Shown piece by piece: positions 1 through 34,598 of a stretch of 34,598 nucleotides of DNA. Numbering within the stretch: position 1 is the stretch's first letter; each line of letters opens with the position of its first letter. The notes under the pieces are model-generated. The model was not told the origin of the DNA, searched no databases, and worked only from the letters and a program-made list of their open reading frames with translations. The position numbers were made by a program, and so were the translations under genes. Origin of the DNA: Sulfitobacter sp. HI0040 (GTDB lineage Bacteria; Pseudomonadota; Alphaproteobacteria; Rhodobacterales; Rhodobacteraceae); contig NZ_LWEX01000092.1 of the NCBI RefSeq assembly GCF_001634885.1, positions 1 through 34,598 on the forward strand. The letters run 5' to 3'.

Positions 1-441
1 GGCGAGGTAGAGCCAACCCTCTGCCGTCCAGATATAGGAGATGTCCGCTCCCCACTTCCTGTCCGGGCCATCCGCCGTGAAGTCCTGCGCCACCAGATTG
101 GGCGCGACAGGCCAAGCATGTTCGCTGTCCGTCGTGCGCTTGAAGCGCCGCTTCTGACGCGCGATCAACTGGTTCTCGCGCATGAGACGCGCTGTGCGAT
201 GCCGCCCGATCTCGTGCCCTTCGTCGACGAGGTCGCGGTGCATCCAGGGGCTGCCGTAGGTGCCATTCGACAGCGCGAAGGCCGTTCGGATATGGGCCAG
301 ATAGACCATGTCCTGCTGCTGACGACGACAGGCGGGACGCTCCTGCCAGGCGAAGAACCCGCTCTGGCTAACGCCGAGGACACCGCACATCCGGCTGATC
401 GGGAAGCTGGCCTTCTCCGCTTCGATGAAGCCGAAGGTCAT
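1..441 (-). CDS. IS3-family transposase OrfB (integrase catalytic domain), 3' end outside window
   Basis: This is the catalytic half of the IS3 transposase, truncated by the window start. The minus-strand translation begins MTFGFIEAEKASFPISRMCG and contains the HTH_21 region (ENQLIARQKRRFKRTT). It then enters the retroviral-integrase-like rve domain at RKWGADISYIWT, where the D is the first residue of the DDE triad. The remaining D and E would lie off-window. Expression is expected by -1 frameshifting from orfA at the A-rich slippery run (480-473), although an ATG at 441 also exists. No internal stop is visible in the part seen, so the element may still be active. Confidence 0.87.
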   Translation of the reverse strand, partial: MTFGFIEAEKASFPISRMCGVLGVSQSGFFAWQERPACRRQQQDMVYLAHIRTAFALSNGTYGSPWMHRDLVDEGHEIGRHRTARLMRENQLIARQKRRFKRTTDSEHAWPVAPNLVAQDFTADGPDRKWGADISYIWTAEGWLYLA

Positions 442-722
442 CGACTTCCCTCTTTCGCGAAGAAGGCCGCGGCTTTTTTTAGAATGTCGCGCTCCTGCTT
501 CAGGACCGCATTCTCTCGCCGCAGCCGCTTCAGTTCAGCATGCAGATCGATGGGGGTCTCACTCGGCTCAATGGCGTCGCGCTCCTGGCTCAGCCACCGC
601 GTCAGCGTCGATAACCCGATACGCAAATCTTCCGCGATCTCCCGCCGCGTCCTGCCGCTCGTCAATGCCAGCCGAACTGCTTCACGCCGAAACTCCGGCG
701 TCGGCCTGTTTCCGTTTTCCAT
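438..722 (-). CDS. IS3-family transposase OrfA (helix-turn-helix protein)
   Basis: This 94-residue protein is the N-terminal half of the IS3 transposase. Residues about 8-45 form the HTH_Tnp_1 helix-turn-helix (RREAVRLALTSG, then IAEDLRIGLSTLTRWL). Residues about 62-86 form a leucine-zipper coiled coil ending in ILKKAAAFFAKE, a hallmark of the family. The ATG at 722 has a strong ribosome-binding site (AGGAGGTG). A run of seven A followed by G lies at 480-473 on the minus strand. It fits a programmed -1 frameshift site that would join OrfA to OrfB into the active transposase. The stop codon also overlaps an ATG for OrfB (ATGA, 441-438). Confidence 0.9.
   Translation of the reverse strand: MENGNRPTPEFRREAVRLALTSGRTRREIAEDLRIGLSTLTRWLSQERDAIEPSETPIDLHAELKRLRRENAVLKQERDILKKAAAFFAKEGSR
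473..480 (-). promoter_or_regulatory. Probable -1 programmed ribosomal frameshift site of the IS3 element
   Basis: On the minus strand the bases read seven A then G, within the orfA codons CTA AAA AAA GCC. A slip of one base backwards there opens the orfB frame without a stop until it joins the residues before MTFGF. This is the standard IS3 arrangement for making the OrfAB fusion transposase. Frame relation was checked by hand; efficiency is unknown. Confidence 0.7.
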
Positions 723-776
723 AGAACACCTCCTGGTTCCTCAGTTGGTGCTCTCCACTTTTGAAGGGCAAGTCCA

Positions 777-1843
777 AACCCGTTGCGATAGGCGGAGGAG
801 GAGGGCATGTCCTGCGTCTGGTCGATCAGCACCCCAGAGAGCTGGCCGGCGTCGGCGTAAAGCCGTTTCAGGTGATCCAGCAGCTCCTCATCCGACAGGC
901 GCGCGGACCGCGCTGTGATGATTTCCTGCGCAGTCAGGAAAAAATCGAGCGGCACGATCCCCTCAAAGGCGCCTTCTTTGCGCACCCACATTTCGGGCGG
1001 GTTGTCCACGTGCAGCTTCTTCAGCTTGAAGGAGGAGCGGTTGTAGACGTTGTTGCCGATATACTTCTCATTAGTCAGAACCGTGCGCACGGTGCCAGAC
1101 GTCCAGGGTCGATCCAGATCCGTGGTCACGCCTTCTTCGTTCAGGCGGTCGGCGATCTCGCGGAAGGACAAGTCCTCCTCGATCAGCCAGCGATACATCT
1201 TGTTGACCCAGGCCACTTCCTCGTCGGGCCCGGGCATCAGGATGACACGGTCGGTCTGCAGTGACTTGTGCTCACCGCGTTTCAGCTCGCCCTTGATCTC
1301 GCCGCACTCGTTCACAAGCACGCGGCGCAGCCCGAAGCCTGCAGCGCCGCCCTGACGAAACCCCAACTCGATCAGGCGGCACTGGCCGGCGAAAACCTTG
1401 ACCGAGAGCTCCCGGCTGTATTCCCCTGCCATGGCCCGTTTGACGCCTTTGACGATGGTCGAGACGGGCGAGCCATCATTTTCGAACTGCTCGGCGCAAT
1501 AGGCGACGTTAATGCCGGCCCGCTTGCAGATGTATTCGTAATAAGCGCTTTCATCGGCATCCTGGAACCGGCCCCAACGGCTGACGTCATAGACCAGGAT
1601 CACGTTGAAGTCGGCGGCACCGGATTCCACATCCGCGATCAGCTGCTGAAGCGCCGTGCGCCCACCGATGGAAAGGCCACTTTTGCCGTCATCGGCGTAG
1701 GTCTTGATGATTTCGATGCCGCGCTTTTCGGCGTATTCGCGGATCTTGTCGGACTGGTTGTGGGTCGAATACTGCTGGTGCTCGGTCGACATGCGCACAT
1801 ATTGCGCCGCCCGAAACTCGGTAATTTCGCCACTCCCGTCCAA
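777..1843 (-). pseudogene. Large serine recombinase, interrupted by the IS3 element
   Basis: The first roughly 355 residues belong to a large serine site-specific recombinase. The resolvase-type catalytic domain (about 12-165) has the nucleophile serine in YVRMSTEHQQYST (Ser19) and conserved arginines in YDVSRWGR. A Recombinase (PF07508) DNA-binding domain follows at about 200-300 (SFREIADRLNEEGV, NEKYIGNNVYNR). The native frame ends at the IS boundary after SSAYRNGF; the C-terminal zinc-ribbon/coiled-coil part is missing or lies beyond the IS. The start used is a TTG at 1843; the frame is open to about 1900 without an ATG, so the true start is uncertain. Such proteins integrate or excise phages and genomic islands, so this is probably the recombinase of a decayed or IS-split mobile element. 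Confidence 0.85.
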
Positions 1844-2058
1844 CTCAGCCTCCGATCCGTGTTCAAGTCGGTCGGACGTTTGCTTGGGTGGCGATCTGTA
1901 TCAAGTTGATAGTGCTGGATTATTCCATTATATCAATGAGCTGCTCGAGTATCGGCCCGTCATCTTTATCAATACGTCATATCACTTACAGAAAAGCATA
2001 CTTGCATTCGTTCAGCATTGAGCGATATGTTGGCTGCAGTCTTTAGTGAGGTTCCAAG

Positions 2059-2571
2059 ATGACATTCCATGATCGCGGTACAAGTTGGTTTCTAGCTCAG
2101 CTGAAGCCCAACTGTGCCAACATCGCGGATAAAAACCTCAAGCGTCAGGGCTTCCAGACTTTCCTGCCGCTCGAAGAGGAAACGCGCCAGCGGGGCGGCA
2201 AGTTCGTCACAGCCATGCGGCCACTTTTTCCAGGCTACATCTTCGTGGCCTTCGACGTGGCACGCGGTCTCTGGCGCGCAGTCAACTCGACCTACGGCAT
2301 CACGCGGCTTGTAAGCTTTGGTAAAGAGCCGGCGGCGGTGCCGCTGGATCTGGTCTCGCAGCTAATGCTGCGCTGTGACGCCAAGGGCAAAGTGCTACCG
2401 CCAAAGCTTTTGAATCCCGGCGATCAGGTGACCCTGACCAAGGGTCCCTTTGCCAATTTCGTGGCTGAGGTGGAAAAGATTGCGCCCGACCGGCGCGTCT
2501 GGGTCCTGATGGAAATCATGGGTGCGCAGACCCGAGTGGCCGTCGGTGCGGATCAGTTGAGGATCCTGTAA
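2059..2571 (+). CDS. RfaH/NusG-like specialised transcription antiterminator
   Basis: This 170-residue NusG paralogue would bind RNA polymerase and suppress pausing or termination in long, often surface-polysaccharide, operons. The NGN domain spans about 8-105 (SWFLAQLKPNC near the start, PLFPGYIFVAFD in the middle, then NSTYGITRLVSFG). The KOW domain spans about 118-170 (NPGDQVTLTKGPFANFVAEV). Length and the linker between domains fit RfaH-type proteins better than housekeeping NusG, which normally sits beside secE and rplK; no such genes are here. It is convergent with two sugar-biosynthesis genes rather than upstream of them. I saw no ops-like element (GGCGGTAG) nearby. Start ATG 2059 is preceded by GTGAGG at a suitable distance. 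Confidence 0.85.
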   Translation: MTFHDRGTSWFLAQLKPNCANIADKNLKRQGFQTFLPLEEETRQRGGKFVTAMRPLFPGYIFVAFDVARGLWRAVNSTYGITRLVSFGKEPAAVPLDLVSQLMLRCDAKGKVLPPKLLNPGDQVTLTKGPFANFVAEVEKIAPDRRVWVLMEIMGAQTRVAVGADQLRIL

Positions 2572-2573
2572 TA

Positions 2574-2585
2574 GCCTTAAAAGGC
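2574..2585. other. Small palindrome between convergent genes
   Basis: GCCTTAAAAGGC is a perfect 12-base palindrome just after the stop of the RfaH-like gene and before the stop of the convergent glycosyltransferase. It could fold in both transcripts, but neither strand follows it with a U-tract, so calling it a bidirectional terminator would be speculative. Confidence 0.3.
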
Positions 2586-2607
2586 AAGATCGTCGATACC
2601 GCCAGAT

Positions 2608-3396
2608 TTAGGAACGAAGTTGTCCCAACTTGCGGATCACTTTTGATGCCACAAAGAGTAACCCTGATCGACCGGTCACCTCTTGGTATGCTTTGATGCA
2701 TTCTTTCCAACCTAATAAGACAGAGCCAAAATTCGCGCTGCTTGCGCCGCCACTTCTCATTGTGACCAAAGTCTTCTTAAGGTATCTACTCGACAGCTTT
2801 AATTCGTTAAGGAGTTGCAGTTGCTGCTTAAAGTCTGAAGATATTTTATATTTCGGATCAAACGGTTGTTTCAGCTTCAAAAGCGAATCTCTTCGCACAA
2901 AAATAGCAGGATGCGGAATCTGCATTCCTGAAAGGCGCCCACCCTTTAGTTCACCAGTTTTCCAGTATCTCGCGACCTTTCCTTTATCATCAATAATTTC
3001 AATATCGCCGTACACAACATCGCAGCTTTCTGTATTGAAAATATCTTCGATGTCTCTAAGCGCAAAATCATATGAAAAATAATCATCTGAGTTCAAAAAA
3101 CCTACATAATCATTTTTTGTATGGGCAAAGCCTTGGTTCATGGCGTCGTAAATGCCCACATCCTTCTGTTCAACAATTTCAATCATTCCAGGCTTCTGGC
3201 TTGCAATTTCTAGCGTCTCGTCTTTTGATCCTCCATCTTTGATGATATGTTGCACCAGAACGCCTTTTTGCCTTCTTACTGAATCAATCGTATCGGCAAG
3301 TGTCTTCGCGCTATTAAGGGTCACTGTGACAATCGAAAAGGACATCGTTTTTCCAGGTTCGTGATTTTTTGATACTATATTTAAAAATTCAATCAT
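2608..3396 (-). CDS. Family 2 glycosyltransferase
   Basis: This 262-residue inverting GT-A glycosyltransferase probably adds a sugar to an exopolysaccharide or O-antigen lipid intermediate at the inner membrane. The GT2 core begins at SFSIVTVTLNSAKTL (about 19-33). QHIIKDGGSKDET contains the nucleotide-binding acidic residues, and VGFLNSDDYF is the DxD-equivalent metal site. The chosen start at 3396 overlaps the upstream epimerase stop (ATGA), suggesting coupling. An internal Met at residue 18 (position 3345) would start right at the first beta-strand and is an equally plausible start. Base composition is clearly more AT-rich than in the rest of the window, pointing to acquisition by transfer. 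Donor and acceptor sugars cannot be inferred. Confidence 0.85.
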   Translation of the reverse strand: MIEFLNIVSKNHEPGKTMSFSIVTVTLNSAKTLADTIDSVRRQKGVLVQHIIKDGGSKDETLEIASQKPGMIEIVEQKDVGIYDAMNQGFAHTKNDYVGFLNSDDYFSYDFALRDIEDIFNTESCDVVYGDIEIIDDKGKVARYWKTGELKGGRLSGMQIPHPAIFVRRDSLLKLKQPFDPKYKISSDFKQQLQLLNELKLSSRYLKKTLVTMRSGGASSANFGSVLLGWKECIKAYQEVTGRSGLLFVASKVIRKLGQLRS

Positions 3397-4388
3397 TCAG
3401 TGAAAAATATTTCGCGTTTCGGATCTGGCGAAACAAATTCGCTCTTGAGGGTTCGATCGATCCCTTCTTGGAGTGCGAAAGGCGTTTTGAACCCATCCAA
3501 CTCTTCTTTTGCTGATCCAAAAGCGGTCGATGAGCAAAACTTCTTTACACGTGTAGAGCTCAGCGGCAATTTTTTCCCTGTGAGGCTCGTAAAGCCATCT
3601 GCAGCATAGCCCAAGATCACACCGATCCAAAATGGAAGACGCAACCCGACAGTGTCCTTGCCTTTCAATACTTCACGGACCTGGCGAACAAGCGTATTCA
3701 TATCCAAGTCTGGCGTATCGACATAATTGAAAACTGCATATTTTCGGTCTGTTTCAATGCACTTCTCAAGGAAAGCTACAATGTTACCTATATACGCCAT
3801 GGATTTGCGGTTTGTTCCCGCACCAACCATTACAAAATTTCCAGATGCAATCTGCTTCAACAGATTATAAACATTGCCCCTGTTCCCTTCACCGAAAATC
3901 ACGGTAGGTCGAACAATGATCAGGTCATTGTCCGCTGAGGAGTGCCATGCACGAAGTTTTTCTTCAGCCTTATACTTGGTTTTTCCATACTCGTTGAATG
4001 GATTGATTGCGCCGGCTTCATCAGTGCCTGGCTCTGCGAACCCGTAAACGGCAACAGAGCTGGTAAATACAATTTTCCGAATATTCTTCTCGGAACACAC
4101 CTTTGCAATGTTTGCTGCGCCCTTAACATTCGTACGCTCGTATTCCGCCTTATCGCGAACGTCATCACGGTGAACCGCCGCTAAGTTAACCACAATATCA
4201 CCCGTAACCGTCTCGCGCAGGCTTTCTAGGTCGCGCACATCGCCGATCTTGTACTTATCGGGAAAGCGTTGGCTCTGTTTGATATCGATGATCTCAAACG
4301 GAATTTGGCGGTCCGCCAGCTTCTGACATAGATTAGTACCAACGAAGCCGGCACCACCGATAACACAAACTTTCTTAAATCTTGTCAT
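3393..4388 (-). CDS. NAD-dependent epimerase/dehydratase (extended SDR)
   Basis: This 331-residue extended short-chain dehydrogenase probably acts on a nucleotide-sugar in surface-polysaccharide synthesis. The Rossmann motif GGAGFVG is near the N-terminus, an acidic NAD-selecting residue follows at the end of beta-2 (IIDIK), TSSVAVYG carries the catalytic serine region, and YGKTKYK is the YxxxK catalytic pair. It resembles UDP-glucose 4-epimerase-like enzymes; reaction type is not decided by the motifs. It is the first gene of a two-gene minus-strand unit with the GT2 gene (4-base overlap). No strong Shine-Dalgarno is visible before ATG 4388. Composition is AT-rich like its neighbour. Confidence 0.85.
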   Translation of the reverse strand: MTRFKKVCVIGGAGFVGTNLCQKLADRQIPFEIIDIKQSQRFPDKYKIGDVRDLESLRETVTGDIVVNLAAVHRDDVRDKAEYERTNVKGAANIAKVCSEKNIRKIVFTSSVAVYGFAEPGTDEAGAINPFNEYGKTKYKAEEKLRAWHSSADNDLIIVRPTVIFGEGNRGNVYNLLKQIASGNFVMVGAGTNRKSMAYIGNIVAFLEKCIETDRKYAVFNYVDTPDLDMNTLVRQVREVLKGKDTVGLRLPFWIGVILGYAADGFTSLTGKKLPLSSTRVKKFCSSTAFGSAKEELDGFKTPFALQEGIDRTLKSEFVSPDPKREIFFTE

Positions 4389-5046
4389 GTATTGTACTCA
4401 ATTTTTAGAGTGACCATTTTTGCGGGTGTGTGGTTCTGGCCATGATAAAAACACCTTGCCATTTTCTATGGGCGGCTCTCCATATGGATCCTTTGAATGC
4501 GCCTGTGCGCACTCATGTAGATGGAATGAAGAATTCGTTTTTCTTCCTCATCTCCGGCAGTTGGTAACATGAGTGCAGAACGGCGTCGAGCCTGATCAAG
4601 GTAGCCATATGGTACCTTGTAAATGTCCTTTGTCATTATGCTGTGCATTTGCTCCAGCTATCTTAGCTCTCGGCCGGGCGAGTCGATCCCCTTAATCAGT
4701 TTCGCTGTCGGCGATCGAAGAAGAAAGAAGGGCATCAGGGGCATCGCGATCGGTCTTTCCCGGTTCCCGTTGAGGTATCATCGTCCTGTGATCTGGTCAA
4801 AGTGAAAGTCGTTGTGACGTTCGTAGTTGTGATCGCGTGGGCGGATCACTGTCGACAATCAGCGGACCACTTTCGATCTTAGGCCCGCTCGAACCGGTTA
4901 ACTTGCGAACTCAATCCCGAATCAATGATTGCAATGACTTAAGGGGTAGAGAGGGTTCGCGGCCAGACCCGATCCCTCCGCCACGGTCTTTACGGTCCTG
5001 CCCACGGAAAGATCGACGAGGCCTCCGACCATTCCCGCCCAAACCC
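4389..5046. other. About 650 bp without a convincing gene; possible IS remnant
   Basis: Only short open frames occur (for example 4466-4648 on the minus strand, 60 codons) and none shows a recognisable domain or good start context. The right half contains two imperfect direct copies of GCGGAYCACTKTCGA at 4841-4855 and 4862-4876, spaced 21 bases apart. Tandem terminal repeats of this kind are seen at ends of IS21-family elements. The segment separates the AT-rich sugar genes from the GC-rich chromosomal background and looks like a junction or decayed insertion scar. Confidence 0.4.
4841..4876. repeat. Tandem imperfect 15-base repeats, possible IS21-type terminus
   Basis: GCGGATCACTGTCGA (4841-4855) and GCGGACCACTTTCGA (4862-4876) match at 13 of 15 positions and start 21 bases apart. 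Multiple short terminal repeats of this style are known from IS21-family ends. No istA/istB gene or matching opposite end is visible here, so the assignment is tentative. Confidence 0.35.
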
Positions 5047-8000
5047 TCACGCCCCCCCGCCGTCTTCTTCCTTAACTTCGTTCGGTTTCGGCGCGGAGAG
5101 ATACCCCGCGACCACGCGAAGCAACTTAAAGGACGTCGCGGCGTCGTTCTGGGCGACGGACAGAAACTCCTCGCTGCCCAGCCGTAGCGCTCTAAGCGGG
5201 GTGTGGGCGCGGAATTCGAGTTTGCGGGGCTCGTTGGTGATCAGTCCCAGTTCGCCGAGCAGGACGCCGGTGCTCACCTCCGTCACCATGTCGCCGCCGT
5301 CCGAAGGGTGTCGGTAGAGGCCGGCCTTGCCTTCGGTGATCAGATAGGCGCCATCATCGGGGGTATCGCCGGCGTGGAAGATTGTCTCGCCCGCATCCGC
5401 ATCGAACCATTGTGCGCCGAAGGCCAGCAGGCGCAGTTGCTTGCGGTCGAGCGTGGAGAAGATGGGGGAGCCTTGCAGGTAGCGCACCTTTTCCTGGAGG
5501 TCGGCGGTGGCGGCTGGGTCCTTTTCGGCGGGGGTATCGGGCTGCGCTGTAGGCAGGCGTCCGTCGATCAGATCCACCGTCATGTCGAAATTGCCGGAAT
5601 TTTCGAGGTCGGCTTCCAGTATCAGCAGGGTCGCCTCGGGCAGCAGGCGGCGCAGTTCGGCCTGAACGGTGGGCCGGTCTTCGGCGGCGAGATGGCCGAG
5701 CGCGTTTTCCAGCAGCAGGATGTCGGGCCGGCGGATGGCGGCGCGGCAGAGGCACAAGAGCACCTTGAGTTGTGACGTGAGGTTGCGGCCCTCCAGTTCG
5801 GTCGCGATATCGAGGAAGAGGGCCGTCACGGGCCGTTCGAGGCCCGCGTTTGCAAGCACCTCGCTCGCCCTGCGCCGCAGGGTGTCGGACTTGTTGGCAG
5901 AGGCCTTCGAAAATCTACCGAAGACGAGGTTTTCCACCACGCTGAGTTCGCCATTGTAGCTCGCGGCCTCCAGCGGCTCGAACAAATCCTCGCCCAGTGC
6001 GGCCCTGAGCCGGGGCGCCTGTTCGTGCCGGATGCCCAGCACCCTGTCGCGCAGGGGCTTGCCGAAGTCGATGCCCAGTTCGGTGGCCGAGACCTGGAAG
6101 GGCACGCTCAGCAGCAGGGCGATTTCCTGCTGGGACCATGCCGGTGGCGCGCTCCCCTCGGGGTGATCCGCGTGGCGCTGTGCCAGGGTGCTCACCCGCT
6201 GATAGAGGTCGGGATCGAGGTTCAGTCGGTTGAAAAGCGGATGGTCGGTGCCGTCCGATCCGAAGGCCTGGGTCAGCAGCCCGATGATGTCGAAAGCGGT
6301 CGCCAGCAGGTCATCGCGGATGCCCAATTCTTCCAGCAACGGCAGGAAGGCTGCGCGCTCCATCAGTACTTCGGGCGTGATCGTCTGGCGGGGCAGGGCG
6401 AAAAGAAGGTTCTCGATCACCGTGAGCGCGGGGTTATATGCCCCCTGTTCAAACCGGTGCAGCGCGTCGGAGAGGTTTTCGCGCTCCACCTCGCGCGCCA
6501 TGTCGGGGCGCAGGCCCACGATACGCTGGGCAAGGTCTTTGTGCCGGGCGGCTTCGATGCGCGCGGTCTGCGCCCGGCGGAAGATGACCTGCCCCGGATC
6601 GAGCGCCTTTACGAGGTCGTGCCACCAGTCGATCACCTCGGCGGCGCTCTCCAGCCCGACGATGGCAGGTGTCAGCCAGCTTTGTGCGGTGGGCACCTGT
6701 GCGGCCCGCGCTGCGGCCTCCGGATCTGTGCCGGTGTCGGGAATTTCCGGCTGGGCCGTGCTCAGCAGGGGCATTTGCAGGTTTTCGGCCACGTTCCCGC
6801 GAAAGACATAGCCCGACGGGCCCGCCGCGCCGATGCGCGCCGCGATCACGCGCTGGTGCAGATCGACCAGCCGGTCATCGCCGATCCGCACCTCGCCCGT
6901 GGCGGGCAGAATATCCCGGGTCAATACGCCCACCAGCGCGCGGCGCTCTTCTTCCTGCGCGGCGCGGATGCCGATGCTGCCGCCCCGGGGGACCCTGAGG
7001 TTCAGCCCCTTGAGCACTTCATGTCCGTCGGCATCCATCACACCGAGGTTTTCCAGCACAATGTCGCCCCGCAGCCGGGGCAGGGGGGCGGGGGCGTTGC
7101 TGTCGTCCAGCTTTTCCTCGTCGATGAGGCCACGCGGGGCGAAACGTTCGGTGATGGTATGCCAGCGCTGCGACATCTCCTGTATCTGGGTGTAATAGGT
7201 CAGCAGTTCCTTCCAGGGCGACGACAGGTCCTTGTAGGCGGCGAGCGCCGCCACCAGCGCCCCGATCGTCACGGAACCCTGGATCACCAGATAGCCGCCG
7301 ATCGAAAAGAAGAAGAACGGCGTCAACTGCCCGATCAGGTTGTTGAGGAACTTCATGAAGAATTTCTTGCGGTAGATCCGGTACCGGATCGCGAAAAGTT
7401 GGGCCAGCCGATAGCGGATCTGCGCCAGCCGGTAACTGCGTCCGCCATCCACCAGCAGGGTGCCCGCGCCCGCTGCCGTTTCACCCACTTCGGTCGACAG
7501 ACCGCGCACCTGCTGTATCCGCTGCTTGTTCAGCTTGTTGATCTGCGCCTGAAGGTGAGGGATCAGCCAGGCCTGCAGGGGGATGAGCGCGACCGAGGCG
7601 AGCCCGAACCAGAAGCTTTGCAAAAAGAGAAACCCGAGGATGGTGATCATCTGCCCCGCCTGCATGAGCGGCTGGGAAATCGCGTCGCCCATCATGCCGC
7701 CCATGGGTTCGGATTCCGCCGTCACCATGGAAACGAGCTCGCCCTGCGATACCGCCTGAAAATAAGGCTTGGGAAAACGCGTGATCCGCTGGATGAGCAT
7801 GAAGCGGAACCGCTGCAGCAGCCGTTCCGCGGTCACGCCTTTCATCGTGTTGATCCGCATCTTCAGCAGACCATGGGCGATGACCGACACCAGAAAGGCG
7901 ATGCAGAGCACGCCCAGCAACACCAGTTGCGGCAGTTCGACACCGAAGAAGACGACCGTATCGCTTTGCGCGCCGATGGCATCGTTGATGATGCGCTTCG

Positions 8001-8118
8001 GCAGTTCCAGCGTGATGTAGAGCAGGGGGAAGAGACACAAAGTAAGCACGCTGAGCAGAATTTGCTGACGTTTGGACTGTTCCCAGATGAAGGAGAAAAG
8101 AGAGGCGTTCACAATCAC
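5047..8118 (-). CDS. ABC-exporter-like membrane protein with degenerate ATPase domain and C-terminal cNMP-binding-like domain
   Basis: This 1023-residue protein begins with an ABC type-1 exporter transmembrane domain (about 10-325, with hydrophobic segments near 20-37, 64-85, 155-185 and 262-295). A nucleotide-binding-like domain starts near 350 (GDIVLENLGVMDADG), but its active-site motifs are eroded. The Walker A position reads GIRAAQEEERRAL with no GxxGxGK(S/T). The signature position reads LTSQL instead of LSGGQ. Walker B reads DILLLENA, lacking the D-E pair. The H-loop histidine is absent (LILEADLEN). A roughly 275-residue insertion (about 450-725) separates the two halves. Residues about 875-1008 form a cyclic-nucleotide-binding-like beta-roll (GELGLITNEPRKLEFRA). 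ATP-driven transport is therefore unlikely; a scaffold, lipid or signalling role is possible. The start is GTG 8118 with no clear Shine-Dalgarno. It is divergent from the caspase-like gene. Confidence 0.85.
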   Translation of the reverse strand: MIVNASLFSFIWEQSKRQQILLSVLTLCLFPLLYITLELPKRIINDAIGAQSDTVVFFGVELPQLVLLGVLCIAFLVSVIAHGLLKMRINTMKGVTAERLLQRFRFMLIQRITRFPKPYFQAVSQGELVSMVTAESEPMGGMMGDAISQPLMQAGQMITILGFLFLQSFWFGLASVALIPLQAWLIPHLQAQINKLNKQRIQQVRGLSTEVGETAAGAGTLLVDGGRSYRLAQIRYRLAQLFAIRYRIYRKKFFMKFLNNLIGQLTPFFFFSIGGYLVIQGSVTIGALVAALAAYKDLSSPWKELLTYYTQIQEMSQRWHTITERFAPRGLIDEEKLDDSNAPAPLPRLRGDIVLENLGVMDADGHEVLKGLNLRVPRGGSIGIRAAQEEERRALVGVLTRDILPATGEVRIGDDRLVDLHQRVIAARIGAAGPSGYVFRGNVAENLQMPLLSTAQPEIPDTGTDPEAAARAAQVPTAQSWLTPAIVGLESAAEVIDWWHDLVKALDPGQVIFRRAQTARIEAARHKDLAQRIVGLRPDMAREVERENLSDALHRFEQGAYNPALTVIENLLFALPRQTITPEVLMERAAFLPLLEELGIRDDLLATAFDIIGLLTQAFGSDGTDHPLFNRLNLDPDLYQRVSTLAQRHADHPEGSAPPAWSQQEIALLLSVPFQVSATELGIDFGKPLRDRVLGIRHEQAPRLRAALGEDLFEPLEAASYNGELSVVENLVFGRFSKASANKSDTLRRRASEVLANAGLERPVTALFLDIATELEGRNLTSQLKVLLCLCRAAIRRPDILLLENALGHLAAEDRPTVQAELRRLLPEATLLILEADLENSGNFDMTVDLIDGRLPTAQPDTPAEKDPAATADLQEKVRYLQGSPIFSTLDRKQLRLLAFGAQWFDADAGETIFHAGDTPDDGAYLITEGKAGLYRHPSDGGDMVTEVSTGVLLGELGLITNEPRKLEFRAHTPLRALRLGSEEFLSVAQNDAATSFKLLRVVAGYLSAPKPNEVKEEDGGGA

Positions 8119-8379
8119 TCGCGGACAAAGGATAGCGGTTCGGTGCCCCGGCCGGTAACGCGGGGAATGAAGGGGCGGGCCTTACGGGCCGAACGGGTCA
8201 ACAAACGGTGCGAAATAGCACCCTACCCGGCGACATTAGGCAAGTTTTTCAAAACGATCCACAGTTTTGCGCTGTTGTCTTCACTGCCCGGCCCAGACGG
8301 TTGGACAAGTGTCGCACCCGCGCTAGGCTGGAACTGGTCGGGCCGCCTCGGTCCGTCCCGTGAATGATTGGACCTCGTT
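8119..8379. other. Divergent intergenic region of the ABC-like and caspase-like genes
   Basis: About 260 bp lie between the two divergent start codons. The stretch is GC-rich apart from a short T/A-rich segment around 8235-8275. I could not identify confident -35/-10 boxes, a palindromic operator or a small gene. Both promoters are presumed to lie here. Confidence 0.4.
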
Positions 8380-9996
8380 ATGCCCTGCGCGCGCAGACCT
8401 GTTCATCTCGCTTCCGTTCTCGCTTTCTGCCTACTGCCCCTCGGGGTCTCTGCGCAGGAGCGGCTGGCGCTTCTGTGGGATGCGGGTCCGGATGCCGAGC
8501 GGCTGGAAAGCGCACTCGGGCAGGCGGGCTATAGGGTCGAAGTCTTCACGCCGCCGTCCGCTTCCGGCCCCGATCCGGAGAAGCCGGCGGAGGCGGTGAT
8601 CACCCTTGCGCCCGCTGACGAGGCTGACGACAACGTCATTGCGCTGTTGACCATAGAGCCGGCTGAGAAGGATGAGACGGAGTCGGGGGATGGCTTCGAG
8701 GCGGATGCATCACCCGAGGAAGACATTGAAGTGGCGAAAGACAGCGCCGCCCCGGCTGAGGTTCTGCGCCCGCCCGGCAAGGGTCAGACAGATAGCGATC
8801 AAGCGGCTGATGCGAAAGGCGATGAAACCGTCGCACTGGAAAAGGTGCCGTCCCCGCCTGTGCGTACACCGCTCGAAAGGTTCACCTTCGATGCCGGGGC
8901 GGCGGATATCGTCCTGATCTACGCGCGGCTCGATGAGGGGGCGGAGCCGGGGCTGGAGCAACTTGTACATGCAGCGGAGCCTGCGCGGCAGGCGGGGGTC
9001 GTTCTGGCGCGGATCTGCGGCGATGAGCCGGTGTCGCTCGACCGGGATGTTTCTAGTGAGGGGCCGGGCCCGGTGGTGATGCAGGCAACGGGATGTGGCG
9101 CGGAAGATCCGGCGCAGGAAGAAGGCGGGGCAGCGGATGATCCGCTCGCCACGGCGCTGATTGCCGCGCTCGAAGAGAGTGGTCAGGAAGCGGGCATGGC
9201 CCTGCGGCAGCTTAGGGCCGCTCTGCCGGAAACACCCGGGCTGACGGGGGCGCTGCCGGATCTGCCGGTGTTTCTGGCGGCGCGCGACGGCAACAAACTG
9301 ATCCGCCCGCGGGACCCCCGTGCCGCGTGGGCCGCACTGGATGCGGACACTTTCGCCCCCATCGCCGCGCTGGCAGAAGAAGAGGAGGACCCCCGCGCCT
9401 TGCTCGCCCGCGCGTACACCCGGCTGAACACCACCGATCCCCGCTATGATCCTGCCGCAGCCGCCGGGGATCTGCGCGCAGCCTCCGCCGGCGGATCGGC
9501 AACGGCGGCCTATGAACTGGGCCGGCTCTTTGAAACCGGTGTCGGGGTGCCGCGTCACATTCCCCGGGCCGTTGCGCTCTATGAACAGGCGGCAAGCCGG
9601 GGCCACGGGGCCGCAGCCAGCGATCTGGGTTTTCTGCACATGGAGGGGGAGCTTGGGCTGACGGCGGATACCGAGACGGCGCAGCGGTTTTTCCGGCAGG
9701 CGGCAGACCTGGGGCATCCGCAGGCCATGTTCAGCGTCGCCACGATGATCGGCGAAGACGCCGCGACAGAAACGGACCCCGAGGAGGCGGCCGCCTATGT
9801 CTACCGGGGGTTGCGCCAAGGAACGGGCAGCATCTTCGACCTCGTGCGCGAGGATCCGCGTATTCTCAGGCGCACCGTGCGCTTGGCCCTGCAACGTCTT
9901 CTGGCGGCTGACGGGCTCTATGACGGGGCGATCGACGGGGCCGTGGGACCGCAGACGAAACAGGCGATTCGGCTGGCGCAGGGGCTCGAAGAATGA
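8380..9996 (+). CDS. Exported caspase-like, Sel1-repeat and peptidoglycan-binding protein
   Basis: This 538-residue protein starts at ATG 8380, which is preferred over the upstream in-frame TTG because it opens directly onto a signal peptide (HLASVLAFCLLPLGVSAQ, cleavage near Ala25). The mature N-terminus ERLALLWDAGPDAERLESAL and the segment about 175-300 resemble a metacaspase/C14 fold. That segment contains a YARLDEG stretch where a His-Gly site would be expected, and VVLARICGDEP near the Cys-strand position. The catalytic His is not seen, so it is probably a pseudo-protease. Residues about 60-165 are an acidic Ala/Pro/Glu-rich insert. Sel1-like repeats occupy about 355-460 (TAAYELGRLFETGVGVPRH). 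A PG_binding_1 motif closes the protein (LLAADGLYDGAIDGAVGPQT). It likely acts in the periplasm at the cell wall. The caspase assignment is my inference; the Sel1 and peptidoglycan parts are firmer. Confidence 0.75.
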   Translation: MPCARRPVHLASVLAFCLLPLGVSAQERLALLWDAGPDAERLESALGQAGYRVEVFTPPSASGPDPEKPAEAVITLAPADEADDNVIALLTIEPAEKDETESGDGFEADASPEEDIEVAKDSAAPAEVLRPPGKGQTDSDQAADAKGDETVALEKVPSPPVRTPLERFTFDAGAADIVLIYARLDEGAEPGLEQLVHAAEPARQAGVVLARICGDEPVSLDRDVSSEGPGPVVMQATGCGAEDPAQEEGGAADDPLATALIAALEESGQEAGMALRQLRAALPETPGLTGALPDLPVFLAARDGNKLIRPRDPRAAWAALDADTFAPIAALAEEEEDPRALLARAYTRLNTTDPRYDPAAAAGDLRAASAGGSATAAYELGRLFETGVGVPRHIPRAVALYEQAASRGHGAAASDLGFLHMEGELGLTADTETAQRFFRQAADLGHPQAMFSVATMIGEDAATETDPEEAAAYVYRGLRQGTGSIFDLVREDPRILRRTVRLALQRLLAADGLYDGAIDGAVGPQTKQAIRLAQGLEE

Positions 9997-10058
9997 CAGG
10001 CTGAGGCCGCCCTTCGGCCAATGCCGCAAGGGGTTGCACGGCCTGACCAAGAAGTTTG

Positions 10059-10074
10059 TTGCATTTATTTGCAA
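10059..10074. promoter_or_regulatory. Inverted repeat upstream of choX, possible operator
   Basis: TTGCA-TTTATT-TGCAA is a perfect 5-base inverted repeat with a 6-base AT spacer, 58 bases before the choX start codon. Its place in an AT-rich stretch upstream of a transporter operon suits a repressor site. No regulator gene adjoins choXWV, and the sequence does not match the BetI operator as I know it. Confidence 0.35.
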
Positions 10075-10131
10075 TTTGTCGCTTTGTTGTCTCGCCAGTC
10101 AATAAAAACCACAACCGGGAGTTTATCACTT

Positions 10132-11055
10132 ATGAACCGTTTGCTCGCAACTACCGCAATCGCGCTTTCCGTCGCCACCGGCGCCTGGGCCGCCGAATGC
10201 GAAGAAGTCACCTTCTCCGACGTCGGCTGGACGGACATCACCGCCACCACCGCCGCCGCCTCCGTCGTGCTGGACGCGCTGGGCTATGACACCGAAACCA
10301 AGATCCTGTCTGTGCCCGTCACCTATACCTCCATGGCTGCGGGCGACATCGATGTCTTCCTCGGCAACTGGATGCCGACCATGGAAGCCGACATCGCCCC
10401 CTACCGCGAGGACGGCACCGTCGACACCGTGCGCGCCAACCTTGAGGGCGCGAAGTACACGCTGGCCGTCAACAAGGCCGCAGCCGATTTGGGCATCACC
10501 AGCTTTGACGCCATCGCCGCCAATGCCGACGCACTCGACGGCAAGATCTATGGCATCGAGCCGGGCAACGACGGCAACCGCCTGATTCAGTCCATGATCG
10601 ACGACGATGCCTTTGGCCTGAAGGAATTCGAAGTGGTCGAATCCTCCGAGCAGGGGATGCTGGCGCAGGTCGCCCGTGCCAGCCGCAAGGACGAGCCGAT
10701 TGTCTTCCTCGGCTGGGAGCCGCACCCGATGAACGCCAACTTCGACCTGACCTACCTTGAGGGCGGCGACGACTTCTTCGGCCCCAACCTCGGCGGTGCG
10801 ACGGTCTATACCAACACCCGCGCAGGCTTTGCCGAAGAATGCCCGAACCTCGGCAAGCTGCTGAACAACATGGAGTTCACGCTGGCCATGGAAAACGAGA
10901 TCATGGGCAAGATCCTCGATGGCGGCATGGACCCCGAGGAAGCCGCGAAGGGCTGGATCAAGGCCAACCCCGAGGTGCTGGATACCTGGCTCGCCGGCGT
11001 CACCACCAAGGATGGCGATGACGCGGCCGAAGCCGCCAAGATGGCGCTGAAGTAA
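10132..11055 (+). CDS. choX: Choline ABC transporter periplasmic binding protein
   Basis: ChoX captures choline in the periplasm and delivers it to ChoWV for uptake, usually as glycine-betaine precursor or carbon source. The 307-residue protein starts at ATG 10132, preceded by GGGAG, and begins with a signal peptide (LLATTAIALSVATGAWA, cleavage near Ala20). Ligand residues known from Sinorhizobium meliloti ChoX appear with a constant offset of ten: Trp33 and Asp35 (FSDVGWTDITATT), Trp80 (GNWMPTM), Tyr109 (KYTLAVN), Asn146 (EPGNDGN) and Trp195 (GWEPHPMN). These would form the aromatic cage for the trimethylammonium group. A hairpin terminator separates it from choW, so choX is probably expressed above the membrane components. 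No betA/betB/betI genes are present here. Confidence 0.95.
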   Translation: MNRLLATTAIALSVATGAWAAECEEVTFSDVGWTDITATTAAASVVLDALGYDTETKILSVPVTYTSMAAGDIDVFLGNWMPTMEADIAPYREDGTVDTVRANLEGAKYTLAVNKAAADLGITSFDAIAANADALDGKIYGIEPGNDGNRLIQSMIDDDAFGLKEFEVVESSEQGMLAQVARASRKDEPIVFLGWEPHPMNANFDLTYLEGGDDFFGPNLGGATVYTNTRAGFAEECPNLGKLLNNMEFTLAMENEIMGKILDGGMDPEEAAKGWIKANPEVLDTWLAGVTTKDGDDAAEAAKMALK

Positions 11056-11076
11056 GAACGGCCCATAACGACGACC

Positions 11077-11111
11077 AAACGCGCCTGTCTCATCCGACAC
11101 GGGCGCGTTTT
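11077..11111 (+). terminator. Intrinsic terminator or attenuator between choX and choW
   Basis: AAACGCGCC (11077-11085) pairs with GGCGCGTTT (11102-11110). An inner TGTC/GACA stem extends the hairpin, and the 3' side ends in four T. It lies 22 bases after the choX stop and inside the operon, a common way to give the binding protein more transcript than the permease and ATPase. Confidence 0.8.
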
Positions 11112-11175
11112 CATATCGGGCAACGATAGATCAAGATACCAACAAGGTGCTGCGCAAGCAGGGGGACTAAGACAG

Positions 11176-12009
11176 ATGGACTGGCTGACGGAAAACAAGA
11201 TACCCATCGACGACATGGCGGAAAACGCCTTCAACTGGCTGCAGATACAGGGGGAGTGGTTCTTCGACGGGCTGTCGCTGGTGATGGAATACCTGATCGA
11301 GGCGATCCTCTGGGTTCTGCAGACCCCGCATCCGCTGATCATCATCGCCGCTTTCGCCGTGCTGACATGGGTGATCCAGCGGAACTGGAAAATCGTCGCC
11401 TTCGTGGTGCTGGGGTTCCTGTTCATCCTCAATCAGGATTACTGGGAGGAAACGACCGAAAGCCTGACGCTCGTGCTGTCGGCCTGCGTCGTCTGCATGG
11501 GCGTGGGCGTGCCCATCGGTATCGCCGCGGCGCATCGTCCCGGGCTCTATCGCTGGATGGCGCCCGTGCTCGACCTGATGCAGACGTTGCCTACCTTCGT
11601 CTACCTGATCCCGGCGATCGTCTTTTTCGGCATCGGCATGGTGCCGGGCCTTATCGCTACGGTGATTTTCGTGCTGCCCGCGCCGATCCGGCTGACGCAG
11701 CTTGGCATATCCTCGACGCCCAAGGCGCTGCTCGAAGCGGCGCAGGCCTTTGGCGCGCGGCCCCGGCAAACGCTGTGGAAGATCGAACTGCCCTATGCGT
11801 TGCCGCAGATCATGACCGGTCTCAACCAGACGATCATGCTGTCACTGTCCATGGTGGTGATCGCGGCGCTCGTGGGGGCCGACGGGCTTGGCGTGCCGGT
11901 GGTGCGCGCGCTCAACCAGGTCAACACAGGGCTGGGCTTTGAATCGGGCCTGATCATCGTGGTCGTGGCCATCATGCTGGACCGTATGCTGAGGGTGACG
12001 GGCAAATGA
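11176..12009 (+). CDS. choW: Choline ABC transporter permease
   Basis: ChoW is the membrane channel subunit of the choline importer, of the OpuAB/ProW-type BPD_transp_1 family. The 277-residue protein has an amphipathic N-terminus, hydrophobic segments near 55-95 and the permease core from about 95. This includes a TLPTFVYLIPAIVFFGIG segment and the EAA-type coupling loop EAAQAFGARPRQTLWKIELP, which docks on the ATPase. The start ATG 11176 follows an AGGGGG ribosome-binding site. It overlaps choV by four bases (ATGA). Length and order (X, W, V) match characterised choline systems. Confidence 0.93.
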   Translation: MDWLTENKIPIDDMAENAFNWLQIQGEWFFDGLSLVMEYLIEAILWVLQTPHPLIIIAAFAVLTWVIQRNWKIVAFVVLGFLFILNQDYWEETTESLTLVLSACVVCMGVGVPIGIAAAHRPGLYRWMAPVLDLMQTLPTFVYLIPAIVFFGIGMVPGLIATVIFVLPAPIRLTQLGISSTPKALLEAAQAFGARPRQTLWKIELPYALPQIMTGLNQTIMLSLSMVVIAALVGADGLGVPVVRALNQVNTGLGFESGLIIVVVAIMLDRMLRVTGK

Positions 12010-13022
12010 ACAACGCAGTTGAATTCGACAATGTGAGCATCGTCTTCGGCGACAAACCCGCCAAGGCGCTGCCACTGATGGACGCGGGCGAAGACCGCCC
12101 GGAGATTCAGGAAAAGACGGGGCAGGTGCTGGGCGTGCACAATTGCTCGGTCAACGTGGCCGAGGGCGAAATCCTCGTGCTCATGGGGCTTTCGGGGTCG
12201 GGCAAGTCCACCCTGCTGCGCGCGGTCAATGCGCTCAACCCCGTGGAGCGGGGCGAGGTGCGGGTAAACGACGGCGGCCGGATGGTCGATGTCACCCATG
12301 CCGACCCGAAGACCCTGCGCCATATCCGGCAGGAGCGGGTTTCGATGGTCTTCCAGCAGTTCGGCCTGCTTCCCTGGCGGACGGTGAGGGAGAATGTCGG
12401 CCTCGGGCTGGAGCTGATGGGCGTATCCGCCAAGGAGCGCGCCGAACGGGCCGACCGTCAGCTTGAGCTTGTGGGACTGAGCGACTGGGCCGACCGCAAA
12501 GTGGGTGACCTGTCGGGCGGGATGCAGCAGCGGGTGGGTCTTGCCCGCGCCTTCGTCACCGAAGCGCCGATCCTGCTGATGGACGAGCCCTTCTCCGCGC
12601 TGGATCCGCTGATCCGCACAAGGTTGCAGGACGAATTGCTGGACCTGCAGCGCGACCTGAAGCGGACGATCATCTTCGTCAGCCACGATCTCGACGAGGC
12701 CTTCAAACTGGGCGGGCGCATCGCGATCATGGAAGGCGGGCGGATCGTGCAATGCGGCACCCCGAGGGAGATTTTCTCCAACCCGGCATCGGACTACGTG
12801 GCCGATTTCGTCGCCAACATGAACCCGCTCGGCGTCCTGACCGCCCGCGACGTCATGGGCCCCGCCGCCAAGGGCCCGGGTGACACGGTGGCCGCCGAGA
12901 CCCCGGTGCGCGACCTGATCGAGCGGCTCTCGGGCGACAATGCCCAACTGCATGTCGGCGAGGGCGGGGCGATACTGGGCACGGTGAGCGCGCAGACCAT
13001 CGTGGACCGGTTGAAAAGCTGA
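12006..13022 (+). CDS. choV: Choline ABC transporter ATP-binding subunit
   Basis: ChoV powers choline import by ATP hydrolysis at the cytoplasmic face of ChoW. The 338-residue sequence shows Walker A GLSGSGKST (61-69), the Q-loop in MVFQQFGLLPW, signature LSGGM (169-173), Walker B ILLMDEPFSALD (189-200) and the switch histidine in VSHDLDEA. After about 280 comes a short CBS-like C-terminal region, as in ProV/OpuAA relatives, which may sense ionic strength. A roughly 20-residue insert near the N-terminus (KPAKALPLMDAGEDR) is typical of the ChoV subgroup. It is the last gene of the operon and is followed by a strong terminator. Confidence 0.94.
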   Translation: MNNAVEFDNVSIVFGDKPAKALPLMDAGEDRPEIQEKTGQVLGVHNCSVNVAEGEILVLMGLSGSGKSTLLRAVNALNPVERGEVRVNDGGRMVDVTHADPKTLRHIRQERVSMVFQQFGLLPWRTVRENVGLGLELMGVSAKERAERADRQLELVGLSDWADRKVGDLSGGMQQRVGLARAFVTEAPILLMDEPFSALDPLIRTRLQDELLDLQRDLKRTIIFVSHDLDEAFKLGGRIAIMEGGRIVQCGTPREIFSNPASDYVADFVANMNPLGVLTARDVMGPAAKGPGDTVAAETPVRDLIERLSGDNAQLHVGEGGAILGTVSAQTIVDRLKS

Positions 13023-13091
13023 GCCATGGGGGCGGCACGCCGTGGCCGTCGCCCCTTGTTTGACCCGTTGCGCAATTCGACAGGGGGGAGG

Positions 13092-13116
13092 GCGGCCAGG
13101 ACCGGGCCGCTTTTTT
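13092..13116 (+). terminator. Intrinsic terminator after choV
   Basis: GCGGCC (13092-13097) pairs with GGCCGC (13105-13110) across a 7-base loop and is followed by six T (13111-13116). It ends the choXWV transcript before the opposite-strand tRNA gene. Confidence 0.85.
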
Positions 13117-13157
13117 CGCAAGATGCGTTACCCCTGCCAGCGGCGCGCGTGCTGCCT

Positions 13158-13189
13158 GCCTCCGGCGGGGATTTTGAACCATTTGGAAG
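13158..13189. repeat. Copy 1 of a 32-base intergenic repeat
   Basis: The segment starts GCCTCCGGCGGGGATTTT and ends CCATTTGGAAG. It is identical at 31 of 32 positions to 18755-18786, 5.6 kb away. It lies in the gap between choV and tRNA-Thr. Similar 'CCTCCGGCGGGGAT' elements are, to my knowledge, common between genes of roseobacters. This copy lacks the downstream inverted arm that copy 2 has. Confidence 0.75.
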
Positions 13190-13257
13190 GGAGCGAGCGC
13201 GCGATGCCGGTTCGAGGTGCGGCGTCGGGAGGGTATCGGAAATAGAGGGGAGGTAGA

Positions 13258-13333
13258 TGGTGCCCCCACACGGACTCGAACCGCGGACCTACTGATTACA
13301 AATCAGTTGCTCTACCAGCTGAGCTATAGGGGC
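13258..13333 (-). tRNA. tRNA-Thr, anticodon UGU
   Basis: On the minus strand the 76-base cloverleaf is complete. The acceptor GCCCCTA (5') pairs with TGGGGGC (3'). The D arm contains AGCTCAGCTGGTAGAGC. The anticodon stem CTGAT/ATCAG encloses the loop TTTGTAA, giving anticodon TGT (reads ACA threonine codons). The T arm CGCGG-TTCGAGT-CCGTG follows. The discriminator A and CCA are encoded (13261-13258). It sits between the convergent choV terminator and the divergent 13461 gene; tRNA genes are common integration sites but no duplicated 3' end was seen in the window. Confidence 0.97.
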
Positions 13334-13354
13334 ACTGGGCGTCCGTTTAGGCGA

Positions 13355-13372
13355 TTGCACAAAGGCGTGCAA
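13355..13372. promoter_or_regulatory. Inverted repeat between tRNA-Thr and the 13461 gene
   Basis: TTGCAC-AAAGGC-GTGCAA is a perfect 6-base inverted repeat starting 22 bases beyond the 5' end of the tRNA gene. It could be an operator or a hairpin overlapping the tRNA promoter. No regulator is identified. Confidence 0.3.
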
Positions 13373-13460
13373 GAGGGGAAATCGGGGCATCTTTGGTGTT
13401 TTACACCCTTGTCCCAACCCTGTATTCAACAACGAACTTCCTGAAGGCGGATCGAGAAAC

Positions 13461-14336
13461 ATGCAGCTGGTTTTACATGCGGGCGTGCATTTCACCGAAG
13501 ACGAACGGTTACTGAAATGCCTGCTGCGCAACGTTGATGATTTCGCGGCGCGGGGTATCGTCGTGCCGGGGCCGGGCAGCTACCGGTCGCTCATTCGCGA
13601 CACGCTCAACGCCATGCACAAGACGCCCGCTTCCCCCGAGGCGCGGGAGGTGCTGCTGGACGCGATGCTGGACGATGCGCCCGCCGAACGGGTGATCCTG
13701 TCGGATGCCAACTTCTTTCGCACCCCGGCCACCGCCATGCAGGAGGGCATGCTCTATCCCGCCGCGCCGGTGCGGATGATGCGCATGTCGCAGCTTTTTC
13801 CCGAGGACCCGATCGAGTTGTTCTTCGCCATCCGCAACCCGGCGACGCTGTTGCCGGTCCTGCTGAAAGAGGCGCAGGATACCTCCGATGCGGCATTCTG
13901 GGGCGGGCGTGAACCGGCGGATGTGAAATGGTCCGAGACGATATCGCAGATCAGGGAAACCGCGCCCGATATCCCCATCACCGTCTGGTGCAACGAGGAT
14001 GCGCCGCTGATCTGGTCGCATATCCTGCGGGAGATCGCGGGCATCGGGTTTGACGAAAAGCTCATCGGGGGGTTCGATCTGCTGACCTCGATCATGTCCA
14101 ACGAGGGGGTGGAACGCTTCCGCGGCTACCTGTCGGCGCATCCCGATATTTCCGAAGTGCAGAAGCGCCGTGTGATCGCGGCCTTCCTAGACAAGTTCGC
14201 GCTCGATGAAGAGATCGAAGAGGAACTGGACATGCCCGGCTGGACGGAAGAGCTCGTCGCGGAGTTGACCGAAGTCTATGACGAGGATGTTCTGGCCATC
14301 CAACGGATTCCCGGCGTCACGGTGCTGACCCCCTGA
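13461..14336 (+). CDS. Uncharacterised protein with weak sulfotransferase-like N-terminus
   Basis: I do not recognise this 291-residue protein with confidence. It is cytoplasmic (no signal peptide or membrane segment) and acidic towards the C-terminus. The opening MQLVLHAGVHFTEDERLLKCLL is shaped like the 'LHIGxHKTGTTxLQ' P-loop of bacterial sulfotransferase-like proteins, but the Lys-Thr-Gly residues that bind the sulfate donor are replaced. Later segments (ILSDANFFR, IELFFAIRNPATLLPVLL, PITVWCNEDAPLIWSHIL) fit the alternating strand/helix layout of that fold. Catalysis by the usual mechanism is unlikely. The gene stands alone between tRNA-Thr and the catabolic operon. Start ATG 13461; Shine-Dalgarno weak. 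Confidence 0.6.
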   Translation: MQLVLHAGVHFTEDERLLKCLLRNVDDFAARGIVVPGPGSYRSLIRDTLNAMHKTPASPEAREVLLDAMLDDAPAERVILSDANFFRTPATAMQEGMLYPAAPVRMMRMSQLFPEDPIELFFAIRNPATLLPVLLKEAQDTSDAAFWGGREPADVKWSETISQIRETAPDIPITVWCNEDAPLIWSHILREIAGIGFDEKLIGGFDLLTSIMSNEGVERFRGYLSAHPDISEVQKRRVIAAFLDKFALDEEIEEELDMPGWTEELVAELTEVYDEDVLAIQRIPGVTVLTP

Positions 14337-14393
14337 CGATTTGACGGTTCGCGGGTTCGTTTGAAGTGCGACAATTTACTTTAAGGCTAAAAT

Positions 14394-14415
14394 ATTTTTT
14401 CTTGAAATAAAAAAT
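14394..14415. promoter_or_regulatory. AT-rich inverted repeat upstream of the catabolic operon, candidate MarR operator
   Basis: ATTTTTT (14394-14400) and AAAAAAT (14409-14415) form a perfect inverted repeat around CTTGAAAT, 45 bases before the first gene of the operon. The surrounding 14370-14415 is strongly AT-rich in otherwise GC-rich DNA, as expected for a promoter. A MarR regulator is encoded within the operon, so this is the best visible candidate for its binding site; an intrinsic terminator for the upstream gene is an alternative reading. Confidence 0.45.
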
Positions 14416-14460
14416 CAGCCGTTCTAGCCTTTCCCCGACGCTGTCGATGGGGGGCGCATC

Positions 14461-16752
14461 ATGCGTGCGATATGTCTTGGGGGCGGTCCGGCGGGGCTCT
14501 ACTTCGCGATCTCGCTGAAGTTGCGGCAGCCGGAGGCGCAGGTCACGGTGCTGGAGCGCAACCGCGCCGATGACACTTTCGGCTGGGGCGTCGTGCTGTC
14601 GGACGAGACGCTCGACAACCTCGAAGCCAACGATCCCGTTTCCGCCAAGGAGATCCGCAGCCATTTCGCCTATTGGGACGACATCGCGTTGCATCACAAG
14701 GGCCATACGATCCTGTCGACGGGGCATGGGTTCTGCGGCATCGGGCGCAAGCGCCTGTTGCTGATCCTGCAGGACAGGGCGCGCGCGCTGGGGGTTGATC
14801 TGCAGTTCGAGACGGAGGTGAAGGCCGCCTCCGACTATATGCAGGACTATGACCTCGTGGTGGCCTGCGACGGGCTCAATTCCAAGACGCGGATGGAATT
14901 CGAGGAGACGTTCAAACCCGATATCGACGTGCGGCGCTGCCCTTTCGTCTGGCTCGGCACGCATCAGAAGTTCGACGACGCCTTCACCTTCATCTTCGAA
15001 AAGACGGAGAAGGGTTGGATCTGGGTCCATGCCTACCAGTTTGACAAGGATACCGCGACCTTCATCGTGGAGTGTTCGCAGAAGACCTTCGATGCCTACG
15101 GTTTCGGGGAGATCAGCCAGCAGGAAACCATCGCCATCTGCGAAGAGATCTTCAGGGATCATCTGGACGGTCACAAGCTGATGACCAATGCCAACCACAT
15201 CCGCGGGTCGGCATGGATCAGGTTCCCGCGTGTGCTTTGCGAGAAGTGGAGCCACGAAAACGTCGTGCTGCTGGGCGATGCCTCGGCCACGGCGCATTTT
15301 TCCATCGGATCGGGCACGAAGCTCGCGCTGGAATCCGCGATCTCGCTCGCGCGTCATGTGACGGATGAGCCGGACCTGAAGGTCGCCTTCGAGAAATACG
15401 AGGAGGCGCGCCGCCTCGAAGTGCTGCGGCTGCAATCGGCGGCGCGGAATTCCGTCGAATGGTTCGAGGACGTTGAACGCTACCTCGACCTCGATCCCGT
15501 GCAGCTCAACTATTCGATGCTCACCCGCAGCCAGCGCATCAGCCACGAGAACCTGCGCGCGCGGGACGCGAAATGGCTGGAGGGGGCGGAAAAGTGGTTC
15601 ATGGAACAGGCGGGGGCAGGGGCCAACGGGCCGGTGCGCGCGCCCATGTTCGCGCCATTCCGGCTGCGCGAGATGGAGTTGGTTAATCGCGTCGTCGTCT
15701 CGCCCATGGCGCAATACAAGGCGGTGGACGGCTGCCCGACGGACTGGCACCTCATCCATTACGGCGAACGCGCGAAAGGCGGGGCGGGGCTGGTCTATAC
15801 GGAGATGACCTGCGTCTCGCCGGAGGGGCGCATCACACCGGGTTGCCCGGGTCTTTACGCCCCGGAGCATGAGGCGGCGTGGAAGCGCCTCACCGATTTC
15901 GTCCATGCGGAGACGGAGGCGAAGATCTGCTGCCAGATCGGACATTCCGGGCGCAAGGGTTCCACCCAGCTCGGCTGGGAAGAGATGGACGCGCCCTTGA
16001 AGGCGGGCAACTGGGAAACCGTGAGCGCCAGCGCGATCCCGTGGTCCGACAATAATCCCGCCCCCCGCGCAGCCACCCGCAAGGATATGGACGAGATCCG
16101 CGATGCTTTCGTCGCCGCCGCCGAAATGGCCGACCGGGCGAATTTCGACATGATCGAGCTTCATGCGGCGCATGGTTATTTCATATCCTCCTTCATTTCC
16201 CCGCTCAGCAATACGCGGAAAGACGAATATGGCGGCAGCCTCGAAAACCGGATGCGCTACCCGCTGGAGGTCTTTCGGGCCATGCGCGCGGTCTGGCCGG
16301 AGCATAAACCCATGGCGGTGCGCATTTCGGCCAACGACTGGGCCGGCGATGACGGGGTGACGCCGGAAGAAGCGGTGGAGATCGCGCGCATGTTCGATGC
16401 GGCGGGCGCGGATATCATCGACGTTTCCGCCGGGCAGACCAGCACGCAGGCGCAGCCGGTCTACGGGCGCATGTTCCAGACGCCCTTCTCGGATCGTATC
16501 CGCAATGACGGCGGCATCAAGACGATGGCGGTGGGCAACATCTATGAGGCCGATCACGTCAACTCCATTCTCATGGCCGGACGTGCCGATCTGGTCTGTC
16601 TGGCGCGGCCGCATCTGGCCGATCCATACTGGACCTTGCGGCAGGGTGCGGCGATCGGCGACCGGCACGCCGCATGGCCGCTGCCCTACGGGCCGGGGCG
16701 GGATCAGGCGTGGCGGCTCGCCGACCGCGCGGCAGAGGTGGAAAAGGTATGA
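14461..16752 (+). CDS. 2-aminobenzoyl-CoA monooxygenase/reductase-type fusion
   Basis: This 763-residue fusion matches the domain order and size (about 85 kDa) of 2-aminobenzoyl-CoA monooxygenase/reductase of aerobic anthranilate degradation in Azoarcus evansii, and of proteins often labelled salicylyl-CoA 5-hydroxylase. It would hydroxylate and then reduce the ring of 2-aminobenzoyl-CoA to a non-aromatic cyclohexene-type CoA ester. The N-terminal FAD monooxygenase has GGGPAG (7-12), CDGLNS (136-141) and [15 protein letters not shown] (271-285). After a linker (about 375-395) an old-yellow-enzyme-type FMN domain runs to about 745, with HAAHGYF (568-574) and [13 protein letters not shown] (580-592). 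The ATG at 14461 opens the operon, and the stop overlaps the next start (ATGA). The adjoining aryl-CoA ligase and kynureninase support anthranilate as precursor; salicylyl-CoA remains an alternative substrate. Confidence 0.85.
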
Positions 16753-17468
16753 GACGCGTTCTGGTCACCGGGGGCGGTTCGGGCATCGGGCGCGGGATCG
16801 CGCGGGCCTTCGCGGCGGCGGGCGAGGATGTCACCATCGCCGGGCGCAAGATGGCGGCCCTGCAGGAAACGGACGGCGGGCGCGGTATGACCTGCGTAAC
16901 CGCCGATGTCACGGATGAAGACGCGGTGGAGGCGCTGTTCGACCGGCCCTTTGACGTGGTCGTGGCCAATGCCGGCATGGGGCGCGCTGCCCCGCTGACA
17001 GAGACCACGCTGGAGGACTGGAACCGCACCATCGCGGTGAACATGACCGGCACCTTCCTGACCTTTCGCGCCGCCCTGCGCGGCATGGAAAAGGGCGGGC
17101 GGCTGATTGCTGTCGCCTCCACCGCCGCGCTCTCGGGGGCGCCGCGGGTGGCGGCCTACACGGCATCGAAGCATGGCGTGCTGGGGCTCGTGCGCTCGGT
17201 CGCGCGGGAAGTGGCGAAAAAGGGGATCACCTGCAACGCGATATGCCCCGGTTTTGTCGATACCGATCTGGCCGAGGCCGCGATTACCGGCGTGATGGCG
17301 GGGCGCGGCGTGGACCGCGCGGAAGCGACGCGGATGGTGGTGGCCGGCAATCCCGTGGGGCGGCTCATCTCGGTGGAGGAGGTCACCTCCGCCGCGCTCT
17401 ACCTCGCGTCGCCGGGGGCTTCCATGGTCAATGGCCACGCGCTGAGCGTGTCGGGAGGAGAGACATGA
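16749..17468 (+). CDS. Short-chain dehydrogenase, probable hydroxyacyl-CoA dehydrogenase
   Basis: This 239-residue classical SDR has the cofactor motif TGGGSGIG (7-14), NAG (74-76), catalytic Ser124, Tyr137 and Lys141 (YTASK), and ends in the usual SGGET region. Start ATG 16749 overlaps the stop of the preceding gene by four bases. An arginine after beta-2 (IAGRK) hints at NADP preference but does not settle it. In this operon it probably oxidises a hydroxyl or reduces a keto group on a ring-derived CoA intermediate, in the manner of 3-hydroxyacyl-CoA dehydrogenases. General SDR specificity cannot be read from sequence, so the substrate is inferred from context only. Confidence 0.8.
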
Positions 17469-17947
17469 GCACTCCCACCCCATCGAACGCCCTGCCGTCG
17501 AAAGACCGGCTGCGCCTGTGGCTGCGCCTGCTGAAGCTGACGCGGGGGATCGACGCGCATCTGCGCGAAAAGCTGCGCGTCGAATTCGCGACCACGCTGC
17601 CGCGCTTTGACATGCTGGCCGCGCTCTCGCGGCATCCGGACGGGCTGAAGATGAGCCAGCTTTCGGGCGTGCTGCGCGTCTCCAACGGCAATGTCACCGG
17701 TATCGCGGACCGTCTGGCCGAAGAAGGGCTGGTGGAGCGCGTGCCGGTGCCCGGCGACCGCCGGGCCATGGTGCTGCGCCTGACCCGCCGCGGAAAGACC
17801 GAGTTCGCCCGGCAGGCGCAGGCCCATGAGGCCTGGATCGATACCATGCTGGCTGACGTCTCCGCCGAGGACGCCCGCTACATGGCCGGAAAACTGGCGG
17901 CCATCGCAGCCGCCGCGGAAACAAAGGAAAACGCCCATGCGCAGTGA
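17465..17947 (+). CDS. MarR-family transcriptional regulator
   Basis: This 160-residue winged-helix regulator has the recognition-helix region [20 protein letters not shown] and the wing with the conserved [13 protein letters not shown] motif, flanked by N- and C-terminal dimerisation helices. MarR proteins in aromatic-CoA clusters usually repress their operon until a CoA thioester or free aromatic acid binds. It is co-transcribed (4-base overlap with the SDR, 11-base overlap with the crotonase), implying autoregulation. A plausible binding site is the inverted repeat at 14394-14415. The ligand is unknown; 2-aminobenzoyl-CoA or anthranilate would fit. Confidence 0.88.
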
Positions 17948-18737
17948 CGTGCAGCATTTCGACTGCAGCATCAAAGACCGGATCGCCACCGTGCGGCTGG
18001 ACCGGCCCGACCGCAAGAACCCGCTGACCTTCGACAGCTATGCCGAATTGCGCGACTGGTTCCGCGATCTCGTCTACGCCGACGATGTCGATGTGGTGAT
18101 CTTCGGCTCCAATGGCGGCAACTTCAGTTCGGGCGGGGATGTGCATGACATCATCGGCCCGCTCACACGTATGTCGATGAAGGAGCTTCTTCAGTTCACC
18201 CGGATGACCGGCGATCTGGTGAAGGCCATCGTGAATTGCGGCAAACCCGTCATCGCGGCGGTGGACGGGATCTGCGTGGGCGCGGGGGCCATCATCGCGA
18301 TGGCATCGGACCTGCGCATCGCCACGCCCGAGGCAAAGACCGCCTTCCTGTTCACCCGCGTGGGCCTTGCGGGCTGCGACATGGGGGCCTGTGCCATCCT
18401 GCCGCGCATCATCGGCCAGACGCGCGCGGCGGAACTGCTTTATACCGGGCGCTCCATGAGCGCGGAGGAGGGCGAGCGCTGGGGGTTCTTCAACCGGCTC
18501 GTAGAGGCGGGCGAACTGGACGAGGCGGCGCTGACATTGGCCCGCCAGATCAAAGCGGGACCCAACTTTGCCCATATGATGACCAAGACGATGCTGGCGC
18601 AGGAATGGTCGATGTCGATCGAACAGGCCATCGAGGCAGAGGCGCAGGCGCAGGCCATCTGCATGCAGACGGGTGATTTCGAACGGGCCTACAAGGCTTT
18701 CGTGGCGAAGGAAAAGCCCGTTTTCGAGGGGGATTGA
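17937..18737 (+). CDS. Enoyl-CoA hydratase/isomerase-family protein
   Basis: This 266-residue crotonase starts at ATG 17937, preceded by AAAGGA. Oxyanion-hole segments are SSGGDVHD (64-71) and DGICVGAGA (110-118). At the usual second-glutamate position the sequence reads [18 protein letters not shown] (143-160), with Asp148 rather than the Glu-Glu pair of true enoyl-CoA hydratases. Related family members with this DMG motif include isomerases and C-C bond hydrolases. In this operon a ring-opening hydrolase or hydratase for the dearomatised 2-aminobenzoyl-CoA product is needed, and this is the best candidate. The biochemical step remains inferred. Confidence 0.85.
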
Positions 18738-18754
18738 TCGTGGCGGATGTGGGA

Positions 18755-18793
18755 GCCTCCGGCGGGGATTTTAAACCATTTGGAAGCGGAGGC
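18755..18793 (+). repeat. Copy 2 of the intergenic repeat, with a hairpin covering a ribosome-binding site
   Basis: Bases 18755-18786 match 13158-13189 at 31 of 32 positions. Here the opening GCCTCCG (18755-18761) has a perfect inverted partner CGGAGGC (18787-18793). That partner contains the GGAGG Shine-Dalgarno (18788-18792) of the acyl-CoA dehydrogenase gene, whose ATG is at 18801. Pairing of the arms around a 25-base loop would hide the ribosome-binding site. Effect on translation is inferred. Confidence 0.65.
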
Positions 18794-18800
18794 TTCGCGC

Positions 18801-19946
18801 ATGGCTGATCGCAGCTACCTGCTCTGGCCGTTCTTCGAGGCGCGGCACCGCGAACTGGCCGAGGCGCTGGACGACTGGGCCACGCGCAATCTATGCGACG
18901 TGGATCATTCGGATACCGATGCCGCCTGCCGGCAGTTGGTACGGATGCTGGGCGCGGGCGGCTGGCTGCGCCATTCGGGCGCGGGCGCGGGCGAGACGCT
19001 TGATGTGCGCTCGCTCTGTCTTGTCCGCGAAACGCTGGCGCGGCATGACGGATTGGCCGATTTCGCCTTTGCCATGCAGGGGCTGGGGACCGGGGCGATT
19101 TCGCTTTTCGGCACCGAGGAACAGCGCGGCTGGCTGGAGCGTACGCGGGCAGGTGAGGCGATTTCGGCCTTTGCGCTGACCGAGCCGCAATCGGGGTCGG
19201 ACGTGGCCAATTCGACCATGACGGCGGCGCCCGATGGGAATGGATTCTTGCTCAATGGGCGCAAGACCTGGATTTCGAACGGCGGGATCGCCGATGTCTA
19301 TACCGTCTTTGCCCGCACGGGGGAGGCGCCGGGCGCCAAGGGGCTTTCCGCCTTCGTTGTGCCCGCAGACACGCCGGGGCTGAAGATCGAAGAACGGCTG
19401 GAGGTCATGGCGCCGCATCCCTTGGCCACGCTGCATTTCGACGGCGTGAAGGTACCGGGGTCTGCGCTGATTGGCGAAGCGGGCCGGGGCTTCGGCATCG
19501 CCATGTCGGTGCTCGATGTGTTCCGCTCCACCGTGGCGGCAGCGGCGCTGGGCTTTGCTAGCCGGGCGCTCGACGAGGCGATCGGGCGCGTGACCCGGCG
19601 CGAGGTGCAGGGCGCGCCGCTTGCGGATTTGCAGATGGTGCAGGGCCATATCGCGGATATGGCGGTGGATGTGGATGCCTCCGCGCTGCTGGTCTACCGC
19701 GCCGCCTGGACGAAGGACAGCGGAGCGGCCCGCGTCACCCGCGAGGCCGCGATGGCCAAGCTCTTTGCGACGGATCATGCGCAGCAGGTGATCGACCGGG
19801 CGGTTCAGTTGCACGGCGGCGACGGCGTGCGGCACGGCGAGACGGTCGAGCGGCTTTACCGCGAAATCCGCGCGTTGCGTATCTACGAAGGCGCGTCCGA
19901 CGTGCAGCGCGTCGTCATCGCGCGGCAGACGTTGGGAGGAGGATGA
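18801..19946 (+). CDS. Acyl-CoA dehydrogenase
   Basis: This 381-residue flavoprotein would introduce a double bond into a CoA thioester and pass electrons to electron-transfer flavoprotein. The FAD/substrate motifs [13 protein letters not shown] (about 125-137) and [17 protein letters not shown] (156-171) are clear. The C-terminal catalytic glutamate is Glu363 in [10 protein letters not shown]. The start is set at ATG 18801, seven bases after GGAGG, because upstream in-frame codons run through the intergenic repeat. It lies 63 bases after the crotonase gene and one base before the ligase gene. In this pathway it would act after ring opening, in a glutaryl- or pimelyl-CoA-like step; the exact substrate is unknown. 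Confidence 0.88.
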
Positions 19947-19947
19947 C

Positions 19948-21567
19948 ATGCTGAAGCGCTCTGGACATCTGGACAGTTTCGCGCGGGACAACCTGCCGCC
20001 GCAGGACCAATGGCCCGACTTCCTGCTTGGCGGGTTCGATTATCCGGACCGGCTGAACCTTGGCGTGGAACTGACCGATGCCATGGTGAAAAAGGGGTTC
20101 GGTGATCATACCGCGTTGATCGGGAACGGGCGCAGGCGGACCTACAAGGAGCTGGCCGACTGGACGAACCGGCTGGCGGCGGCGCTGGTCGAAAACTTCG
20201 GGGTGAAGCCGGGCAACCGCGTGCTCATCCGGTCCGTCAACAACCCGGCGATGGTGGCCTGCTGGCTCGCCGCGACAAAGGCGGGGGCGGTGGTCGTCAA
20301 CACCATGCCCATGCTGCGAGCGGGCGAATTGGCCGCCATCGTGGACAAGGCAGAAATCAGCCACGCGCTTTGCGACACGCGCCTGATGGATGAGCTGACC
20401 ACCTGTGCCAAGACGTCCGACCATCTGCGCACGGTGGTGGGCTTCGACGGCACCAGCAACCATGACGCGGAGCTTGACCGGGCGGCGCTGGAAAAGCCCG
20501 TCCAGTTCGAGGCCGCCGATACCGCGCAGGACGATGTGGCGCTTTTGGGATTTACCTCGGGCACCACGGGCAGCCCGAAGGCCACGATGCATTTCCATCG
20601 GGACCTCTTGATCATCGCGGATGGCTACGCGCGCGAGGTGCTGCAGGTGGTGCCCGAGGATGTCTTCGTGGGCTCGCCGCCGCTAGCCTTTACCTTCGGG
20701 CTTGGCGGGCTTGCCGTCTTTCCGCTTCGCTTCGGGGCGGCGGCGACGCTGCTGGAGACCGCCAGCCCGCCCAACATGATCGAGATTATCGAGAAATATA
20801 AGGCGACCGTCTGCTTTACCGCGCCCACGGCCTATCGTGCGATGTTGCAGGCGATGGAGGAAGGTGCAGACCTGTCGAGCCTGCGCGCCGCCGTCAGCGC
20901 GGGCGAGACGCTGCCCGCCCCAGTCTATCACGACTGGAAGGAAAAGACCGGCAAGCCGATGCTGGACGGGATCGGCGCGACAGAGATGCTCCATATCTTC
21001 ATCTCCAACCGCTTCGACGATCACCGCGCCGCCTGTACCGGCAAGCCGGTCACGGGATATGAGGCCCGTATCATCGACGAACACGGTAACGATGTGCCGC
21101 ACGGTGAAGTGGGTCGGCTGGCGGTGCGCGGGCCCACAGGGTGCCGCTATCTGTCGGACGCGCGTCAGGCGGCCTATGTGCAGGACGGCTGGAACATCAC
21201 CGGCGACAGTTTCGTGATGGACGCGGATGGCTATCTGCATTTCGCCGCGCGCAACGACGACATGATCATCTCGTCGGGCTACAACATCGCGGGCCCGGAG
21301 GTGGAGGCCGCGCTGCTTTCTCACCCGTCGGTCAGCGAATGCGCCGTGGTGGGCAAGCCCGACGATGCGCGCGGTGCCATCGTCCAGGCCCATGTGGTGC
21401 TGGTGGAGGGGGCCACGGGCGACGCCCGGACCGTCAAGGCCCTGCAGGAGCATGTGAAGAACGCCATCGCACCCTACAAATACCCGAGGGAGGTCGTCTT
21501 CGTCGACGCGCTGCCCAAGACGCCGACAGGCAAGATCCAGCGGTTCGCGCTGCGGGAGCGGTCATGA
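19948..21567 (+). CDS. Benzoate-CoA ligase-family enzyme, probable 2-aminobenzoate-CoA ligase
   Basis: This 539-residue ANL-superfamily ligase activates a carboxylic acid with ATP and coenzyme A. The P-loop is TSGTTGSPK (203-211). The hinge region lies in [12 protein letters not shown], and the catalytic lysine is Lys529 ([11 protein letters not shown]). Its layout resembles benzoate- and 2-aminobenzoate-CoA ligases rather than fatty-acid ligases. Start ATG 19948 follows GGAGGATGAC. The stop overlaps the tryptophan dioxygenase start (ATGA), tying anthranilate formation to its activation. Anthranilate as substrate is inferred from the fused monooxygenase/reductase and kynureninase in the same operon; benzoate or salicylate are alternatives. 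Confidence 0.85.
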
Positions 21568-22391
21568 GCGAATTCGGCGAGGCATCGGAGGGGGCGAAGA
21601 TGCGCTTTGGCGATGCGATGTCCTATGGCGACTACCTTGGCCTCGAAAAGATCCTTTCGGCCCAGTCCCCCCTGTCCGATGCCCATGACGAGATGCTGTT
21701 CATCATCCAGCACCAGACCAGCGAATTGTGGATGCGGCTGGCGATCCACGAATTGCAGGCGGCGCGCAAGGTGATGGAGCATGACGACCTGCAGCCCGCG
21801 TTCAAGATGCTCAGCCGCGTGGCGCGGATATTCGAGCAGCTCAACAACGCATGGGACGTGCTGCGCACCATGACCCCCAGCGAATACACCGCCTTCCGGC
21901 CATCGCTGGGCAAATCCAGCGGCTTCCAGTCGCATCAATACCGGCTCATCGAATATATCCTGGGCAACCGTAATGCAGCGCTCATGTCGCTGCATGAACA
22001 CCGCGGAGAGGACCACCGGGTGCTCAAGGCGGAACTGGCGCGGCCCAGCCTCTACGAGGCTGCGATCGGTGTGCTCTGCGCCCGGCTGGGCGCGCCTCCG
22101 CCTGCCCGGGCCTCGGGAGAAGGGGACTGGAAGGCGCTGAAGGAGGTGCAGGACCTCTGGCAAAGGGTCTACGAGGATCCGGCGCACTACTGGGAGCTTT
22201 ACGAACTGGCCGAAAAGCTCGTCGATCTGGAGGATTATTTCCGCCGCTGGCGGTTCAACCATGTCACCACCGTGGAACGGATCATCGGGTTCAAGCGGGG
22301 GACGGGGGGCACAAGCGGCGTCGCCTATCTGCGCAAGATGCTGGAAGTGGAATTGTTTCCCGAATTGTGGAACGTGAGGGGAGCGCTGTAA
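21564..22391 (+). CDS. kynA: Tryptophan 2,3-dioxygenase
   Basis: TDO opens the indole ring of L-tryptophan with O2 to give N-formylkynurenine, using heme. The 275-residue protein carries the distal histidine His50 in [11 protein letters not shown], the substrate-carboxylate arginine Arg112 in [13 protein letters not shown], and the proximal heme ligand His233 in [17 protein letters not shown]. The C-terminal [12 protein letters not shown] loop is typical of the family. Length matches bacterial homotetrameric TDOs. The start overlaps the ligase stop by four bases, and the stop is directly followed by the kynureninase GTG, so the three are translationally coupled. Confidence 0.96.
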
Positions 22392-23582
22392 GTGTCCGAC
22401 GTGCTTAGGAAAAACGAATTCGTCCTGCCGGAGGGCGTAGTCTATCTCGATGGTAATTCGCTGGGTCCCTTGCCGAAGAAGGTCGGCGCGCGGGTGCAGC
22501 GGATGCTGGCGGACGAATGGGGCGATATGCTGATCCGGGGCTGGAACAAGGCCGGCTGGATGGACCAGCCCGCCCGGGTCGGCAATATGGTCGGGCGTCT
22601 GATCGGGGCGGCGGAAGGTTCCGTCGTCATGGGGGATACCCTGTCGATCAAGGTGTTTCAGGCGCTGGCCTCCGCGGTCAAGCTGCGCCCGGACCGCCGC
22701 GTGATCCTGAGCGATACGGGCAACTTTCCCTCCGATCTCTATATGGCCGAAGGTCTGGTGGGGCTGCTGGAGCAGGGGTACGAGTTGCGCACCGTCGCCC
22801 CCGAAGAAGTAGCCGAAGCCATCTCGGAGGAGGTTGCCGCCGTTCTGCTGACAGAGGTCGATTACCGCACGGGGCGGCTGCATGACATGAAAACCGTGAC
22901 GGAACTGGCCCACGCGGCGGGGGCGGTGATGATCTGGGATCTGGCCCATTCCGCCGGGGCGCTGCCGGTGGATCTGGCGGGCAGCAATTGCGAATTCGCC
23001 GTGGGATGCACCTACAAATATCTCAACGGGGGGCCGGGGGCGCCCGCGTTCATCTATGTCCGGCCCGATCTGGCCGATAGCGTGCAACCGGCGTTGAGCG
23101 GCTGGCTGGGTCACCGCCAGCCTTTCGAATTCGATCTGAGCTACCGGCCCGGGCAGGGGATCGAGAGGATGCGCGTGGGCACCCCGCCCGTTATCCAGCT
23201 GACCGCGCTGGAAGTGGCGATGGAGCTCTGGGAGGGCATCGACATGCAGGCGCTCCGCCGCGCCTCGCTGGCGCTGCAGGAGCAGTTCATCGAAGAGATC
23301 GAATCCAAAGCGCCGCAACTGACGCTTGCCAGCCCGCGGGACCCCGCGCGGCGCGGCAGTCAGGTCAGCTTTCGCTTTGCCGAAGGCTATGCGGCGATGC
23401 AGGCGATCATCGACCGGGGCGTGATCGGCGATTTCCGCGCGCCCGACATCATGCGCTTCGGGTTCACGCCGCTCTACCTCGACGCCGGGGACGTGAGCCG
23501 CGCGGTGGCGATCATCGCCGAGGTCATGAAAGACAGCCTGTGGGATAACGAGACGTACAAGACCCGCGCGCGCGTCACCTGA
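22392..23582 (+). CDS. kynU: Kynureninase
   Basis: Kynureninase is a PLP enzyme that cleaves L-kynurenine to anthranilate and L-alanine. The 396-residue sequence has the start-proximal YLDGNSLGPLP motif, an aromatic substrate region (RGWNKAGWMDQ), SDTGNFPSDLYM, PLP-contacting IWDLAHSAGALPVDL, and the Schiff-base lysine Lys209 in CTYKYLNGGPGAP. GTG 22392 is used as start, immediately after the TDO stop. The usual middle enzyme, kynurenine formamidase (KynB), is not seen between or around them. The product anthranilate is the expected substrate of the nearby CoA ligase. Confidence 0.96.
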   Translation: MSDVLRKNEFVLPEGVVYLDGNSLGPLPKKVGARVQRMLADEWGDMLIRGWNKAGWMDQPARVGNMVGRLIGAAEGSVVMGDTLSIKVFQALASAVKLRPDRRVILSDTGNFPSDLYMAEGLVGLLEQGYELRTVAPEEVAEAISEEVAAVLLTEVDYRTGRLHDMKTVTELAHAAGAVMIWDLAHSAGALPVDLAGSNCEFAVGCTYKYLNGGPGAPAFIYVRPDLADSVQPALSGWLGHRQPFEFDLSYRPGQGIERMRVGTPPVIQLTALEVAMELWEGIDMQALRRASLALQEQFIEEIESKAPQLTLASPRDPARRGSQVSFRFAEGYAAMQAIIDRGVIGDFRAPDIMRFGFTPLYLDAGDVSRAVAIIAEVMKDSLWDNETYKTRARVT

Positions 23583-23632
23583 TGCCGTGCTTGACGGGGT
23601 GGTGCCAATCGCCCCTCATAACATCATCGAAA

Positions 23633-23652
23633 CGGCCCGGCTAACGGGGCCG
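23633..23652 (+). other. Hairpin in the leader before the substrate-binding-protein gene
   Basis: CGGCCC (23633-23638) and GGGCCG (23647-23652) form a 6-base stem 20 bases before the start codon. It has no U-tract. It may stabilise the 5' end of a processed message or belong to the 90-bp kynU/transporter gap that could hold a secondary promoter. Confidence 0.35.
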
Positions 23653-23672
23653 CCATACCAAGGGAGAAGGAA

Positions 23673-24824
23673 ATGAAGTTCAAGTCATTGATCGCAGCCG
23701 CATCCATCGCGGCGCTGAGCGCGGGGTCCGCATGGGCCGATGCGCATATGGACAAGGTCAAGGTCGGTATGATCACGACGCTTTCGGGCGGTGGAGCGGG
23801 CCTTGGCATCGATGTGCGCGACGGGTTCATGCTGGCCGCCAAAATGGCCGGGAACGAGAATCTGGAGGTCGTGGTGGAGGACGACCAGCGCAAGCCCGAC
23901 ATCGCGGTGCAACTGGCCGACAAGATGGTGCAGTCGGAAAAGGTCGATGTGCTGACCGGGATCATCTGGTCGAACCTCGCCATGGCGGTGGTGCCTGCGG
24001 TGACCGCGCAGGGCAAGTTCTACCTGTCGCCCAACGCGGGCCCCTCGGCGCTGGCGGGCAAGGGCTGTTCGCCCAACTACTTCAACGTCAGCTGGCAGAA
24101 CGACGCCTTCAACGAGGCGGCGGCCATGTGGGCCAATGACAACGACGTTAAGAACGTCTTCCTGATGGCGCCCAACTATCCCGCCGGTCAGGACATGATC
24201 GCGGGCTTCAAGCGGTTCTACGAAGGTGACATCGCGGCCGAGGTCTATACCAAGCTGGGTCAGACCGACTATGCCGCCGAGATCGCGCAGATGCGCGCCT
24301 CCGATGCAGATACGATCTATTTCTTCCTGCCGGGCGGCATGGGGATTTCCTTCATGAAACAATACGCCGGTTCCGGTGTCGACAAGGCGGTGATGGGCCC
24401 GGCCTTCAGCTTCGATCAGGGTATTCTGGGTGCCATCGGGGACGCCGCTCTGGGGGTCAAGAACACGTCCCACTGGTCGAAGGACATCGACAACGCCGCC
24501 AACAAGACCTTCGTGGAGGAGTTCCAGAAGGAATATGGCCGCCTGCCGTCGCTTTATGCAGCCCAAGGTTACGACACGGCCAATCTGCTGCTGAGCGCCA
24601 TGGAAAAGGCAAGCGTGACGGATGCGGATGCCTTCCGCGCCGCACTCAAGGAAGCGGATTTCGAGTCTGTCCGGGGCAAGTTCCGCTTTGCCGAGAACCA
24701 TCACCCCATCCATGACATCTTCATGCGCGAGGTGGTCAAGGAAGGCGACGTGGTCACGAACAAGATCATCGGCACCGCCGCCGCCGACCATCAGGACGCC
24801 TACGGCGGCGACTGCAAGATGTGA
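23673..24824 (+). CDS. LivJ-type ABC transporter substrate-binding protein
   Basis: This 383-residue periplasmic protein has a signal peptide (LIAAASIAALSAGSAWA, cleavage near Ala22) and two Peripla_BP_6 lobes (VGMITTLSGGGAGLGIDVRDG at the N-lobe; ASDADTIYFFLPGGMGISFMKQ in the C-lobe). Many relatives in aromatic-degradation operons bind aromatic acids instead of branched-chain amino acids. Its place after kynureninase suggests tryptophan, kynurenine, anthranilate or a hydroxylated derivative as ligand; the sequence alone does not decide. A strong AAGGGAGAAGG ribosome-binding site precedes ATG 23673. A terminator hairpin follows, so it is probably made in excess over the membrane subunits. Confidence 0.88.
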   Translation: MKFKSLIAAASIAALSAGSAWADAHMDKVKVGMITTLSGGGAGLGIDVRDGFMLAAKMAGNENLEVVVEDDQRKPDIAVQLADKMVQSEKVDVLTGIIWSNLAMAVVPAVTAQGKFYLSPNAGPSALAGKGCSPNYFNVSWQNDAFNEAAAMWANDNDVKNVFLMAPNYPAGQDMIAGFKRFYEGDIAAEVYTKLGQTDYAAEIAQMRASDADTIYFFLPGGMGISFMKQYAGSGVDKAVMGPAFSFDQGILGAIGDAALGVKNTSHWSKDIDNAANKTFVEEFQKEYGRLPSLYAAQGYDTANLLLSAMEKASVTDADAFRAALKEADFESVRGKFRFAENHHPIHDIFMREVVKEGDVVTNKIIGTAAADHQDAYGGDCKM

Positions 24825-24830
24825 CCGGAC

Positions 24831-24856
24831 GGCCCCGGCGCTGTGCCGGGGCCTTT
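24831..24856 (+). terminator. Intrinsic terminator or attenuator between the binding-protein and permease genes
   Basis: GGCCCCGGC (24831-24839) pairs perfectly with GCCGGGGCC (24845-24853) around a 5-base loop and is followed by TTT. It sits six bases after the binding-protein stop, the same layout as between choX and choW, and likely causes partial termination. Confidence 0.78.
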
Positions 24857-24907
24857 CCAACCTGCCAAGGGTCCGGGGACCCGCCCGGACCGGAGTAGAA
24901 TACCCCA

Positions 24908-25825
24908 ATGACGACGATATTGCTGATCGAGCAGATCCTGAACGGGCTGCAATCGGGCATCATGCTGTTTCTCATGGCCGCCGGGCTCACGCTCATTTTC
25001 GGGGTCATGGGGCTGATCAACCTCGCCCATGGCTCGCTCTACATGGTGGGGGCCTTCGCGGCCGCTGCCGTGGCGGCGGCCACGGGATCCTTCGCGCTGG
25101 GGCTGGTAGCGGCCTTGATCGCCGCAGCAGCGGCGGGCGCGCTGATCGAACTGGTGGTGATCCGCAGGCTCTATGACCGCGACCACCTCGATCAGGTGCT
25201 CGCGACCTTTGCATTGATCCTTGTCTTTTCCGAAGGCACGCGGTGGCTCTTCGGGTCCTTTCCGCTCTATCTCGATGTGCCTGCGGCGCTGTCGGGGCCG
25301 GTGACACTGCCCGGTGGCATCCTCTATCCGGCCTACCGGCTGCTGATCATCGGGGTCGGGCTGCTGATTGCCGTGGGGCTTTTCGCGCTCATCGCGCGCA
25401 CCCGCATCGGCATCCAGATCCGCGCGGGCGAGGCGGACCGGGAGATGATCGCCGCTCTCGGGGTGGATATCTCCAAACTCTATACCCTCGTCTTCGCGCT
25501 GGGTGCCGCACTCGCCGGGCTGGCGGGGGCCATGGTAGGCGCCATCCAGTCGGTGCAGGTCGGCATGGGCGAGCCGGTGCTGATCCTTGCCTTCGTCGTC
25601 ATCGTCATCGGCGGGATCGGGTCCATCAAGGGCGCGCTGGTGGGTGCGCTGCTGGTGGGTCTGACCGATACGCTGGGCGGGGTGCTGCTGCCCCTCGGCT
25701 TCGGTGCTTTCATGGACCAGTCCGCCGCGACCTCCATCGGATCGGCGCTGGCGTCGATGTCGATCTACATTCTGATGGCGGGGGTGCTGCTGTTCAAGCC
25801 CACCGGCCTCTTCGGGGAGGGGTGA
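24908..25825 (+). CDS. LivH-type ABC transporter permease
   Basis: This 305-residue inner-membrane permease belongs to the branched-chain amino-acid (BPD_transp_2) family, with about eight hydrophobic segments. Family motifs are GLTLIFGVMGLINLAHGSLYMVGAF near the N-terminus and the cytoplasmic coupling segment IGIQIRAGEADREMIAALGVD, which contacts the ATPases. GGIGSIKGALVGALLVGL is a further conserved stretch. It pairs with the LivM-type subunit four bases downstream. The Shine-Dalgarno (GGAG) is somewhat far from ATG 24908. Confidence 0.9.
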   Translation: MTTILLIEQILNGLQSGIMLFLMAAGLTLIFGVMGLINLAHGSLYMVGAFAAAAVAAATGSFALGLVAALIAAAAAGALIELVVIRRLYDRDHLDQVLATFALILVFSEGTRWLFGSFPLYLDVPAALSGPVTLPGGILYPAYRLLIIGVGLLIAVGLFALIARTRIGIQIRAGEADREMIAALGVDISKLYTLVFALGAALAGLAGAMVGAIQSVQVGMGEPVLILAFVVIVIGGIGSIKGALVGALLVGLTDTLGGVLLPLGFGAFMDQSAATSIGSALASMSIYILMAGVLLFKPTGLFGEG

Positions 25826-25829
25826 GACC

Positions 25830-26813
25830 ATGCGCCGCGAAGCCATCCTGAACATCGTCCTTTTCCTGCTGCTGCCCGTGACCGCCGGGGCGGCGCTGCT
25901 GCTGGATGAACCTTTCATCATCACGCTTGCGACCAAGGCCGCGATCCTCGCGCTGGCGGGCGTCGGCCTTAACATCGCGCTGGGGCTCGGCGGGCTCGTG
26001 TCGCTGGGGCACGCCGCCTTTTTTGGGCTGGGGGGCTATGCCATGGGCATTCTCGCCGCCCACGCGCAAAGCTATACACCGCTGATGGAGACGCCTTTCC
26101 TGATCGAGGGCACGAAGTCCATGCCGGTGATCTGGCTGGTGGCGATCGTTGTCGCAGGCTTGGCGGCACTGGCCATCGGCGCGCTGAGCCTGCGCACCAG
26201 CGGTGTCTATTTCATCATGATCACGCTCGCCTTCGGGCAGATGCTCTATTACTTCGCGATCTCATGGCCTGCCTACGGCGGGGAGGACGGGCTTTCGATC
26301 TATGTGCGCAACGGGTTTCCGGGGCTGAATACGCTCGATCCGATACAGTTCTTCGCCATCGCCTTCGTCGTGCTGGCGCTGGCGCTGCTCCTTGCCGGGC
26401 GGCTGGCGCGGTCCGCCTTCGGCCTCGCCCTTTCGGCGGCGCGCCAGAACGCGGAGCGGGTGGAGACCGTGGGCCTTGCGCCCTATCGTCTGCGGCTCGT
26501 GGCCTTCGTGATTTCCGGGGCGATCACCGGGCTTGCCGGGGCGCTTTTCGCCGACCTCAACCGTTTTGTGAGCCCGGTGATGTTCAGCTGGCAGACCAGC
26601 GGGGAGATCATGGTTTTCGTGATCCTCGGCGGGGTGGGGCGGCTTTACGGGCCGGTGGCCGGGGCGGCCCTGTTCATCCTGCTGGAACATGTCCTCGGGG
26701 GTTTGAGCGAATATTGGCACGTCTATCTCGGCCTGCTGCTCCTGATGGTGGTGCTCTTTGCCCGGGGCGGGCTGATCGGCACCGTCGCGGGACGGGAGGT
26801 GGCGCATGACTGA
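25830..26813 (+). CDS. LivM-type ABC transporter permease
   Basis: This 327-residue permease is the second channel subunit of the importer. It shows the LivM hallmarks GLNIALGLGGLVSLGHAAFFGLG, LSLRTSGVYFIMITLAFGQM and the coupling loop ALSAARQNAERVETVGL. The start ATG 25830 follows GGGGAGGGG. The 3' end overlaps the ATPase gene by eight bases. Together with LivH it would form the translocation path for the ligand brought by the preceding binding protein. Confidence 0.9.
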   Translation: MRREAILNIVLFLLLPVTAGAALLLDEPFIITLATKAAILALAGVGLNIALGLGGLVSLGHAAFFGLGGYAMGILAAHAQSYTPLMETPFLIEGTKSMPVIWLVAIVVAGLAALAIGALSLRTSGVYFIMITLAFGQMLYYFAISWPAYGGEDGLSIYVRNGFPGLNTLDPIQFFAIAFVVLALALLLAGRLARSAFGLALSAARQNAERVETVGLAPYRLRLVAFVISGAITGLAGALFADLNRFVSPVMFSWQTSGEIMVFVILGGVGRLYGPVAGAALFILLEHVLGGLSEYWHVYLGLLLLMVVLFARGGLIGTVAGREVAHD

Positions 26814-27564
26814 CCGCGCGATCCTGCGGGTGGAGAACCTGAGCAAGAGTTTCGGCGCGCTGAAAGCCACGGATGACGTGTCGCTGACGGTGATGCCCGG
26901 CGAGATCCATGCGCTGATCGGACCGAACGGTGCCGGGAAATCGACGCTGATCAAACAGGTCGCCGGGGGGTTGCGCAACGACGCCGGGCGGATCTGGTTC
27001 GACGGCGAAGACGTCACGCCGCTGGGCACCGTGGCACGGGCGCGCGCGGGGCTGGGGCGGACCTTCCAGATATCCTCGCTCGCCATGGAATACACCGTGT
27101 TGCAGAACGCGGTGCTGGGCGCTTTGGGGCGGCGCGGCGGGGCCATGCGTTTCTTTGCCCCCGTGATGGCAAAGGGAGAGCTGCGCGAGCGTGCCATGGG
27201 CGCGCTGGAACGCGTGGGCCTGCAGGACCACGCGATGAAGCGCACGGCGGACCTTAGCCATGGGCAGCGCCGCCAGCTTGAGGTCGCCGTGGCGCTGACG
27301 CTGGAGCCGAAGGTGTTCCTGATGGACGAGCCGATGGCGGGGCTCGGGGCGAGCGGGTCAAAATCCATGACCGGCTTTCTCGACGGGTTGCGCAGCGAGG
27401 CACCGATCCTGCTGGTCGAACATGACATGGACGCGGTTTTCGCGCTGGCGGACCGTATTTCGGTGCTGGTCTACGGCAAGATCATCGCCAGCGGCGGGGC
27501 GGAGGACATCCGCCGCGACCCGGTGGTCCGCGAAGCCTATCTGGGTGCGGAGGACGCGGCATGA
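26806..27564 (+). CDS. LivG-type ABC transporter ATP-binding protein
   Basis: This 252-residue ATPase has Walker A GPNGAGKST, the LivG-type Q-loop region GLGRTFQISSLAMEYTVLQN, a variant signature LSHGQ (as in many LivG proteins), Walker B VFLMDEPMAGL and the switch histidine in LLVEHDMDAVF. It forms a heterodimer with the next subunit to drive uptake. It overlaps livM by eight bases and livF by four. Confidence 0.92.
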   Translation: MTDRAILRVENLSKSFGALKATDDVSLTVMPGEIHALIGPNGAGKSTLIKQVAGGLRNDAGRIWFDGEDVTPLGTVARARAGLGRTFQISSLAMEYTVLQNAVLGALGRRGGAMRFFAPVMAKGELRERAMGALERVGLQDHAMKRTADLSHGQRRQLEVAVALTLEPKVFLMDEPMAGLGASGSKSMTGFLDGLRSEAPILLVEHDMDAVFALADRISVLVYGKIIASGGAEDIRRDPVVREAYLGAEDAA

Positions 27565-28250
27565 GCTTTCTTTCGGTCGAAGGCATCTGCGCCTCCTACG
27601 GGCCGTCGCAGGCGCTTTTCGGTGTGGACCTTGCGCTGGAGGAAGGCGAGGTCTGTGCCCTGATGGGCCGCAACGGGATGGGCAAATCCTCCACCATCAA
27701 GGTGATCTGCCGCATGCTGCGTCATTCGGCGGGGCAGGTGACGTTCGATGGCCGCGACCTCGGCCCGATGCCCAGCCACAAGGCCGCACAAGCGGGTCTG
27801 GGGCTGGTGCCCGAGGGGCGGCGCTGTTTCGGGCCGCTCACCGTTTATGAAAACCTGATCGCCGCCGCCCGCCCGGGCGCGTGGGACTACGACCGTGTCT
27901 GCACGCTCTTTCCGCGTCTGGGCGAACGCCGCGACCAGCAGGCGGGGCTGCTTTCGGGGGGCGAGCAGCAGATGCTGGCTATTGGCCGCGCGCTGATGAC
28001 CAATCCGCGCCTGCTGATCCTCGACGAGGCGACCGAAGGCCTCGCCCCCGTGGTCAGGCAGGAGATCTGGGACGCGGTGGCGACGCTGAAGCGCGACACC
28101 GGGCTCGCGCTCATCGTGGTGGATAAATCGCTGGCTGAACTGCGGCGCGTGGCGGACCGGGCCGTGGTGCTGGAACGGGGGCGCACCGTTTGGGCCGGTG
28201 CGATGCGCGATCTGGACCGGCAGGTCGCCGATACATACCTCGGCGTCTGA
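27561..28250 (+). CDS. LivF-type ABC transporter ATP-binding protein
   Basis: This 229-residue ATPase has Walker A GRNGMGKSS, LGLVPEGRRCFGPLTVYENL (LivF Q-loop region), signature LSGGEQQM, and Walker B LLILDEATEGLAP. At the switch-histidine position the sequence reads LIVVDKSLAELRR, so the usual His of 'VEQN/VEH' type loops is replaced by Asp-Lys; LivF proteins often deviate here, leaving catalysis to the partner LivG. The gene ends the transporter set, 26 bases before the Rid-family gene. Confidence 0.92.
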   Translation: MSFLSVEGICASYGPSQALFGVDLALEEGEVCALMGRNGMGKSSTIKVICRMLRHSAGQVTFDGRDLGPMPSHKAAQAGLGLVPEGRRCFGPLTVYENLIAAARPGAWDYDRVCTLFPRLGERRDQQAGLLSGGEQQMLAIGRALMTNPRLLILDEATEGLAPVVRQEIWDAVATLKRDTGLALIVVDKSLAELRRVADRAVVLERGRTVWAGAMRDLDRQVADTYLGV

Positions 28251-28276
28251 GCCGGGAGAGACTCAAGGGGATCACT

Positions 28277-28684
28277 ATGGGACATCGAGTCATTCAGCCC
28301 GAAGGCTGGGCACCGGCAAAGGGCTATGCCAACGGCATCCTCAGCGCGGACGGGCATCTTTTCGTGGGCGGCCAGATCGGCTGGACCGCGGACCAGCGCT
28401 TCGAGGCGCATGATTTCATCGGCCAGATGACGCAGGCGCTGCGCAACATCCGCGCCGTGGTCGAAGCGGCGGGCGGTGTCCCCGAGGATATCGTCCGGCT
28501 GACATGGTATGTCACCGACAAGGCCGAATACCTCGCCGCGCAGGCGGAGGTGGGCCGGGCCTACCGCGAAGTGATGGGCCGCCATTTCCCCGCCATGGCG
28601 ATGGTGGTGGTCAACGCACTGGTCGAGGATGACGCCAAGGTTGAGATCGAGGCGACGGCGGTGCTTTCCTCCGCGCGGGGCTGA
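28277..28684 (+). CDS. Rid-family (YjgF/YER057c/UK114) protein lacking the catalytic arginine
   Basis: This 135-residue protein has the Rid trimer fold. YANGILSADGHLFVGGQIGW opens the domain, MTQALRNIRAVVEAAGG is the central helix, and KVEIEATAVL closes it. Classical RidA enzymes hydrolyse enamine/imine intermediates using an arginine in 'PARSxVxV'. Here the aligned stretch reads FPAMAMVVVNAL, so Arg is replaced by Met, as in Rid subgroups of unknown activity. The expected product of 2-aminobenzoyl-CoA dearomatisation is an enamine, so a role in releasing its amino group is attractive but mechanistically unproven. ATG 28277 follows AAGGGG. Confidence 0.82.
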   Translation: MGHRVIQPEGWAPAKGYANGILSADGHLFVGGQIGWTADQRFEAHDFIGQMTQALRNIRAVVEAAGGVPEDIVRLTWYVTDKAEYLAAQAEVGRAYREVMGRHFPAMAMVVVNALVEDDAKVEIEATAVLSSARG

Positions 28685-28700
28685 GTTCCGAGGCTGCCCG

Positions 28701-28758
28701 CCGGGGGTGTCGCACCCCCGGACCCCCGCGAAGTATTTCCGATCATGAGAAGGGGGTC
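28701..28758. repeat. GC-rich palindromic intergenic element with nested inverted repeats
   Basis: CCGGGGGTG (28701-28709) pairs with CACCCCCGG (28713-28721) around a 3-base loop. GACCCCC (28721-28727) can also pair with GGGGGTC (28752-28758). The AGTATTTCC between them resembles roseobacter intergenic repeats I know of the form 'GGACCCCCG..AGTATTT'. It lies between the converging Rid and znuB genes and probably terminates transcription from one or both sides. Confidence 0.6.
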
Positions 28759-29562
28759 TTAGCCTCGCTGGCGGAGGCCGCGGTAGACATGGGCCGCGAT
28801 GAAGAGCAGCGCCGCGACCACCACGATGCTGGGCCCGGTGGGCGTGTCGAAGCGGAAGGATCCGGCGAGCCCGCCGAAAGCGGCGACACCGCCCAGCACC
28901 AGCGCCCAGAGCGCCATGACCTCGGGGCTGCTGGCGAGGGGCCGCGCGGCGGCGGCGGGGATAATCAGCATCGCCGCGATGAGCAATGCGCCCACCACCT
29001 TGATCGCCACCGCGACCGTGATGGCGAGCGCCAGTGTCAGCACCAGATCCTCGCGCGCGGGTTTCAGCCCCGCCGCCTGCGCCAGATCGCGGTTCAGCGT
29101 GGCCGCGAGGAGCGCCGACCAGCGCCATGCGAGCAGCGCGCCCACGGCAGCGGCACCGATCCAGATCACCGCCAGATCGGCGCGGGTGACGGCCAGTATC
29201 TCTCCGAAGAGATAGGCCTGCAGGTCGATCCGCCGCCCCGGCAGCAGCGAAACCGCGACCAGCCCCGCCGCCAGCGCACCATGGGCCAGCACCCCCAGCA
29301 GCGCATCCTGCCCCAGCCGGCGCTGGGTAAGACCGGTGACAGCCAGCGCCATCAACAGGGCCACGATGAGCACCCCGGCGAGGATGGGAAGTTGCGTGGC
29401 CAGCGCGAGCGCCACCCCCAGCAAGGCCGCGTGGCTGGTGGCATCGCCGAAATAGGCCATGCGACGCCAGACCACGAAACACCCCAGCGGCGCGGTGGCC
29501 AGTGCGACCCCCAGCCCCGCCAATGCCGCGCGGACCGCGAAATCATCCAGCAGGGACATCAT
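28759..29562 (-). CDS. znuB: Zinc ABC transporter permease
   Basis: ZnuB is the inner-membrane channel for zinc import (ABC-3 family). The 267-residue protein has about eight hydrophobic segments and the family motif region CFVVWRRMAYFGDATSHAALLG near residue 30-50, together with LIAAMLIIPAAAARPL near 200. It starts with ATGA overlap at the znuC stop (29559-29562), making zur, znuC and znuB one minus-strand unit. Regulation is expected through the Zur box upstream of zur. Confidence 0.93.
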   Translation of the reverse strand: MMSLLDDFAVRAALAGLGVALATAPLGCFVVWRRMAYFGDATSHAALLGVALALATQLPILAGVLIVALLMALAVTGLTQRRLGQDALLGVLAHGALAAGLVAVSLLPGRRIDLQAYLFGEILAVTRADLAVIWIGAAAVGALLAWRWSALLAATLNRDLAQAAGLKPAREDLVLTLALAITVAVAIKVVGALLIAAMLIIPAAAARPLASSPEVMALWALVLGGVAAFGGLAGSFRFDTPTGPSIVVVAALLFIAAHVYRGLRQRG

Positions 29563-30323
29563 GGGTTCGCGTCCCGGCCTGCATGGTCATGGGTGTGATC
29601 ATGATGGTGATCGTGGTCGTGTGAATGGTGGTGATCGTGCCGGTAGAGCGCCAGCGCGCCCTGCGTGCCCGACCCGAAGAGCGCGCGGTACTCGGGCGCG
29701 TCCGCCACGACTTCGGGGGCGCCTTCGCAGCAGACATGCCCGTTGAGGCAGAGCACCCGGTCCGAGGCCGCCATGACGACATGGAGATCATGGCTCACCA
29801 TCAGGACGGCGCAGCCCAGTTCGGCGCGCACTGCCTCGATCTGCCGGTAGAAAGACGCGGCACCCGGCTGGTCGAGCCCCTGCGTCGCCTCGTCGAGGAT
29901 CAGCAGGTGGGGGTTTCCCAGCAGGGCGCGGGCAAGGAGGATGCGCTGGAACTGACCGCCCGAAAGATCCGTCATCTGCCGCCGCGCCAGATCCGCCGTT
30001 CCGGCCTGGGCCAGCGCCGCGTCCAGCGCGGCGCGCGGCCAGCGACGCGGCAGCGACAGGAACCGCCGCACCGTAAGCGGCAGCGTCGGGTCGATATGCA
30101 GCTTCTGGGGAACATAGCCGATGCGCAGGCCCGGCATACGCTCCACCCGGCCCGCATCCGGCTCCATCGCGCCGATGAGCGCGCGCAGCAGGCTGGATTT
30201 GCCCGATCCGTTGGGGCCGACGATCGTCACGATCTCTCCCTTCTCGATGGAGAAATTGACGTTTTCCAGGATGGAGCGGCCATCGCGCCGCAGGCCGAGG
30301 CCGCGGGCGGCGATGAGGCTCAT
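29559..30323 (-). CDS. znuC: Zinc ABC transporter ATPase with His-rich tail
   Basis: ZnuC drives zinc import. The 254-residue protein has Walker A GPNGSGKSS (36-44), Q-loop GYVPQKL, signature LSGGQFQR (120-127), Walker B LLILDEATQGL (140-150) and switch His in VSHDLHVVM. The last about 27 residues (from 228) are a His/Asp-rich tail with thirteen histidines, a probable metal-binding or sensing extension on the cytoplasmic side, as in some alphaproteobacterial ZnuC proteins. It overlaps zur and znuB by four bases each. Confidence 0.95.
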   Translation of the reverse strand: MSLIAARGLGLRRDGRSILENVNFSIEKGEIVTIVGPNGSGKSSLLRALIGAMEPDAGRVERMPGLRIGYVPQKLHIDPTLPLTVRRFLSLPRRWPRAALDAALAQAGTADLARRQMTDLSGGQFQRILLARALLGNPHLLILDEATQGLDQPGAASFYRQIEAVRAELGCAVLMVSHDLHVVMAASDRVLCLNGHVCCEGAPEVVADAPEYRALFGSGTQGALALYRHDHHHSHDHDHHHDHTHDHAGRDANP

Positions 30324-30799
30324 GCGGCAGCCTTCCGGCAGGCGGGGCAGAGGCCCTGCGCCTCGACCACCGTGCGTTCGATGAGAAACCCGGCTTCCTC
30401 GGCCGCGGCACCGAGGCGGCCCTGCCGCGGGGTCGTCGCTGTTTCGGCGACCGACCGGCAGGCGCGGCAGATCAGGAAGGCGGGCGCATGGTCATCGCCC
30501 AGATGGGCACAGGCGAGATAGGCGTTCAGCGCCTCGACCTTGTGGGCGAAACCCGCCTTCACCAGAAAATCGAGCGCGCGGTAGGCGACCGGCGGCTGGG
30601 AGCCGAGGCCCTCTTCGGACAGTCGCGCCAGCAGGTCATAGGCCCCCAGCGCGCGATGCTCCGAAAGCAGAATTTCCAGCGCCCGGCGGCGTACCGGGGT
30701 CAGCCGCAGCTTGCGCGCGCGGCACTGGGCCTCTGCGGCGGCGAGGCCGGAGCGGACGCATTTGGCGTGATCGTGCTGGGTAAAGCCAAGGGCGGTCAT
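30320..30799 (-). CDS. zur: Zinc uptake regulator, Fur family
   Basis: Zur represses zinc-uptake genes when zinc-loaded. The 159-residue protein has a winged-helix region (KLRLTPVRRRALEILL, then PPVAYRALDFLVKAGFAHKV) and the structural zinc site CRAC (Cys111, Cys114) with CPAC (Cys151, Cys154). Regulatory-site ligands probably include Cys97, His99 and His104 (ACAHLGDDH). This cysteine/histidine pattern, and co-transcription with znuCB, mark it as Zur and not Fur or Mur. Start ATG 30799 lies 27 bases from a palindromic Zur-box candidate. Confidence 0.94.
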   Translation of the reverse strand: MTALGFTQHDHAKCVRSGLAAAEAQCRARKLRLTPVRRRALEILLSEHRALGAYDLLARLSEEGLGSQPPVAYRALDFLVKAGFAHKVEALNAYLACAHLGDDHAPAFLICRACRSVAETATTPRQGRLGAAAEEAGFLIERTVVEAQGLCPACRKAAA

Positions 30800-30825
30800 G
30801 GGATGTCCTGCGTTTTGGCTATTGA

Positions 30826-30839
30826 TATGTTATAACATA
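30826..30839. promoter_or_regulatory. znuA/zur operator: Zur box between zur-znuCB and znuA
   Basis: TATGTTATAACATA is a perfect 14-base palindrome centred at 30832/30833 in the 77-bp divergent region. It matches the core of known proteobacterial Zur sites (TGTTATA-TATAACA type). One bound Zur dimer pair could repress both promoters. Confidence 0.85.
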
Positions 30840-30876
30840 CAAGGTAGCAAGCCCCGACTTTCCCAAGGAGTCCGCC

Positions 30877-31875
30877 ATGCCCAGATCACGTTCCGCCCTG
30901 CTGACGCTCGGCCTTGCCCTGACCGCTGCGATACCGACCCTTCTCCGGGCCGAGGTGCCCCGGGTGGCGACCGATATCGCACCCGTCCATGCGCTCGTTT
31001 CCCGCGTGATGGAGGGGGCCGGGCGCGCGCCTTCGCTGCTGCTGCCGCCCAGTGCCTCCCCCCATGATTACGCCATGCGCCCGTCGGAGGCGCGCAGCCT
31101 GTCGGAAGCCGATCTGGTGGTCTGGGTGGGTCCGGTGCTGACCCCTTGGTTGGGCGGGTCCATCGACAGTCTGGCCCCCGAGGCGGAGGTGCTGACACTG
31201 GCGGAAGTGTCCGGCACGCTGGCATTGCCCCTGCGGGAGGGGGCGCTTTTCGGTGGTCACGCGCATGGCGCGGAGGAAGCATCCGAAGGGATGGACGAGC
31301 AGCATGAGGAGGATGGCCACGAGGCGGATGAGCATGAAGAAGAGGGCCATGCAGGCGGCGACCCGCACCTCTGGCTCGATCCGCGCAACGCGGCACTCTG
31401 GCTCGGCCCCATCGCGGAGGCGATGGCAGAGCAGGACCCCGACAATGCCGCGCTCTATCTTGAGAACGCCCGCGCAGGTCAGGCAGAGCTTGCCGCGCTG
31501 GAGGAGGAAATCGCCAAAACTCTCGCACCCGCACGGGGAAAGCCGTTTCTGGTCGCGCATGACGCCTATCATCATTTCGAAGCCCGGTTCGGTATAGAGG
31601 CTTCGGGCGCGCTGGCCGATACCGAAGCCCTGGCACCGGGTGCCGCACGGCTTGCCGAAATACGCGATGCGGTGCGGGACCGCGGCATCCTGTGCATCTT
31701 TGCCGAGCCGCAGACCGACCGACGCTTGCTGGAAACGGCGACCGAAGGCAGCGAGGTCCGTTTCGGCACGCTCGATCCCGTGGGGGCAGGGCTGGAGCCG
31801 GGGGCGGGCCTTTACCCTGCGCTGCTGCGTGACATGGCCGGAGCCCTGAGGGATTGCCTCGCTCCGGGGGATTGA
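30877..31875 (+). CDS. znuA: Zinc ABC transporter periplasmic binding protein
   Basis: ZnuA binds Zn2+ in the periplasm and passes it to ZnuBC. The 332-residue cluster A-I binding protein has a signal peptide (LLTLGLALTAAIPTLLRA). Zinc ligands are His63 (SASPHDY), His164 (GGDPHLWLD) and a histidine of AHDAYHHFEARFG (about 228-233), with an acidic residue near 283 (FAEPQTD). The His/Glu-rich flexible loop of true zinc proteins lies at about 127-161 (GGHAHGAEEASEG and following). A strong AAGGAG ribosome-binding site precedes ATG 30877. It is divergent from zur-znuCB across the Zur box. Confidence 0.95.
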   Translation: MPRSRSALLTLGLALTAAIPTLLRAEVPRVATDIAPVHALVSRVMEGAGRAPSLLLPPSASPHDYAMRPSEARSLSEADLVVWVGPVLTPWLGGSIDSLAPEAEVLTLAEVSGTLALPLREGALFGGHAHGAEEASEGMDEQHEEDGHEADEHEEEGHAGGDPHLWLDPRNAALWLGPIAEAMAEQDPDNAALYLENARAGQAELAALEEEIAKTLAPARGKPFLVAHDAYHHFEARFGIEASGALADTEALAPGAARLAEIRDAVRDRGILCIFAEPQTDRRLLETATEGSEVRFGTLDPVGAGLEPGAGLYPALLRDMAGALRDCLAPGD

Positions 31876-31885
31876 TCTGCCGCTT

Positions 31886-31915
31886 CGGGGCGGTCCGCTG
31901 GTGCGGAACGCCCCG
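31886..31915. terminator. Long hairpin between convergent znuA and phoX
   Basis: CGGGGCG (31886-31892) with TCCGC (31894-31898) pairs with GCGGA (31903-31907) and CGCCCCG (31909-31915), leaving a 4-base loop and a single opposed pair of unpaired bases. No U-tract follows on either strand, but its position ten bases after the znuA stop and before the phoX stop suggests a bidirectional transcription or message-end hairpin. Confidence 0.6.
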
Positions 31916-31927
31916 GCGAAAGTTGCG

Positions 31928-33952
31928 TCACCCGGCGATCTTGCCGCCGCCGCGTTTCGTCACCGCCAGAACGGAGGGGCGGGGCGGCATCGCGGGGTCA
32001 AAATCCGGCCAGCGGGTGGCCGGGTCGGCAAAAGTGCTTTCCCGCTCGAACCCTTCGAGGGCTTTCGTTCCGTCCGTGCCGGGATGCTGGACGGCGAGAA
32101 AGAGCGTTTCATCGTCCGGGGTGAAATAGGGGCCGCACATCTCACCGCCGACGGGGCAGCGAAAGAAGAGCTTGCCGGTGCCGCGCGCCGGACCTTCGGT
32201 TTCCAGCGCATAGAGCCCGTCTGACTTGCCGGTCTTGTCCCACTTGCTGCCCTGATCGGTCGAAACCCAGAGCCTTCCGGCGTTGTCGATGGCACAATTG
32301 TCGGGGCTCGCGAACCAGCCGCTTTCCGACGTGTCGGGGTTCCACTGCGCACCGACGCCCGCGATCTGCGGGTCGCCACATTGCACGAGGATCGACCATG
32401 TCCCGCGCTCCGCCGCGTGGTCGCCGCCGTCTTCGCGGATCTCGATGATATGGCCGAAGGCGTTGTCGGGGCGGGGGTTGGCGGCATTCGCGTCTTCGCG
32501 CCGGGTATTGTTGGTCAGCATGACATAGACGGCGCCGTCGCCGCGGGGTTGCGCGTCCTCCGGGCGGTCCATGGGGGTGGCGCCCAGCAGGTCGGCGGCA
32601 ATGCGGGCGTCGATCATCACGTCGCCCTGATCGGCAAAGCCGTTTTCGGCCGCGAGAGGACCCGTCCCATGGATCAATGGCAACCAATGCACGGTTCCGT
32701 CCTCGTCGAAACGCGCGGCGTAAAGCGTGCCTTCGGAAAGCAGTTTTCCATTGGCGGCGCGGTCGTCGGACACGGTGCCGTCGGAGACGTATTTGTACTG
32801 GTAGTCGAAACGCGCGTCGTCCCCCATGTAGACCACCAGTCTGCCGTCGCTGCTGACGGTGGTTTCGGCACCTTCATGGCGGAAGCGTCCCAGCGCGGTA
32901 TGTTTGACGGGAACGGACTCCGGGTCCATCGGGTCCACCTCGACGATCCAGCCGAACTTGTTGGGCATCCGCGGCTCCTTGTCGATATTGAACCGGTCAT
33001 GGAACCGGCCCCATGCATACCATTTGCCGGGTACGCCGTAGCGCCCGTATGACGTCGCCTCGGGGTTGCCGCTGTCTGCCGTTGCCGTGCCGTCGGTCTC
33101 TTCCGCGTCGCTCCAGAAGTAGCCGTGGAAATTCTCCTCCGCCATCAGCCATGTGCCCCATGGGGTCATGCCGCCCGCGCAGTTGTTGAGCGTGCCGATC
33201 ACCTGTTTCCCCGTGGGGTCGTCATTGGTCTGCAGGCGCGGATGCCCCGCGGCGGGGCCATCGAGGGTCATCGCGGTCTCGAGCGGGGTGATCCGGCGGT
33301 TGTAGCGCCCGTCGCGCACCACCTGCCACTGGCCTGCGTCGTCGCGGGCGATCTCCACCACCGTTCCGCCATGGGCGGCCATCTCGATATCCACGAACCT
33401 TGCCTGCATGTCGCCGAAATCCGCCTTGTCCTGCCGGGGGGGCAGGTCGGGGAACATCACCTCTTCGTTGGTATATTCGTGATTCACGCAGAGCAGGCCG
33501 CGCTTGCCGTCATCGCCCAGCGGCAGGAACCCCACGTAGTCGTTGTTGTAGCCGAACTGGCGCAGCTGCGCCTCCGGCGTTTGGTTCATGACGTCGAATT
33601 CGGGCGCGTCGGCGGTGACCGGATCGCCCCAGCGCAGCAGGATCTGCGCATCGTATCCTTCGGCGACGTGATGGGTCGTGTCGTTGCCCCATTGTACCTC
33701 GTCAAAGACGTAGCGGCTGGTGGGGGCAGCACCTGCCGGGGTGGGGGCGACCAGAGCGGATGTGCCGAAGAGCGCGGTGGAGGCGGTAACGCCCAACATG
33801 CCCTTCAGCATGTCGCGGCGGCCGTAGCGGGCGTTGATCACATCCCCGATGGTGCGCGACAGATCCGGGTTGGTGGGGATGTCGTCGAAAGCCTCGAAGG
33901 CTTCGGCGCGGTTACCGATGGCGGGATCGTTGACGATGTCTCGGCGGTTCAT
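31928..33952 (-). CDS. phoX: PhoX-type alkaline phosphatase, Tat-exported
   Basis: PhoX hydrolyses phosphate monoesters in the periplasm, releasing phosphate under starvation; characterised members use iron and calcium. The 674-residue protein has a twin-arginine signal with a long n-region (GRRDMLKGMLG, Arg45-Arg46; cleavage near residue 75). Conserved PhoX segments are CVNHEYTNEE (155-164) and NNCAGGMTPWGTWLMAEENF (256-275, containing Cys258 and metal-ligand glutamates). Late segments such as GPYFTPDDETLFLAVQHPG near the C-terminus match DUF839. PhoX is common in marine bacteria. A Pho-box-like sequence lies 48 bases upstream. Confidence 0.94.
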   Translation of the reverse strand: MNRRDIVNDPAIGNRAEAFEAFDDIPTNPDLSRTIGDVINARYGRRDMLKGMLGVTASTALFGTSALVAPTPAGAAPTSRYVFDEVQWGNDTTHHVAEGYDAQILLRWGDPVTADAPEFDVMNQTPEAQLRQFGYNNDYVGFLPLGDDGKRGLLCVNHEYTNEEVMFPDLPPRQDKADFGDMQARFVDIEMAAHGGTVVEIARDDAGQWQVVRDGRYNRRITPLETAMTLDGPAAGHPRLQTNDDPTGKQVIGTLNNCAGGMTPWGTWLMAEENFHGYFWSDAEETDGTATADSGNPEATSYGRYGVPGKWYAWGRFHDRFNIDKEPRMPNKFGWIVEVDPMDPESVPVKHTALGRFRHEGAETTVSSDGRLVVYMGDDARFDYQYKYVSDGTVSDDRAANGKLLSEGTLYAARFDEDGTVHWLPLIHGTGPLAAENGFADQGDVMIDARIAADLLGATPMDRPEDAQPRGDGAVYVMLTNNTRREDANAANPRPDNAFGHIIEIREDGGDHAAERGTWSILVQCGDPQIAGVGAQWNPDTSESGWFASPDNCAIDNAGRLWVSTDQGSKWDKTGKSDGLYALETEGPARGTGKLFFRCPVGGEMCGPYFTPDDETLFLAVQHPGTDGTKALEGFERESTFADPATRWPDFDPAMPPRPSVLAVTKRGGGKIAG

Positions 33953-33999
33953 GGCAGCTTTCCTCTCTGGTGGACCGATGCAGGAATTGCTGCGATTCT

Positions 34000-34017
34000 G
34001 TCACAGCCAGATGACAA
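34000..34017 (-). promoter_or_regulatory. Candidate Pho box upstream of phoX
   Basis: On the minus strand the 18 bases read TTGTCAT-CTGG-CTGTGAC, close to the PhoB direct-repeat consensus CTGTCAT-N4-CTGTCAT with three mismatches over the two heptamers. It ends 48 bases before the phoX ATG, a suitable place for activation at a sigma-70 promoter. Confidence 0.65.
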
Positions 34018-34070
34018 GCGCGAGAGTTTTGCGTGAAAGGTACGAAAGAGAACGGCAAGCCGCCTATCGG

Positions 34071-34598
34071 TCAGACCGGGGCGCGACCGAACCCTTCGAT
34101 CAACTGGCGCAGGCCGATGGCGGCGCCCACACCGATGGCGGCCAGCGTGACCGGCCCGCTGAACGACAGCACCGATATGGCTGAGATTCCCTGGCCGATG
34201 GTACAGCCCATGGCGACAACCGCGCCCACCCCCATCAGTGCCGCACCCAGTATCTGGCGGCGCAATTCGCGCGGGTCCTCGCAGGCTTCCCAGCGGAAGT
34301 GGCCGCGCCAGAGCGAGCCGAGGAACGCCCCCAGCCAGACCCCGGCGACAGAGCCGATGCCAAAGCTTAACGGGCGCACCGATCCCTGCATCGCGAACAT
34401 CAGGGTATCGCCCAGGGGTGCCGCGTAGCTGTGGGAAACGATCGTCTGGGGGGCAAAGCCGGTCCGGGCAATCCAGGCGGTCAGCGCCCAGCCCGACATG
34501 ATCGCCAGCCCCACGACGCAGGACCATAGCACGGCACGTATATTGCCGCGAAAGGAGGGTGCCGCGAGCATCGCGGCACAGAGCGCCAGACCGAGTGC
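34071..34598 (-). CDS. YeeE/YedE-family (sulfur transport) membrane protein, 5' end outside window
   Basis: The visible 175 residues are the C-terminal half of a YeeE/YedE membrane protein; the frame remains open to the window edge (LGLALCAAMLAAPS), so the internal Met at 34571 is not the start. Hydrophobic segments near the N-terminal third (LWSCVVGLAIMSGWALTAW), the GSVAGVWLGAFLG helix, and the conserved cysteine motif MGVGAVVAMGCTIGQGIS are visible. In thiosulfate-transporter TsuA (YeeE), conserved cysteines pass thiosulfate across the membrane. Substrate here could be thiosulfate or another sulfur species. It is transcribed towards phoX but separated by about 118 bp with a Pho-box candidate. 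Confidence 0.85.
   Translation of the reverse strand, partial: ALGLALCAAMLAAPSFRGNIRAVLWSCVVGLAIMSGWALTAWIARTGFAPQTIVSHSYAAPLGDTLMFAMQGSVRPLSFGIGSVAGVWLGAFLGSLWRGHFRWEACEDPRELRRQILGAALMGVGAVVAMGCTIGQGISAISVLSFSGPVTLAAIGVGAAIGLRQLIEGFGRAPV

What the first reader, a model, noticed from the sequence alone, without database searches (positions are those of the whole stretch)
14461..28684. Tryptophan-to-anthranilate-to-2-aminobenzoyl-CoA catabolic island with its own importer and Rid protein
One strand carries, with overlaps or tiny gaps, a fused FAD/FMN 2-aminobenzoyl-CoA monooxygenase/reductase-type gene, SDR, MarR, crotonase, acyl-CoA dehydrogenase, aryl-CoA ligase, tryptophan 2,3-dioxygenase and kynureninase, followed by LivJHMGF and a Rid protein. 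The hybrid CoA route for anthranilate is known from Azoarcus evansii, while kynurenine-pathway bacteria usually pass anthranilate to dioxygenases via catechol. Ligase, TDO and kynureninase are translationally coupled here (ATGA overlap and direct abutment). That implies tryptophan is oxidised through the CoA pathway as a single unit, possibly with direct uptake of the inducer by the Liv system.
Basis: partly seen in the sequence, partly recalled or inferred. Interest (0 to 1): 0.75.

Follow-up and report, generated by a model that had tools for sequence, protein, structure and literature searches.

The report
Tryptophan-anthranilate CoA operon with Rid
A run of bacterial genes that probably burns tryptophan by turning it into anthranilate and opening the ring as a coenzyme A ester; its small Rid protein tracks the key enzyme so closely across the genomes sampled that it is probably the unassigned enzyme that removes the amino group.

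Summary
In detail: one strand carries an ABMR-type flavoprotein fusion, SDR, MarR, crotonase, acyl-CoA dehydrogenase, aryl-CoA ligase, TDO, kynureninase, LivJHMGF and a Rid protein, most of them overlapping or close. The anthranilate-CoA reading holds: the ligase is 53% identical to an assayed anthranilate-CoA ligase, and searches of the genome found no AntA, nbaC or gentisate dioxygenase over threshold. No formamidase was found in the unit; candidates lie elsewhere. The arrangement is not rare: named Sulfitobacter/Roseobacter genomes share it, and TDO, kynureninase and Liv are optional neighbours of a CoA core. The unexpected part is Rid: in 65 of 65 ABMR genomes of a family sample (5 of 133 others) and 69 of 71 of a phylum sample (0 of 327 others at E<=1e-40). 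It has Met (Leu once in 107) for RidA's carboxylate-binding Arg. The two RID-less ABMR genomes, and one genome's second ABMR locus, have gentisate-dioxygenase-like neighbours and lack the ligase. [quoted passage not shown] No activity was measured. New variant of a known kind.

The parts
14461..16752 (+). ABMR: two-domain flavoprotein (FAD monooxygenase + OYE-like FMN reductase), predicted 2-aminobenzoyl-CoA monooxygenase/reductase (NCBI name: bifunctional salicylyl-CoA 5-hydroxylase/oxidoreductase)
   Evidence: NF006101 1298 bits, cut-off 1078; FAD_binding_3 + Oxidored_FMN; 48% identity to putative ABMR ARUE_113p00230
16749..17468 (+). SDR oxidoreductase, ATGA overlap with ABMR; its step in the pathway is inferred
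   Evidence: PF13561/PF00106 on the longer ORF; start
17465..17947 (+). MarR-family regulator, ATGA overlap with SDR
   Evidence: PF12802/PF01047 on the longer ORF; start
17937..18737 (+). Crotonase/enoyl-CoA hydratase family
   Evidence: NF006107 479.6 bits, cut-off 330
18747..19946 (+). Acyl-CoA dehydrogenase
   Evidence: PF00441/PF02770; none of the 21 NCBIfam matches is over its cut-off
19948..21567 (+). Aryl-CoA ligase, predicted anthranilate-CoA ligase
   Evidence: TIGR02262 379.5 bits, cut-off 375; best PDB match 4wv3 anthranilate-CoA ligase; 53% to assayed ARUE_113p00220
21564..22391 (+). Tryptophan 2,3-dioxygenase, ATGA overlap with ligase
   Evidence: PF03301 246 bits, cut-off 34.9; TIGR03036 382.6 bits, just below cut-off 390.7
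22392..23582 (+). Kynureninase, GTG start abutting the TDO stop
   Evidence: TIGR01814 278 bits, cut-off 246
23673..24824 (+). LivJ-like substrate-binding protein
   Evidence: PF13458 276.5 bits
24908..25825 (+). LivH-like permease
   Evidence: PF02653 119 bits
25830..26813 (+). LivM-like permease
   Evidence: PF02653 132 bits
26806..27564 (+). LivG-like ATPase
   Evidence: PF00005 and PF12399
27561..28250 (+). LivF-like ATPase
   Evidence: PF00005 102 bits
28277..28684 (+). Rid protein (Met in place of the RidA Arg); predicted deaminase of the ABMR product
   Evidence: PF01042 77.2 bits, cut-off 27.3; genome profiles; residue table

Best explanation
The stretch is a catabolic operon that takes tryptophan to anthranilate and anthranilate through the aerobic coenzyme A (2-aminobenzoyl-CoA) route. 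TDO and, after a formamidase encoded elsewhere, kynureninase give anthranilate; the ligase makes 2-aminobenzoyl-CoA; [quoted passage not shown] the Rid protein hydrolyses that enamine to 2,5-dioxocyclohexanecarboxyl-CoA plus ammonia; SDR, crotonase and acyl-CoA dehydrogenase carry the deaminated ring on towards beta-oxidation. The Liv transporter most likely imports anthranilate or a related aromatic acid. Shown here: gene identities by family, overlaps, conservation, the Rid-ABMR co-occurrence, the Met-for-Arg change. Inferred: every enzymatic step in this organism, the Rid substrate, the transporter substrate, the order after deamination.
For: Gene identities. Ligase 53% identical to an assayed anthranilate-CoA ligase. 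In the genome: AntA best 116 bits (cut-off 672), no nbaC match, no gentisate dioxygenase match at E<=1e-40. Rid, family sample of 198: in 65 of 65 ABMR genomes and 5 of 133 others, 4 of which hold other genes of the core. Rid, phylum sample of 398: in 69 of 71 ABMR genomes, 0 of 327 others at E<=1e-40, 3 of 327 at 1e-20 to 1e-21. It is kept when not beside ABMR: 47 of 65 within 15 kb, 4 further on the same contig, 14 on another contig. It follows the core, not TDO: in 28 of 34 family ABMR loci of >=17 kb without local TDO, in 0 of 20 TDO loci of >=19 kb without the core. The RidA Arg that binds substrate carboxylate (PMC4433059, passages) is Met in 106 and Leu in 1 of 107 strong hits, as expected if the acid is a thioester. 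The two RID-less ABMR genomes and the second ABMR locus of G417 have gentisate-dioxygenase-like and FAHH neighbours and not the ligase and ACD of this type; G417's other ABMR locus has all of these plus Rid; they sit in two places of the ABMR tree. Anthranilate-grown Arthrobacter Rue61a, whose pAL1 has ABMR, ligase and a Met-type Rid, holds a C7H8O4-CoA that its authors say might be cyclohexanedione-carboxyl-CoA, the deaminated product.
Against: No enzyme of this genome has been assayed. The enamine may hydrolyse on its own (hydrolytic deamination was seen chemically), so Rid might not be needed for flux. Genomes in the samples are related, so Fisher values overstate independence; profile A1 was built almost wholly from loci picked by their ABMR or TDO. 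The 'gentisate' neighbours score below the TIGR02272 cut-off (306 and 322 vs 442 bits) and also resemble 5-aminosalicylate dioxygenase (275 and 270 vs 650), so their substrate is a guess; L221 has a weak crotonase-type hit (32% identity). RID occurs beside such genes without ABMR (L243, L245), and with them in L092, L204 and L246. 8 of 50 long family ABMR loci have no local Rid, and in L203 and L205-L207 Rid stands apart from the core, neighbours not examined. G064 and G108 have Rid and no ABMR found. No formamidase in the operon. TDO just misses TIGR03036. Rue61a does not grow on gentisate or 5-hydroxyanthranilate, so how loci with cupin/FAHH genes finish is unclear.
Confidence: 0.63

Rival explanations
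1. The operon is as described, but Rid is only a damage-control protein that mops up stray imines/enamines to protect PLP enzymes such as kynureninase; the ABMR product deaminates spontaneously or later in beta-oxidation.
For: RidA-type proteins do this for 2-aminoacrylate (PMC4433059, start of abstract and passages); kynureninase is a PLP enzyme in the same operon; hydrolytic deamination can be chemical.
Against: The 3 family ABMR genomes with no TDO match still have Rid (G026, G037, G102; kynureninase was not searched genome-wide); 28 of 34 ABMR loci without local TDO have Rid; the Arg needed for RidA imine hydrolysis is absent in 107 of 107 strong hits.
Confidence: 0.15
2. The NCBI name is right: ABMR is a salicylyl-CoA 5-hydroxylase and the ligase acts on salicylate or benzoate, feeding a gentisate-type route; TDO and kynureninase are neighbours only.
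For: NF006101 name; some ABMR homologues sit with gentisate-dioxygenase-like and FAHH genes.
Against: No gentisate dioxygenase match in this genome at E<=1e-40; ligase nearest to an anthranilate-CoA ligase in the PDB and 53% to an assayed one; coupling of ligase with TDO recurs in 34 of 146 loci; 62 of 65 ABMR genomes have TDO; Rid would have no amino substrate.
Confidence: 0.07
3. Rid acts on a different aminated intermediate: a later acyclic amino-acyl-CoA or, where cupin/FAHH genes replace the beta-oxidation genes, a ring-cleavage product like 2-aminomuconate.
For: Rid relatives are 2-aminomuconate deaminases (cited in PMC4433059 and PMC6449761, passages); RID occurs with gentisate-dioxygenase-like and FAHH genes without ABMR in L243 and L245.
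Against: RID accompanies both kinds of lower pathway, whose main common enzyme is ABMR; C7H8O4-CoA in Rue61a fits deamination at the alicyclic stage.
Confidence: 0.15

Closest known systems
Aerobic 2-aminobenzoyl-CoA pathway of Azoarcus (Aromatoleum) evansii
   Same: Ligase and monooxygenase/reductase followed by beta-oxidation-type enzymes (as described in review PMC4539516, passages)
   Different: Here joined to TDO and kynureninase in one coupled unit, with Liv transporter and Rid; A. evansii sequences not compared
Arthrobacter sp. Rue61a pAL1 anthranilate genes (ARUE_113p00220/00230)
   Same: Ligase 53%, ABMR 48%, Rid 36% identical with Met kept; cells make anthraniloyl-CoA and a C7H8O4-CoA
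   Different: Fed by quinaldine, not tryptophan; thioesterase, cupin and FAHH genes instead of SDR/crotonase/acyl-CoA dehydrogenase
Ruegeria pomeroyi DSS-3 megaplasmid cluster SPO_RS21860-21905
   Same: ABMR-SDR-MarR-crotonase-ACD-cupin-ligase-Rid, with hydrolase and TDO divergent
   Different: TDO divergent, extra cupin, HSL-family hydrolase next to TDO; no Liv genes or kynureninase of this type in the stretch
kyn and abm genes in Cupriavidus metallidurans CH34
   Different: That strain did not grow on anthranilate there; gene order and any Rid not looked at here
RidA / Rid superfamily deaminases
   Same: PF01042 member; the Glu is kept in 107 of 107 strong hits
   Different: The Arg105 equivalent is Met, so not of the Arg-bearing RidA/Rid1-3 group of PMC4433059; which of Rid4-7 it is, if any, was not tested

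Membership tests
2-aminobenzoyl-CoA (abm) pathway | two-domain FAD monooxygenase/FMN reductase fusion | tested here: met
   NF006101 over cut-off, FAD_binding_3 + Oxidored_FMN
2-aminobenzoyl-CoA (abm) pathway | anthranilate-CoA ligase | tested here: met
   by homology only: 53% to an assayed enzyme, best PDB match 4wv3
2-aminobenzoyl-CoA (abm) pathway | beta-oxidation-type follow-up enzymes encoded alongside | tested here: met
   SDR, crotonase, acyl-CoA dehydrogenase
2-aminobenzoyl-CoA (abm) pathway | homology to the purified A. evansii enzymes | not tested
   A. evansii not among the 60 of 95 plasmid records shown; no other source was searched for it by name
2-aminobenzoyl-CoA (abm) pathway | enzyme activity / 2-aminobenzoyl-CoA in cells | not testable with these tools
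   needs the bench
kynurenine pathway to anthranilate | TDO | tested here: met
   PF03301 over cut-off; TIGR03036 382.6 vs 390.7
kynurenine pathway to anthranilate | kynureninase | tested here: met
   TIGR01814 over cut-off
kynurenine pathway to anthranilate | N-formylkynurenine formamidase (KynB, TIGR03035) | tested here: inconclusive
   31 bits vs 223 in the genome; PF04199 proteins and an HSL-family hydrolase over cut-off are candidates on other contigs
RidA subfamily | Rid domain PF01042 | tested here: met
   77.2 bits, cut-off 27.3
RidA subfamily | Arg105 equivalent | tested here: not met
   Met in the window protein and in 106 of 107 strong hits, Leu in 1
salicylyl-CoA 5-hydroxylase / gentisate route | gentisate 1,2-dioxygenase in the genome | tested here: not met
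   no TIGR02272 match at E<=1e-40 in G000
anthranilate 1,2-dioxygenase (catechol) route | AntA (TIGR03228) | tested here: not met
   best 116 bits vs cut-off 672

The most novel reading that the evidence does not exclude
A whole Arg-less (Met-type) Rid subfamily is an obligate catabolic enzyme, a deaminase for a coenzyme A-thioester enamine, and is the unassigned step of aerobic anthranilate degradation in bacteria; losing the Arg that grips a carboxylate is what fits it to a thioester substrate.
Probability: 0.55. Interest if true: 0.7.

Novelty: new variant of a known kind. Interest (0 to 1): 0.57.

Why it matters
It gives a concrete, quickly testable enzyme for the deamination step of aerobic anthranilate degradation via CoA, and a job for Rid proteins that lack the arginine thought essential, which PMC4433059 says presumably serve other functions. 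It also suggests that many genes named 'salicylyl-CoA 5-hydroxylase' belong to anthranilate/tryptophan catabolism, and that Rid in the genome is a handle for telling the two apart; in roseobacter-like marine bacteria tryptophan may often be broken down through CoA esters.

Tried and rejected
Salicylate/gentisate reading: rejected for this genome but kept for L221, L222, L241. Mobile island at tRNA-Thr (13258-13333): no search for an integrase or att repeats was made; relatives carry the module on plasmids, so no integration event is claimed. Crotonase as a BadI-like ring hydrolase (BadI recalled): its model is not among the 25 of 70 NCBIfam matches listed, so not claimed. Structure prediction of Rid: not obtained. 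A replacement of ABMR in front of the core in G055, G139 and G108: I saw none among the upstream ORFs by reading them (no family scan); G055 and G139 have a divergent ABMR elsewhere. The AP-3 2-aminomuconate deaminase paper (PMC6742747) gave no active-site passage. Literature: among the rows listed by searches (at most 15-20 rows each, while one search had 1,412 papers, 172, 71, 69, 30 and 22) no title or abstract start names a Rid protein in this pathway, or TDO joined to it in roseobacters; most subscription journals are not held, so this is weak evidence of absence.
Full report
1. What is there. Fourteen genes on the + strand, 14461-28684: ABMR, SDR, MarR, crotonase, acyl-CoA dehydrogenase (ACD), aryl-CoA ligase, TDO, kynureninase, LivJHMGF and Rid. 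Start sites refined from the sequence give four ATGA overlaps (ABMR-SDR, SDR-MarR, ligase-TDO, LivG-LivF) and direct abutment of TDO and kynureninase. Upstream lie an ORF without a Pfam match at E<=1e-8 (13461-14336) and tRNA-Thr on the other strand; downstream are zinc-transport genes on both strands and a PhoX-family gene.

2. Which pathway. The ligase is 53% identical over 537 residues to ARUE_113p00220 of Arthrobacter Rue61a, which, made in E. coli, had anthranilate-CoA ligase activity (PMC3534580, passages), and its best solved relative is an anthranilate-CoA ligase (4wv3). ABMR is 48% identical to the putative ABMR next to that ligase. In the window's own genome the alternatives are missing or weak: AntA best 116 bits against a cut-off of 672, no nbaC match, no gentisate dioxygenase match at E<=1e-40. 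The formamidase between TDO and kynureninase was not found in the operon; TIGR03035 gives 31 bits (cut-off 223), on another contig. Candidates are two PF04199 proteins and an HSL-family hydrolase (400 bits, cut-off 320) whose R. pomeroyi relative is the neighbour of TDO. With that R. pomeroyi protein as query, 23 fetched loci hit at E<=1e-30: its own L180, the window genome's L218 (44% identity) and 21 more; in 9 of the 23 (L180 among them; L051 and L162 look like one genome) it lies within 300 bases of TDO.

3. How common. NF006101 is over cut-off in 65 of 198 genomes of the family sample. I fetched 66 family loci (64 of these 65 genomes, the window's own being in hand, plus two with sub-cut-off copies) and 80 named TDO loci, the best 80 of 519 confirmed. 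Named Sulfitobacter and Roseobacter genomes show the full window order (for example L105, L106, L108, L110, L112). Of 50 family ABMR loci of at least 17 kb, with the two sub-cut-off loci left out: SDR 46, MarR 48, ligase 47, crotonase 49, ACD 49, Rid 42, TDO 16, kynureninase 8, at least four Liv genes 16. So TDO, kynureninase and Liv are optional in the locus, although 62 of the 65 ABMR genomes have a TDO match somewhere.

4. The Rid protein. Family sample: Rid (E<=1e-15, weakest match 3e-34) in 65 of 65 ABMR genomes and 5 of 133 others, phi 0.945; TDO against ABMR gives 62 both, 3 ABMR only, 30 TDO only, phi 0.686. Of the five others, G055, G139, G108 and G142 hold more of the core; G064 is unexplained. 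Phylum sample of 398 genomes: ABMR (E<=1e-200) in 71, Rid profile in 69 of these and in 0 of 327 others at E<=1e-40, phi 0.983; at 1e-20 three others appear, phi 0.957. The samples hold related genomes (by genus 45 and 46 of 212), so the Fisher probabilities are not to be taken literally. Rid is within 15 kb of ABMR in 47 of 65 family genomes, further on the same contig in 4, on another contig in 14. The 12 plasmid loci that I opened, picked by hand of 60 listed and 95 found, all have a RidA-family gene in the stretch, from Alpha- and Betaproteobacteria to Deinococcus, Actinomycetota and a haloarchaeon. Local control: 0 of 20 TDO loci of at least 19 kb without the core have it.

5. Its active site. 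HMMER aligns Met of the window protein with the Arg of the FPAR stretch of HI0719; that this is the Arg105 position of RidA is recalled, not shown by a call. Over 107 strong tblastn hits in the loci then fetched (some species twice, so not independent), the position is Met in 106 and Leu in 1, and the Glu is kept in 107; nine weaker hits were left out of the count, one with Met, six with Ala, one with Ser, one not reaching the position. PMC4433059 (passages) says this Arg binds substrate carboxylate, that changing it to Ala almost completely abolished activity, and that subfamilies without it presumably serve other functions. A CoA thioester has no such carboxylate.

6. A natural test. The two phylum genomes with ABMR but no Rid match (G539, G487) have ABMR beside a gentisate-dioxygenase-like gene, FAHH and a small thioesterase, and show no hit to this ligase or ACD in 20 kb (L221 has a weak crotonase hit, 32%). 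The dioxygenase-like proteins score 322 and 306 bits, below the TIGR02272 cut-off of 442, and resemble 5-aminosalicylate dioxygenase nearly as well, so their substrate is a guess. G417 has two ABMR loci: one like these without Rid (L241), the other with SDR, MarR, crotonase, ACD, ligase, Liv and Rid (L242). On a midpoint-rooted FastTree of 81 ABMR proteins (a subset of the fetched loci taken by locus number and by hand) L222 and L241 pair together and L221 lies apart, both next to Rid-bearing loci; support for those inner branches was not printed. So Rid seems to be lost where the substrate probably has no amino group. Against too neat a rule: Rid and gentisate-dioxygenase-like genes occur together in L092, L204, L246, L243 and L245, the last two without ABMR.

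7. Chemistry. [quoted passage not shown] Water in, ammonia out gives C7H8O4. [quoted passage not shown] the main text of that paper has no occurrence of YjgF or RidA. Rid enzymes hydrolyse enamines and imines. I therefore put the deamination on Rid. What follows is inferred; loci with thioesterase, cupin and FAHH must end differently, and Rue61a does not grow on gentisate or 5-hydroxyanthranilate.

8. Verdict. The catabolic unit is a new variant of a known pathway and widespread in this family. The new and testable point is the Rid partner. No activity was measured here, and no row listed by the searches of the open library (lists capped at 15-20 rows) showed a paper that names it by title or start of abstract.

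Noticed in passing
   Followed up: partly
L198 (G055, same genus as the window), L200 (G139), L212 (G108): The core SDR-MarR-crotonase-ACD-ligase with Rid but no ABMR in front; G055 and G139 have a divergent ABMR (47% identity) elsewhere, for G108 none was found.
   Followed up: partly
L182, L187, L188, L190, L231: A second kind of ABMR locus with FAHH and small cupin (and in several thioesterase) genes in place of crotonase and ACD, still with Rid.
   Followed up: partly
L218 (G000 contig C79) and L180:13091-13867: HSL-family hydrolase that is TDO's neighbour in R. pomeroyi: a candidate kynurenine formamidase of a kind other than KynB.
   Followed up: partly
L203, L205, L206, L207: Rid of the ABMR type standing far from ABMR with no other core gene in 20 kb; what its neighbours are was not looked at.
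   Followed up: no
window 2001-4000: G+C drops to 47% (the other 2-kb steps are 57-69%) over a glycosyltransferase and an epimerase gene on the - strand, perhaps acquired DNA.
   Followed up: no
window 13461-14336: A 291-aa ORF with no Pfam match at E<=1e-8 whose relatives lie in 12 of the 80 named TDO loci, ahead of the operon or of TDO in several.
   Followed up: no
family NF006101 hits 2-384 in frames of about 900-960 aa (for example G062:C1:195131-196243): At least eight of the listed family genomes have the ABMR FAD half in a larger, different open frame.
   Followed up: no
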